Virus record (IMG/VR): IMGVR_UViG_3300025736_000046
Span: 1-46,564 of that record
Length of the DNA stretch: 46,564 nucleotides
Strand: one strand, 5' to 3'
Source: a virus
The position numbers and the translations under genes were made by a program. The first letter of the stretch is position 1. Each line of letters begins with the position of its first letter. A model generated the notes under the pieces. That model worked only from the letters and a program-made list of their open reading frames with translations, made no database searches and was not told the DNA's origin. Below, in pieces: positions 1-46,564 of this stretch.

Positions 1-1
1 T

Positions 2-292
2 ATAAGCAATCTTGTAGAAGTTGGGAAATGGCATCATGCCGTTGGAACTTTTAATCTATCAAGCAACTATCATAGATTATATTTAGACGGAAAACTAATC
101 GGTTCAAGAACTTCCATATCAGCCATAAATGCAACTAAAGGAACTACACTATATATAGGACAATGGTATCATCCGAGTTTAACTATGTTATGGGACGGAC
201 AAATAGACGAGGTTGTCATATATGAAGGAAAAGAATTAAGTCAAGCAGAAGTAAGCTACTTATATGCACATCAAATTGGGGGTTATCAATGA
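2..292 (+). CDS. LamG / concanavalin-like domain protein, C-terminal end (partial)
   Basis: The reading frame is open from the window edge and stops at TGA 290-292. About 96 residues are visible. They contain WHHAVGTF, a segment of the type LYLDGKL, LYIGQW and WDGQIDEVVIYEGKELS, the typical closing strands of a LamG / concanavalin A-like jelly-roll domain. In phages such domains usually sit at the tip of tail fibres or receptor-binding proteins and bind glycans. Its place next to the lysis genes fits the end of a tail module. The stop overlaps the next start as ATGA. The N-terminal part lies outside the window, so the full protein cannot be judged. Confidence 0.8.
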   Translation: MSNLVEVGKWHHAVGTFNLSSNYHRLYLDGKLIGSRTSISAINATKGTTLYIGQWYHPSLTMLWDGQIDEVVIYEGKELSQAEVSYLYAHQIGGYQ

Positions 293-678
293 TACTGAAA
301 ATAATACTAATTGTTCTTTTATTTCCTACGTTCGCTTTATGTGGAGAGAGTTGTGTATATGAAATTTTTATTTCGAGTTTTACTGATGTGAAATTAAAGA
401 AAACAAAAGATGGAATTAAACTCAAAACAAAAGACTTTAATCAACCGCTTCAGAATGTAAACATTATTGAAGTTAGCACTACCTCACTTATTATAATTAC
501 TGATGTTTCTATCCGTACCCTGGAGAATATTCAAACGTTAGAATTAGACGGAAGTATAAAATATATCGGTTCTTTTTTCTACGATAAAAAGGGGTATATA
601 AGAAACGAAAACTTTTATAAAATCAAAAAATACATTAAGGATTTATATAAATATGAGGTTGAGGTTTCTACGGAATGA
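289..678 (+). CDS. Small exported protein of unknown function
   Basis: A 129-residue protein that starts inside the stop of the LamG gene (ATGA), so translation is probably coupled. Residues 1-18 form a clear signal peptide: a Lys at position 4, then a hydrophobic run (IILIVLLFPTFALC), followed by GES. Cleavage by signal peptidase I after Cys18 is plausible. The lipobox match is poor because Leu, not a small residue, precedes the Cys. The mature part is Lys-rich and looks beta-rich, with no motif I recognise. Its position between a tail-tip gene and the lysis cassette would fit a tail-tip accessory, superinfection-exclusion or lysis-related envelope protein, but nothing in the sequence decides this. 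Confidence 0.7.
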   Translation: MILKIILIVLLFPTFALCGESCVYEIFISSFTDVKLKKTKDGIKLKTKDFNQPLQNVNIIEVSTTSLIIITDVSIRTLENIQTLELDGSIKYIGSFFYDKKGYIRNENFYKIKKYIKDLYKYEVEVSTE

Positions 679-728
679 TAAAATAATGCAAAGAACATTT
701 ACGCCTAAAATGGCTTGGAGAAAATAAT

Positions 729-911
729 ATGAACAGCGATGATAAAATAGAAATTATAAAAGCAATAGGTGAACTTAAAACTGAGATTGCCGTTAGAAAT
801 GAAAGAGATACATTCTATCATACTATGGTAAAAGCTCATAACAAACTCTTAATGGGTAATGGTATGAGGTGGGGAATAAAGAATCAAAAAACATATCAAA
901 GATTTATATAA
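729..911 (+). CDS. Small helical hypothetical protein, possibly truncated
   Basis: A 60-residue frame with a good ribosome site (TTGGAG, 8 nt before the ATG). Residues 1-42 are charged and predicted helical (MNSDDKIEIIKAIGELKTEI...). The last part (MGNGMRWGIKNQKTYQRFI) looks unlike it and may be a shifted tail. It lies directly upstream of a membrane/coiled-coil protein in the lysis region, so it could be a remnant of a holin or spanin-type helper. No function can be assigned. The real start of the downstream gene (947) lies after this stop, so the two do not overlap. Confidence 0.5.
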   Translation: MNSDDKIEIIKAIGELKTEIAVRNERDTFYHTMVKAHNKLLMGNGMRWGIKNQKTYQRFI

Positions 912-946
912 AGTTAATTTATCCACGCCGACATAAGGAGAAAGTC

Positions 947-1285
947 ATGTCAGACAAGAAAGTAGGATTAGGAGACAAAATCATTCAAAGCGTTCTCGGG
1001 GGAAAGAGAAACGGTTCGGACGATACGTGGTTATTTACGAGAGGTCAGATTAAGAAGCTTATAGTAATTCTAGGTTTCGTTCTCTCCGCCGTCGTAGGAG
1101 GTTCGACCTGGATAAACTTTATTCGGGATCTACCTCTACGAGTAGATAAACTTGAAGAATCGAGTTTTCAAACACAGAAAGACGTCGCGAAGAATGGTTC
1201 CGAGTTAGGTCACGTTCGTGAAAGTCTCACAATTATTCGAGAGGACTTGGGTATCGTTAAGAGACATATCCTGAGAAATAGATAA
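947..1285 (+). CDS. Single-pass membrane protein with coiled-coil tail, lysis-associated
   Basis: A 112-residue protein beginning MSDKKVGLGDK. I chose ATG 947 over upstream in-frame starts because AAGGAG lies just before it (935-940). Residues 1-36 are polar, about 37-58 form one transmembrane helix (LIVILGFVLSAVVGGSTW), and about 62-110 are a heptad-like helix (LRVDKLEESSF, then ESLTIIREDLGIVKRHI). One membrane helix followed by a coiled coil resembles an inner-membrane spanin or an XhlA-like holin helper. The neighbouring endolysin supports a lysis role. The exact class is inference. Confidence 0.65.
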   Translation: MSDKKVGLGDKIIQSVLGGKRNGSDDTWLFTRGQIKKLIVILGFVLSAVVGGSTWINFIRDLPLRVDKLEESSFQTQKDVAKNGSELGHVRESLTIIREDLGIVKRHILRNR

Positions 1286-1311
1286 AAGACGATATGAAGA
1301 TAGTAAAACGT

Positions 1312-1343
<32 letters not shown>

Positions 1344-1353
1344 GGAGTGAATA

Positions 1354-1800
1354 ATGTCACGTAATATTGCGAAGGGTGATAGAATTTTACAAGCTTTTTG
1401 GGTGGAATTAAGTATTTTATACGCTAAAAGATATCCTGAGAAGATGCTATTTTTAACTTATGTCGATCGTACGGTTAAAGAACAACAAGGATTATTTGCT
1501 AAGGGTAGAACCAAGCCCGGGAGGATTGTTACAAATTGTGACGGATTAATTATAAAGAGTGATCATAATTACACTCCTTCAAGAGCGATAGACGTAGCTG
1601 TTAAGGTCATCGAAACAGGTAAAGTGTTGTGGGGTATTAAGCATTATACATGCCTCGGCGAATTAAAGACGATTACAGGTTTTGATAAGGAAGTTTATTG
1701 GGGCGGAGATTTTAAGTCATTTAAAGATTATCCTCATTTTGGATTAAAGACGATTTATTACACCTGGATAAACAGGGGTATAATGCGAAGTAGGCAATAG
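1354..1800 (+). CDS. Endolysin, M15-family (VanY-like) L-alanyl-D-glutamate-type peptidase
   Basis: A 148-residue protein with the M15 / D-Ala-D-Ala carboxypeptidase-like fold used by endolysins such as those of T5 and Listeria phage A500. The zinc-binding set is visible: SDHNYTPSRAIDVAV supplies His (about residue 71) and Asp (about 79), and WGGDFKSFKDYPHFGL supplies the last His (about 130). It should cut the peptide stem of peptidoglycan at the end of infection. There is no signal peptide and no separate wall-binding domain, so it needs a holin for release. It has a strong TAAGGAG site 6 nt before ATG and ends with TAG. The neighbours are small membrane proteins fitting a lysis cassette. 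The peptidase fold is secure; the exact bond cut is inferred from the family. Confidence 0.9.
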   Translation: MSRNIAKGDRILQAFWVELSILYAKRYPEKMLFLTYVDRTVKEQQGLFAKGRTKPGRIVTNCDGLIIKSDHNYTPSRAIDVAVKVIETGKVLWGIKHYTCLGELKTITGFDKEVYWGGDFKSFKDYPHFGLKTIYYTWINRGIMRSRQ

Positions 1801-1814
1801 ATACAAGTATAATA
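1800..1814 (+). promoter_or_regulatory. Promoter-like box GATACAAGTATAATA
   Basis: Contains a perfect TATAAT at 1808-1813 within the AGTATAATA core that recurs at other gene starts in the window. No good -35 hexamer is seen at the usual distance. It lies 19 nt before the ATG of the 42-residue gene. Confidence 0.5.
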
Positions 1815-1832
1815 ATTATAAGGAGTATCTTT

Positions 1833-1961
1833 ATGAAGTTAGAAGATATAAAAGTAAAGACGGATAATGACTTTATAAAGTATAAGTGGAAGATTTCAAT
1901 TAGCCTTTCAACATTGAAAAAGGTTTGGAAGACTTTGAAAACTATTCTAAAGAAAAGATAA
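1833..1961 (+). CDS. Small basic protein (42 aa), lysis region
   Basis: Begins at ATG 1833 after AAGGAG (1820-1825) and ends at TAA 1959-1961. The product is 42 residues, Lys/Trp-rich and basic (KYKWKISISL, then KKVWKTLKTILKKR at the C terminus). The C-terminal half would make a cationic amphipathic helix able to lie on a membrane. It sits between the endolysin and a second membrane protein, so a lysis helper is possible. I recognise no family. Confidence 0.55.
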   Translation: MKLEDIKVKTDNDFIKYKWKISISLSTLKKVWKTLKTILKKR

Positions 1962-1971
1962 GGAGATAATT

Positions 1972-2385
1972 ATGGAAGCATTACTTGGAACAGTAACAGG
2001 TTGGATTACAGGAAACTTGAGTTCATTGGCATTGCTTGGTGGGTTGCCGATAGCATTTATGTTAGGCACAAAATATGCAAAGAAATACATAGGAGATTTA
2101 GGTTCTTCAATTATTGCAAAAGGAATGGGGAACTTAGACAAAATAGATGACCCTATTCTAAAGAAACTAATGCAAGACTTAGCACTTGCCTTTTGTAAGG
2201 TTGCAGAATATCTAGTTCCAGACAAAGGAATGGGCGAAGCTAAATTTGCTATGGTGTCTAAAAAAATGATTGCCGTATTGCCTTTTCTTAAAGGACAAGA
2301 AAAGAGACTTAAAGTTCTCATTGATTCTGCTGTAATAGCAATGGATGTAGAACTTAAAGGTGCAGTAGATATTTTAAAGCAATAA
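1972..2385 (+). CDS. Membrane protein, putative holin
   Basis: A 137-residue protein with AAGGAGA just before ATG 1972. Residues about 10-33 are hydrophobic (LSSLALLGGLPIAFMLG) and form one membrane helix. The remainder is helical and amphipathic, with Lys-rich segments and a second moderately hydrophobic stretch near 85-105 (MIAVLPFL). Size, membrane helix and position two genes after the endolysin fit a holin, but no specific holin family signature is recognised. It could instead be another phage membrane protein. Confidence 0.6.
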   Translation: MEALLGTVTGWITGNLSSLALLGGLPIAFMLGTKYAKKYIGDLGSSIIAKGMGNLDKIDDPILKKLMQDLALAFCKVAEYLVPDKGMGEAKFAMVSKKMIAVLPFLKGQEKRLKVLIDSAVIAMDVELKGAVDILKQ

Positions 2386-2393
2386 ATTAACCC

Positions 2394-2432
2394 CCTCGGC
2401 GATAGTATCGTCGGACGCTATCGCAACTGAGG
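2394..2432 (+). other. GC-rich stem-loop after the putative holin gene
   Basis: A 7-bp stem GCGATAG (2399-2405) / CTATCGC (2418-2424) with a 12-nt loop, extended by CCTC (2394-2397) / GAGG (2429-2432). No U-run follows, so it is not a standard terminator. It may block 3' exonucleases or be a processing site. Confidence 0.6.
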
Positions 2433-2490
2433 CGATATGCTAGCAAGCAAGGACAAATAAACAAACTCTTGTTGAAGTGTGTAAAGTAGA

Positions 2491-2539
2491 GTTTCCAATC
2501 AATTCATCTTAAAGAATATTCAGATCTTCTGGTATAATA
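2491..2539 (+). promoter_or_regulatory. Promoter cassette 1: GTTTCCAATCAATT element plus TTCTGGTATAATA
   Basis: GTTTCCAATCAATT at 2491-2504 matches the first 14 bases of an element found again at 2925 and 4902. A perfect TATAAT at 2533-2538 is preceded by TG in the extended -10 position. TTCTGGTATAATA differs by one base from the TTCTAGTATAATA box elsewhere in the window. It drives the 25-residue peptide and zinc-finger pair downstream. Confidence 0.65.
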
Positions 2540-2556
2540 TTTTAGAGGTGATAATA

Positions 2557-2634
2557 ATGAAAACAACTGATAAATTATTTTGGATTGGAGTAATCTTCGG
2601 AATACCTTTTATATGGCTCCTGGTGACTATATGA
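2557..2634 (+). CDS. Short membrane peptide (25 aa)
   Basis: ATG 2557 follows GAGGTG at 2545-2550. The peptide is MKTTDKLFWIGVIFGIPFIW and five more residues, ending at TGA 2632-2634. It is almost entirely one hydrophobic helix after a short charged start. The stop overlaps the start of the zinc-finger gene as ATGA (2631-2634). It may be a real small membrane protein or a leader that couples translation to the next gene. The good ribosome site and promoter support translation. Confidence 0.5.
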   Translation: MKTTDKLFWIGVIFGIPFIWLLVTI

Positions 2635-2924
2635 AAACTAAATGTATGCAGTGCGGAAAGATCGGAGACGATGGTGGACCTCCTTTAATAATAAAAGGTC
2701 ATGAATGTCATAATGATATTTTATGTTCAGATGAATGTAGAACTCAATGGGAAGCTGAGATGAATCTTAAGATTGAAGAGGCTACTAAACACGAAGGTTC
2801 AAAAGATATCTCCAACTACGACTGGTGGTGTGATAGGTGTAAAGAGACTCGTGAGACTGTATCATCACCTACTTGCGAATCTTGTGGAACTACTTTCGTC
2901 AAGGTAACTAAGGCTAAAAAATAA
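2631..2924 (+). CDS. Two-module zinc-finger protein
   Basis: I place the start at ATG 2631, which overlaps the stop of the 25-residue peptide, rather than further upstream, because the upstream region is used by that peptide. The 97-residue product begins MKTKCMQCGKIGDDGG. The first module has CMQC followed by HECHND and CSDEC. The second, after a helical linker, has CDRC and CESCGTTF. Both resemble small treble-clef or zinc-ribbon modules that mediate protein or nucleic-acid contacts. No catalytic residues are evident. It lies in a promoter-led early-type gene cluster, so a host-takeover role is possible but unproven. Confidence 0.7.
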   Translation: MKTKCMQCGKIGDDGGPPLIIKGHECHNDILCSDECRTQWEAEMNLKIEEATKHEGSKDISNYDWWCDRCKETRETVSSPTCESCGTTFVKVTKAKK

Positions 2925-2983
2925 GTTTCCAATCAATTTACCGGGTACATATAGAAGGAATCATATACAATATAATAAGAAGT
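2925..2983 (+). promoter_or_regulatory. Promoter cassette 2: GTTTCCAATCAATTTACCG plus ATATAATAAGAAGT
   Basis: The 19-base element (2925-2943) starts 46 bases before a perfect TATAAT (2971-2976). The same arrangement, with the same 46-base spacing and the same ATATAATAAGAAGT segment, occurs at 4902-4960. It precedes the 36-residue gene at 3009. Confidence 0.7.
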
Positions 2984-3008
2984 AAAAAAGTGTGAAAAGG
3001 AGAATATT

Positions 3009-3119
3009 ATGAGAGCAAGTGATATTAAAATAAATGAAAGCTATAGACACAAAGACCACCCTAATTACTGTTGGGCTAAAGCTATTAAGGTACTTAAACC
3101 AAAAGAGGCAACGAAATAA
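3009..3119 (+). CDS. Small hypothetical protein (36 aa)
   Basis: ATG 3009 follows AAAAGGAGAA, and the frame ends at TAA 3117-3119. The product starts MRASDIKINESYRHKDHPNY and continues CWAKAIKVLKPKEATK. It is basic and has no recognisable motif. The ribosome site and the dedicated promoter cassette 2 upstream make it likely to be expressed. Several phage small proteins of this size inhibit host enzymes, but there is no direct evidence here. Confidence 0.55.
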   Translation: MRASDIKINESYRHKDHPNYCWAKAIKVLKPKEATK

Positions 3120-3180
3120 CAAGAATTATAAACAATGCGAAGCCTTTAAGGTTATCGATTAAAAAATAGGTGGAGACAAT

Positions 3181-3378
3181 ATGAAAAACAGAGACCATAT
3201 AATAGCATTATTAAATAGAGATAGAAAGATAGTTAAACTTGAAAAAGATAAAGAGGATTTAAAGAAGGCTTTTGATTTAGCTTGTCTTACAATAGTAACC
3301 TTAAAATATAAAGAGTTTGCTACAAAAGAAGAACTTGATATGACTAAAAAACACTATATAGAAGAGGCTAAGAAATAA
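3181..3378 (+). CDS. Small coiled-coil hypothetical protein
   Basis: A 65-residue protein after AGGTGGAGA. It is highly charged, with heptad-like spacing (KIVKLEKDKEDLKKAFDLA, then KEELDMTKKHYIEEAKK), so it probably forms a helical coiled coil. There is no membrane helix, cysteine cluster or catalytic motif. It lies in the promoter-rich zone of small genes before the sigma-like gene. Function unknown. Confidence 0.6.
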   Translation: MKNRDHIIALLNRDRKIVKLEKDKEDLKKAFDLACLTIVTLKYKEFATKEELDMTKKHYIEEAKK

Positions 3379-3397
3379 AATATTTAAGTAATATAAA

Positions 3398-3412
3398 GTT
3401 TCTAGTATAATA
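3398..3412 (+). promoter_or_regulatory. Promoter box GTTTCTAGTATAATA
   Basis: Perfect TATAAT at 3406-3411 within TTCTAGTATAATA, the same 13 bases as at 17041-17053. No clear -35 hexamer is seen. Transcription would begin about 3418 and run through the candidate structured RNA into the sigma-like gene. Confidence 0.65.
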
Positions 3413-3417
3413 GATTA

Positions 3418-3566
3418 GACGTGTAAAAGAGGAAAGAATAAATGAATGTTTTGAATTTAAGTAAAGAGAACGTCCAGAGGGTTACTTGTCTTGCGCTTGC
3501 AAGGCTTTTCTCGCCCACACACTTCTCTAGTACTCCGCAGGGGCTGGCGCTCTGCGGAGATTTTAT
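3418..3566 (+). ncRNA. Candidate structured phage RNA or leader ending in a terminator
   Basis: About 150 bases between a strong promoter box and a terminator hairpin, clearly richer in G and C than its surroundings. Predicted pairings are AGAGAA (3465-3470) with TTCTCT (3523-3528) as a closing helix, an inner hairpin CTTGC-GCTT-GCAAG (3490-3503), GGG near 3480 with CCC near 3515, and then the terminator stem. A 43-codon frame (3442-3573) crosses all of these and includes the terminator, so I do not favour it as a protein. It could be a free small RNA, or an attenuating leader for the sigma-like gene that follows. Confidence 0.5.
3533..3566 (+). terminator. Rho-independent terminator
   Basis: Perfect 8-bp stem CTCCGCAG (3533-3540) / CTGCGGAG (3552-3559) with an 11-nt loop, followed by ATTTTATT. 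It is 20 bases before the start of the sigma-like gene, so read-through there would control that gene. Confidence 0.75.
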
Positions 3567-3585
3567 TGTGTAAAGGAAAACTAAA

Positions 3586-4314
3586 ATGAAAAATACTCAA
3601 ATTAGCGATAGGACTAGGTTAGTATATGAGCGAATCTATAATAGAAATAAAAATCTATTAATGTGGGTAGTTAATAATAACTCAACGTGTGGAATAGACT
3701 CAGCCGAACTTGAGTCAATTGGAATGGGGGCGTTACTTCGAACTATTGAGTATTATGGAAAAGCCCGTAGAGAAGAAACACGACTTCGTATTAAGAAAAG
3801 GCCTGCAAAGATTTCCACTGTTTTCGTAAACAATTTTAAGAATGCAATAAGGACGGAGTTATATAAAAGAGGAATAGTTGAAGATCCTTATTACAGAAAA
3901 GTTACAACTCGTAAAAGAGGTTCTATAGGAAAGAAGCGAATTCCTCAAGGCCAGGTAATTTCGATGGAGACACCTTTAGATGACGAGTCAGAAACAACCG
4001 TTGAATTAACAATTAAAGATCCCTCATCTTTGATGTCAGAGAAAAAAAGAGAATTGTTCGATGTACTTCGAAGAAGGGTTACAGACCGAATTAGTCGCAA
4101 AATCCTTCTTTATCTTTATCTGGGTGTCCCCAGAGAAGGTAGAAACAACATCCAAAAGGTTTTGAATCTTTCTAAAGCAGATGTAGATAATAGACTCAAG
4201 CGAGTTTGGTCTATGCTTAAAGAAGAAGGATATAATTTAAAAGAGAGGAAGTATGATGTCGAAGAAAAAGTCTTCGAAGAGTCTTTAAAATTCGACCAAT
4301 TGATAGCTGTATAG
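3586..4314 (+). CDS. Divergent sigma-70-like RNA polymerase factor
   Basis: A 242-residue protein. Residues about 20-95 look like sigma region 2: a helix with NKNLLMWVVNNN, then ELESIGMGALLRTIEYYGK and the FVNNFKNAIRTELYKRG helix that in sigma factors meets the -10 region. After a basic linker, residues about 150-215 look like region 4, with a helix-turn-helix near NIQKVLNLSKADVDNRLKRVW. It could redirect host RNA polymerase to phage promoters such as the TAGTATAAT boxes in this window. It lies behind a terminator and a candidate leader RNA, which suggests controlled expression. Sequence similarity is weak, so the family call rests on domain layout. Confidence 0.6.
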   Translation: MKNTQISDRTRLVYERIYNRNKNLLMWVVNNNSTCGIDSAELESIGMGALLRTIEYYGKARREETRLRIKKRPAKISTVFVNNFKNAIRTELYKRGIVEDPYYRKVTTRKRGSIGKKRIPQGQVISMETPLDDESETTVELTIKDPSSLMSEKKRELFDVLRRRVTDRISRKILLYLYLGVPREGRNNIQKVLNLSKADVDNRLKRVWSMLKEEGYNLKERKYDVEEKVFEESLKFDQLIAV

Positions 4315-4331
4315 AAAATAGGAGGAATACG

Positions 4332-4649
4332 ATGAAAAAGATAAAAGATAGTAAACAAAAATATAAATCTGAATTCCATTCATTAAGATTTAAAAACTCA
4401 GAAGATTTTGATGAATGGCTCAAAAAGACGACTGATCATACTATTACATTCAGAGATCGAGGACAAGATTGTTTAACATGGTATATTGATGCAGGTGGAG
4501 AAGTCCTTCATGCTTCTTTGCAAGCATGGATCTGGAACGGGCGTATAGCTGATCTATCTAAACTTAGAGTAGGAAATAATATAGAGACTATAAACTTTAA
4601 GAAAAGGACAAATATAGTACTTGATTTTATAATCAAAAGTATAAAATAA
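4332..4649 (+). CDS. Hypothetical protein (105 aa)
   Basis: Strong GGAGG site before ATG 4332. The product is soluble, with a Lys-rich start and a central segment (HTITFRDRGQDCLTWYIDAGGEVLHAS) that looks like a small alpha/beta domain. I recognise no family, active-site motif or membrane helix. It immediately follows the sigma-like gene and was probably transcribed with it. Confidence 0.6.
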   Translation: MKKIKDSKQKYKSEFHSLRFKNSEDFDEWLKKTTDHTITFRDRGQDCLTWYIDAGGEVLHASLQAWIWNGRIADLSKLRVGNNIETINFKKRTNIVLDFIIKSIK

Positions 4650-4669
4650 AGATGAAAGGAGAAAACGAT

Positions 4670-4855
4670 ATGACACAAAAACAATTAAGTGATAAAAGAG
4701 GACGTAAGGAATTAAAGAGACGTGCTCTAAAACGTATAGGTCCTAAGGCCTTAGGTCAAAGATTCATGCAGAAGGCTCACGCTCAGTCTGTGGCCAGAGA
4801 TATTCCGGGAGTAACTCTTACAAGTGACCTTAAGAAGCAGTTAGGTATGTCTTAA
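4670..4855 (+). CDS. Small very basic hypothetical protein (61 aa)
   Basis: I chose ATG 4670 because AAAGGAG lies 8 nt before it; an in-frame GAAAGGA-overlapping start at 4652 is less likely. The product is rich in Arg and Lys (DKRGRKELKRRALKRIGPKA), suggesting binding to nucleic acid or an acidic partner. It ends KKQLGMS. No family is recognised. It is the last gene before promoter cassette 3. Confidence 0.55.
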   Translation: MTQKQLSDKRGRKELKRRALKRIGPKALGQRFMQKAHAQSVARDIPGVTLTSDLKKQLGMS

Positions 4856-4901
4856 AGGTTCTCACTCTATCAAAGATCTAAGGTAAAGGTAGGTTTAAAG
4901 A

Positions 4902-4960
4902 GTTTCCAACCAATTTACCGTACCTTTGTATGATAAAGAGGGTAAAATATAATAAGAAGT
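4902..4960 (+). promoter_or_regulatory. Promoter cassette 3: GTTTCCAACCAATTTACCG plus ATATAATAAGAAGT
   Basis: Near-identical to cassette 2 (one mismatch in 19 bases, same 46-base distance to TATAAT at 4948-4953). TTTGTA at 4925-4930 is a weak -35 candidate with 17-base spacing. GGTAAA (4882-4887) and TTTACC (4914-4919) could pair as an inverted repeat around the element. Confidence 0.7.
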
Positions 4961-4989
4961 GAAATATGAAGTGTGTGAAGGAGAAAGAT

Positions 4990-5223
4990 ATGACAGAGAA
5001 GAAAGTTCAAGATACAAGTTTAAATAAAGCTCAAGCATTCGATCAGTTAGCTTCGTTAATGCACAGACATTATGCTAGCGTATGTGCGGAGATTAGAACG
5101 AATAAGTATGAGATAAAAGCTTTGGCAAAAAATCAGGCTATCTTAAAAAGAAAGAGGGCTGAACTTCACGAGCTTCAGCATTACTGCTATCAACGTAAGA
5201 AGCTTGAGGAGGATTCCAAATGA
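4990..5223 (+). CDS. Small helical hypothetical protein (77 aa)
   Basis: ATG 4990 is preceded by GAAGGAGA, which decides the start over ATG 4966. The product is helical and basic, with a long helix near residues 30-75 (NKYEIKALAKNQAILKRKRA) likely to form a coiled coil. There is no motif I recognise. The stop overlaps the next gene start as ATGA, so the pair is probably co-translated with the cysteine-peptidase-like protein. Confidence 0.6.
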   Translation: MTEKKVQDTSLNKAQAFDQLASLMHRHYASVCAEIRTNKYEIKALAKNQAILKRKRAELHELQHYCYQRKKLEEDSK

Positions 5224-5660
5224 ACTGGATATACGACGACGGAGGTAGATCTAAAGCAGGATTCAAAGGTGAAACCGAAGACTGTGTGATTCGAGCTATT
5301 TCAATTGTAACGAAGAAACCTTATAAAGAAGTCTACGAGGAAATTAGACGCCTTCAGAAACAAAGGACTTCAAATAAACGTACGAAGCATAAGGACACCA
5401 GTCCTAGACAAGGAGTTCATCGTGAAGTTTATGAACCCTATTTAAAGCGACTTGGCTATAAATGGGTTCCTACGATGAAGATAGGATCAGGCTGTAAAGT
5501 TCATTTGAAGTCAGACGAATTGCCCTCTAAAGATATCATAGTAAGAGTTTCAAGACATTTTGTAGCTGTTGTAGGTGGAGATTTCCGGGATACGTTTGAT
5601 TGCAGTAGAGGGGGAACAAGATGTGTATACGGATACTTTATGAAGGAGACCCTGACATGA
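5220..5660 (+). CDS. C39/papain-like cysteine-peptidase-fold phage protein
   Basis: A 146-residue protein resembling a conserved phage family with a papain or C39-like fold. The visible pattern is TEDCVIRAISIVTKKPYKEV near residues 19-38, then VRVSRHFVAVVGG, DTFDCSRGGTRCVYGYF. Cys22, His113 and Asp124 or Asp127 sit where a Cys-His-Asp triad would be expected. In the family I know the true substrate is not established. It could be a peptidase, a deamidase-like effector or a non-catalytic fold. The gene is linked by ATGA overlaps to both neighbours. Fold assignment is moderately sure; activity is inference. Confidence 0.65.
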   Translation: MNWIYDDGGRSKAGFKGETEDCVIRAISIVTKKPYKEVYEEIRRLQKQRTSNKRTKHKDTSPRQGVHREVYEPYLKRLGYKWVPTMKIGSGCKVHLKSDELPSKDIIVRVSRHFVAVVGGDFRDTFDCSRGGTRCVYGYFMKETLT

Positions 5661-6268
5661 CAAGATATTCTTTACGAAACAATAAAACGCGGGAACTGAT
5701 TAAAATAAAGACTGTAAAAAGGTCAGATAGAACTAATCATTATCTCGAAGAAGAGGGGGAGAATGATTGGATGATAGATAACTTATACATAGCTAATTAT
5801 GTTTTAAATAAAACACCTGTAAAAAGTTTTGGCTTTTATATCCAGACTACGTATGAAGATCCTTCTCATAAGCTTAATTCTAAAGAATGGTCAGTAGTAG
5901 AGGTGAAAGTAGAAACAGATTATGCACAACCCTATACTGCAATGACTACAAAGGATATACTTCTTCTTAGTTGGGGAAAATTTGGTAATAATATTTTAGA
6001 AAAAAATAAAAAGGATTATAATAATTTTGTAAAAAGAGAAACCGAGTTTGGTTTAGAAAGTCATTTAGACGCTTTAAAGATTTATGACGCGATATATAAA
6101 GCTTTAAATAAACCTGAAAACCAGTATGTTAATTGCTTTATAGGCGTATGCAGTGTTAAAATGATGTTAAGTTTTTTATCTGATAAAAAAGGAATTGCGG
6201 TTAATGCTCCCACAAGATATGAAGCACTATACAAGCTGGCTATCAAAGCAAAATTAAAAATTAGATAA
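5657..6268 (+). CDS. Hypothetical protein (203 aa)
   Basis: The start at ATG 5657 overlaps the upstream stop (ATGA) and follows AAGGAG at 5643-5648. This is preferred to in-frame starts further upstream. The product is soluble and rich in Lys, Asn and Tyr, with no cysteine cluster or membrane helix. A segment KDILLLSWGKFGNNILEKNK and a C-terminal helical part (RYEALYKLAIKAKLKIR) stand out, but I recognise no family. Its AT-richness is higher than that of the replication genes downstream. Confidence 0.6.
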   Translation: MTRYSLRNNKTRELIKIKTVKRSDRTNHYLEEEGENDWMIDNLYIANYVLNKTPVKSFGFYIQTTYEDPSHKLNSKEWSVVEVKVETDYAQPYTAMTTKDILLLSWGKFGNNILEKNKKDYNNFVKRETEFGLESHLDALKIYDAIYKALNKPENQYVNCFIGVCSVKMMLSFLSDKKGIAVNAPTRYEALYKLAIKAKLKIR

Positions 6269-6289
6269 CCGGAGTTTAAGGAAAATAAA

Positions 6290-6682
6290 ATGAAAGACTT
6301 AAAAGTAAAAGTTAAAACACTTCAACAGCTTGTAGATTACGATACTAAGACTTTAAAACGTTCTAAGAACGCTTTAGCTAAAGCGGTCCAAAATGTTAAA
6401 GAACACGAGAAAGGGGATAAGATGATTTTAACCCGGATTACTAAGGTGAAGCGTAAGACTTCGTTTTTAATCAGAGTAAATCTGGCGAAAGAATTTCTTC
6501 GGAGTCGCAACATATTCTTTTACTGTGATCACTCGTCATTAACGACAGCGTATTCTTTAAAAATACCCCACAGCGAACCTGAAGCAATTTTAAAAGTGAT
6601 CTCAAACTTATCTGACGGAAAACGTTCGACCTATATGAACAGTGTTAGGTATTTGTTTAGACCTGCAAACCTTCAGAAGTAA
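6290..6682 (+). CDS. Hypothetical protein with N-terminal coiled coil
   Basis: A 130-residue protein starting after TTTAAGGAAAA. Residues 1-42 are Lys-rich and helical (KVKVKTLQQLVDYDTKTLKR). Residues 45-130 look like a small alpha/beta domain (IFFYCDHSSLTTAYSLKIPHS). Function unknown. Co-directional and closely spaced with its neighbours. Confidence 0.55.
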   Translation: MKDLKVKVKTLQQLVDYDTKTLKRSKNALAKAVQNVKEHEKGDKMILTRITKVKRKTSFLIRVNLAKEFLRSRNIFFYCDHSSLTTAYSLKIPHSEPEAILKVISNLSDGKRSTYMNSVRYLFRPANLQK

Positions 6683-6696
6683 TACGAGGAAGAGAA

Positions 6697-7110
6697 ATGA
6701 AGATATCAGATATATTAAAAAAAGATCCTTTATGTACTTGCGGACATTCTAGAAGCAATCACGTTTTCGGATCGAATAGTTCCAGACATTGCATATGCTT
6801 AGGTACTAGTTGCAGATGTTTGGAATTTGTATATGCTAAGAAGAAGGTAACTAAACACAAGAAGAAAGTTAACTCTGAATTATATATAAAGTCTAAGTAC
6901 TTTGGACTTGTTATAGTTTCACTTATCTTTGCCAGCTTCTTTTTACAGACAGGACATTTCCTTTTATTACCTTTAGCTTTTCCAGGACTTATTCTAATTT
7001 ACTTTGCATCTGTCCCTATACTGAATCTTTTTGTAGGTCTAGTCTTTTTTTACTACGTTTTTGATATATTAGGTTTAGCCTATAAGAATTTAACGAGGGA
7101 GGAGTTATGA
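6697..7110 (+). CDS. Cys-rich zinc-ribbon-like protein with two membrane helices
   Basis: A 137-residue protein. Residues about 11-47 carry CTCGHSRSNHVFG...HCICLGTSCRC, many Cys and His spaced as in a small metal-binding module. Residues about 68-90 and 92-130 are hydrophobic (YFGLVIVSLIFASFFLQ and LILIYFASVPILNLFVGLVF), so the protein is anchored in the membrane with the cysteine domain probably on the cytoplasmic side. This layout would suit a membrane-associated regulator or exclusion factor, but no family is recognised. ATGA overlap with the next gene. Confidence 0.65.
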   Translation: MKISDILKKDPLCTCGHSRSNHVFGSNSSRHCICLGTSCRCLEFVYAKKKVTKHKKKVNSELYIKSKYFGLVIVSLIFASFFLQTGHFLLLPLAFPGLILIYFASVPILNLFVGLVFFYYVFDILGLAYKNLTREEL

Positions 7111-7508
7111 GAATTAAATTTGAGGTTTTTAATAACAATACAGGAAAGATTATAAAAGCGAATGATTGCGAAATAAGGTTTTTCGGGGATATGTTTTATA
7201 GAGTTTATGTCAATGGAAAAATGGTTTGTAATGATAAATCATCAATATTAAGACAATACACAGGGATAAAAAACAAGAAAGGTAAAGAGGTATACGAAGG
7301 TGATATTATTAAACACGATTATGGTGAACTATATACTGTTAAAAATGGTACACCGAGAATTATAGATAATGAGTGTTATAGTGATAATCAAATAGCTGGA
7401 TTTTATTTAGATCCAATACAAAAAAATGATCATTGTCTGCACCTTGATAATATTGAAAATATAATAGGAAACATACACGAGAATAAAGACTTATTGGAGG
7501 AGAAATGA
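7107..7508 (+). CDS. YopX-family phage protein
   Basis: A 133-residue protein with the YopX hallmark: LRQYTGIKNKKGKEVYEGDI near residues 47-66, a beta-rich middle and NIENIIGNIHENKDLLEE at the end. YopX proteins are small beta-barrel proteins found in many phages and prophages of low-GC bacteria. Their biochemical role is not firmly established. GGGAGGAG precedes the ATG, which overlaps the upstream stop. Composition is more AT-rich than that of the replication module, as for other small exchangeable genes here. Confidence 0.85.
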   Translation: MRIKFEVFNNNTGKIIKANDCEIRFFGDMFYRVYVNGKMVCNDKSSILRQYTGIKNKKGKEVYEGDIIKHDYGELYTVKNGTPRIIDNECYSDNQIAGFYLDPIQKNDHCLHLDNIENIIGNIHENKDLLEEK

Positions 7509-7729
7509 TTAATGATATAATAGTAATTTACAACTAGATAAACTGGACTATGGTTATAGGCTGTTTGTTAGGAATGGGAATTGTATTAATGTTCCATGCT
7601 TATTTTGTCGCTGAACCTATGCCAGAGATTACAGATAATGAATTGCTAGAAGCTAAAAAGAAATTTGATAATTGTGGTTATGTGAATATGGATATTGGTA
7701 AATACGAGGAGAAATCACATGAAAAATAA
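7505..7729 (+). pseudogene. Small membrane protein gene interrupted by an in-frame TAG
   Basis: ATG 7505 has a strong GGAGGAG site and encodes MINDIIVIYN before TAG at 7535-7537. The same frame stays open past the stop and reads INWTMVIGCLLGMGIVLMFH, a clear membrane helix, then a charged tail ending at TAA 7727-7729. An internal ATG at 7550 could start a 59-residue product but has no ribosome site. The simplest reading is a point mutation to amber in a small membrane protein gene. Re-initiation at 7550 or stop suppression is also possible. TAG is used as a normal stop in several other genes here. Confidence 0.55.
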
Positions 7730-7772
7730 AACAGGACCAGGTGGATGTGATGATGAAACAAAGCGTAAGTAG
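7719..7772 (+). CDS. Very short frame (17 aa), doubtful
   Basis: ATG 7719 follows GAGGAGAAATCAC and encodes MKNKTGPGGCDDETKRK. The ribosome site and first codons (GGAGAAATCA-ATGAAAAATAAAAC) nearly match those at 9893-9920, suggesting that a gene start was copied between the two places. The downstream part may have been replaced. It overlaps both neighbours, so it is probably a remnant. Confidence 0.3.
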   Translation: MKNKTGPGGCDDETKRK

Positions 7773-7932
7773 TCTCAAAACTATTACAAAGATATATAAA
7801 GGCGAAGGCTTCTTCGGTGCCATGAAACAGTTTAATAACTTAAACTGGGGAACCTATACGATTTGTGAAATGAAAGAATGCCCAGGTGGCATCGAGGTAA
7901 CAGGGCGTTTAATAAAGGGGGAGAAATCATGA
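7750..7932 (+). CDS. Small hypothetical protein (60 aa)
   Basis: I favour ATG 7750, with AGGTGG just upstream, over the in-frame GTG at 7741. The product reads MMKQSVSSLKTITKIYKGEG and then NLNWGTYTICEMKECPGG. It is a small soluble protein without a recognised motif. Its TGA overlaps the next start (ATGA). Confidence 0.5.
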   Translation: MMKQSVSSLKTITKIYKGEGFFGAMKQFNNLNWGTYTICEMKECPGGIEVTGRLIKGEKS

Positions 7933-8156
7933 GAATATCATTTTGCGATGTATGTGGTTGCAAAATACAGCCACAAGGACGGGTTGTTTGTAAGCCAATG
8001 GATGGATACCATGATGACAAAGAAGACTTGCATCTTTGCTTAAGACATTATCCTATCTTTGAAAAGAAAATGAAAGACAAATACGACTATTATGATACTG
8101 GTGCTAAAGTTATCAAGGCTATGCGAAGAGAGTTTAAAAGGAAGACAAATGAGTAA
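7929..8156 (+). CDS. Small zinc-binding protein (75 aa)
   Basis: ATG 7929 overlaps the preceding stop and has GGGGGAG upstream, which decides the start. The product has CDVCGCKI at residues 6-13 and a later Cys/His pair in HLCLRHYP near 36-43, a likely zinc site. The remainder is a charged helix. Phage proteins of this type are often small DNA- or RNA-binding or host-interaction proteins. No family is recognised. Confidence 0.55.
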   Translation: MRISFCDVCGCKIQPQGRVVCKPMDGYHDDKEDLHLCLRHYPIFEKKMKDKYDYYDTGAKVIKAMRREFKRKTNE

Positions 8157-9915
8157 TGAAATAGAAAAAAATTCAGATAAGCCTCTTTCGAAAAAGGACT
8201 TCACTGTCGGAGACAGGTACATATGCGACAGAGGTTGTATTTACAAGATCGGCAAGATTTTAAAAGGTGAAGTCGAACTTGTAGACGCAGAGCCTGATGA
8301 AGACGGACATTTTTCTCACTATGGTACTATTCCATTTGATGAAATGAATTGTAGCTATTTAAAGATAGAAAAACCTATTGAAGAGATTAGGAAAGAAGCT
8401 TTTGAGTACTTACAAAATTCAGATAAATTTAGAGAAGAAATGAATGACGAATCCGAAGTATCCGAATCGAGAGAAGTTTCAACTCGAAATGATAAGAAGA
8501 CTTTAATGAATATGAAGAATTCAGTTGAAGCAAGTAGAAATAAAGTTAAAATATACGAGCGACTCTTAAAAGCTCAGATGAACAATCTTCGGAGTATAAA
8601 AAATCAATATGAAGATAAGATGACTAAGATATCGAAAGTAATAGATTTGATTGAGCTTTACATCGGAGTTCACGAGACGGTGCTTCAGATAGGCGAAGGA
8701 GATCTCGCTCATCCAGACGAACCTATTACGTTTCGACAACAGGTTTTGTTTATGGATGAAGAGTTAGGAGATCCTAGGAAGGGAGGACTCGACTTTCAAA
8801 ATATAGAAGATTTCGATACGTGGGTTTGTAAGAAGGAAAATTTAGATAAAGTTATACCTGAGTCGAAAGCTATTGTAGCAATAAGGCCTAGAAGATACGA
8901 TAAAGATTATGGCATGCATCCTTTTGTTAACGCCATGATGAATCAGGAGAATAGAAAAACGTATTTTTTAATTCGAAATGGTCATAATTTATACCGAGTA
9001 TGGTCTAACATTGAAGTCTCCGATAAGTTATTTCCCGGACAAAACGAGTTTAAGGATCTTAGAGAGAATGAAGGGGACTGGGGTGTTGAGAAACTTCAAG
9101 AGAAGTATAGAAAGACGACTTTGATATTCCAAGGTTTATTCGATAGGACTCAAATCTTAAAGCCGCATCCGGAAGGATTAAACCTGAGCAATCCTAAAAC
9201 GTGGAACGGGAAAATTAGATTTATTTATGACGATGAATTTCTACTTCCAACAGGTCATGAATCGTATAAAGTTTGGCACGAGAAACAAAACGCTAAACTA
9301 AAGGTAGGTTCAAGAGTTTACTTTTGCGGAGCTCCGAGATACGACGACGGTTGGCATGGACGGTATCCAAGTCGACTTCCATATTCACTTTCTTATATGC
9401 CAGACTCGGGAATCTATACTATTGTAAGGACCGAGCAGAGCGAATATTCCGGAGAGTACTTAGTTTGCCAGTATAAACCAGAAGATACTATATATCGAAA
9501 AAGAGATTGGAGAGGCAACTACGACGACAGTCCTAGGAAGACTAGTGTACCTTTTAAACTTCTTCGAAGTGATTCATACGTATTAAATTATGACCAGATA
9601 AACCTCGAGGACGTAGAATTCTACTTAGAGAGTCGAGTAGATAGAGGATACTATCTTGATATTATTCCAGTTTTATGGGACTTACGCGTTGCTAGGTTAG
9701 AGGAATTAAAGTGGGAGCAAGGTTTTGTAGATAATCTCAAGTTGAGATTGAAGATGGACGACGAGAAGCTTATTTGGGATGCTATTGAATGGTGGAAGTT
9801 AAAAGTAATATGGAAGAGACCTTTAACGGCGGAAGACGCTAAAGCTTTGAGAATGATAACAGCTAAGGTTCGTAGAGCTCTAGAAGCTCAAAAGGAGAAA
9901 TCAAATGAAAAATAA
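8149..9915 (+). CDS. Large protein of unknown function (588 aa)
   Basis: I place the start at ATG 8149, after AAAAGGAAG and overlapping the previous stop. Residues about 15-80 look like a small beta domain. Residues about 115-185 are a coiled coil (SVEASRNKVKIYERLLKAQM). The rest is a long soluble region with many Trp, Tyr and charged residues, including KVGSRVYFCGAPRYDDGWHG and a basic helical C terminus (ITAKVRRALEAQKEKSNEK). I see no Walker, nuclease or methyltransferase motif. It is the largest orphan in the window and uses more CG-containing codons than its small neighbours. It may be a structural, host-takeover or defence-related protein; the sequence does not decide. Confidence 0.7.
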   Translation: MSNEIEKNSDKPLSKKDFTVGDRYICDRGCIYKIGKILKGEVELVDAEPDEDGHFSHYGTIPFDEMNCSYLKIEKPIEEIRKEAFEYLQNSDKFREEMNDESEVSESREVSTRNDKKTLMNMKNSVEASRNKVKIYERLLKAQMNNLRSIKNQYEDKMTKISKVIDLIELYIGVHETVLQIGEGDLAHPDEPITFRQQVLFMDEELGDPRKGGLDFQNIEDFDTWVCKKENLDKVIPESKAIVAIRPRRYDKDYGMHPFVNAMMNQENRKTYFLIRNGHNLYRVWSNIEVSDKLFPGQNEFKDLRENEGDWGVEKLQEKYRKTTLIFQGLFDRTQILKPHPEGLNLSNPKTWNGKIRFIYDDEFLLPTGHESYKVWHEKQNAKLKVGSRVYFCGAPRYDDGWHGRYPSRLPYSLSYMPDSGIYTIVRTEQSEYSGEYLVCQYKPEDTIYRKRDWRGNYDDSPRKTSVPFKLLRSDSYVLNYDQINLEDVEFYLESRVDRGYYLDIIPVLWDLRVARLEELKWEQGFVDNLKLRLKMDDEKLIWDAIEWWKLKVIWKRPLTAEDAKALRMITAKVRRALEAQKEKSNEK

Positions 9916-10145
9916 AACAAGACTTGAGAAGTATAGAAATTGGATGATAAGAAAAAAAAATTAATTATGGCACATCTTGGGAAAGGTTAGAAAAGTTAAT
10001 TAAAGAAGAAAAGGCAGAGCTATCACTTGCTGAATTGGCAAAATCAAAAGGTATTATTCTGTATACCACATTTCAAATAGGAAATAAGAGATTGTTATTT
10101 GATAATGATATAGAACTAAAAGAATATTTGGAGGGTTTGAAATGA
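9905..10145 (+). pseudogene. Small gene split by a frameshift at an A9 run
   Basis: ATG 9905 (AAGGAGAAATCA upstream) encodes MKNKTRLEKYRNWMIRKKN and stops at 9962-9964, right after nine A residues (9952-9960). If one A is skipped, the frame continues as INYGTSWERLEKLIKEEKAE through to TGA 10143-10145, which overlaps the next start. The continuation is a coherent 79-residue protein ending LKEYLEGLK. The tract could cause transcriptional slippage or +1 frameshifting, or it could be a mutation or sequencing error. No family is recognised. Confidence 0.6.
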
Positions 10146-10324
10146 ACGAAAAAGATAAGTGGTCAAAGAAAGAATATGAGAGTTTTCTAAATAAAGCAAT
10201 GTCAAAGAAAGGTGTTTCAAAAATATCTTTCTCACTTATAGATTCAAATAATGATGAATTTTTTAGTCTTACTTTATCTAAAAGATGTTTTAAAGCAATA
10301 TTAAAAAAGAGGGGGATTAAATGA
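10142..10324 (+). CDS. Small hypothetical protein (60 aa)
   Basis: ATG 10142 follows GGAGGG and overlaps the stop of the frameshifted gene. The product is basic (KDKWSKKEYESFLNKAMSKK at residues 4-23, then FSLTLSKRCFKAILKKRGIK at the end). No motif is recognised. The TAA overlaps the next start region, so it belongs to the same translation chain of AT-rich small genes. Confidence 0.55.
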   Translation: MNEKDKWSKKEYESFLNKAMSKKGVSKISFSLIDSNNDEFFSLTLSKRCFKAILKKRGIK

Positions 10325-10653
10325 GCGATAATATTATGAATAAGTTAGAAAGATTATCGAATGAGTTGTGTAAGTTTAAGAATTTACTTTATCTATTAAA
10401 GTTAGAAAATGCCAAGCTCAAGGAAGAACTTGAAATATCAAATAATGTGAGAAAAGTTATGGGTGGTAATATATCAAATCTTTATAAATCACATGGTAAA
10501 TTACATCAAGAGAATTTAAAACTTAAAGCAGAGGCATTGATTTCGGATAAGGTAATCAAGATAGCTTGTCATGACCTCGCCTATAAAGATTACAGTATGG
10601 GTTCGGAACAGATGAAAGAAAGATTATTTAAACAAGCAAGGGGAATTAAATGA
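10321..10653 (+). CDS. Coiled-coil hypothetical protein (110 aa)
   Basis: ATG 10321 overlaps the upstream stop, with AGAGGGG before it. Residues 5-45 and 55-80 show leucine heptads (LERLSNELCKFKNLLYLLKL, then LHQENLKLKAEALISDKV), so a helical coiled coil is likely. Function unknown. Confidence 0.55.
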   Translation: MSDNIMNKLERLSNELCKFKNLLYLLKLENAKLKEELEISNNVRKVMGGNISNLYKSHGKLHQENLKLKAEALISDKVIKIACHDLAYKDYSMGSEQMKERLFKQARGIK

Positions 10654-10775
10654 GAGTAGTTCATGATAAACGATTTCCGGGAATTTATAAAAAACTAAAA
10701 CGTCGCCGACGTGTAAGGTTACTTCTCTCTATTCTCCTCACGGTTCTAGTATATTATTATATATGGACGTGTTGA
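10650..10775 (+). CDS. Small single-pass membrane protein (41 aa)
   Basis: ATG 10650 overlaps the upstream stop and has AAGGGG before it. The first 23 residues are strongly basic (KKLKRRRRVR), followed by one membrane helix (LLLSILLTVLVYYYIW). The positive-inside rule places the N terminus in the cytoplasm. The end of the gene contains a TTCTAGTATATTA box that may be the promoter of the helicase gene, whose ATG lies inside this frame. Function unknown. Confidence 0.5.
   Translation: MRVVHDKRFPGIYKKLKRRRRVRLLLSILLTVLVYYYIWTC
10742..10756 (+). promoter_or_regulatory. Promoter-like box GGTTCTAGTATATTA
   Basis: Matches the TTCTAGTATAATA box except in the final bases. It lies 7-21 bases before the helicase ATG at 10763 and inside the small membrane-protein gene. 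If used, the message would be nearly leaderless. Confidence 0.35.
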
Positions 10776-12424
10776 CCTTCAGAATTCATAACGTAACCAC
10801 TGAGATTTTAGGTTTAAAGCCTGAACAAGCCTTGGCTATTAATAGTTTTCTTCGTTACAGGCTCTCTCACTTTAGATTTGTTCCTTCTTATCGTAAGGGA
10901 CATTGGGATGGTTTTATTAAATTATTCAAGAAGAACAGATTTCCTACCGGATTATTTCGAAAGACATTAAACTTCGTGCAGTCCTGGAACTTGCCTATTC
11001 AGATAGTAGTAGAAGATTTAAGAGAACCTCTACCTGTGTCAGCTGAAGACCCCATCACTTTTACTCTCCGGGATTATCAACAGGAGGCTTTAGAGGCTAT
11101 ATCTGAAACGTGGAGAGGCGTTATTAGACTCCCAACAGGCTCAGGTAAAACTATTGTAATAGCCTCTATCTTGGGAAAGTTGGGAGTACCTACGTTAGTT
11201 TTAACTCATCGAGTTATTCTTTTGAACTATTTAAGTCAAACTATTTCTAAAGCCTTAGGTAAACCTGTGGGGATCCTGGGAGATGGTAGAATGGATTTAC
11301 AACCTATTACCATAGGAAGTATCCAGACAGTAGTTAAAAGATTAGAAAGTGCTAAAGCGGGATTTGGAAAAGAAGCTATGGAAGTTCAAAAATATGTTAA
11401 AGATGATATTAGATGTGTAATTACGGATGAGACGCATCATGTCAGTAGTTCCAATTCAATACAATATATATTGAACAGGTGTATGAACGCCACTTCACGG
11501 ATAGGACTTTCGGCTACTCCTTACAGAGATTCTGAGATAGATTTATGGTTAGAAGGGTGTATAGGACCTCAGCGATATTATTTATCGGCCTCTAATCTCA
11601 TTAAAAGAGGATACTTATCTAAACCTTATATTTTCTTCGTAGATTATGGAAAGACTACTTTAGATATTACGTGTCCTAAATGTAATGAAGTTGCCACAGA
11701 GGCTTTAATAGAATCTAAGTGCCCTAAATGTGGACATAAAGTTCTTTCAGATAGGTTTCTTTATGAGGAAAGGGCAGAGAAAGGGGAATTCGATTTTCTT
11801 TGTCCTAAGTGTACCAATACATGGTTAAGTTCTTCGCGTAAAGCGGCTAAGCAGACCTATATTATTTGTTCTAAAGACAAGTGTAATCATAGATGGACTC
11901 CTTTCCAAAACGCTAAGAGGAGAGGTATTACAGATAATCCTCTTCGAAATTTGGTTATAACTCAGATAGCTATTAGACGAATTCAAAAACGTCGATCCGT
12001 TTTAATTTATTTAGAACAGATAAAGCATGGACAGCTTCTCGAGGAAGCTATTGGAAAAGTTGTAGGCGTAGATCAGGTAAAGTTCCTATGGTCTGACATT
12101 GACGATAAAGAAGGGTGGTTAAAGAAGTTAGAGCGCAAAGAGATACTTTGTATTATTTCAACAACTGTTCTAGGAGAAGGCGTAGACATTCCATCATTAG
12201 ATACTCTTATGAATGTGAAAGCAGGAGAGAGTCCTATTGAGTTGATCCAGATTGTAGGGAGAGTTTTAAGACGAACTCCTAAGAAGCACAAGGTTCTAGT
12301 ATTAGATTTTGACGATAAATTCCAATTTTTTAAAAGAAAGGCGAAAGCCCGTAAAGAGATTCTTAAATTAGAACCCGAGTTTGTTGTAAGGTCTTATAAG
12401 TATGTGCCTAAGGAGATAAAATGA
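10763..12424 (+). CDS. SF2 DNA helicase (UvsW/RAD25-like) with inserted zinc ribbons
   Basis: A 553-residue DExH helicase. LRDYQQEALEAI is the Q-motif-like lead-in. RLPTGSGKT (about 122-130) is the Walker A motif, ITDETHHV (about 219) the DExH box, LSATPYR (about 249) motif III, and QIVGRVLRR near residue 500 motif VI. It should unwind or remodel branched DNA in replication or recombination, like T4 UvsW. Between the two helicase domains, about residues 304-380, are CPKC, CPKC, CPKC and a CSKDKC pair, two apparent zinc ribbons that are not in textbook UvsW. They may bind DNA or partner proteins. ATGA overlap joins it to the next gene. Confidence 0.88.
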   Translation: MDVLTFRIHNVTTEILGLKPEQALAINSFLRYRLSHFRFVPSYRKGHWDGFIKLFKKNRFPTGLFRKTLNFVQSWNLPIQIVVEDLREPLPVSAEDPITFTLRDYQQEALEAISETWRGVIRLPTGSGKTIVIASILGKLGVPTLVLTHRVILLNYLSQTISKALGKPVGILGDGRMDLQPITIGSIQTVVKRLESAKAGFGKEAMEVQKYVKDDIRCVITDETHHVSSSNSIQYILNRCMNATSRIGLSATPYRDSEIDLWLEGCIGPQRYYLSASNLIKRGYLSKPYIFFVDYGKTTLDITCPKCNEVATEALIESKCPKCGHKVLSDRFLYEERAEKGEFDFLCPKCTNTWLSSSRKAAKQTYIICSKDKCNHRWTPFQNAKRRGITDNPLRNLVITQIAIRRIQKRRSVLIYLEQIKHGQLLEEAIGKVVGVDQVKFLWSDIDDKEGWLKKLERKEILCIISTTVLGEGVDIPSLDTLMNVKAGESPIELIQIVGRVLRRTPKKHKVLVLDFDDKFQFFKRKAKARKEILKLEPEFVVRSYKYVPKEIK

Positions 12425-14361
12425 ATCATTTATATAAGAAAGGTAACGACGCGTACCATTACTTAACGAATCCGGACGATAAGAAACGTTTTGAATTAGC
12501 TTTAAAGCTTATACCTAAACCTTTTAAGTACGATTCAATTTTAGATGTGGGCTGTGGGGAAGGATGGTTTACTAATCTTGTTTCTCAGAAGTATCAGGAT
12601 TCACCTATTGCAGGTATAGACGCTTCTACCGAAGCTATAATTCGAGCTTTAAGTTGGCAGAGTACGCGTATTAAATTTAGTATAGAAGATTTCTTGAAAG
12701 AGAAGTACGCTAAGCATGATTTAATATTAGCTTTAGGTTTCTTTGGAGGATTTAAGTGTTCAGAATACGCCACTGTTATAAATGCTATTATAAATCAATC
12801 TAGTTCTGATGCTGACTTAGTTATAGGTCATAGGTTTCAAGACTCAGCTCAAGTAGAGATTTTATTCGGTATGTTAAAAGGAGCAGGTTGGATTCCTTTA
12901 CAAGGTTTTACGTTTGATTATAGAGGGATGAAGTCTTTTGTAAGCGCTTATACTAAGAAACCTTTAGTTAGTATTATTACGACTACGTATAATAGAAAGG
13001 ATCTTGTAAAGAGAGCTATTGCGAGTACTCGAAATTCTCGGATGCAATCGTTTGAACATTTAATAGTAGATGACGGATCTGATAAAGAGACAGAAGCTAT
13101 TTTAAAAGAGCTTGAGAAAGAAGATAGTAGAATTCATATCATTAGAAGAGACGAAAATAGTGTAGCAGAATCTAAGAGATCAGGTAAACCTATAGCTCCA
13201 GCGAACGATGCTTTACGCATAGCTAAAGGAAAGTACATAGTTCATTTAGGTGATGATGACAAGTTCCGTAAAGGGCGTTTGGATGAACCTATTCGAATTT
13301 TAGAACAGAACGATGATATCTCCGCTGTATACAATGATTCTATTATTCACGCCGAAACCGTTTATCGAGATCGCTCCACGGAGTTCGATTACTCGAAGTT
13401 ACTGAAGGGAAACTTTATGGGTAGTTGCGAAGTTACGTATCGTCTATCCGAGGCTTTAAAAGTTGGAGGTTGGAAGTGTCCAAAGATTAGAAATGAAAAT
13501 GCGAAATATGATTCAGAGCTTGTAGACATCTGTAACAAGAATGGCGTAGAACCTTCCTCCGATGATTGGGATTTCTGGAAGAGACTATTCAAAGATAAGC
13601 ATGTAATTCATTACCCCGTAATCTTATCCGAAATTTTTTCTCGAAAGTCTCCGTACTATCGAAACGAAAGTAAATTTGAAACGGACTTAGATTCGATTTC
13701 AGAAGCAAACCTTTATAAATTTCAAGACGATCCTCTAAAGAGAATTTACCTTCTCTATCACAGAGTTGAAGAAGAGGCTTCATCGTATACCGTATCTATA
13801 CCAAACTTTCGTAAGCAAATGGAACTTGCTTCTAAGAATCCTAATATGTACATTACCTTTGACGGAGGTTACTCGAATTTTCTTGAAACGATTCTTCCTA
13901 TATTACGTGAATTTAATCTTACATCTCGAACGATTTTATTCGTCTGCACCGATCACGTCGGAAAAGATAACTCGTTTGATAAAGGTCAACCTCTTAGAAC
14001 TTTCGCAACGTGGGAAGATTTGCGAGAAATATCGAAGGAGATTGAGATAGGTTCACATTCTGTCACGCATACGAAGTTAACGGAACTCTCCTACGATGAC
14101 GTCCTCGCCGAAGTCTCTTTAAGTAAGTCGAAGATCGAAACGAAACTAGATATGAAGATACGAGACTTTGCGTATCCGAACGGTGCCTTTAATACTACAA
14201 CTATAAAGCTTCTAGAAGACAATGGCTATACTAGAGGATTCACAACTCTTAGAAATTTAAAGTCAGATAGTCTTCATACTCTCTGTAGATGGAGTATAGG
14301 CGATGACGATTTTAACGTATTGGAAAAACTTGTGAAGGAGTCTGAATGCCGAAATGTGTAA
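12421..14361 (+). CDS. Methyltransferase - GT2 glycosyltransferase - polysaccharide deacetylase fusion
   Basis: A 646-residue three-domain protein. Residues 1-165 are a class I SAM methyltransferase (ILDVGCGEGWFTNL is the SAM loop, GIDAS follows). Residues about 175-430 are a GT2 glycosyltransferase (VSIITTTYNRKDLVKRA, IVDDGSD, LGDDDKF as the DXD-type site). Residues about 485-646 are a NodB-like deacetylase (MYITFDGGYSNF, GSHSVTHTKL, DFAYPNGAFN). In the usual TFDDG motif the second Asp binds metal; here it is Gly, so activity may be altered. Together the domains could add a sugar, remove its acetyl group and methylate the product. The target is unknown: phage DNA, virion protein or host glycan. 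The neighbours are replication genes. Confidence 0.82.
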   Translation: MNHLYKKGNDAYHYLTNPDDKKRFELALKLIPKPFKYDSILDVGCGEGWFTNLVSQKYQDSPIAGIDASTEAIIRALSWQSTRIKFSIEDFLKEKYAKHDLILALGFFGGFKCSEYATVINAIINQSSSDADLVIGHRFQDSAQVEILFGMLKGAGWIPLQGFTFDYRGMKSFVSAYTKKPLVSIITTTYNRKDLVKRAIASTRNSRMQSFEHLIVDDGSDKETEAILKELEKEDSRIHIIRRDENSVAESKRSGKPIAPANDALRIAKGKYIVHLGDDDKFRKGRLDEPIRILEQNDDISAVYNDSIIHAETVYRDRSTEFDYSKLLKGNFMGSCEVTYRLSEALKVGGWKCPKIRNENAKYDSELVDICNKNGVEPSSDDWDFWKRLFKDKHVIHYPVILSEIFSRKSPYYRNESKFETDLDSISEANLYKFQDDPLKRIYLLYHRVEEEASSYTVSIPNFRKQMELASKNPNMYITFDGGYSNFLETILPILREFNLTSRTILFVCTDHVGKDNSFDKGQPLRTFATWEDLREISKEIEIGSHSVTHTKLTELSYDDVLAEVSLSKSKIETKLDMKIRDFAYPNGAFNTTTIKLLEDNGYTRGFTTLRNLKSDSLHTLCRWSIGDDDFNVLEKLVKESECRNV

Positions 14362-17033
14362 AATGCAATCTCTCTTTGTACAGCCATATAAATTGTTTTC
14401 AAGGTAATGGTTCTAAGAAAGCTAAGATTATGGTAATAGGCGAAGCGCCTGATATGGATACGGAGAGGACTCACCGCAATTACTCAGGTAAAGCAGGTAA
14501 GATGCTTTTAGATTTATTTAAAGAAGCCGGAATAAAGGCTGAAGACGTTTGGTATTGCAATGCGGTTAGATGCAGAGCGGTGGACGCGAAGAGATCTGCA
14601 AAGAAGGTTCCCATAAAACCAGAGCACTTGATCGCATGCTCTTCTTATTTAGAGGCTGAGATAGCAGAAATAAAACCTAATGTCATTATAGCTGCAGGTA
14701 ATATTTCGTTGAAAAGCGTTGTTGAAGGAAAAGTAGAAGGTATAACAAGAGAACGTGGAAAAGTATTGTACAGTGAAAAGTATAAATGCAAGATAATTCC
14801 TATAGTAAACCCTGCAATGCTATTGAGGGACGCTAAATTATATTCGTCGACAGTAGAAGATTTAAAAAAAGCTTTGGCTGAATCCTCTTCTCCTGATTTA
14901 ACACCAAAAAGGAAAGTTCATTACCCTTTAGTAGATACCGTGAGCTCACTAGATGATCTTTTAAACGCTTTAACTCACCCAAAATTAAATAAGTTTGCTT
15001 ATGATATAGAAACCACTGGAAAGGATTGGATGAAGGATGATATTATTTGTTTAGGTTTCTCCTGGGTAGAGGCTACAGGAGTCTCTTTAAGGTTTTTAAA
15101 CGAAGACGGAACTCATTTTTGGTCTGATGAAACCTGGAAAGGTAAGATTCTTCCTGCCTTGCAGACTACGTTTCGTAGACCTGATACATTAAAGATAGCA
15201 CAGAACGAACTTTTTGAGCATCACTTTATGAGACAAGCTCAAATAGAGATATCAGGACCTAAAGCTGATACGATGCTAATGCATCATCTTTTAGTATCAG
15301 AAGCAGAGCACGGCTTAAAAAAGTTAGCCTGGCAATATACTGATATGGGTGGCTATGAAGATGGTATACATATTTATCTGGATCATTTAAAAAAAGAAGA
15401 AAGAAATTATTTAAAGATACCTTGGAAAGTTCTTGGTAGATATAATAGTGCTGACTGTGATTGTACTCTTCGTTGTTATAACGTCTTTGAGAAGTTATTA
15501 GCCGAGAATGGTTTAACAAATCTTTTTCAGAATCTTACTATGCCTCTATCTTCTGCTTTGTTTGAAGCAGAGCATACAGGAGTATACATAGATTTTGATT
15601 TGACTAAGAAGTTAACTAATGAATTTTTAGCGGAGAGTCTCGTAATAAAGAAGGAATTTGAAAAGACCGTAGGTACAGAATTAAATTTAGGCTCTTATCC
15701 TCAATTATGTAAAGCTCTTTTTGATGTATTAAAATTAGATTCACAGGTATTAAAGGATAATGATTTATGGGGTAAGACAGGGCCTTCGTTGAATGCGAAA
15801 GGTTTAAAATTATTATCTGCACAGAATGTTGCTGTCGAACCTATTGTAAAGTACAGACATTTAACAAAAATGACATCTACATACTTGCAAGGTGCTCGTG
15901 ATTTTGTTTTTACACGGAGGTCTCCGGGTCCTAATCCTCTTGAAATAGAAGAAGCCTTTAAAAATGATGTACCTTCTAACTTTAATTTTTGGAATGCGGA
16001 TGACGTCAAGACTTTGGGAGTAAATGAGCCTTATTATACTGCAAAAATAAATAATAGATTGACAGAAGAGTACAATAAGAAGAAAGGAAAGAGAAAGAAG
16101 AAATTAAAACTTTGGAAGCCTCAAGATTTAGAAAGATTAAAATATATGGATGGAAAGATACACTGTAACTTCCATATTCACGGTACTAGGACAGGTAGAC
16201 TTTCTGTACGAAGACCGGGTTTGCAAACCATTCCAAAATTATCCGTCATTCGAAATATTTTTAAAGCTTCACCCGGATTTAAACTTATAGACGCTGACTT
16301 TAAGCAAGCTGAGGTTAGAGCCTTAGCCGCATACAGTCGTGATGCTAAACTTATTCACGATTTTAATTCAGGTGTAGAGATTCACAGAATGGTAGCTTCT
16401 CGTTTGTTAAATATACCTCCTGATCAGGTAACAGACTCGCAAAGAAATGCAGCTAAGTCCGTAATTTTTGGTATTATGTATGGCAGGCAAGCGGAATCTA
16501 TATCTGTCCAATATGGAATTCCTGTAGAAGAAGCCCAAGATTTCATAGATAAGTTTTTTTCAATGTATGTAGGGGCGAAGTATTGGATAGATTCTACTAT
16601 TGCATATGCCCAGGCCCACGGAAAGTCAGTATCAATGTTTGGGCGTATTAGGCATTTACCTGATATAAAAGGATCCAATTATGGTGCTCAGATGAAAGCG
16701 TGTCGTCAGGCTATGAATTTTCCTATTCAATCTGCGGCATCCGATGCTACACTGCTTTCTATAATTAGAGTTACGAATAGATTCAATAGTTTAAAGATGC
16801 AATCAAGATTTATATTAACAGTACATGATTCCGCCATGTATGAAGTATTAGAGGCTGAGTTAGATGTAGCTGTACCAATTATCCGAGAAGAAATGACTGT
16901 TAGGGTTATGAGTCCTCACGTTCCTATAGAAATAGATTTAGATATTTCAAACTGTTGGAAAGAGGGTAAGACCGTGGCAATTGAAGCCGAAAAAGATCAA
17001 GAGGCTTTTGAAGAAGATGAAGATTTCATATAA
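14346..17033 (+). CDS. Family A DNA polymerase with N-terminal uracil-DNA-glycosylase-like domain
   Basis: An 895-residue replicative polymerase. Residues 1-185 match the Fe-S type UDG family (CVKC at 4-7, GEAPDMDTE, SGKAGKML, CRA, CSSYLEAEI). The second catalytic motif reads NPAML where family 4 enzymes have HPA, so base excision may be weakened or lost. Residues about 200-380 form a 3'-5' exonuclease (YDIETTG), and 400-895 the polymerase: motif A DADFKQAEVR near 649, motif B RNAAKSVIFGIMYG, motif C TVHDS near 825. GAAGGAG precedes ATG 14346, which overlaps the upstream stop. It replicates the phage genome; the UDG domain would detect uracil at the fork. Confidence 0.92.
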   Translation: MPKCVKCNLSLYSHINCFQGNGSKKAKIMVIGEAPDMDTERTHRNYSGKAGKMLLDLFKEAGIKAEDVWYCNAVRCRAVDAKRSAKKVPIKPEHLIACSSYLEAEIAEIKPNVIIAAGNISLKSVVEGKVEGITRERGKVLYSEKYKCKIIPIVNPAMLLRDAKLYSSTVEDLKKALAESSSPDLTPKRKVHYPLVDTVSSLDDLLNALTHPKLNKFAYDIETTGKDWMKDDIICLGFSWVEATGVSLRFLNEDGTHFWSDETWKGKILPALQTTFRRPDTLKIAQNELFEHHFMRQAQIEISGPKADTMLMHHLLVSEAEHGLKKLAWQYTDMGGYEDGIHIYLDHLKKEERNYLKIPWKVLGRYNSADCDCTLRCYNVFEKLLAENGLTNLFQNLTMPLSSALFEAEHTGVYIDFDLTKKLTNEFLAESLVIKKEFEKTVGTELNLGSYPQLCKALFDVLKLDSQVLKDNDLWGKTGPSLNAKGLKLLSAQNVAVEPIVKYRHLTKMTSTYLQGARDFVFTRRSPGPNPLEIEEAFKNDVPSNFNFWNADDVKTLGVNEPYYTAKINNRLTEEYNKKKGKRKKKLKLWKPQDLERLKYMDGKIHCNFHIHGTRTGRLSVRRPGLQTIPKLSVIRNIFKASPGFKLIDADFKQAEVRALAAYSRDAKLIHDFNSGVEIHRMVASRLLNIPPDQVTDSQRNAAKSVIFGIMYGRQAESISVQYGIPVEEAQDFIDKFFSMYVGAKYWIDSTIAYAQAHGKSVSMFGRIRHLPDIKGSNYGAQMKACRQAMNFPIQSAASDATLLSIIRVTNRFNSLKMQSRFILTVHDSAMYEVLEAELDVAVPIIREEMTVRVMSPHVPIEIDLDISNCWKEGKTVAIEAEKDQEAFEEDEDFI

Positions 17034-17038
17034 CAAAA

Positions 17039-17053
17039 GATTCTAGTATAATA
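17039..17053 (+). promoter_or_regulatory. Promoter box GATTCTAGTATAATA
   Basis: Best-formed copy of the recurring box, with TATAAT at 17047-17052. It stands in a 57-base gap between the polymerase stop and the folE start, with no clear -35 hexamer. Confidence 0.65.
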
Positions 17054-17090
17054 AATTATAAGTGATTCAAAAATAAGAAGGAGACTACAC

Positions 17091-17726
17091 ATGGAAAAAC
17101 AAACACCGTCAGAGAATACAGAGCCTATCAAAGATTTGGTTAAGGCAGAGAAAATTAAGAAACTTGAAAAGATAGCGAAGGAGATGTTGATAATACTTGG
17201 AGAAGATGTGACGAGAGAGGGTTTGATTAAGACACCTACTAGGATGGCGAAATCGTGGCTAGATATTACAAATGGTTATACGGCCGATATAGATAAGATA
17301 GCCAGCGTAGCTCATTTTACGACTGAGGTTAAGGAGATGATTGTAGTGAAAGATATACCTTTTTATTCAGCGTGTGAGCATCATTTCGTACCATTTTTTG
17401 GGGTAGTTCATGTTGGATATATACCTGAAAAGAATAAAGTTATAGGTCTTTCAAAGATACCGAGATTAGTAGAAGCTTTTTCAAGAAGGCTTCAGATACA
17501 AGAAAGAATGACTTGTCAAATAGCACAAACGTTACAGGATTATTTAAAACCTTTAGGAGTAGGAGTTATAGTAGAGGGTCGCCACCTGTGCATGGAAATG
17601 CGCGGAGTGGAAAAAACGGGCCCAGTCACGACTACTAGTGAGATGCTTGGCGTGTTTGCAACACGACCGCATGCCAAAGCTGAGTTCCTGGATCATATTG
17701 CTAGAGCGAGGAATAGAAATGTGTAA
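17091..17726 (+). CDS. folE: GTP cyclohydrolase I
   Basis: A 211-residue enzyme that opens GTP to 7,8-dihydroneopterin triphosphate, the first step to both folate and 7-deazaguanines. The zinc and active-site residues are intact: SACEHHFVPFFG (Cys-Glu-His-His), GLSKIPRLVEAFSRR, and RHLCMEMRGVEKTG with the second zinc Cys. Length and order fit FolE type I. It has its own promoter box at 17039 and a GAAGGAG site. With QueD and QueE about 22 kb downstream and a DpdA-like protein, it most likely feeds 7-deazaguanine synthesis for DNA modification. The C-terminal codons (ARNRNV) lie in a 20-base direct repeat. Confidence 0.95.
   Translation: MEKQTPSENTEPIKDLVKAEKIKKLEKIAKEMLIILGEDVTREGLIKTPTRMAKSWLDITNGYTADIDKIASVAHFTTEVKEMIVVKDIPFYSACEHHFVPFFGVVHVGYIPEKNKVIGLSKIPRLVEAFSRRLQIQERMTCQIAQTLQDYLKPLGVGVIVEGRHLCMEMRGVEKTGPVTTTSEMLGVFATRPHAKAEFLDHIARARNRNV
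17703..17722 (+). repeat. 20-bp direct repeat, copy 1
   Basis: AGAGCGAGGAATAGAAATGT, identical to 17842-17861, 139 bases apart. It contains the end of folE plus the ribosome site and start codon of the next small frame. Confidence 0.95.
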
Positions 17727-17865
17727 GAAGATACAACCTTGTTTAAGACCGGAAAATCAATTAGGACCAAAACCTATAAAATATTTTGAATGGGTTAATA
17801 AAGAAAAGTTACCGCCGGGCTTAAGACATGAAAATAAATTAAGAGCGAGGAATAGAAATGTCTGA
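17719..17865 (+). CDS. Small hypothetical protein between direct repeats (48 aa)
   Basis: ATG 17719 lies inside the end of folE, after GCGAGGAA. The product starts MCKKIQPCLRPENQLGPKP and ends RARNRNV, the same last residues as FolE, because both genes end in copies of the 20-base direct repeat. This suggests that the gene arose by insertion or duplication between the repeats. A KPIKYFEWVNKEKLPPGLRH segment looks like a short ordered region. No family is recognised. Confidence 0.5.
   Translation: MCKKIQPCLRPENQLGPKPIKYFEWVNKEKLPPGLRHENKLRARNRNV
17842..17861 (+). repeat. 20-bp direct repeat, copy 2
   Basis: Second copy of AGAGCGAGGAATAGAAATGT, supplying the ribosome site and ATG of the RecB/HAD gene. 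Confidence 0.95.
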
Positions 17866-19285
17866 AAAAAGAAAATATAGATTATCACCATCAAAGTTAA
17901 CAGTATTCATAAAATGTCCAAGATGTTTTTGGTTAGATGTGAATGAGAAGAAAGCGAGACCGAGAGGAATGTTTCCAAGTCTTCCAAACGGTATAGACCG
18001 CGTAGTGAAAGAGCATTTTGATAGGTGCAGAGTAAATAAAGACGTTCCAAGAGAAATGAAAGGTTCCGTTTCAGGAATGCTTTACCAGGACGCAGTCAAA
18101 TTAAAGAAATGGCGCCATTGGAAAAGTGGTATGTCTTACGTAGTAAACGATCAGTTAACAATATTCGGAGCGTTGGATGATGTATTCCAACATGATAACA
18201 GTGCAGTTAGTCCTATAGATTATAAGACAAAAGGAACTAAACCAATTCCGCAGTATGTAATAGAATGGTACAGACACCAGTTGGATACTTATGGCCTGTT
18301 GTTACAAGCCGAAGGTTTATCTGTAGCCAGTTTAGGTTATTTGATGTATTATTGGCCGAAGGATTGTGAACCTGTGCCAGGTAGTCCTGAAACAAATAAA
18401 GTTGTGCCTATAATGTTCGACACAATGGTCATCCCTGTTGAGATAAATTCTCAAAGAGCGTTGAAGTTGTATCTCGACGCTGTGGATTGTTTGAACGGAC
18501 CTATACCTAAAGCGTCATGTGATTGCGAGTATTGTAAATACATTGACTCAATGACACCTAGGGTGACGAAAGCTGAGATAGATAAAAAATTAAGCGGGAT
18601 ACGTAAACAAGGTACAGTTGAAAATGCTACGAAGGTTATAGTTCAACCTGCTCAAGCCGAAGGTTCTAACTTCCCAGTGCAAGCTGAAGCCGCTAAAGCA
18701 ATGGCTCAACAACGTATAGAAGAAGTACCTGAAGGCTATGAACGCATTGGAGACGCTATCGTAAAGAAATCTGTTGCAGGCGAGAGCGGACCTTCACCTA
18801 TAACAGATGAGTCTGTTACCTCAGGCATAGATAAAGTAGAGTCGACTGTTAATCCTAAAGTATTCTTCGAAGTGGATCTGACAATATGGGACGAGGCTTG
18901 TAAGAAGCCTAGACCCGGACTGCTTGAAGTATTCACTAAGTTGAGAGACATAGGATGCAATATTTATCTGTGGTCTAAAGCAGGCCCAACCCATTGTCGA
19001 AAGTTTCTTGAACAGAACTCTGACTTCGCATTGTTCATAAAAGATGTTTATGCGAAACCTTGTGGAAATGTTATGAAGAATAAGAAAGGCGTAGACAGTG
19101 CTTTTAAAAAGTTAGGAATTCCTTTCAAGCCGGATTACTGCGTAGACAGCGGTGGGGCTTATTTGATAAAACTTTTTAAAGGTTCGAAGATGCCTGTATT
19201 CAAGAATCTCGAGACGTTAGAGGCCTTTGATTTTAGTATTATGTATAAGGCCTTAGAACCTAAGAAAGTTGCAGCACTTAAATGA
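17858..19285 (+). CDS. RecB/Cas4-type PD-(D/E)XK nuclease fused to a HAD-like domain
   Basis: A 475-residue protein. Residues 1-230 are a RecB-family nuclease: LSPSKLTVFIKCPRCFWL at the start, GALDDVFQ and PIDYKTKG as the D...DxK active site, and CDCEYC near 223-228. The early Cys with the three late Cys could hold an Fe-S cluster as in Cas4 and AddB. After a low-complexity linker, residues about 325-475 look HAD-like: VFFEVDLTIW, LWSKAG, a Lys in AKPCGNVMKNKKG and YCVDSGGA. The usual first Asp of DxDxT is Glu here, so phosphatase activity is uncertain. It may process DNA ends with the adjacent RecA. The fusion is unfamiliar to me. Confidence 0.75.
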   Translation: MSEKRKYRLSPSKLTVFIKCPRCFWLDVNEKKARPRGMFPSLPNGIDRVVKEHFDRCRVNKDVPREMKGSVSGMLYQDAVKLKKWRHWKSGMSYVVNDQLTIFGALDDVFQHDNSAVSPIDYKTKGTKPIPQYVIEWYRHQLDTYGLLLQAEGLSVASLGYLMYYWPKDCEPVPGSPETNKVVPIMFDTMVIPVEINSQRALKLYLDAVDCLNGPIPKASCDCEYCKYIDSMTPRVTKAEIDKKLSGIRKQGTVENATKVIVQPAQAEGSNFPVQAEAAKAMAQQRIEEVPEGYERIGDAIVKKSVAGESGPSPITDESVTSGIDKVESTVNPKVFFEVDLTIWDEACKKPRPGLLEVFTKLRDIGCNIYLWSKAGPTHCRKFLEQNSDFALFIKDVYAKPCGNVMKNKKGVDSAFKKLGIPFKPDYCVDSGGAYLIKLFKGSKMPVFKNLETLEAFDFSIMYKALEPKKVAALK

Positions 19286-19344
19286 GATATAATTATAAAG
19301 TAGGTGATTTGGTGGTGTTTACCATGTCGAGGGGCCTTAACTAG
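19282..19344 (+). CDS. Short frame (20 aa), probable remnant
   Basis: ATG 19282 overlaps the end of the RecB/HAD gene and reads MRYNYKVGDLVVFTMSRGLN, then TAG. KVGDLVVF is typical of the start of small SH3/KOW-like beta-barrel proteins, so this may be the beginning of a truncated gene. No strong ribosome site is present. Confidence 0.25.
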   Translation: MRYNYKVGDLVVFTMSRGLN

Positions 19345-19432
19345 AATTGCAGAGGCCTTAGTTAAGCCTCTCAGTCATAGTTTAGATTATATAGGCCTGA
19401 ATCGTAAATTTTGTATGACGACGGAGAAATAG
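19286..19432 (+). promoter_or_regulatory. Intergenic region with alternative hairpins before recA
   Basis: Holds an imperfect 10-bp hairpin, GGCCTTAACTA (19333-19343) with TAGTTAAGCC (19359-19368), and a competing one, GAGGC (19352-19356) with GCCTC (19366-19370). They cannot form together. No U-run follows either. It could be a folding switch or message-stability element ahead of recA, or a gene remnant. Confidence 0.4.
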
Positions 19433-20413
19433 ATGACGGAAGATTCAAAGAAAGAACTTGATAAATTGTTTTCAGCATTACAAAAGGATCTGAAGTTAGA
19501 TATAAGAACCTTTTCGGACAGACCCAAGGCGTTGCCTCATATACCTTCAGGAAGTTTGTGTTTAGATTATGTCCTGGGCATCGGAGGATATCCCCGAGGT
19601 AGAATTATAGAAATTTACGGTCAACCTTCAAGTGGCAAATCATTATTATGTTTAAAAGCTATAGCGGAAGTTCAGGCTATGGATGGGAGAGCTGCTCTCA
19701 TAGACGCCGAACATGCGTTCGATCCTAAGTTCGCTACAATACACGGAGTAGATATTACGAAGTTAACTTATGTTCAACCCGATACAGGAGAACAGGCTTT
19801 AGAAGGCTTACGTAAGATGGTAGAAAGTGGAACCCATGATTTAATAGTAGTAGATTCTGTTCCAGCGTTAACTCCAAAAGCTGAACTGGAATCGGATATA
19901 GGTAAAGTTTCTGTAGCATTGCAGGCTCGAATGATGAGTAATGCCTTGAGAGTATTGACGCCTATCATAGGTAAGTCAAAAACGTTAGTTATTTTTGTTA
20001 ATCAGACAAGGGTAAAGCCTATGGCTTTTGGAAATCCTGAAACAACTCCTGGCGGAGAGGCTTTGAAATTTTACAGCTCCGTTAGATTGAGAGTTAACGT
20101 TATAAGCGGTTCTCAAGTCAAAGACGTCCAAGGACGTGTAATAGGTCATTGTTTAGGAGTCAAAGCAGTTAAGAATAAAGTAGGAATGCCTATGAGACAA
20201 GCTAGTATATATTTAGCTTTACTGGAAGGTTTTAATCCTATACAGGACTTAATATATTTAGCGGGGGAGTGTTTAAAGATGTTTGAAGTGAAAGGGGCTT
20301 GGATACATGATGGCGAGAAGAAGTTCCAAGGTTGGGATAAGTTCAGACAAGCTTTGTCCGAAGATGATGTTTATTTTAAAGACGTTGAGAGGCGCGTGAA
20401 AGAGTTAATGTGA
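19433..20413 (+). CDS. recA: RecA/UvsX-type recombinase
   Basis: A 326-residue RecA-like ATPase for strand exchange in recombination-dependent replication and repair. It has the Walker A motif GQPSSGKS at 63-70, LIDAEHAFDPKFA, DLIVVDSVPALTPKAELE as Walker B and following loop, the DNA-binding loop region with QARMMSNALRVL, and FVNQTRVKPMAFGNPETTPG. It is shorter than cellular RecA (about 350) at the C terminus, as in many phage versions. ACGGAGAA precedes ATG 19433. Adjacent nuclease and helicase-loader genes support a recombination/replication role. Confidence 0.92.
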   Translation: MTEDSKKELDKLFSALQKDLKLDIRTFSDRPKALPHIPSGSLCLDYVLGIGGYPRGRIIEIYGQPSSGKSLLCLKAIAEVQAMDGRAALIDAEHAFDPKFATIHGVDITKLTYVQPDTGEQALEGLRKMVESGTHDLIVVDSVPALTPKAELESDIGKVSVALQARMMSNALRVLTPIIGKSKTLVIFVNQTRVKPMAFGNPETTPGGEALKFYSSVRLRVNVISGSQVKDVQGRVIGHCLGVKAVKNKVGMPMRQASIYLALLEGFNPIQDLIYLAGECLKMFEVKGAWIHDGEKKFQGWDKFRQALSEDDVYFKDVERRVKELM

Positions 20414-21150
20414 TGAATCTAGAAGACTTCAGAAAGAGAGTTCAGAAATGCAAGGTATGCAAAGGCACCGGATGGGTTTTGAAGTCGGGTAAAGTTACAG
20501 AGTGCGAGTGTTCTAAAGACGCCGCCTACGAGGTGAGATTATCTAATGCAACAATACCGGAACGCTTTCGAAATTTAGAGTTTAAGGATTATATTTATAA
20601 GAATTCAATTACGTTTCAGAATGCTCAAAAATATTTAGATAAACATAACGAAGCTGTAAGTAAAGGCGTAGGCTTATTTCTTTCAGGTCCTCCAAAGGCA
20701 GGACAGACGCCGTTAGCTATTTCAATAACAAAGGAGTTGATGAAATTAGGTTACTCATCCTCTTTTGTGACGTATGCAGGGATGCTAAGTAAAGTATCGG
20801 ATAATAATTTGGACGCGGATAAATATGGCAGAGCTTATACTTTCTTATGTATAGATAATATAACTGACGTGTTAGATAACTTAGTTAATTTTAAATCGTC
20901 ATTTATAACAGGTGGAAGCGTAAACTTCGCCGTCACTTATTTGGAGAGTATTTTATCCTTGAGGTTGAGCATGAAGCTCCCTACGATTATTACTTCAAGA
21001 GCGTCTATTGATGCCATTAACATGAAGTTTCCTAGTTTGGGTTTAACTCTTCTAGGAAGTTTTTTAAGCATAGACTGTGTAGCAGATGATTTTAGAGGCC
21101 AGAAGTTAAAGGATAAGTTAGTCAAAGATTTTAGTTTTGATGAGTTATAG
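20413..21150 (+). CDS. DnaC/DnaI-like helicase loader with degenerate Walker motifs
   Basis: A 245-residue protein just before the DnaB gene. Residues about 12-34 hold a zinc-ribbon-like CKVCKGTGWV...CEC, as in DnaI-type loaders. The AAA+ core has GPPKAGQTPLAI where GPPGTGKT is expected, so the ATP-binding Lys is Gln, and FLCIDNI replaces the Walker B hhhDD/E. The remaining layout (TIPERFRNLEFKDY, IITSRA) fits the loader family. It would deliver DnaB to the origin, perhaps without ATP hydrolysis. Start ATG 20413 touches the recA stop; GTG 20410 is an alternative. Confidence 0.75.
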   Translation: MNLEDFRKRVQKCKVCKGTGWVLKSGKVTECECSKDAAYEVRLSNATIPERFRNLEFKDYIYKNSITFQNAQKYLDKHNEAVSKGVGLFLSGPPKAGQTPLAISITKELMKLGYSSSFVTYAGMLSKVSDNNLDADKYGRAYTFLCIDNITDVLDNLVNFKSSFITGGSVNFAVTYLESILSLRLSMKLPTIITSRASIDAINMKFPSLGLTLLGSFLSIDCVADDFRGQKLKDKLVKDFSFDEL

Positions 21151-21158
21151 GGGAGAAA

Positions 21159-22502
21159 ATGTTCAAGGATACCGAAGCAGAGTATTATGTGTTATCTCAT
21201 CTTATTCAAAATAAAGAAACTTTCGGAGATTATCATTTAAAGATATCCCCTGATCATTTTACAGATGAGAGATTGAAAACGGTATATCATGAAGCTAAAG
21301 AGTTTTTCTTGGACTCTATGGATGTTTTGGATTGGAAGACGTTAGAGGATAGATTAACTAAAAATAGAACTCCTGAAGAGATAAAGACAAATTGTCTTTT
21401 AACATATCAAGGTTTGCTTACGTTTAAACCCAGTGATGGGCAATTTGTACACAATTTTGAAATCGTAACAGAGCTTTGCAGGAAGAGAAACATTCTTAAA
21501 GTCACTGATATAGTACGTAAAAGTTTATTGAGTGGGGCTCCCAGTATTGAATTGCAGAAGAAGTTACAGTCCTACGAAGCTTCCGTTTCAGGAGACATAA
21601 AGATAAAAGAGTTCTCTGCTGTAGATAAGTTGGAAGAGCGTCAGAAAGAATATCTTATAGATGAGGCTAATCCTAATACGTTCAAAGGTATTCCTACAGG
21701 GTTTAAGGCCTTAGATGATTTAATAGGAGGATCTCTTCCCGGAGAACTCTCGTTTATATTTTCTAGAACAGGTGGAGGTAAGTCCCGAACTCTTTTCTCT
21801 GTAGCTTATAACGGTTGCGTTAGAGGTTACAATTTTATGTATGTCACTATTGAAATGCCTGCTAAGCAAGTGATGAGACTATTTGATTCCAGATCGTTTT
21901 TAATATCGTCTACAGGATTAAGAAAAGGTAAATTAGAAGCTGAAGATAGGGCAAAGTATTTTAATGCTCAGGAAATAGCTAAGGTGAAGGCCAATTTGAA
22001 AGGGGATTTTCATATAGTTGACATACCTGAGGGTTGTTCCGTTCCTATCTTGAATCCTATTATTCAAAGGTATAAAAAGAAGAAACCTTTACACGGTCTT
22101 ATTATAGATTACGCTAACTTGATGAGTCCTTCTACAGGTAGGACAGGGGATTTAACCAAGGATTTATTAATCATCTCTAGAGAGTTGAAAGAATTAGCAC
22201 GTAGAGAAGATCTTGATCTATGGTCTGCAGTTCAAGCTAATAAATCTGTAGTGAATTTAAAATTGGAAGAAATAGGTACAGAGCACGTATCTTATTCTGA
22301 TGCTCTTACATGGAGCGCAGACCTTTTAGTATATTTAAGGAAGGAAGCTGTTGCCAGTACTTTGCAAAGAGTTTTAGATATGAAAGTTATTAAGTGGAGG
22401 GACGGAGCGGACGTCGCACTTCAACTGGGCATAGACTGGGATAGATCTTATGTAGGCGACATGGAAGAGTTACTTCAAAAATTAGGAGCTATAGTTCAAT
22501 GA
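21159..22502 (+). CDS. dnaB: Replicative DNA helicase, DnaB type
   Basis: A 447-residue hexameric helicase. Residues 1-130 are the helical N-terminal domain (EAEYYVLSHLIQNKETFG). The RecA-like core begins with GIPTGFKALDDLIGGSLPGE; Walker A is SRTGGGKS (202-209), HGLIIDYANLM the Walker B, and QANKS the H4-type Gln. It unwinds DNA at the fork with the primase encoded next. GGGGAGAA precedes ATG. The stop overlaps the primase start as ATGA, so the two are likely made in balance. Confidence 0.93.
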   Translation: MFKDTEAEYYVLSHLIQNKETFGDYHLKISPDHFTDERLKTVYHEAKEFFLDSMDVLDWKTLEDRLTKNRTPEEIKTNCLLTYQGLLTFKPSDGQFVHNFEIVTELCRKRNILKVTDIVRKSLLSGAPSIELQKKLQSYEASVSGDIKIKEFSAVDKLEERQKEYLIDEANPNTFKGIPTGFKALDDLIGGSLPGELSFIFSRTGGGKSRTLFSVAYNGCVRGYNFMYVTIEMPAKQVMRLFDSRSFLISSTGLRKGKLEAEDRAKYFNAQEIAKVKANLKGDFHIVDIPEGCSVPILNPIIQRYKKKKPLHGLIIDYANLMSPSTGRTGDLTKDLLIISRELKELARREDLDLWSAVQANKSVVNLKLEEIGTEHVSYSDALTWSADLLVYLRKEAVASTLQRVLDMKVIKWRDGADVALQLGIDWDRSYVGDMEELLQKLGAIVQ

Positions 22503-23548
22503 AAAAGAATTCCTTGAATTCAGATAAGGTTAACTTAGCTTATCTCATGGAGGAGATGGGTTTTGAAGATGTAGATAGAGATAAGAGTACTTACTTAGGC
22601 CTTTGTGTACTCCACGATGATCGTAAGACAAAGTCTTTCTCTGCAGATCTTGAAGAAGGTGTTTTTAATTGTTTCGGGTGTGGTCTAAAAGGTAACGCTA
22701 TTCATTTATATGCCGCTTGGAAAGGAGTAACTTATCCTGAAGCTTGTGAACAACTTAAGAGTGGAGAATTTCTTTACTCTTCTGATACAACTTCTAAGCC
22801 TGTGAGTAATATTATAGAGAAGGAATCTATTTCTTTTAGACTTCGTTGGCAGATATATAAGGAATTTTTAGATTTACAAGTACCCGTACTAGAAAGTAAT
22901 CTTAGAGATTATATTTTAAAGGAACGATGTTTAAAGTCGGATGTTGTAGAGTTTTTGCAATTGAAAGCTTATAATCCTTCGTCTGTTATGGAGTTGTTAA
23001 AACGCTACACGCCGGCTCAATTGTATACAGCGGGATTACTTGTGAAAAAGGATAGTAAGGAAGAAGATTCGACGATGAATTTACGAGGTCGTTTTGATTT
23101 TCATCCTTTGCTGATACCTTATTTAACTAATAACAGAAGTATTGTTACGTATTTTCAAGGGAGGTCCTTCTCGGATTATGGTTCCAGATATCTAAATTTA
23201 TCCGGTTCTCTTCCGTTACCATATAATAGCGATGTATTATTACGAAAGCAAGACAGAGTTTATATTTGCGAAGGGGTTTTTGATTGCTTAACTTTATTGT
23301 CAGTAGGTTACAAGTCTGTTATAGCAATACCTGGAGTTAATGCTTTAAGAGATATTTGGGTTAAGATTCTAGTACAAATATGTAATGAGGTTGTAGTATC
23401 TTTCGATAACGACTTAGCGGGTCAAAAAGGATTTGAGGAAGTTAGGAGGCTTTTTGAATCCAGGGGTTTGAAAGTAAGTCAATTAGTATTACCTGATGGA
23501 TGCAAGGACGTAAACGAAGCTTTAACTAAAGGACTTTTAATAGCATGA
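22499..23548 (+). CDS. dnaG: DNA primase, DnaG type
   Basis: A 349-residue primase. The zinc-binding domain shows C36, H39, C58 and C61 (CVLHDDRKTKSF, FNCFGCGLKGNAI). The Toprim catalytic core has VYICEGVFDCLTLL with the catalytic Glu and VVSFDNDLAGQKG with the metal-binding Asp residues. It is shorter than bacterial DnaG because the C-terminal helicase-interaction domain is missing or very small, common in phages. It makes RNA primers for lagging-strand synthesis. It overlaps both neighbours by ATGA. Confidence 0.92.
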   Translation: MKKNSLNSDKVNLAYLMEEMGFEDVDRDKSTYLGLCVLHDDRKTKSFSADLEEGVFNCFGCGLKGNAIHLYAAWKGVTYPEACEQLKSGEFLYSSDTTSKPVSNIIEKESISFRLRWQIYKEFLDLQVPVLESNLRDYILKERCLKSDVVEFLQLKAYNPSSVMELLKRYTPAQLYTAGLLVKKDSKEEDSTMNLRGRFDFHPLLIPYLTNNRSIVTYFQGRSFSDYGSRYLNLSGSLPLPYNSDVLLRKQDRVYICEGVFDCLTLLSVGYKSVIAIPGVNALRDIWVKILVQICNEVVVSFDNDLAGQKGFEEVRRLFESRGLKVSQLVLPDGCKDVNEALTKGLLIA

Positions 23549-23823
23549 AAATAAAAATAACGAAAACTTATGATCAATCGGTATCTTTAGATTATAATTC
23601 TTTTAAGTTTGGTACAATGATTCAAATAGAAAAAGATGTTCCGGATACAATTACACCTGAACAATTTCAAGCCGAGGATTTATATGTTTCGAATTTAGCC
23701 CGCATAGGCACTCAAAATGATATTAGACGAGCTTTACCTAGACTTAGTATAGCTGTAGGAGAGAGAGCAGAACCTAATGATCAATTGACTAGATTAATAA
23801 TGGGGTTAAAATCTGATGAGTAA
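23545..23823 (+). CDS. Hypothetical replication-region protein (92 aa)
   Basis: ATG 23545 overlaps the primase stop. The product is a small soluble protein with a beta-type start (MKIKITKTYDQSVSLDYNSF, then KFGTMIQIEKDVPD) and a helical end (NDQLTRLIMGLKSDE). No motif is recognised. Coupled to primase and the next gene by overlaps, so a minor replication or single-strand-DNA role is possible. Confidence 0.65.
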   Translation: MKIKITKTYDQSVSLDYNSFKFGTMIQIEKDVPDTITPEQFQAEDLYVSNLARIGTQNDIRRALPRLSIAVGERAEPNDQLTRLIMGLKSDE

Positions 23824-24373
23824 TTATACTTTACCCGTAATACCTGATTTTGTAACTGTACCTACGTTAGACTATACAGGGATTTATACAGAGCTTCGTC
23901 AGTATCGTATAACTCTTGCTTATCCTGCAATTCCTAACGCTGAAGATTTACATAAGCTTTGCAGAGTTTATGATAAGTTGCAGGCTTACAGATATCGATG
24001 TGGCGAGGTATATGAAGCTTCTCTCGTTCACTGTGGAGTAATAGAAGAATTGAATTCTATATATCAAACGTTTTACAAAACAATTTCAGATATACTAGTT
24101 ACTCATGATGATGAGATAAAAGATTTGAATACTATAGGTCAACGAGAGGCTAGTATAAATAATAAAGTTAGTGATCTCGTTTCATACTTAAATACATTAG
24201 ATGTTGAATTAAAGAGAGTTAAAGTTTGCTTAAAGGTTCTTAAACAAAGGTTAAGTTGTTTGGAATCTACTAATTTTAATTTGAAAGATCAGATTTCTAC
24301 ATTACGCAGTAGTTTAGATTCTATGTATAATCCTAATCCTGGAAAGGTTCCAGGACATTATACCGTAACTTAG
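23816..24373 (+). CDS. Coiled-coil hypothetical protein (185 aa)
   Basis: The start overlaps the previous gene by 8 bases. Residues about 40-165 are helical with heptads (LNTLDVELKRVKVCLKVLKQ), suggesting a long coiled coil. The N-terminal 30 residues are Pro/Tyr-rich. No catalytic motif. Its place between primase and the OB-fold gene suggests a replication accessory, but this is inference. Confidence 0.6.
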   Translation: MSNYTLPVIPDFVTVPTLDYTGIYTELRQYRITLAYPAIPNAEDLHKLCRVYDKLQAYRYRCGEVYEASLVHCGVIEELNSIYQTFYKTISDILVTHDDEIKDLNTIGQREASINNKVSDLVSYLNTLDVELKRVKVCLKVLKQRLSCLESTNFNLKDQISTLRSSLDSMYNPNPGKVPGHYTVT

Positions 24374-24404
24374 AAAAAAAAATTGTATTACAGGAGGCAG
24401 TATA

Positions 24405-25169
24405 ATGATAGTAAAAGTATCCGGCAGTGCAGATATACCCACAGGTAGTCAGATGATTATTTTACAGAACATAGAATTAAAGGATGGGGACAATGGTCAA
24501 TATTTTAATTGGAGGTTTGTGATAGCCGAAGGTCCTTTAGCAGGTGTATCCACTACAGGGTTTTCTACTAATATTATAAGTTCTTTAAGCAAAGCAGGAA
24601 AGTGGTGTCAAGCGTTAGGAGTTCCATTACCTTCTGTAGGTCAATCTTTTGACTTAGCTTCTGCCTTTAATAAAAAAGCGGTAGGACAGCTGGAAAGAAC
24701 TGTTACGAATACAGGCCCGAGAACGAAGGTTCTGGATCTTCTTCCTGAAGGAACGCCTTTTACTCCTCCTATTATTCCAGCTGATTGTATTCCAGGCAAC
24801 GAAGCTCAAGCGGCGGCTCCTGGAGCTCAAGTACCTGTAACACCTCAGGTTCCTATAACTCCCCCACCTGTAGCTCAGGCTCCTGCAACGCCTGTTCCTA
24901 CAGTCGTTCCTCCGTCTGTCCAAGTCCCAGCTCCCGTCGTGACACCTCAACCACAGGTTCAAGTTCCTGTAACACCTCAACCACAGGTTCAAGTTCCTGT
25001 AACACCTCAACCGCAGGTTCAAGTTCCTGTTCCTGTAACTCCTCAAGTTCAGGTTCAAATTCCTATAACACCTCAACCTGCTGTTACTACACCTGTAGCA
25101 CCTCAACCTCAGGTTCAGGTTCCTATTGATCAAGGCATACCACCTGTTCAAGGAGACCCAAAGTTATAA
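24405..25169 (+). CDS. OB-fold single-strand-DNA-binding-like protein with proline-repeat tail
   Basis: A 254-residue protein behind AGGAGGCAG. Residues 1-115 are beta-rich (MIVKVSGSADIPTGSQMIIL, FNWRFVIAEGPLAG, KWCQALGVPLPS) and resemble phage DUF669/SSB-like OB-fold proteins. Residues about 120-254 are low-complexity Pro/Gln/Val, including repeats of TPQPQVQVPV encoded by 30-base DNA repeats. SSB proteins often carry a flexible tail that recruits partners, but this one does not end in the usual acidic tip (it ends QGDPKL). The position in the replication/recombination block supports SSB. Function is a family-level inference. Confidence 0.65.
   Translation: MIVKVSGSADIPTGSQMIILQNIELKDGDNGQYFNWRFVIAEGPLAGVSTTGFSTNIISSLSKAGKWCQALGVPLPSVGQSFDLASAFNKKAVGQLERTVTNTGPRTKVLDLLPEGTPFTPPIIPADCIPGNEAQAAAPGAQVPVTPQVPITPPPVAQAPATPVPTVVPPSVQVPAPVVTPQPQVQVPVTPQPQVQVPVTPQPQVQVPVPVTPQVQVQIPITPQPAVTTPVAPQPQVQVPIDQGIPPVQGDPKL
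24942..25030 (+). repeat. Three tandem 30-bp repeats in the proline tail
   Basis: Units begin at 24942, 24972 and 25002, each starting ACACCTCAACC and ending TTCAAGTTCCTGT. The third differs by one internal base and its last base. Degenerate copies follow to about 25125. Each unit encodes TPQPQVQVPV. Confidence 0.9.
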
Positions 25170-25170
25170 T

Positions 25171-26145
25171 ATGAAGCTCACGATTCAAGACTTCCAAGCA
25201 CATAAAAATTCGTTACTCGACTTATCTAAAAAGTTCATAGTAATAGTAGGACCTACAGATACAGGTAAGTCGAGTATTGTTAGGGCATTCAGATGGATTT
25301 TTTATGATTTTTATGGAGGTTCGAGTTTTATAAGAAAAGGTCAAAAGAAAGCCTCGGTAAGTGTTACACTTGAAGGTAAGAATGTAACGAGAACTAAAGG
25401 TAAGGGATCTAATTCTTATCAAATAGATTCGAACGATTATACAAGCGTAGGTAGAAGTATTCCTGAGGAAGTTTGTACCTTTATGAATGTTAAACCTATT
25501 AGAGATGGATCATCCGAGATTCTTTTACATGTCACGGATCAACATGATTCCCCTTTTCTTATTTTTGAATCTGAACCTAAGGCGGCTAAACTTTTAAACA
25601 GGCTAACAGGTGTGCATATTGTAGACGAAGCTATTCGCGAAGAGTTAAAGATCAAGAAAGAGGTTAACGCTTCTTTAAATAGAGTTGTAACTAATCTGTC
25701 TGAAGTTGATGCAAGGTTAAACAGTTTCAATTATTTGGAAGGAGCCAAAGAAAAATTTAAAAATGTAGAGAGTTCTATCGCAGAGAGGCGTTACTTTTTT
25801 AATCGTCTCGTGTTACTTCAAAACTTATCACAACAACTCCTAGCTTTAACTGAACTTAAGTCTTCGCTAGAACCTATAATTGAACCTTCTTTAAGTAGAA
25901 TAGAAATAGTAGAATCTAAGATGAAAGAAAGGGATGATCTTCTTCTAAGGTTAATTTCTTTCAAAGATATCTATACGAGATACTTGTCTGAAAAAGTTTC
26001 ACAAGAGAGTACAAAGCGAAATATATGCGAGTTTGGTACAACTTTAAAATATTCTGAGACTAAACTTTCCGATCATTTAGTTGAAGCAGGTGTATGTCCT
26101 ACGTGTGGACAGTCTACGAAGCTTTCCAAGGTTACGTCTAAATGA
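25171..26145 (+). CDS. SbcC/Rad50 N-terminal half ending at the zinc hook
   Basis: A 324-residue protein. I chose ATG 25171 (MKLTIQDFQAHKNS), the normal Rad50/SbcC beginning, over upstream starts in the SSB gene. Walker A is GPTDTGKSS at residues 28-36. A long helical region follows (IREELKIKKEVNASLNRVVT, then FKNVESSIAERRYFF), and near the end is CPTCGQ, the zinc-hook CxxC. Rad50 normally continues through a second coil to an ABC domain with Walker B. Here the protein stops just after the hook, and the missing half is encoded at 30163. Works with the SbcD nuclease at 29029. The stop overlaps nrdG (ATGA). Confidence 0.85.
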   Translation: MKLTIQDFQAHKNSLLDLSKKFIVIVGPTDTGKSSIVRAFRWIFYDFYGGSSFIRKGQKKASVSVTLEGKNVTRTKGKGSNSYQIDSNDYTSVGRSIPEEVCTFMNVKPIRDGSSEILLHVTDQHDSPFLIFESEPKAAKLLNRLTGVHIVDEAIREELKIKKEVNASLNRVVTNLSEVDARLNSFNYLEGAKEKFKNVESSIAERRYFFNRLVLLQNLSQQLLALTELKSSLEPIIEPSLSRIEIVESKMKERDDLLLRLISFKDIYTRYLSEKVSQESTKRNICEFGTTLKYSETKLSDHLVEAGVCPTCGQSTKLSKVTSK

Positions 26146-26846
26146 AAATAGGCGGTTTCATTCCTACATCTTTTATAGACTTTCCTCAAAAGTTAAGCTG
26201 TACGATTTTTCTTCAGGGCTGTAATCTTCGTTGCTCCTATTGTTATAATCCTTCTTTAATACCTAAGAAGATTTCTAAAGACCCTTTTCATCAAACTATT
26301 GGTGAGGCAGGTTTCTTTCGCTTCTTGGTAAAGAGGCGTTACCTATTAGAAGGTGTAACGATTACGGGGGGAGAGCCTACTATTCAAAAAGGGTTACCTG
26401 AATTCATTTTGAAAATTAAGGGTATGGGTTATAAGGTAAAGTTAGACAGCAACGGAACGAATCCCTCTATGCTACGACATCTTTTAAAGAAGTCTATGTT
26501 AGATTACATAGCGATGGACATAAAAGCGCCTTCCGAGGGTTATACCTCTGTAACTAACTCTGTTGTAGATGTAGCTGTAATAAAAGAGAGCGTTAATCTA
26601 ATACGAAGTTCTAATATTCCGTATGAGTTTAGAACTGTAGCTATTCCAACGTTAACTTATTCTGATTTAATTAGAACAGCTAAGATGGTTCAAGGGTCTT
26701 CCTTGTACGTTTTACAGACTTTTAAAAAAGATGCGGAGATAGTAGATGAGACTTTAAAGAACGTTAATCATCTCGAAGTAGACTTAGAAAAAACTCGAAA
26801 CACGATTCTTTTGCAACAAATAGTACGTCGTTGTATTATTCGATAA
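26142..26846 (+). CDS. nrdG: Anaerobic ribonucleotide reductase activase (radical SAM)
   Basis: A 234-residue radical-SAM enzyme that puts the glycyl radical on NrdD. CNLRCSYCYN holds the three Cys for the 4Fe-4S cluster, TITGGEPTIQKG the SAM-binding GGE. FIPTSFIDFPQKLSCTIFLQ at the N terminus is typical of the NrdG2-like type. The adjacent nrdD fixes the role. Such activases are destroyed by oxygen, so replication is expected under anoxic conditions. It starts inside the stop of the Rad50 N-terminal half. Confidence 0.92.
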   Translation: MKIGGFIPTSFIDFPQKLSCTIFLQGCNLRCSYCYNPSLIPKKISKDPFHQTIGEAGFFRFLVKRRYLLEGVTITGGEPTIQKGLPEFILKIKGMGYKVKLDSNGTNPSMLRHLLKKSMLDYIAMDIKAPSEGYTSVTNSVVDVAVIKESVNLIRSSNIPYEFRTVAIPTLTYSDLIRTAKMVQGSSLYVLQTFKKDAEIVDETLKNVNHLEVDLEKTRNTILLQQIVRRCIIR

Positions 26847-26860
26847 AATATTGGAGGCTT

Positions 26861-29017
26861 ATGACTATTAATACTATAAAAAAGAGATGCGGTACTGAAG
26901 TTCCTTATGAATCTAATAAAATTTTAGATGCGGTTGACGCAGCCCGAGCCGTAACTAATGAGTTTTCAAATTACAGTTTAAAAGAAATCTTAAATGACGT
27001 TGAAGCTATAATATCTAAAAGCTCGGTTAATAAACCTAGAATTTTAGATGTTGAAACTATTCAAGATTTCGTAGAAGAAGCTTTGATACAACGAGGTTTC
27101 GTTAGAACAGCTAAGGCTTATATTTTGTATAGAGATCGCCATAGTCGTTTAAGAGACCTTTCGAGTTCCTTTCACTCTCAATATATTCTCGAGTACATTA
27201 AAAAGAACGACTGGAAAGTGGAAGAAAATAGTAACATGGGGTACTCTCTTCAAGGTTTGAATAATTATATATCGTCTGAGGTTAGTAGGAAGTACTGGTT
27301 AAATCAGGTCTACTCCTCTGACATAAAAGAAGCTTGTACTAAAGGTTCGTTTCATATTCACGATTTAGGTTCTATATCTGCTTATTGTGTAGGATGGGAC
27401 TTACCCGAACTTTTGCTAAAAGGTTTTAAAGGAGTTTCAGGAAAAGTTGAAGCTAAGCCGCCTAAACATTTTCGTACCGCCTTAGGCCAAGTAGTCAATT
27501 TCTTTTATACCCTCCAAGGAGAAGCCGCAGGAGCCCAAGCTTTCTCGAATTTCGATACCCTTTTAGCGCCTTATATTAGATATGATAAACTTTCGTACGC
27601 TTTAGTAAAACAGGCTATGCAAGAATTTCTTTTTAATATGAACATACCAACGCGTGTAGGTTTTCAAACACCTTATACGAATTTAACTTTTGATTTAAAA
27701 GTACCTTCGTGCTATAAAGATACTCCTGTTATTATAGGGGGAGAACTTCAAAAGGAAAAGTATGCAGAGTTTCAAATGGAAATGGATATGTTGAATAGGG
27801 CTTTCTTGGAAGTTATGAGAGAAGGAGATGCTAAAGGTAGAGTTTTTACTTTTCCTATACCTACGTATAATATTACGAAAGACTTTGATTGGGACAATCC
27901 TATAAGTGATTTATTGTGTGATGTAACAGCTAGATATGGATTACCCTACTTCGCTAACTTTATAGGCTCCGATATGAAAGAAGAAGACGTAAGGTCTATG
28001 TGTTGTAGATTACGTTTAGATTTAACACAGTTAACTAGAAAGGGTGGAGGCTACTTTGGATCTAATCCCTTAACAGGTAGCATCGGAGTTGTTACAATTA
28101 ACATGCCTATCCTCGGACATACATCTAAAGATAGCCAGGAGTTCTTCATTAGACTGGGCGAAGTAATGTCTTTAGCTAAAGATAGTCTTGAAACGAAGAG
28201 AACATTAATCGAAAACTTTACTGAAGAGGATCTTTATCCTTACTGCAAGTTTTATCTTTCGTCTTTGAAAGAGAGAACAGGATCTTACTGGAAGAATCAT
28301 TTTTCAACGATAGGTATTTTGGGTATGAATGAAGCCTGTTTAAACTTTCTAGGACAAGATATTGGAAGTGAAGAAGGTAAGAAGTTTAGTTTAGAAGTTT
28401 TAGGCTACATGAGAAGAAAACTTTTAGAATTTCAAAAGGAAACTGGGAATTTATATAACTTGGAAGCTACTCCTGCAGAGTCTACTTCGTACAGGCTAGC
28501 CCTTATAGATAAACAAGCTCATCCTTCTATTATATGTGCTAATGAAGAAGACTATAAGAAAGGATCAGATCCTTTCTATACTAACTCTACTCAGTTGCCA
28601 GTAGACTTCACTGACGACGTCTTCGAAGCTTTAGATTTACAAGACAAGCTTCAATGTGAGTATACAGGAGGCACTGTATTACATTTCTTCTTGAAAGAAA
28701 AAATAAAAGAGTCTACTTCTGTAAAGACTTTGGTAAAGACTATATGTACGCGATATAAGCTTCCCTACTTCACGTTAACTCCTACGTTTAGTATATGTCC
28801 CCAACATGGATACTTAAACGGGGAAGTTAAAGAATGCCCCCAGTGCAAAGCTGTTTGTGAAGTGTACTCTCGATCTGTAGGATACTTAAGACCTGTGAGT
28901 CAATGGAATAAAGGTAAGAGACAGGAGTTTAAGGTAAGAAAGACTATGAAGGAACCTTCTCTAGCCCTTGACGGTGCTGTTAGAGTGATTCTAAAGGATT
29001 CTAGTAAAATAAAGTAA
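26861..29017 (+). CDS. nrdD: Class III (anaerobic) ribonucleoside-triphosphate reductase
   Basis: A 718-residue enzyme reducing NTPs to dNTPs. TTGGAGG before ATG 26861 decides this start. Residues 1-95 are an ATP-cone (TINTIKKRCGTEVPYESNKI). The barrel follows, and the C-terminal zinc site has CPQHGYLNGEVKECPQCKAVC. The glycyl radical site is RSVGYLRP, with Gly near residue 674. It supplies dNTPs for phage DNA. The gene pair nrdG-nrdD splits the Rad50 gene halves. A TTCTAGTAAAATA box overlaps its last codons. Confidence 0.94.
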   Translation: MTINTIKKRCGTEVPYESNKILDAVDAARAVTNEFSNYSLKEILNDVEAIISKSSVNKPRILDVETIQDFVEEALIQRGFVRTAKAYILYRDRHSRLRDLSSSFHSQYILEYIKKNDWKVEENSNMGYSLQGLNNYISSEVSRKYWLNQVYSSDIKEACTKGSFHIHDLGSISAYCVGWDLPELLLKGFKGVSGKVEAKPPKHFRTALGQVVNFFYTLQGEAAGAQAFSNFDTLLAPYIRYDKLSYALVKQAMQEFLFNMNIPTRVGFQTPYTNLTFDLKVPSCYKDTPVIIGGELQKEKYAEFQMEMDMLNRAFLEVMREGDAKGRVFTFPIPTYNITKDFDWDNPISDLLCDVTARYGLPYFANFIGSDMKEEDVRSMCCRLRLDLTQLTRKGGGYFGSNPLTGSIGVVTINMPILGHTSKDSQEFFIRLGEVMSLAKDSLETKRTLIENFTEEDLYPYCKFYLSSLKERTGSYWKNHFSTIGILGMNEACLNFLGQDIGSEEGKKFSLEVLGYMRRKLLEFQKETGNLYNLEATPAESTSYRLALIDKQAHPSIICANEEDYKKGSDPFYTNSTQLPVDFTDDVFEALDLQDKLQCEYTGGTVLHFFLKEKIKESTSVKTLVKTICTRYKLPYFTLTPTFSICPQHGYLNGEVKECPQCKAVCEVYSRSVGYLRPVSQWNKGKRQEFKVRKTMKEPSLALDGAVRVILKDSSKIK
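28997..29011 (+). promoter_or_regulatory. Promoter-like box GATTCTAGTAAAATA
   Basis: One mismatch from GATTCTAGTATAATA, placed 18 bases before the SbcD start but inside the last codons of nrdD. The mismatch changes the -10 core, so activity is uncertain. Confidence 0.35.
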
Positions 29018-29028
29018 GAGGATAATGA

Positions 29029-29937
29029 ATGAAGATCTTATGCACGTCTGACTGGCACTTACGAAAAGATACTCCGTCATGTAGACACGACGACTTTAGG
29101 AATACTCAATTAAATAAAATACGTCAAATACATGAGATAGCTAAACGAAATCAAGTTGATTTTATTCTCCATGCCGGCGACTTTTTTAATGAGGCCAGAC
29201 CTGATCTAGATTCTTTCTTCTGTGACATGATTTCAGAACTAAGTCGTTTCAGTATACCTATGTACGTAGTTCCCGGTAATCATGATATGAGGTACAGAAA
29301 TACTAAGACACTTAAATCTTCAGGTTTACAACTTCTTTATGTATGCAAGATGGTTCAACCTTTAATAGGTTTAAGAACCATAAACGGTTTAAAGTGTTTT
29401 GGTTTGTCAGCAGATATGAATTTTAATGAGACCATAAAGACTTTTGATAAAGTAAAACCTGATATAGTCGTAAGTCATCATATGATAACACCTAAGCCTT
29501 GTCCGTTTGATTATTATCTAGTTGAAGATCTTGAGAAACCTTTTAAGAACGTACGAGTATCTTTTTCAGGAGACTGGCATCACCCTTTTATGATAAAGAA
29601 CTCTAAAACTCTTTTCTTGAATACAGGAAGTTTTACGCGACAGTCTTCTACAGAGAAGAAGTTAACTCCCTCGGTTACTCTTCTTACTATAGATAACGAA
29701 GACGTGGGTTTAGAGACTATACCTATTTCGTTCAAGGCTCACGAGACGTTTTTAGAAGAAACTAAAGATTCTGCTAAGGTTAATTTTGCTTCCGAACTTT
29801 CCCAGGTTAGTATAGATCAAACTGATATATGGACCGTTTTCAATACAGTAGTAGCAAATAAGAAAGTACCTTCTTCTATCATTGATAGAAGTAAACAATC
29901 TTTATTAGAAGCTTCAGATAGGCTTAAGGACGATTAA
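29029..29937 (+). CDS. SbcD/Mre11-type DNA exonuclease subunit
   Basis: A 302-residue calcineurin-like phosphoesterase. The metal ligands are in SDWHLRK (8-13), LHAGDFFNEA, VPGNHDMRYR, VVSHHM and FSGDWHHPFM, all the Mre11/SbcD motifs. It processes DNA ends with the Rad50/SbcC ATPase, encoded here in separated pieces on both sides. Phage versions such as T4 gp47 aid recombination and host DNA degradation. The C-terminal 70 residues probably contact Rad50. Confidence 0.9.
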   Translation: MKILCTSDWHLRKDTPSCRHDDFRNTQLNKIRQIHEIAKRNQVDFILHAGDFFNEARPDLDSFFCDMISELSRFSIPMYVVPGNHDMRYRNTKTLKSSGLQLLYVCKMVQPLIGLRTINGLKCFGLSADMNFNETIKTFDKVKPDIVVSHHMITPKPCPFDYYLVEDLEKPFKNVRVSFSGDWHHPFMIKNSKTLFLNTGSFTRQSSTEKKLTPSVTLLTIDNEDVGLETIPISFKAHETFLEETKDSAKVNFASELSQVSIDQTDIWTVFNTVVANKKVPSSIIDRSKQSLLEASDRLKDD

Positions 29938-29938
29938 T

Positions 29939-30184
29939 ATGGCAGAATTTAATATAATAGAAGAGAAGAAAGAAGTAGAAAGGTTGAAGAATCAACTTTT
30001 ACAACTTAAGGCTAAGTTAACGGTATCAGAGGAAACCTCTAAGAACCTTTTCGAGAGATTAGGTGAAATGGGTGTAAAGGATTCTTCAGCGGAAGAAGCT
30101 TTTATACAGAAGCAGATTAAAGATATAGATGATTTTATAAATAAAGAGGTTACAGAACTCCAATGTCTTTTGAAGATATCATAA
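29939..30184 (+). CDS. Small coiled-coil protein, possible Rad50 middle piece
   Basis: An 81-residue protein between the SbcD gene and the Rad50 C-terminal half, overlapping the latter by 22 bases. It is almost all helix (KKEVERLKNQLLQLKAKLTV, then AEEAFIQKQIKDIDDFINKE), the heptad pattern of Rad50/SbcC arms. It could supply part of the descending coil missing from the two Rad50 halves. It has no hook Cys pair. The idea is inferred from location and pattern only. Confidence 0.6.
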   Translation: MAEFNIIEEKKEVERLKNQLLQLKAKLTVSEETSKNLFERLGEMGVKDSSAEEAFIQKQIKDIDDFINKEVTELQCLLKIS

Positions 30185-30792
30185 GTAAAATTCGGGATCG
30201 TATTTCACAAGACTCCGGTATTTTAAAAGAACTTTACGCTGTTCAGGCATCTCACGATAAGAATTTTGTGAGACTTGAATCTGAAGCTCGTTTGGTAGAA
30301 CAATCTATAGCTCTTTTACAAGATGTAGCTAAAGCTACTAGACATGGTTCTATTTCTACTCTAAAACGGATAGTAGATTCTGCCTTGGAAGATATCTTTT
30401 TTGATCGCTCGTATGAGTTTCAAATAGATTTTGATGTTAAAAGAGGTTCGTCCACTGTATCCTTTGGAGTTATGGAGAATGGTAATACTTTTTCATTATC
30501 AGAATGTGGCGGAGGTTTGGTTGATGTGGTATCTGTAGCCTTGCGCGTAGCCTATTTAGTTCTGTATAAACCTAAAGGCAGACAAGTTTTAATCTTTGAC
30601 GAACCTTTTCGCTTCTTATCTGCAGAATATTTACCTTATGCGGCCGCTTTCCTTAAAAAGATTAGCATAGAGTTAGGTGTGAAGCTTGTAATTGTAACTC
30701 ATTCCACAGAACTTAGCGGAGTAGCAGATACGGTTTATACTACTACGAAAGCAGATGGCATTTGTTCTGTGAAATTAATGGGAGAAGATTGA
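30163..30792 (+). CDS. SbcC/Rad50 C-terminal ATPase half
   Basis: A 209-residue protein. Residues 1-70 are coil. SLSECGGGLVDVVSVALR (about 108-125) is the ABC signature in its phage Rad50 form, QVLIFDEPFRFLS (about 145) is Walker B, and VIVTHSTE the H-loop. It lacks Walker A, which is in the N-terminal half at 25171. Both must associate to make a working ATPase with SbcD. The frame begins with a normal ATG and there is no sign of recent decay, so the split seems stable. Confidence 0.87.
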   Translation: MSFEDIISKIRDRISQDSGILKELYAVQASHDKNFVRLESEARLVEQSIALLQDVAKATRHGSISTLKRIVDSALEDIFFDRSYEFQIDFDVKRGSSTVSFGVMENGNTFSLSECGGGLVDVVSVALRVAYLVLYKPKGRQVLIFDEPFRFLSAEYLPYAAAFLKKISIELGVKLVIVTHSTELSGVADTVYTTTKADGICSVKLMGED

Positions 30793-31181
30793 TGGAAAAT
30801 AATGTTACAAGTTTAAGTGTATCGAAGAAATTGAAAGAGGCGGGGTTTAAGAAACAATCAGAAAGAGTGTGGTTCTCTTACGATGGTGTTAATATACTTG
30901 AATGTAGAGATGATTACTGCTTAAGGAAACAAGATTATTATGCCTACCAAGTAAACGAACTCTTAGTCGAGTTGCCAAGAATAATACCTTCAAAAAATAA
31001 GTATGGTTTTGGATTAGAAATAATACCTCTTACAAATGGGAAAATCTTTATAGCTTATAGAAATCCGAATGAAAGAGACCTACATTATGTTTGTGAAAAT
31101 ACAATTCAAGACGCTTTAGGAGAAATGAAAATATGGCATATAAAATGGCTTAAAGAGAATGATTATATTAAAGGAGAATAA
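30792..31181 (+). CDS. Hypothetical protein (129 aa)
   Basis: ATG 30792 overlaps the Rad50 stop (TGATG) after GGGAGAAG; this start is preferred to an in-frame upstream one. The product is soluble with a charged N-terminal helix (SVSKKLKEAGFKKQSE) and an aromatic beta region (VWFSYDGVNILECRDDYC). No family is recognised. It and the RNA ligase after it use more ATA, AAT and GGA codons than the genes around them, suggesting they came in together. Confidence 0.6.
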   Translation: MENNVTSLSVSKKLKEAGFKKQSERVWFSYDGVNILECRDDYCLRKQDYYAYQVNELLVELPRIIPSKNKYGFGLEIIPLTNGKIFIAYRNPNERDLHYVCENTIQDALGEMKIWHIKWLKENDYIKGE

Positions 31182-31183
31182 TT

Positions 31184-32227
31184 GTGGAAATTAGAAAATT
31201 AGCAAGTATACAAAAAATAATAGATATACAACCTATAGAAAATGCTGATAGAATTGAAGTTGCTACTGTTCTTGGATGGAAAGTAGTTGTCCTTAAGGAT
31301 GAGTTTAAAATAGGTGACATGATTGTATTTTGTGAGATTGATTCTTTATTGCCTCATGCCGATTGGAGTGATTTTCTTTGGAAGAAAGGCGATATGGGTA
31401 AAATGACATACAGACTGAAAACTGTTAGAATGAGAAAACAAATATCACAAGGTTTAATATTACCATTGACAGTATTAAATGGGAAGATATATCCCAATGA
31501 TGACAGATTACATCAAGAGTATGAATTTACAGAGAGCAAAGATGTTACTGCTTTGTTAGGTATTAAAAAATATATACCTGATATACCTGCGGATATGAAA
31601 GCATTGATTAAAGGCGTGTTTCCTAGTTGTACGCCTAAGACGGATGAGATGAGAATACAATCAGTTCCAAAAATTATTGATGAGATAAAAGATAAGAAAT
31701 TAATTATAACTGAAAAGATTGATGGTACACCAGCTTCATATATTAAGCATGATGATGATTTTGATGTATGTTCTCGTGATCTTTCTTTAAAAGAAACTGA
31801 AAATAATATCTATTGGAGGATGGCAAATAAATATAAACTTCAAGATATTCCTGATATGATGGCAGTACAAGGCGAGTTAGCGGGAATGGGAATACAGAAA
31901 AATCCTTTAAAACTTGAAGAACCTGATTTATATATATTCAATGTTTATGATATAAAAATTGGTAAATATCTAAGCCATAATGATATGATAGAATTTTGCG
32001 ATAGACATAAATTAAAAACAGTCCCTATTTTAGAAGTAGGTACAATAAAAACAATGAACATCGAGGGATGGATAGATTACGCTAAAGGCAAAAGCGCATT
32101 TAATCAAGATAGCGAAAGAGAAGGAATTGTAATAAGGACAGAAGAACCTGTATATTCAGAAGAATTACGCAGTAGGCTGTCATTCAAAGTTATAAACAAT
32201 GATTACCTGTTAAAGAAAGGAGGATAA
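31184..32227 (+). CDS. RNA ligase, DRB0094 (Deinococcus Rnl5-like) family
   Basis: A 347-residue nucleotidyltransferase. The N-terminal OB-like domain has IENADRIEVATVLGWKVVVL and GDMIVFCEIDSLLP, characteristic of the DRB0094 family. The ligase core follows: TEKIDGTPASYI with the KxDG adenylation Lys near residue 178, SEREGIVIRTE (motif IV) and LSFKVIN (motif V). The Deinococcus enzyme seals 3'-OH RNA to 5'-phosphate ends in nicked duplexes. In a phage it may repair tRNA or RNA-DNA nicks made by host defence. The start is GTG after AAGGAG (31170-31175). Confidence 0.88.
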   Translation: MEIRKLASIQKIIDIQPIENADRIEVATVLGWKVVVLKDEFKIGDMIVFCEIDSLLPHADWSDFLWKKGDMGKMTYRLKTVRMRKQISQGLILPLTVLNGKIYPNDDRLHQEYEFTESKDVTALLGIKKYIPDIPADMKALIKGVFPSCTPKTDEMRIQSVPKIIDEIKDKKLIITEKIDGTPASYIKHDDDFDVCSRDLSLKETENNIYWRMANKYKLQDIPDMMAVQGELAGMGIQKNPLKLEEPDLYIFNVYDIKIGKYLSHNDMIEFCDRHKLKTVPILEVGTIKTMNIEGWIDYAKGKSAFNQDSEREGIVIRTEEPVYSEELRSRLSFKVINNDYLLKKGG

Positions 32228-32230
32228 TTG

Positions 32231-32908
32231 ATGGGAAAGGGATATTCACTTGAACGCGAAGTAGAAGTTGAACTCTGTGATGCGGTTGATCAATGTTTAA
32301 ACTTACCTTTTCTAGATAGAACTTTTAGAACAGGAATGGCTCAACAAGCGCAAGGTTCTCTCCTGAAAGGAGACGTCTGGACTCAGATACCTTTTATAAA
32401 GAAACAACTTTTAATAGAATGTAAGGATTATACAACTATGAATCGTACAGCTGATCACGATTCTGTCTTTCATTTATACGAAGAGTGGGTTACATTGAAC
32501 GAAGAAAGATCTAAAGTAGTGAATCGTATTTCTGTTCTAGCTTTTCCTTGGAAATTGAAGCCACCTGTGAAAGCTCCCGCGCGACATTGGTTGAATAGAG
32601 TTCAATTTGTAATGTCCAAGAAGGATTTTACGTACCTTACAGGAGTAGATCCTGTAGCATCCGTGCCTACGGCTTGGAAAGATAAGAAAGTTCACTACTG
32701 GTTACTCCGTAGAAGTTCTTTAATAGAGGTAGCGGACTTAAATCCTTCTAAGTTAATTCCTCGAGCCTATGAATTAGACTCTTCTAATTATGAAATAGAG
32801 TTAATTATCGTTCCTTTAGTAGAATTTGTCAAGTTTTTACAGTTAGAATTTGTTTTAGAACACAATAGGACTGAGGATAAGACGTCTGAAAAGGAGTTTG
32901 GTACCTAA
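32231..32908 (+). CDS. PD-(D/E)XK nuclease, Holliday-junction-resolvase-like
   Basis: A 225-residue protein. AAAGGAGG lies 7 bases before ATG 32231, which is preferred to TTG 32228. The active site pattern is an early Glu in GYSLEREVEVELCDAV, Asp in LKGDVWTQ and ECK in KQLLIECKDY, as in Hjc/RecU-like resolvases and related nucleases. An aromatic, basic C-terminal half may bind DNA. With RecA, SbcCD and UvsW-like helicase it would resolve branched DNA before packaging. Specific substrate not proven. Confidence 0.72.
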   Translation: MGKGYSLEREVEVELCDAVDQCLNLPFLDRTFRTGMAQQAQGSLLKGDVWTQIPFIKKQLLIECKDYTTMNRTADHDSVFHLYEEWVTLNEERSKVVNRISVLAFPWKLKPPVKAPARHWLNRVQFVMSKKDFTYLTGVDPVASVPTAWKDKKVHYWLLRRSSLIEVADLNPSKLIPRAYELDSSNYEIELIIVPLVEFVKFLQLEFVLEHNRTEDKTSEKEFGT

Positions 32909-32955
32909 AGGTACGGGTATCTGCGTAAAAAGCGCATTATAGCGCGCAAATGCGC
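32901..32955 (+). other. Two adjacent hairpins after the nuclease gene
   Basis: GTACC-TAAA-GGTAC (32901-32914) and GCGCATT (32932-32938) / AATGCGC (32949-32955), the latter with a GCGCGC loop. The pocket is unusually CG-rich for this genome. No U-run follows. Confidence 0.5.
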
Positions 32956-32994
32956 GTTAAACTAGAGGTTATACAAGCGTTAAGGAGAGGTTAT

Positions 32995-33186
32995 ATGACA
33001 GTTTCAACACCTGGAATAAGAGAAAATAAGAAAGATTGCAGAATTTGTAAGAGAAATGCAGGTTGTAAGCGCCTTTGTTATACGGGTAGGTCTGTAAGTT
33101 GTGAGAAGTTTCAAAGAAAACCGGATTTTCGTATTACGTCTGAAGACAAAATAGAACATATCTCATCAAAGAAGTTAAAAGCGTGA
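32995..33186 (+). CDS. Small Cys-rich protein (63 aa)
   Basis: AAGGAGAGG before ATG 32995 decides the start; an in-frame ATG at 32950 lies in the hairpin region. The product has CRICKRNAGCKRLCYTGRSV, four to five Cys in the spacing of a small zinc knuckle, with many Lys and Arg. Likely nucleic-acid binding. The stop overlaps the GTG start of the next gene. Confidence 0.6.
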   Translation: MTVSTPGIRENKKDCRICKRNAGCKRLCYTGRSVSCEKFQRKPDFRITSEDKIEHISSKKLKA

Positions 33187-33482
33187 AGATTGATAAATTA
33201 AGGTTAGCTAAAGCTAAGAGAACTTTAAAGGAATTGAAGGAAGTAAAAGTTACACGACAACGTAGATTTGACGAGGCCGGACTTTATTTCAGAATGGCTC
33301 AACGTAAGTTAGATGACGTTAATCATAAGATGGAAGCACTCCAAACTTATGTAGAGAGTTTAAAGAGAGGGGTAAAATTAAATGAAACCAAAATTACATA
33401 TTTGTCTTTGCGGGGCGCAAGGTACAGGAAAGTCCACATTACAAAAGGTCATAGTAAAGAAATTACAAGAGATGTTACCTGA
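33183..33482 (+). CDS. Coiled-coil hypothetical protein
   Basis: GTG start at 33183 overlapping the previous stop (GTGA). About 65 residues of basic coiled coil (LRLAKAKRTLKELKEVKVTR, then AQRKLDDVNHKMEALQTYVE) are followed by about 34 residues that overlap the start of the kinase-dUTPase gene in another frame. The long overlap suggests that the last part is an extension after loss of an earlier stop. Function unknown. Confidence 0.5.
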   Translation: MKIDKLRLAKAKRTLKELKEVKVTRQRRFDEAGLYFRMAQRKLDDVNHKMEALQTYVESLKRGVKLNETKITYLSLRGARYRKVHITKGHSKEITRDVT

Positions 33483-34410
33483 TGAGAATATATGTTCTTC
33501 TTTATCTTTACCTAGGATGCAAATAGAGAATCATAAGCTAGGAAAGAATCCGTTGAATCAGCTTCTGTTAGAGCTTTTAACCGACCATCAGACTAGTACT
33601 TATCATGATAAAATTCTTGTAACTAGTCGATCTGTAATTGATAGATACGCCAATAGCGTCGCCGCAGGTTTATTTGATACACCTTTAGGTGCGGAGCTTG
33701 AGCCTTACTATAAAGAATGTAGAATACCTGAACAATTGAAAATATATGATTTTATTATATACGTTCCTATACGATTTGGAGTAGTTGATGATGGAGTTCG
33801 AAATACGGACGAGAAAAATAGATGCCTTATAGATGAGATCACGTACAATACTTTGCAAAAATACTCTAAAGATTATATTGTAGCAGATCAATGTAGTCCT
33901 AAATATACAGATCAACTGGTAGATGAAATAGTTTGCAAGTTCAGAAAGAAATCTTTCCAGGATTCTAAGAACAATATTACCGTAAAATATAAGTTGACAG
34001 ATCTTGATGCAAAGGCTCCGATAATGAAGTATTTAGAAGATAAAGAAGGTTCGACAGCTTGCTTTGATTTATTTGCCACTAAAGATCAGATTCTTTCACC
34101 TCAAAGTACTACGATTATACATTGCGGTATTCAATTTGAAGTATCTCCCTTTGTAGAATTACTAGTTCGAGGTCGTAGCGGAATGGCTCGAAGGGGAGTA
34201 ACAACGCATATGGGTACTGTTGACAGTAATTACAGGGGAGATTGCGGACCTATTATTCATAATCAAACACACGGCCACATAGAAGTTAGAAAAGGAGAAC
34301 GTGTTTGTCAAGTCGCAGTCAGAAGATTTCCCAGAGTTTTATTGAAAGAAGTGAAAGAGCTTTCAGAAACATCTAGAGGAGATAAAGGTTTCGGTTCGAC
34401 AGGATTATAG
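33382..34410 (+). CDS. P-loop kinase fused to dUTPase
   Basis: A 342-residue fusion. Residues 1-190 are a nucleotide-kinase-like or AAA_28 P-loop domain: LCGAQGTGKSTLQ is Walker A, LVTSRSVIDRYANSV the lid/substrate part, YDFIIYVPI the following strand. Residues about 195-342 are a trimeric dUTPase with all five motifs: ACFDLFA, GRSGMARRGV, GTVDSNYRGD, GERVCQ and RGDKGFGSTG. It removes dUTP to give dUMP and probably phosphorylates a nucleotide, so it balances the dTTP pool and keeps uracil out of DNA. This fits the UDG-like domain on the polymerase. The kinase substrate is not shown by the sequence. Confidence 0.87.
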   Translation: MKPKLHICLCGAQGTGKSTLQKVIVKKLQEMLPDENICSSLSLPRMQIENHKLGKNPLNQLLLELLTDHQTSTYHDKILVTSRSVIDRYANSVAAGLFDTPLGAELEPYYKECRIPEQLKIYDFIIYVPIRFGVVDDGVRNTDEKNRCLIDEITYNTLQKYSKDYIVADQCSPKYTDQLVDEIVCKFRKKSFQDSKNNITVKYKLTDLDAKAPIMKYLEDKEGSTACFDLFATKDQILSPQSTTIIHCGIQFEVSPFVELLVRGRSGMARRGVTTHMGTVDSNYRGDCGPIIHNQTHGHIEVRKGERVCQVAVRRFPRVLLKEVKELSETSRGDKGFGSTGL

Positions 34411-34417
34411 TATATTA
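34403..34417 (+). promoter_or_regulatory. Promoter-like box GATTATAGTATATTA
   Basis: Weak copy of the recurring box, spanning the end of the kinase-dUTPase gene and the gap before the next start, 16 bases upstream of ATG 34433. Confidence 0.4.
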
Positions 34418-34432
34418 AAGTAGGAGAAGATA

Positions 34433-34951
34433 ATGTTTTTAACTTTTTTAGGTAAAAAAGATTCGGATAAGCAAGATTTTATACAACGTTTAAGTAAAGA
34501 GTGGTTAAAGATCGCACGTAAACCTAATACATATATGATAACAGGTAAGTCTATAGATTCTGTATCGAAGATTAGAGATTCATTACAACCTTTTGAATTA
34601 CAGATGGCTATAGAATCTCACGTAGCCGAACTTGAAAGACACAGAAGAGGGCGCATCACTCTTACAACGACGTCTATTATCAGTAGGTGTGCTTACGCCA
34701 GAGTTAATAAATTAGGATTAGACGCTCTGTACGGTCTTCTTTTAGCCAAATCAATTCCAACTTATGATCTTATTTTTTACAGGCCATTAATGACATTTTT
34801 AAAATATTCTGAGTATGATGCGGCTGTGGACCTTGAAATTAGAAATATTTTAAAGACTTTTAAAGTTACACCCCATATTTTATTAGGTTACGATGATTTT
34901 AGTTTGACCCAGGTAATGGAGACGCTTAAAGTAAGGAGAGGAATATGTTAA
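34433..34951 (+). CDS. Degenerate paralogue of the upstream P-loop kinase
   Basis: A 172-residue protein with the same outline as the kinase domain just before it: FLGKKDSDKQDFIQRL stands at the Walker A place but lacks GxGKS/T, TTTSIISRCAYARVNKLG matches TSRSVIDRYANS, and YDLIFYRPL matches YDFIIYVPI. It likely arose by tandem duplication and has lost ATP binding. It may act as a regulatory or structural partner of the kinase-dUTPase. Its stop overlaps the DpdA-like gene start. Confidence 0.65.
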   Translation: MFLTFLGKKDSDKQDFIQRLSKEWLKIARKPNTYMITGKSIDSVSKIRDSLQPFELQMAIESHVAELERHRRGRITLTTTSIISRCAYARVNKLGLDALYGLLLAKSIPTYDLIFYRPLMTFLKYSEYDAAVDLEIRNILKTFKVTPHILLGYDDFSLTQVMETLKVRRGIC

Positions 34952-35739
34952 AGATTGGAATTATAACGCCTATAAAGTATTTGAAAGAATATTCATGCAG
35001 AGGTCATTTTTATTTAGCTTTAGCTCATCTTATAAAGCCAAATTCTAAAGTTGAACGTTTTTTTAAAACACAGAAAGATAAGGATATTATTTTAGACAAC
35101 GGTGCTTTTGAATTAGGATATTCCTTACCTATGAAAGATCTTCTAGTTATTCAAGGTAGGATTAAAGCTAATATGATAGTACTACCTGACGCCCCTAAAG
35201 ATGTAAAAAAGACTCAACAGTTAATGTCTTCAAGTACATTAGAGGCTTTAGAGTTTAATGAACTTCTTGTAGATAATGGAAAGGAACCTCTTCCTCTTAA
35301 CTTTATGGGAGTTCCTCAAGGTAAGACTAGAGATGATTGGTGGAAAAGTTTTAAACAAATGTATGATAACATACGTGTTTCTACGCTTGGCATAAGTTTT
35401 CAGAACGTAGTTTTTGATACGGAGCGTTTAGAATCATCTAGAGAAGATATCCTGAATGAAATGGTTCAAAAAGGTTATACGAAGAAGAACATACATTTAT
35501 TGGGAGGAGGTTACAATCTTTACAGAGATGTCGTAGCAGGCAGATCTATTCCTTGTGTAAAGTCTTTAGATACGTGTCTTCCTTTTCTTTTTGGTTCCAA
35601 CTGCGTGATACTTGATTCTAAGACTATTAGAAAGAAAGGCGTTAAGCTGAATCATGATGTTCCTTCTTTAAATGAATTACAGAAAGATTTTACAAGTAAA
35701 AATATTTCTACACTTTTAAAATGGGCTAATTTAGATTAA
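34945..35739 (+). CDS. dpdA: DpdA-like 7-deazaguanine DNA transglycosylase (TGT family)
   Basis: A 264-residue protein related to tRNA-guanine transglycosylase. The marks are LDNGAFELGYSLP (Asp51), VLPDAPKD (Asp82), NFMGVPQGKTRDDW and LLGGGYNLY with a conserved Asp region near LDTCLPF. DpdA proteins replace guanine in DNA by a 7-deazaguanine base, which protects phage DNA from restriction. It is shorter than bacterial TGT and lacks its C-terminal zinc site, as in phage DpdA. FolE, QueE and QueD are in the same genome. RBS AGGAGAGG before ATG 34945, overlapping the upstream stop. Confidence 0.8.
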   Translation: MLKIGIITPIKYLKEYSCRGHFYLALAHLIKPNSKVERFFKTQKDKDIILDNGAFELGYSLPMKDLLVIQGRIKANMIVLPDAPKDVKKTQQLMSSSTLEALEFNELLVDNGKEPLPLNFMGVPQGKTRDDWWKSFKQMYDNIRVSTLGISFQNVVFDTERLESSREDILNEMVQKGYTKKNIHLLGGGYNLYRDVVAGRSIPCVKSLDTCLPFLFGSNCVILDSKTIRKKGVKLNHDVPSLNELQKDFTSKNISTLLKWANLD

Positions 35740-35747
35740 AAGGTTAT

Positions 35748-36326
35748 ATGAATAATTATACGCTAATAAAATCTGAAACAGGTGAATTAAAAATGACAGA
35801 GTCTACTTATGAGAGTACTCAATGGTATGTTTTGTGGGGACCTTTAGGTTTAAAAACTCAGATTCTTTCTATCAGGAGACTTTTAAAAAGACTTAATCCT
35901 GATTGGGGTTTGTGGTTTCCTACGTACACACTTCAAAATAGTACACGGGCATTGTTTCCATGCTATACTTTTATTAAATGTAGGTGGGATCACGGTTTAG
36001 AAGATCTTTTAAAAGAACATATACCTATCCCAGTTCAATTTTTATCCGACGGCGACAATAAATATCCAAGTATTATTCAAGAGGAGGCTTTAGAAAGCAC
36101 TTTAGAAACGATAGGGGAAATAGAAAAAGGTGATATAGTGTTGGATATTGATTTTAAGGTTGGTGATAAGGTTTTTATTTCTAAGAAAAGTTATGGTATG
36201 GTTTCACATGGTATTGTTTTAAATATTAGACGGAACGGGAAGGTTGAAGTAAAATGTTTTATTTTTAATAGAGAGGTGGTATTAGTAGTGGAGCGAAAGC
36301 ATGTTCGTAAGTATGAGAATTTATAA
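35748..36326 (+). CDS. NusG/RfaH-like transcription factor
   Basis: A 192-residue protein. Residues about 25-125 look like the NGN domain: QWYVLWGPLGLKTQILSIRR, GLWFPTYTL, then RALFPCYTFIKCRWD, the run that in NusG contacts RNA polymerase. Residues about 135-190 form a KOW domain (FKVGDKVFISKKSYGMVSHG, EVKCFIFNREVVLVVERKHV). It should bind elongating RNA polymerase and change pausing or termination, perhaps for late phage operons. It lies between dpdA and a glycosyltransferase gene. Start uncertain: ATG 35748 with AAAGG, or ATG 35793. Confidence 0.72.
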   Translation: MNNYTLIKSETGELKMTESTYESTQWYVLWGPLGLKTQILSIRRLLKRLNPDWGLWFPTYTLQNSTRALFPCYTFIKCRWDHGLEDLLKEHIPIPVQFLSDGDNKYPSIIQEEALESTLETIGEIEKGDIVLDIDFKVGDKVFISKKSYGMVSHGIVLNIRRNGKVEVKCFIFNREVVLVVERKHVRKYENL

Positions 36327-36342
36327 AAATTGAGGAGAACAC

Positions 36343-37260
36343 ATGATAGATATTGCTACCGTTTGTTATAGAGATTTAGAAAAGACTCAAAGGTTTATTA
36401 GAAGTATCATAGAGAAAACTACAGAACCTTTCAATTTAGTTATTGTAGATAATAACAGTGAGGCAGATGTACTAAATCTGTTAGATACGCTACGAACTAG
36501 TAAGATGCCTCCTCTCTTAAAGTCTTTAACGATAATTCGAAATGAAGTGAATCTTGGAATAGGTATTGGAATGAATCAAGCTATGAGAGAATGCAAATCT
36601 GATTATATCATTAGATGTGATTCAGATATAGAAATAGTTACTTCAGGATGGACAGAGTTATTGACTGAGACGGCTAAGAAGAGTTCGATGATAGGAGCCG
36701 TAGCTACTAAGAGTTGCGGAGGTAACTTAAGATCTCGAGATGGAATTATCGAAACGAATATCATCTTATCTAACTGTATGCTCATTCCACGTACTGCTAT
36801 AAGAAAAATATGTGCGACGGTTAAAAACAGGAGATCCGAAATTCTTGAAAGACTAATTCCGTTTTTAAATCAACCTGAGAAGTTTGAAGGTCATCATAGA
36901 TACCTGGAAGCTATCAAGCATTGGCTTTTAAAACCTGATGGTTGTTGGGATGCAGGCTGGCCTTTATATGGATTCGATGACTTTGATTATTCTTATACCC
37001 TTTTATGGTCCGATTTAATTCTTACGAAGGATGATAGAGTTGACGTTATTCATCATGACAGTAGTCTAAGACCGGATTGGAAAGAGACTCGTCATAAAGC
37101 TGTATCCGAAGGAGCCAGGTACTTTCGTACTAAGTGGGAGATAATAGAAGACCACTGGGACGATCCTGAATCTCCTGGAGGTAAAGGTTGGAAAGATTTG
37201 TACCATTTTCTTCCTAGAATTCGAAAGTATAACAGTGGAGTTCTGGAGTCTATAAAATGA
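36343..37260 (+). CDS. GT2-family glycosyltransferase
   Basis: A 305-residue GT-A enzyme behind TGAGGAG. It has MIDIATVCYRDLEKTQRFIR, LVIVDNNSEADV, VNLGIGIGMNQAM and RCDSDIEI as the DXD metal and sugar-nucleotide site. The second half contains GCWDAGWPLYGFDDFDYSYT, likely the acceptor/base region. It transfers a sugar from a nucleotide donor to an unknown acceptor, perhaps a modified base or virion protein. Its ATGA overlap with the PIG-L deacetylase gene argues that they act together. Confidence 0.82.
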   Translation: MIDIATVCYRDLEKTQRFIRSIIEKTTEPFNLVIVDNNSEADVLNLLDTLRTSKMPPLLKSLTIIRNEVNLGIGIGMNQAMRECKSDYIIRCDSDIEIVTSGWTELLTETAKKSSMIGAVATKSCGGNLRSRDGIIETNIILSNCMLIPRTAIRKICATVKNRRSEILERLIPFLNQPEKFEGHHRYLEAIKHWLLKPDGCWDAGWPLYGFDDFDYSYTLLWSDLILTKDDRVDVIHHDSSLRPDWKETRHKAVSEGARYFRTKWEIIEDHWDDPESPGGKGWKDLYHFLPRIRKYNSGVLESIK

Positions 37261-37859
37261 AACATAAGAATCTTATAATTGATAAACCTGTTTTGATTGT
37301 AGTAGCTCACCCTGAGGATGAGTTATTGTTTGCAGGAGGACTTCTCGCACAAGGTAGAACATCTGAATGGCATATTCTTTCTCTTACAGGGGGTAACGTT
37401 GGAGACCCTAGAAGTGATGAGTTTTCCAATGTTTGTAATATTCTAGGTGTTCAACATTCTTTCGGACATCAGAAAGATGTTTGGTTTAAGGCTCTTTCAA
37501 GAAGTGAATGTCATCAGCATATAACTAGTATTATTTCACGTTTTCCTATAATTGTTACTCATAATCCTTCAGGAGAGTATGGTCATAAGCATCATATTCA
37601 AACTAGCTATTATGTTACTGAGATTGTAAATAAGATAAACACTTTGTATAGAGCCACGGACGGTGCTAGAGAATTACATCGCCTCCTTTATTTCGGAGAT
37701 CATGTAGAGACGAATAGAATGTTAAAGTTAGAAGAGTCTGACAAAGCGGCTATAAAAAATTTACGTAAACACTATAGAAAGTCGAACCCGTCCTTAAAGA
37801 AAACTTTTGGCGACGTTACAAGCCGGGAAAGATACTTAGAGGTTGAAGATTGGGTGTAA
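37257..37859 (+). CDS. PIG-L/LmbE-family N-acetyl deacetylase
   Basis: A 200-residue zinc deacetylase. AHPEDELLFAGG is the first metal motif, in which the usual AHPDDE has Glu for the first Asp, and HNPSGEYGHKHH carries the last His ligands. Family members remove acetyl from N-acetylglucosamine attached to an acceptor. Located between two glycosyltransferases, it may deacetylate the sugar they attach, giving a free amine. The change at the first Asp, often the catalytic base, needs testing for activity. The stop is 23 bases before the next start. Confidence 0.8.
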   Translation: MKHKNLIIDKPVLIVVAHPEDELLFAGGLLAQGRTSEWHILSLTGGNVGDPRSDEFSNVCNILGVQHSFGHQKDVWFKALSRSECHQHITSIISRFPIIVTHNPSGEYGHKHHIQTSYYVTEIVNKINTLYRATDGARELHRLLYFGDHVETNRMLKLEESDKAAIKNLRKHYRKSNPSLKKTFGDVTSRERYLEVEDWV

Positions 37860-37882
37860 CGAATATAGTAAGGAGAATAAAA

Positions 37883-39073
37883 ATGAGTAAGACGGTGAGC
37901 GTATGTTTGTGTTGTCACAATCGACCTGAGTTTTTAGAACCGACGCTGAAGTGTCTAGAAGAAACTTTAGAAGGTTCGTGTGAAATTATTATAGCAAACG
38001 ATAAGACGACCGATCCTAAGACGAATAAACTTATTACAGATTTCGTATTAAGAATGAAAACTAAATTTTTCGTAAAGTCGTATGTAACGAATTTCGGTAA
38101 TCATGCTAAAGCTCAAAACTTTACGATGGAGAAAGCTACGGGAGACGTACTCGTTCACATTGAAGACGATATCTTAGTAGGCCGTACGAACGGTAAAGAC
38201 GTCGTCTTAGCTAAAGGCTGGAATCAAATCTTTTCTAAATACTTTGAGACGTTTCCGGAAGTCGGTCAGATACTTCCAGCAGGAAGCGGACGAGGAGAAT
38301 GGATACCTCGAGAAGGTTATAACGAATTCATGTGGGGTCTTGGAGCTCTTTGGGCTATCACGAGAGACGTCTACGAGAAGTTAAATACTGAAGCGGGAGT
38401 TTGGGATGAACGCTTATGTCATCAAATCGAACCAGATTGCAATCTCAGAGTTCGTATGTTAGGTTATAGACTGATAGAGTTAAAAGAGTTTGGTATGATT
38501 CATCTTGGAGAAGGAGATCAAGCTGACTCGTTCGAACGTCAAGCTCAAATCATTATAGGTGTTCATAATATGTTGAAGAAGTGGAATAATCGATTTGTTG
38601 GGCATTGGGACTACGATAGTCTTTTCAGTATGAGCTGGGATGACTTTCCGCCTAACGTTAATTTCAGAAGACAGTTAGCGGCTTGGTTCTCAGCCGAAGC
38701 TCATAAGTTAGAAGATAGATATAAAGGCTTAGGAGTTCTTAAAGATGATACGAACTATAGTGGAGCCGTACCCGAGTCGATTCGAAAGAAGCACGACGAC
38801 TATCTTAGTTGTAGACTAAACCGTAAACCTTTCACATTTCAATTTCCGGCTCACTGGGGTAAGTTCGAACTCATCAATAGAATTAGACCTCAAGGCAGAG
38901 AACGTGAAGATGAGTTGATTACATTGATGAAGAATAATTTCGTATTCAAAGGAGTCGATAGACTTCTTAAACAATTACAAGAACTGTCGGAAAGAGGTAA
39001 CTTCAACAAGTCCGAGGAAGATCTTCTACAGATGATAGTAAAAAGGCCGAAATGGAATTGGTATAGTAAGTAA
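37883..39073 (+). CDS. GT2-family glycosyltransferase
   Basis: A 396-residue enzyme. AAGGAGA before ATG 37883 sets the start. It has SVCLCCHNRPEFLEPTLKCL, IIIANDKTTD, ATGDVLVHIEDDILVG with the acidic metal site, and GLGALWAITRDVYEK further on, the GT-A plan with an extended C-terminal region of about 150 residues. Its codons are richer in CG than in the flanking genes. Probably acts with the upstream glycosyltransferase and deacetylase. The acceptor is unknown. Confidence 0.78.
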   Translation: MSKTVSVCLCCHNRPEFLEPTLKCLEETLEGSCEIIIANDKTTDPKTNKLITDFVLRMKTKFFVKSYVTNFGNHAKAQNFTMEKATGDVLVHIEDDILVGRTNGKDVVLAKGWNQIFSKYFETFPEVGQILPAGSGRGEWIPREGYNEFMWGLGALWAITRDVYEKLNTEAGVWDERLCHQIEPDCNLRVRMLGYRLIELKEFGMIHLGEGDQADSFERQAQIIIGVHNMLKKWNNRFVGHWDYDSLFSMSWDDFPPNVNFRRQLAAWFSAEAHKLEDRYKGLGVLKDDTNYSGAVPESIRKKHDDYLSCRLNRKPFTFQFPAHWGKFELINRIRPQGREREDELITLMKNNFVFKGVDRLLKQLQELSERGNFNKSEEDLLQMIVKRPKWNWYSK

Positions 39074-39086
39074 TTCTAGTATAAAG
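39072..39086 (+). promoter_or_regulatory. Promoter-like box AATTCTAGTATAAAG
   Basis: TTCTAGTATAA core in the short gap between the glycosyltransferase stop and the queE start, 18 bases before ATG 39104. It would make queE-queD separately expressed. Confidence 0.5.
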
Positions 39087-39103
39087 AAGTAAGGAGAAAT
39101 TTA

Positions 39104-39853
39104 ATGAGAGACCTTTCGGAGTTTAAACTTCCTGTCAGTGAGATATATTACTGCCTGCAAGGAGAAGGACCTTTCTTAGGAATACCTTCCATACTAGTTA
39201 GAACTGAAGGATGTAATCTTCGTTGTAAGTTTTGTGATACGAAGTACGCCGCGTATGGAATGAAGAAGAGAGTAAAACCGATGTCATCCTTCGGTATTAT
39301 GAATTCTATCCGAACTCTTTCGTCAGAAAACATTACGAATAATATAATTCTGACGGGAGGGGAACCTCTTGTACACAAAGATTCAGAACAGTTTATACGA
39401 AGGCTTCTTTCAGAAGGATATCACGTTACGGTTGAGACTAACGGAACCGTACCTCTATCGAAATCCTTTTTAAGGATACTTCCGAGATTTAAAGGTAAAA
39501 TATACTTCGCAGTATCTCCGAAACTAAAGTCTTCAGGATTTCGAAGCGGACGAAATTCTATTCGACATAATACATTACGAATAAACTTTAAAGCTCTCGA
39601 AACATTTTCATCTAACGGTGAGTTTAGTTTCTTTAAATTTGTCGTTAAAAGTAAGAAAGATACACCGGAAATTTTTACGTTACAGTGTAAGCTTGGAATT
39701 CCGAATTCAGATATGTTTCTAATGCCCGAAGGTCAAACGAGAAGAGAGATACAAAAGACTCGAAAGATAACGTACGAGCTATGTCTCGAGTTCGGACTTA
39801 GATACTCTCCTAGACTTCAAGTAGACATTTATGGAACGAAGAGGAAAGTGTAG
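39104..39853 (+). CDS. queE: 7-carboxy-7-deazaguanine synthase
   Basis: A 249-residue radical-SAM enzyme converting 6-carboxy-tetrahydropterin to 7-carboxy-7-deazaguanine (CDG). The signature runs LQGEGPFLGIPSILVRTEGC then NLRCKFCDT, with the cluster Cys residues, followed by LTGGEPLVHK, VETNGTVP, AVSPKLKSSG and FLMPEGQT. All match QueE. It takes the QueD product, encoded two genes downstream. TAAGGAG precedes ATG. The TAG stop overlaps a GTG start (TAGTG). Confidence 0.93.
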   Translation: MRDLSEFKLPVSEIYYCLQGEGPFLGIPSILVRTEGCNLRCKFCDTKYAAYGMKKRVKPMSSFGIMNSIRTLSSENITNNIILTGGEPLVHKDSEQFIRRLLSEGYHVTVETNGTVPLSKSFLRILPRFKGKIYFAVSPKLKSSGFRSGRNSIRHNTLRINFKALETFSSNGEFSFFKFVVKSKKDTPEIFTLQCKLGIPNSDMFLMPEGQTRREIQKTRKITYELCLEFGLRYSPRLQVDIYGTKRKV

Positions 39854-40128
39854 TGTATAAAAAGAGAAAGAGTATTCAAGGTTCGACCCATAAAGTTACT
39901 TTCAAAGAGTTAATTTCTTTCAAAGTTAAGTATATGAAGAAGGATCGTGTATATGTCATTAGTCATCCTGGAGCTCTCATCTGGGGATATAACTTTACGG
40001 AAAGAAAAGCCTTTAGAGATTTAGCTGATTGTATTCAATTAGAATACAATTATTATCATCGTATGAAGTTAGAAGGTGGTATCAAGTATTATAAGAAGAT
40101 AATCAAAAGTATTCGGAGGATTAAATGA
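39853..40128 (+). CDS. Hypothetical protein between queE and queD (91 aa)
   Basis: GTG start inside the queE stop, and its own stop overlaps the queD start, so it is translated as part of the pathway operon. The product is basic (KVKYMKKDRVYVISHPGAL, then RMKLEGGIKYYKKIIKSIRR) with an alpha/beta look and no recognised motif. The tight coupling makes it a candidate factor for deazaguanine synthesis or base tailoring. That is inference only. Confidence 0.6.
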   Translation: MYKKRKSIQGSTHKVTFKELISFKVKYMKKDRVYVISHPGALIWGYNFTERKAFRDLADCIQLEYNYYHRMKLEGGIKYYKKIIKSIRRIK

Positions 40129-40577
40129 GCGAAGTTAAGTTTTCAGAAATGACTGTTGAGAAGTCGTTTGAGTTTGATGCGGCACATCGTTTATTGAACT
40201 ATGAGGGCGCGTGTAAGAATTTACACGGACACCGATGGAAGGTAGGGGTAGAAGTATCGAAGCCTTCTAATTATATAACCGATAACGGATTCCTATTTGA
40301 TTTTCACGATTTTAAGTTCTTTGGAGAATGGTTAAAGGAGAAGTTCGATCACGCTACGATTATAAATAAGAAAGATATCCATTTATGTGCGTTTGCGATA
40401 GCAAATAAGCAGAAGCAGTACGTGATGGAAGGTAATCCGACAGTGGAGAATCTGTCACTCGTAATGTTGTCGAGATTACGGAACTCTATATTTAGCGTTT
40501 GTCGCATTAAACTAACGATTTGGGAAACACCTTCTTCTAAGTTAACTCTTACGAGTGAGGCTCCTACGAATGTCTGA
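40125..40577 (+). CDS. queD: 6-carboxy-5,6,7,8-tetrahydropterin synthase
   Basis: A 150-residue enzyme of the 6-pyruvoyl-tetrahydropterin synthase family. FDAAHRLLNYEGACKNLHGH shows the zinc His residues and the catalytic Cys, and NPTVENLSLVML the usual Glu. LFDFHDFKFF and LKEKFDHATI are further family landmarks. It makes the QueE substrate from the FolE product. CGGAGG before ATG 40125. It overlaps its neighbours on both sides, in one operon with queE. Confidence 0.93.
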   Translation: MSEVKFSEMTVEKSFEFDAAHRLLNYEGACKNLHGHRWKVGVEVSKPSNYITDNGFLFDFHDFKFFGEWLKEKFDHATIINKKDIHLCAFAIANKQKQYVMEGNPTVENLSLVMLSRLRNSIFSVCRIKLTIWETPSSKLTLTSEAPTNV

Positions 40578-40839
40578 TAAAGTTCTTGCAAGATTAACGT
40601 GTCCTAAATGTAAAACATTTTGGGCCACAGCTAACGTTACATTTGAAGCACCTCTCCAGAAGAAGGATGTCATAGTAAATCCTGAGTGGCGATATAAAGT
40701 TAAGACTGAAGCTTCTGAACTTCAGTGCCCTAAATGTGATCATGTGTTGGATCGACAGGAACTGTTTACTTGCATTGCCAATAGCCTAAATGAAATAGAG
40801 AAAGCTGTTTCAGGTTTTAAGATTAGAGGAAAGCAATAG
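40570..40839 (+). CDS. Zinc-ribbon protein (89 aa)
   Basis: ATG 40570 lies within the last codons of queD and is preferred to an upstream in-frame start. CPKCKTFWA at residues 11-19 and CPKCDHVLD at about 53-61 form a four-Cys zinc ribbon around a beta hairpin. The C terminus is helical. Small ribbons of this kind bind nucleic acids or RNA polymerase. No specific family is recognised. Confidence 0.65.
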   Translation: MSDKVLARLTCPKCKTFWATANVTFEAPLQKKDVIVNPEWRYKVKTEASELQCPKCDHVLDRQELFTCIANSLNEIEKAVSGFKIRGKQ

Positions 40840-40863
40840 ATTAAGACGTTAAGAGAGGTAAAA

Positions 40864-41256
40864 GTGTTAAATCATAAACGAACAGATAAGAAATGCAGGC
40901 TTTGTTCTAATATTGTTTTGAACGTAGATCCTAAAGCTAAAGAGGTGTATTGTTGGGAGTGCGTATCTAATGGAACGTATGTAAATTTTAAGATGAGTGG
41001 CGTTGTAAAAGCTTCAATTGATTTATTTGCAGAAGAAGATTTAGTAAATAAACCTACAAGGAGGAGTACTATGAGTGTTATGAAGGATAAAGACGGTAAG
41101 TGTAAGGGTAATTATATAGGAGAATTTTTAAAGAAGGGTATGTCTCTTCCCGAGATAGTAAAAGAAGTATTAAAAATTTTCCCGGATGAAAATCCTGATA
41201 AGCTTTACAGATACGTATGCGTACGTCGCAGTAAATTAAAAAAATTAAATAAATAA
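40864..41256 (+). CDS. Zinc-ribbon protein (130 aa)
   Basis: GTG start after GAGAGG. Residues about 11-35 hold CRLCSNIVLNVDP...YCWECVS, a zinc ribbon. The C-terminal half has a helical segment (EFLKKGMSLPEIVKEVLKIF) that resembles a helix-turn-helix, ending in basic residues. Could be a regulator or DNA-binding accessory. The gene precedes the metallopeptidase-like and sigma-4-like genes. Confidence 0.6.
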   Translation: MLNHKRTDKKCRLCSNIVLNVDPKAKEVYCWECVSNGTYVNFKMSGVVKASIDLFAEEDLVNKPTRRSTMSVMKDKDGKCKGNYIGEFLKKGMSLPEIVKEVLKIFPDENPDKLYRYVCVRRSKLKKLNK

Positions 41257-41266
41257 AGGGGTCCAT

Positions 41267-41764
41267 ATGCCAGAGTTAACTTGGGAGCTGTCTTCCGAGA
41301 TTCATGACAGAGTAAAAGTTCTTTTAGAAGGTTTAAAAAATAAGGAGGATTGTAAACGCTTTGCTTACTTAGAAGATTTTGAGACTAGAAAGTTGGCGTG
41401 TGTTTTAACGAACCAACCCCCTCACGCTTCTTCGTATTTTTCGTTCTCTAACGAAGGAGCTCCGGAGACTCTTAAGAAGAGGCAAGTAGCGTCTATGAAA
41501 ATTGTAAGTAGACCTGTTTCTCTTTTAACACCTTACAGGTATGTTTTAGTTATTTGTGAACCTCTTTGGGAACCTTTAACACCTGAGCAGAAGGATCTCG
41601 TTCTTCTCCGTCATTTAATATCTATTGACATGACTCACGAGTTAACTCATCCCGCAGAGGACGTTGATGCTACAGGATGTTTACTTAAACCTGATCTTTC
41701 TGATTTTCAAGGCTTTAGGGAAGTGGCGGGGGAATTATTTTTACCTGTGAATCTTAGGGCTTGA
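41267..41764 (+). CDS. Phage metallopeptidase-like protein, active site altered
   Basis: A 165-residue protein that recalls the putative phage metallopeptidase family in layout: PYRYVLVICEPLWEPLTPEQKDLVLLRH and a later KPDLSDFQGFREVAGE. In that family the RH segment normally reads HExxH and the last motif has His-Asp; here they read HLISI and PD. A separate HELTH follows nine residues later and would itself fit HExxH, so zinc binding could be kept at a shifted place or lost. AAGGGG before ATG 41267. Function unclear. Confidence 0.5.
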   Translation: MPELTWELSSEIHDRVKVLLEGLKNKEDCKRFAYLEDFETRKLACVLTNQPPHASSYFSFSNEGAPETLKKRQVASMKIVSRPVSLLTPYRYVLVICEPLWEPLTPEQKDLVLLRHLISIDMTHELTHPAEDVDATGCLLKPDLSDFQGFREVAGELFLPVNLRA

Positions 41765-41786
41765 TATTGTGAGGAGCTAATAACTA

Positions 41787-42023
41787 ATGTCTACTTCTCG
41801 TGATGCTCTTTACGTAGTGTGGAATTTAGATCAGGATAAAGCTATTTTAGATGAGAGTATCGTCATACAGGGCTTTGGAGTCAAACCTGGTGCGGTTCTA
41901 ATGCTTTTTGGTTATACGTTACACGAGAAAGCTTTTTACAGGTGTAAAGGGAGATTCCTTAAATTTTTTGGGTACGTTCCCGATTGGGTTCGACGTTTAG
42001 CTATTCAGGCGGCAAGAAGGTGA
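41787..42023 (+). CDS. Hypothetical protein (78 aa)
   Basis: GTGAGGAG precedes ATG 41787. The product is small and hydrophobic in the middle (KPGAVLMLFGYTLHEKAFY) but with no certain membrane helix; the C terminus is basic (WVRRLAIQAARR). No family is recognised. The stop overlaps the GTG start of the next gene. Confidence 0.55.
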   Translation: MSTSRDALYVVWNLDQDKAILDESIVIQGFGVKPGAVLMLFGYTLHEKAFYRCKGRFLKFFGYVPDWVRRLAIQAARR

Positions 42024-42385
42024 TAATTAACTATTTAGGTTTAACTAATTATTGTGGAATTTCTAAAGTTTTAGAGGATGATGAATGTTTAATTAGAACT
42101 TTTATAGAAGTACCTTCTGAAGCAGTTTTTGCAATTCCTGAAAAACCTTTCATGGATTCGTCTAAGCGAGATTCCTTTGAACTTTTGAGGGGTGAAGATC
42201 TTTTTGATACAATTAAAGATACTTTAACTGTTAAACAACTTTTAGTGTTCTCATTATTTTTTCTATATTGCAGAAGTCAGAGCGAAATAGTCAAGATTAT
42301 GGACATTAATCAGGTTACTATACAACAAGCCCTCGTTACATCTATTGCAAAGGTTAGGGCATATTACAGGCGAAGGGGGTTATGA
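42020..42385 (+). CDS. Sigma region-4-like helix-turn-helix protein
   Basis: GTG 42020 overlaps the previous stop (GTGA) and gives 121 residues. Residues about 65-118 (LTVKQLLVFSLFFLYCRSQS, EIVKIMDINQVTIQQALVTS, IAKVRAYYRRRG) match the sigma-70 region 4 plan: a helix, then a helix-turn-helix and a basic end. Region 2 is absent, so it cannot act alone as a sigma factor. It might bind DNA or RNA polymerase together with the sigma-like protein encoded at 3586, or control the packaging genes that follow. Confidence 0.6.
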   Translation: MIINYLGLTNYCGISKVLEDDECLIRTFIEVPSEAVFAIPEKPFMDSSKRDSFELLRGEDLFDTIKDTLTVKQLLVFSLFFLYCRSQSEIVKIMDINQVTIQQALVTSIAKVRAYYRRRGL

Positions 42386-42441
42386 CTATGCTTAATCTTC
42401 CTATTATTTATAAATATATATACGAACTCGAGGAGAAATAA
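42382..42441 (+). CDS. Very short frame (19 aa), doubtful
   Basis: ATG 42382 overlaps the upstream stop (ATGA) and has GAAGGGGG before it. The peptide is MTMLNLPIIYKYIYELEEK, ending at TAA 42439-42441, five bases before the terminase small-subunit candidate. Its main effect may be to carry ribosomes to the next gene. Confidence 0.3.
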   Translation: MTMLNLPIIYKYIYELEEK

Positions 42442-42445
42442 GATA

Positions 42446-43018
42446 ATGGAAAGTAGGGGCGATAAGTTATTAAATTCTCCTTACAGCATGGAAGTAGTAA
42501 GGTTACTCATAGAAGGAAAGTCGCCCTGGGCTATAAAGAGATTTTTAGCTACTAAGGACTTTCCTATATCAATTGAAGTTATTTTTGGTTTTAGAGCTAA
42601 CTTTTTCGAACCTTTAGCCGCCATTGCTCGATTAGAATTAGAGAGGTCATTAAGTGATAGAGAGTTACAGGAGAGTAAAGTTCTCCATGCCAAACTTTCA
42701 CGTGTAGATTCTTTAATAGAGTTGATCCATAAATTTGAGATTATGGCACATGGTTTTGAGACGCAGTCTAAAATCAAGACTTATTCTCAGAATCAAAGTT
42801 TAATGCAATGTTATGATAGGATAAAGACTTATAGACATGATTTAGAAAAAGCACGTAGTTCAGAAGTGGAAAAGGCTAGAGAGAATGCTATAGAAGAAGT
42901 AGTACAGATAGCCTTGGATTTTTTAAAATCTAATCCTGAAAACAGTAAAGCTTTCATTGATAAGGTTATAAAGAGGACGGCTCGAAGTAAAGATTTAGGA
43001 TCGGGTAAAACCGAATGA
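42446..43018 (+). CDS. Putative terminase small subunit
   Basis: A 190-residue, mostly helical protein overlapping the large terminase gene by ATGATG. Residues about 10-50 (SMEVVRLLIEGKSPWAIKRF, then PISIEVIFGFRANF) could form a helix-turn-helix for recognising the packaging site, and 60-140 look like an oligomerising coil. Similarity to known TerS is not visible, as usual for this fast-changing family; the assignment rests on position, size and fold. Confidence 0.6.
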   Translation: MESRGDKLLNSPYSMEVVRLLIEGKSPWAIKRFLATKDFPISIEVIFGFRANFFEPLAAIARLELERSLSDRELQESKVLHAKLSRVDSLIELIHKFEIMAHGFETQSKIKTYSQNQSLMQCYDRIKTYRHDLEKARSSEVEKARENAIEEVVQIALDFLKSNPENSKAFIDKVIKRTARSKDLGSGKTE

Positions 43019-44796
43019 TGGCCCCTATGGACTTAGAAGATAGATTATTAAAGCATTATGAGGTATCTGTAGGGAGTTCTGCAGATTCGCCTTGGATAAA
43101 GGTTCCTTTGCCTTTCTCTCAGTTCGTCAGAGATGAAGATCATATGAACTTTCCTGTTATCTCTGAGTTACAAGAGAAAGGGGCTTTAGCTCTTCTCGGA
43201 AACGATCCTCTTTTAATGTTTAATGCGGAGCATCGTTTAAAGGAGCTTTACGAAGAATTAGTTCTCTTGGTAGGTAAGGGTGGAGGAAAAGGTGTAATAA
43301 CCGCCTTCATCTTTTGTTATATTTTTTATGTTCTTTCTCACCTTAAAAACCCTCAATTATATTTGTTCGGTATAAATCTTCCCGGCGAACCTATCGATAT
43401 GTTGAATGTAGCGTCTTCAGCAGATCAAGCGGCTAATATTTTCTTTGAAAAGTTTCGCCAGAGATTGATGCATTGGAAATGGTTACGCAGGAACTTTAGA
43501 GTTAGAAAATCAAGTAGAGATTTAGACTTCAAGAATAGGGATAATTACGCCATAGATAATGTAGTAATTATTCATCCTCGTGAAGTTCTTTTTCCTCACA
43601 ATATCAGGTCTTTCTCCAGACATTCTCAAGTAAATACTACAGAAGGTTTAAATATCATTATAAGCACTATTGATGAATCATCAGGTTTTCCTGTTACGTC
43701 TAAGAAGGACGCAGCTGAAGATATTCATGATATGTTAAAGACATCTTCTCAGTCCCGATTTCCAGGTAAGTCAATGCTTATTTCGCAAAGTTTTCCTCGC
43801 TATGAGGATGATTTTACTGTACGTAAATACAAAGAATCTCTAGTCTCAGGCTCGAGAGTTTTTGGAATAAAAGCAACTACGTGGGACATGAAGCCTATAG
43901 CCTTCGGAAAGGAACGCTTCGATTTTCAAGGTTTCCAAGTTCCTTTAGAGTTATGGGATGATTTTGATAAAAGACCTATAAAATCTAAGACGAAATATCT
44001 TTGCGAGCCTCCTACGGAACGTGCTACGTCGTTTGTAGAATATCCTGAAAGAATAGATACTTGTGTAACAGATAGACCTGCGCTAGCTTCTTTCGTAACG
44101 GAAAATATTACGTTAGCTACAGGTAAACAGTTAATCAGAAAGAAGTTAGTTGAGTGGTTAGTTCCAGGTAGATCTAGTTCTATTCAACATGTAGCCTGGG
44201 CAGACAGAGGTGAAGTGAATGATGGTATGTGTTTAGTTATAGCTCACCTGGAAGCAACTCGAATTATAATAGATTTGATTTTAGAATGGTTTCCGGATAA
44301 GAGAAAGAGGATCCCTGTAGACGTTAACGATGTCGAAGCCGTTATAAAAGAATTGAAGAAAAAGATTTCGATAGTTTATGCAGGTTCGGATCATTGGCAA
44401 GCTTCAGGTGGAATTAATAACCTTAACGCTATAGGTATTAAAGCCGAAAAGATTAGACTAAACGCTTCTGATTATGCTAATTTTAAAGATGAAATGTACG
44501 CAGGGCAGTTTAATTATTATAAATATAACGTTCTCTTCAGAGAGAACATTGTAGAAAAGGCTACAATAGAATTGAAGGCCTTACAAGATTACGGTGGAAA
44601 GATAGATCATCCCGCTGAAGGAACTAATGAGATATCTGTTTGTTTTACAGGTGTCACTAAAGTTTTACGCGAGAAGAGAACTGTTTTAACACGAGCCGAA
44701 ACTAGAAAAGTGACTCAGGAACCTGATGACTGGTTTACACGTCCCGGCGGGGATGATACTTTTGAAGGTGGAGGAATTTCATGCCCCTTATCGTAA
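43015..44796 (+). CDS. Terminase large subunit
   Basis: A 593-residue packaging motor. Residues 86-93 (VGKGGGKG) are the Walker A in the Lys-first form common in terminases; NIIISTIDESSGF has Asp220-Glu221 as Walker B. The C-terminal nuclease begins with HVAWADRGEVNDGM (about 395-410), and YAGSDHWQASGG and DYGGKIDHP follow with further acidic residues. It cuts concatemeric DNA and pumps it into proheads. The last codons overlap the start of a homing endonuclease gene. Confidence 0.87.
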   Translation: MMAPMDLEDRLLKHYEVSVGSSADSPWIKVPLPFSQFVRDEDHMNFPVISELQEKGALALLGNDPLLMFNAEHRLKELYEELVLLVGKGGGKGVITAFIFCYIFYVLSHLKNPQLYLFGINLPGEPIDMLNVASSADQAANIFFEKFRQRLMHWKWLRRNFRVRKSSRDLDFKNRDNYAIDNVVIIHPREVLFPHNIRSFSRHSQVNTTEGLNIIISTIDESSGFPVTSKKDAAEDIHDMLKTSSQSRFPGKSMLISQSFPRYEDDFTVRKYKESLVSGSRVFGIKATTWDMKPIAFGKERFDFQGFQVPLELWDDFDKRPIKSKTKYLCEPPTERATSFVEYPERIDTCVTDRPALASFVTENITLATGKQLIRKKLVEWLVPGRSSSIQHVAWADRGEVNDGMCLVIAHLEATRIIIDLILEWFPDKRKRIPVDVNDVEAVIKELKKKISIVYAGSDHWQASGGINNLNAIGIKAEKIRLNASDYANFKDEMYAGQFNYYKYNVLFRENIVEKATIELKALQDYGGKIDHPAEGTNEISVCFTGVTKVLREKRTVLTRAETRKVTQEPDDWFTRPGGDDTFEGGGISCPLS

Positions 44797-45539
44797 CTCG
44801 AATAGTTTCGTTAGAAACGCGAAAGAAGTTAAGCCTGGCTCATATGGGCCACAAGACTTCTCCTGCTACTAGAGAGAAGATACGCCAAGGTAACTTAGGT
44901 CGTAAACATTCGCTGGATACTAAGGCGAAGATAGGTAAAGCTAGTTTAGGTCGTAGACCTTCTCCTGAGACGGAGGCGAAGAGATTAAAATCTCGTCAAG
45001 GTTATAAACACTCTTCCGAGACTAAGGAGAAGCTGAAGACTACATGGACAGCCGAGAAGAGAATGGCATTCAAGAAGAAGATGAAGGCTTTATGGACGGA
45101 CGAAATGAAGCTAGCATTTAGGAAGGCTTGCAAGGAAAGATGGGAACGAGTTGAACGACCTAAGTGGAATAATGCGAAGAGAGAAGAAGCGAGAAGACGT
45201 CAACTGAAGCAGGTCCAGAGATATGGACGAAGATATAACGATACTGAGCCTGAAAGAACAGTAGAAGCGTATTTAAAGGAATTAGGAGTTAAATATCTTA
45301 AACAACAACCCGTCGAGGGATTTTTAGTAGATTTCTACATTCCGAACAAGAAGCTGATTATAGAAGTAGACGGCTGTAAGTGGCACGCCTGCGATAAATG
45401 TTTTCCTAAGCCTGACGGATGGTTTTGTAAGACGGCCGAGGATGTTGTGAGGATTCACATGAAAGACGCTATAAAAGATAATAAGTGGTACGATAAGGGT
45501 TATAAAGTATTGCGAATAGAAGGTCACGAGTTAATATGA
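44781..45539 (+). CDS. Free-standing homing endonuclease, NUMOD3 repeats plus Vsr-like nuclease
   Basis: A 252-residue mobile endonuclease. Residues about 8-80 contain four NUMOD3-like repeats (SLETRKKLSLAHMG, SPATREKIRQGNLG, SLDTKAKIGKASLG, SPETEAKRLKSRQG), which contact DNA. After a basic helical linker, residues about 155-252 form a Vsr/DUF559-like fold: TEPERTVEAYLKELGVKYL, VDFYIPNKKLIIEVDGCKWH and GYKVLRIEGHEL. It probably cuts terL or nearby sequences in competing phages. A strong GGTGGAGG site lies inside terL. Confidence 0.83.
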   Translation: MPLIVTRIVSLETRKKLSLAHMGHKTSPATREKIRQGNLGRKHSLDTKAKIGKASLGRRPSPETEAKRLKSRQGYKHSSETKEKLKTTWTAEKRMAFKKKMKALWTDEMKLAFRKACKERWERVERPKWNNAKREEARRRQLKQVQRYGRRYNDTEPERTVEAYLKELGVKYLKQQPVEGFLVDFYIPNKKLIIEVDGCKWHACDKCFPKPDGWFCKTAEDVVRIHMKDAIKDNKWYDKGYKVLRIEGHELI

Positions 45540-45814
45540 AAAAAAATAATAACCCACTTTTTGATGTAGCAACTTGCTGGGCCAGAGCGGCTTTAGTTGA
45601 AAATATAGTGAACGATAGTAAGGCAGTATTATTTAAAGGAACATTGACTGAGACTGAGAGAATATTCGTACAAAGAATTTTTACTCAAGCCAGTAGCCTT
45701 TCTAGTACTCTAAGTATGTTAGAGAGTGTATTAGATGAGATAGATGAAGAAAAGAATAAAGCTAAGGAGAAGAAAGATGAACCCAAAAGAAGAAAACCCT
45801 ATGAAGAAGACTAA
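45536..45814 (+). CDS. Hypothetical protein (92 aa) after the homing endonuclease
   Basis: ATG overlaps the endonuclease stop (ATGA). Residues 1-70 are helical (NDSKAVLFKGTLTETERIFV, then LSTLSMLESVLDEIDEEKNK), the end is very charged. No family is recognised. It overlaps the next gene by 38 bases. May be an early structural-module gene. Confidence 0.6.
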   Translation: MKKNNNPLFDVATCWARAALVENIVNDSKAVLFKGTLTETERIFVQRIFTQASSLSSTLSMLESVLDEIDEEKNKAKEKKDEPKRRKPYEED

Positions 45815-46409
45815 TGAGCCTTTAAAAGATATGGAACTGCCCACAGGTACTAGCGCAGAGTCAATTATAAACAAAGCAGATGATCAGATAAAGAAAAATA
45901 TCGACGCTAAGGATAAAACAGTTAAAGCTTTAATAGATGCAGGAGAAGACTTCGCCGATAAAAATCCGGATCCTCATGCGTATCGTGGAGCCAGATCAAG
46001 TTTTTTTGTATTTCACCCTAAGAATTATAAGAGAAAGGATCCCACTAGTCAGGCTGTGTATCTTGACGTATTGAATCTTCTTCTGAAACAATTAAACGCT
46101 TGGTACGAAACATGTGAATTATATCAAGACGAGATGCAATTATCCGAAGGAGTTACGTTCAAGAACTTAAAAGCGGATATTAAACTTCTCCTAGAGTCTA
46201 TTAAGAAAGATAACGACGTATACCAGTTAGAAGCTCTAGCCGAAGTCCTTTGGGATAAGGATACAGAAGAAAAAACTCAAAAACATTTCATACCTTCTCA
46301 CGAAGATATTAGAAATAGAGGACTGGAAATTCGCGCTGAAGATTCTAATATTGAAGTGCCACAAGCTTTTAAAATTTCTAAGGTAATCAAACGCACTTAT
46401 GGAGGATAA
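45777..46409 (+). CDS. Hypothetical protein (210 aa), packaging/structural region
   Basis: Start chosen at ATG 45777 because AAGGAG lies at 45763-45768; an in-frame start at 45744 lacks one. The product is helical and acidic (TSAESIINKADDQIKKNIDA, VYLDVLNLLLKQLNAWYETC), with a Pro/His segment (KNPDPHAYRGARSSFFVFHP). No family is recognised. It lies where a portal or portal-partner gene would be expected after terminase, but shows no portal signature. Confidence 0.6.
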   Translation: MNPKEENPMKKTNEPLKDMELPTGTSAESIINKADDQIKKNIDAKDKTVKALIDAGEDFADKNPDPHAYRGARSSFFVFHPKNYKRKDPTSQAVYLDVLNLLLKQLNAWYETCELYQDEMQLSEGVTFKNLKADIKLLLESIKKDNDVYQLEALAEVLWDKDTEEKTQKHFIPSHEDIRNRGLEIRAEDSNIEVPQAFKISKVIKRTYGG

Positions 46410-46419
46410 TGAAAAGTAG

Positions 46420-46434
46420 GATTTTAGTATAAAT
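46420..46434 (+). promoter_or_regulatory. Promoter-like box GATTTTAGTATAAAT
   Basis: Another copy of the recurring box, 29 bases before ATG 46464, in the gap after the 210-residue gene. The TATAAAT core also resembles T4 late promoters. Confidence 0.5.
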
Positions 46435-46463
46435 TAATATAAGATTATATTGGAGGTTGTAAA

Positions 46464-46564
46464 ATGTCACTAGACGAATATTTAAACAAATTAGAAAACG
46501 GGGAAATATCCGAATCAGAACATAGAGATAACACTGGAGCCAGCTTCCCAGTCAAAGCTACTCG
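46464..46564 (+). CDS. Protein of unknown function, N-terminal end (partial)
   Basis: ATG 46464 follows TTGGAGG and runs off the window. The visible 33 residues begin MSLDEYLNKLENGEISESEH and are acidic. It has its own promoter box, so it may begin the structural operon. Too short to classify. Confidence 0.6.
   Translation, partial: MSLDEYLNKLENGEISESEHRDNTGASFPVKAT

Follow-up and report, generated by a model that had tools for sequence, protein, structure and literature searches.

A phage 7-deazaguanine DNA-modification locus containing an apparently separate, putative amino-sugar gene cassette

The window, i.e., the whole stretch of DNA analysed here, is a 46.5 kb phage fragment (a partial contig), all 66 of whose called genes lie on the + strand. 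Between the gene for a DpdA-like DNA-guanine transglycosylase (34945..35739) and that for QueE, a radical-SAM CDG synthase (39104..39853), lie a NusG-like transcription factor gene (35748..36326), two genes for soluble family 2 glycosyltransferases, GT2a (36343..37260) and GT2b (37850..39073), and, between these two, one for a PIG-L (CE14) de-N-acetylase (37257..37859). A small gene of 91 aa with no family match (39853..40128) and the gene for QueD, a 6-carboxytetrahydropterin synthase (40125..40577), follow, and that for FolE, GTP cyclohydrolase I, is found at 17091..17726. The genes that an earlier sequence-only reading had named are thus all present in place as open reading frames. That reading had also described the run as co-directional and mostly overlapping: the common strand holds and 4 of the 7 junctions from dpdA to queD overlap, one of them only if GT2b starts at TTG, but this arrangement carries little information because every gene of the window is on the + strand and 41 of its 65 neighbouring gene pairs overlap or are at most 10 bases apart. 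Directly upstream of dpdA is a kinase-like gene that had been passed over (34433..34951); searched on its own it has no family match, and it is matched by a profile of the dpdA-adjacent kinases of relatives (1.5e-5), in which this type of neighbour is conserved. Before it comes a kinase-like and dUTPase fusion (33382..34410; PF00692 2.7e-22; AAA_28 2e-5; relatives' kinase profile 1.3e-14), whose N-terminal half is similar to the kinase that adjoins dpdA in relatives. Further downstream are a sigma-region-4-like gene (41984..42385; relatives' profile 3e-7; phrog_1740 4.9e-5) and a weak TerL match at 43015.

The AF2 model of DpdA (pLDDT 94.3) returned tRNA-guanine transglycosylases as all 50 of its 50 best matches in a fold search of the PDB, and the family profile matches the solved DNA-guanine transglycosylase 7ui4 (E 5.7e-4). 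Two catalytic-type aspartates, D51 and D209, are invariant across 40 aligned sequences; going by the motif alignment, they presumably correspond to the base and nucleophile of TGT. FolE, the first step of CDG synthesis, is matched by PF01227 (7e-71) and TIGR00063 (2.5e-67), QueE by phrog_2076 (1.2e-51) and QueD by PF01242 (PTPS; 5.4e-26), and all three carry active-site motifs (e.g., CNLRCKFC in QueE and CKNLHGH in QueD). QueE and QueD fall under the NCBIfam equivalog cut-offs (QueE reaches 1.3e-23 with TIGR04349, under its curated cut-off), yet the phage PHROGs that they match are annotated QueE-like and QueD-like, and QueE has its nearest relatives within the phage clade of the dpdA relatives (43% identity). 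In trees of DpdA and QueE the window was not firmly placed and sat among long branches. A further gene at 26142-26846, considered as a second QueE, was rejected as NrdG (TIGR02495 7.3e-57 versus ~1e-12 for QueE). No QueC (PF06508) was found in the window, itself a partial contig; in one relative (G002) QueC lies ~43 kb from dpdA. Among 85 DpdA-family loci, FolE occurs in 66, QueE in 57 and QueD in 28. Since DpdA, FolE, QueE and QueD are present together, there is good support for a 7-deazaguanine DNA-modification pathway that runs at least as far as CDG; family matches, motifs, the fold and the gene neighbourhood all uphold this half of the sequence-only reading.

Both glycosyltransferases match only general GT2-type models in Pfam (PF00535, 3.7e-16 for GT2a with a DSD motif and 6.6e-9 for GT2b with an EDD motif), neither matches the Pfam families of DNA glycosyltransferases, and their profile matches are to polysaccharide- and flagellin-type enzymes. 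GT2b further has a homologue in another viral record, L168 (5.6e-16); its own AF2 model was unusable (pLDDT 42). PIG-L is recognized by PF02585 (1.3e-15) and matches MshB in the PDB (1.8e-4); its zinc motifs are present as AHPEDE and GHKHH (for HPxD(E) and HxxH), with glutamate replacing the aspartate of the first. Neither a signal peptide nor a membrane segment was predicted for the cassette enzymes, and codon usage does not mark them as foreign (z of 3.1 for GT2b, 0.5 for GT2a and −0.7 for PIG-L, as against 2.7 for QueE). A second sugar locus, also missed earlier, encodes a fusion of a methyltransferase, a GT2 and a CE4 polysaccharide deacetylase (12421..14361; PF13847 1.4e-7; PF00535 2.2e-19; PF01522 4.4e-21) and sits between the helicase and PolA genes. 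Its CE4 domain has HSVTH and RDFAYPNG, its motif 1 reads TFDGG, not TFDDG, and its catalytic activity appears doubtful; the fusion may contribute a further step to the sugar pathway.

Relatives, several of them fragmentary records, were retrieved by alignment-based scans of viral contigs with DpdA and PolA. The order kinase-dpdA-primase-NusG-sigma-like is kept in three of them (L112, L116 and L117); in two (L126 and L137) the kinase-to-sigma order is the same but additional genes separate dpdA from NusG, and in another (L111) the order kinase-dpdA-primase-NusG is visible up to NusG. None of these six records has a GT2. The NusG family profile spans PDB NusG from end to end (E 1.2e-16), i.e., with both the NGN and KOW domains; a single-sequence search gave TIGR00922 at 4.6e-5, under the cut-off. 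These comparisons indicate that a clade of large phages has conserved dpdA-NusG-sigma as a block, and that the NusG-like gene is an ancestral neighbour of dpdA that lies outside the sugar cassette and probably serves middle or late transcription. Its interpretation as an RfaH/LoaP-like regulator that arrived with the sugar genes was rejected, as it adjoins dpdA or primase in sugar-free relatives. In the relatives the sigma-like gene comes directly after NusG; in the window ten genes intervene, among them the sugar genes and the relocated queE and queD, in an inserted block at 36343-41983. The sugar genes would accordingly represent a separate cassette, added later.

It had been proposed in the sequence-only reading that the sugar genes decorate the modified base, a claim that is not supported: as far as tested, they are unlinked to dpdA in relatives, because the nearest relatives have dpdA without sugar genes, PIG-L lies near no other dpdA, and relatives of the GT2 pair and of PIG-L occur in records free of dpdA. 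PIG-L is close to dpdA in none of 42 other dpdA records (one has it ~28 kb away); GT2 exceeds the cut-off in ~11 of the 42, mostly 12-28 kb from dpdA, and phmmer searches with the window's sugar genes found no match in the 85 DpdA-family loci. Homologues of GT2a and GT2b are adjacent in L168, beside an RmlD (sugar epimerase)-methyltransferase fusion, and dpdA is absent from this 21 kb record, a single case. It is likewise absent from the 59 kb record of a PIG-L relative (G061) and from the complete phage PhiXhv-12, which has PIG-L beside a GT; in both, the positive controls matched. No close relative, with PolA above ~36% identity, was found that could show if cassette and dpdA travel together. 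Single-protein pattern scans of viral contigs (with DpdA, QueE, GT2b and the methyltransferase-GT2-CE4 protein) and GT2b scans of bacterial and archaeal genomes yielded no relatives, and neither a DNA-level search of phages nor a protein search among phages with GT2a and GT2b gave a match.

The explanation we prefer, with moderate confidence, is an ordinary deazaguanine system accompanied by a cytoplasmic amino-sugar cassette that was gained separately and probably acts on an acceptor other than the base. For the first module we infer that GTP is converted to CDG via FolE, QueD and QueE, and that DpdA replaces guanine with a 7-deazaguanine in the phage DNA, a change that would block host restriction; the inserted base would be CDG or, given a QueC supplied by the host or encoded in the part of the genome beyond the contig, preQ0 or a derivative. 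In the second, GT2a and GT2b would transfer activated sugars, probably including at least one N-acetylhexosamine, from which PIG-L would strip the acetyl group, yielding a free amino sugar. The deazaguanine base is most likely not the acceptor; that role would fall to some other glycan or glycoprotein of the phage or the host. What sits less well with these two modules is that queE and queD have moved next to the cassette, which could mean selected co-transcription, that the cassette enzymes are devoid of membrane segments, whereas a relative (G051) has a GT2 of envelope type and a secreted CE4, and that the fusion gene at 12421-14361 also lies among replication genes. Taken alone, the supported part would extend a known anti-restriction system by a dpdA phage that has diverged deeply, and would reveal dpdA-NusG-sigma as a conserved block in a large-phage clade.

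The most specific form of this explanation, compatible with it and tentatively entertained as one possibility, is a cassette that remodels the surface of the host or of the phage (polysaccharide or virion glycoprotein), e.g., as a superinfection block or an amino-sugar virion coat, and that landed at an insertion hot spot behind NusG in the dpd region. The polysaccharide- and flagellin-type matches of GT2a and GT2b point this way, as do the RmlD-type gene beside the GT2 pair of L168 and the signal-peptide CE4 plus membrane GT2 of G051, which lie downstream of a homologous helicase and are typical of envelope polysaccharide; however, the two records are single cases, the window's enzymes have neither type of segment, and apart from the weak TerL match there are no structural gene neighbours.

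Glycosylation of the base itself appears unlikely. Here GT2a and GT2b would put N-acetylhexosamine, possibly two sugars, on the 7-deazaguanine inserted by DpdA, and PIG-L would then de-acetylate it to an aminoglycosyl-7-deazaguanine that hinders nucleases by sterics and charge. The derived block does place the cassette between dpdA-NusG and queE-queD, immediately before the relocated latter pair, the enzymes are soluble and encoded in a DNA-metabolism region, and the logic of GT plus de-N-acetylase appears twice in this phage (in the cassette and the fusion). Against this stand the want of linkage to dpdA in relatives, the dpdA-free records and the absence of DNA-glycosyltransferase matches described above. 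To our knowledge, CDG- and preQ0-type bases have no acceptor hydroxyl, and we know of no description of a glycosylated 7-deazaguanine in DNA. The literature searched, with 2023 work on further 7-deazaguanines (NAR 51:9214) outside it, holds no report of one. Deazaguanines that bear a hydroxyl are known to arise through the queuosine-specific QueA, QueG and QueH, which were not found in viruses (PMC6884629), and no enzyme that would supply an acceptor hydroxyl, such as a thymidylate-synthase-type hydroxymethylase (PF00303), was seen in this partial contig. Phages do attach one or more sugars to bases, and T-even type glucosyl-/arabinosyltransferase systems share the idea of post-replicative sugar transfer onto phage DNA bases (PMC13390438), but they depend on hydroxylated cytosine and on other GT families, and the window yielded neither. 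Similarly, animal tRNA 7-deazaguanine bears sugars as galactosyl-/mannosyl-queuosine (QTGAL, QTMAN; PMC12518689), but this is in tRNA, not DNA, and the sugars go onto cyclopentene hydroxyls, which are missing from CDG/preQ0-type bases. Were the sugar enzymes to act on the base, queuosine-type and glucosyl-hydroxymethylcytosine-type chemistry would be joined in one DNA base, giving a new handle on restriction evasion.

Still less probable is the modification of another DNA base alongside deazaguanine, e.g., a pyrimidine hydroxylated by enzymes outside the contig: two sugar loci are embedded among replication and nucleotide-metabolism genes, a hydroxylase could be missing from a partial contig, and the DNA hypermodification systems with the greatest chemical diversity rely on a hydroxymethyl pyrimidine handle (PMC12783734), but the window has no thymidylate-synthase-family gene, the scanned genes gave no dioxygenase match, and no such gene set lies near dpdA in relatives.

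The putative cassette finds parallels in the mycothiol (MshB), NodC/NodB and PNAG pathways, in which N-acetylhexosamine transfer is followed by de-N-acetylation; as noted, PIG-L matches MshB, but substrates differ, identity is low and the CE4 domain of the fusion is short of one motif aspartate. Known phage 7-deazaguanine modification (9g, CAjan, Rosebush and nt-1) combines FolE-QueD-QueE-QueC with DpdA/DpdA2 (Hutinet 2019, PMC6884629). The window has in common with these systems FolE, QueD, QueE and a TGT-fold DpdA homologue, and differs in that QueC and the amidotransferase were not seen in the partial contig and that sugar genes lie inside the region. Its DpdA is only 20-30% identical to its relatives, and the same family occurs in Flavobacterium phage immuto, Cellulophaga phage phi13:1/phiST, Weizmannia phage Youna2 and Bacillus phage BSTP12. 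Unlike the window, these phages show, in their annotation, neither a GT2 nor a PIG-L close to dpdA, which in them likewise lies near a kinase-like gene, FolE, QueD and QueE.

The genes around dpdA (34945–35739) are best read as two modules: a deazaguanine system that would serve in anti-restriction, and a separately acquired amino-sugar cassette of two glycosyltransferases and a deacetylase (GT2a, PIG-L and GT2b), for which no acceptor is assigned. The record is complete as an IMG/VR entry, a linear fragment of 46,564 bases with all 66 called genes on the + strand and 96% coding. Genes for replication and nucleotide metabolism are present (helicase, family A polymerase, UvsX, DnaB, primase and anaerobic NrdD/NrdG), but since the terminase match at 43015 is weak and no other structural gene was found in the window, much of the genome is probably missing.

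The 264-aa DpdA protein has no match in Pfam or NCBIfam. A tblastn search with it matches 16 phage records, 4 of them annotated as DNA guanine transglycosylase; D51-N52, E56, R166, H184, G187 and D209 are invariant in an alignment of 40 sequences (the window and viral contigs), and the profile from it matches 7ui4, a DNA-guanine transglycosylase of solved structure (E 5.7e-4), with the HLLG and S-x-D motifs aligned. The best 50 PDB matches to its AlphaFold2 model (pLDDT 94.3) are tRNA-guanine transglycosylases only. Because these lines agree, its identity is sound, and by family it would act on DNA. FolE (17091–17726; E 7e-71), QueD (40125–40577; PTPS match 5.4e-26, motif CKNLHGH) and QueE (39104–39853; phage QueE family 1.2e-51, motif CNLRCKFC) would supply CDG. 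QueC, the preQ0 synthase, is absent from the window; as it occurs in 30 of the 43 records searched (the window and 42 relatives), lying about 43 kb from dpdA in relative G002, little can be read into its lack in a fragment, and a pathway stopping at CDG is not a safe conclusion. In relatives, FolE2 (PF02649, about 1e-75) adjoins dpdA (L137 16776–17618; L112 13048–14016), whereas the window's FolE lies 17 kb away, which amounts to replacement of the first pathway enzyme.

The wider clade was found by a PolA-alignment scan; PolA identity to the best relatives is about 33–36%, and hence no close relative is on hand. Three loci (L112, L116, L117) share the order kinase, dpdA, TOPRIM primase, NusG-like, sigma-region-4-like, with an occasional small extra gene; L111 follows this order up to NusG; L126 and L137 (from G002 and G001) run dpdA, dUTPase, FolE2, nuclease, queD, primase, NusG, sigma-like. 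In the window NusG (35748–36326) directly follows dpdA, but ten + strand genes (36343–41983) lie between NusG and the sigma-like gene, which starts at 41984 (profile E 3e-7): GT2a (36343–37260), PIG-L (37257–37859), GT2b (37850–39073), queE, a small gene (39853–40128), queD and four short genes. As queE and queD lie elsewhere in L112, L113, L116 and L117, with SbcC/SbcD genes between the two, they have moved beside the sugar genes in the window. Immediately upstream of this dpdA type, a small kinase-like gene recurs (window 34433–34951; L003, L004, L006, L112, L116, L117).

In the sequence-only reading the cassette could decorate the DpdA-inserted base. Such a glycosylated deazaguanine is unlikely: in its favour, the cassette enzymes are soluble, lie amid DNA-metabolism genes and directly precede the relocated queE/queD, but CDG, preQ0 and related bases lack an ordinary sugar-accepting hydroxyl. 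Known glycosylated queuosines carry their sugar on cyclopentene hydroxyls (PMC12518689), the queuosine-specific QueA, QueG and QueH were not found in viruses (PMC6884629), and the window has no hydroxymethylase family gene. The neighbourhood search for dpdA beside GT2 and PIG-L, which that reading had itself proposed, also lowers its likelihood. FolE, QueE, QueD and PolA recur across 85 DpdA-family loci, in none of which phmmer found the window's sugar genes. By Pfam profiles, PIG-L occurs in 1 of 42 other dpdA-bearing records, G035, where it is about 28 kb away from dpdA. A GT2 above the cut-off is present in about 11 of the 42; its distance from dpdA is under 6 kb in just four (G014, G026, and G037 with its look-alike G038) and 12–28 kb in the others. 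Among 19 further records reached via PolA or PIG-L, GT2 occurs in 2 and PIG-L only in the two PIG-L records. Every gene named earlier was found in its place. The gene content supports the deazaguanine interpretation, while the sugar decoration is unproven and less likely after this comparison; what is established is a further example of a known system with an unusual, testable neighbouring sugar cassette. Import of the NusG-like gene as a regulator along with the sugar genes is ruled out by its place in the relatives' dpdA blocks, to which it is ancestral. The sole other sugar-gene array seen so near dpdA is that of G014 (L103 8277–17581), which begins about 1.5 kb downstream of dpdA and is made up of GT4-like, GT2, patatin-like and methyltransferase genes.

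The GT2a-GT2b pair itself recurs in L168 (24% and 29% identity), adjoining an RmlD-methyltransferase fusion on a 21 kb contig with no detectable dpdA. PIG-L has relatives in G060, G061 and the complete phage PhiXhv-12, the last with a glycosyltransferase beside it; of these three, G061 and PhiXhv-12 were searched with a DpdA profile, which found nothing in either but matched three positive controls, and so PIG-L/GT sets exist in dpdA-free phages. In PhiXhv-12, a 228 kb Xanthomonas phage, the annotation of the cluster (L169 7472–10706 = 120910–124144) names a GlmS-like amidotransferase, a PIG-L deacetylase and a glycosyltransferase; a gene annotated as leucyl/phenylalanyl-tRNA-protein transferase precedes the cluster by about 4 kb.

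A second sugar locus (12421–14361), flanked by the helicase and PolA, is a methyltransferase, GT2 and CE4 polysaccharide-deacetylase fusion for which no full-length homologue was found; its CE4 motif 1 reads TFDGG rather than TFDDG, making deacetylase activity doubtful. In relative G051 (L162 7711–10081), the homologue of the window's helicase has a membrane GT2 and a signal-peptide-like CE4 downstream of it, an arrangement that recalls the helicase-MT-GT2-CE4 order of the window; phmmer saw no dpdA in the 118 kb G051 record. The logic of transferase plus de-N-acetylase thus appears twice in the window (cassette and fusion) and once in G051, where the pair looks envelope-directed; no membrane segments are predicted in the window's own sugar enzymes. 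The adjacent family A polymerase (14346–17033) bears an N-terminal uracil-DNA-glycosylase superfamily domain (PF03167, 5.1e-23) kept in the clade. A second sigma-factor-like gene lies at 3586–4314 (phrog_351, 2.1e-8), besides the one at 41984. The ORF at 24405–25169 (GC 45.5%), whose codon usage deviates strongly (z 11.8), has no family match and is overlapped by a minus-strand ORF of 165 aa (24654–25151).
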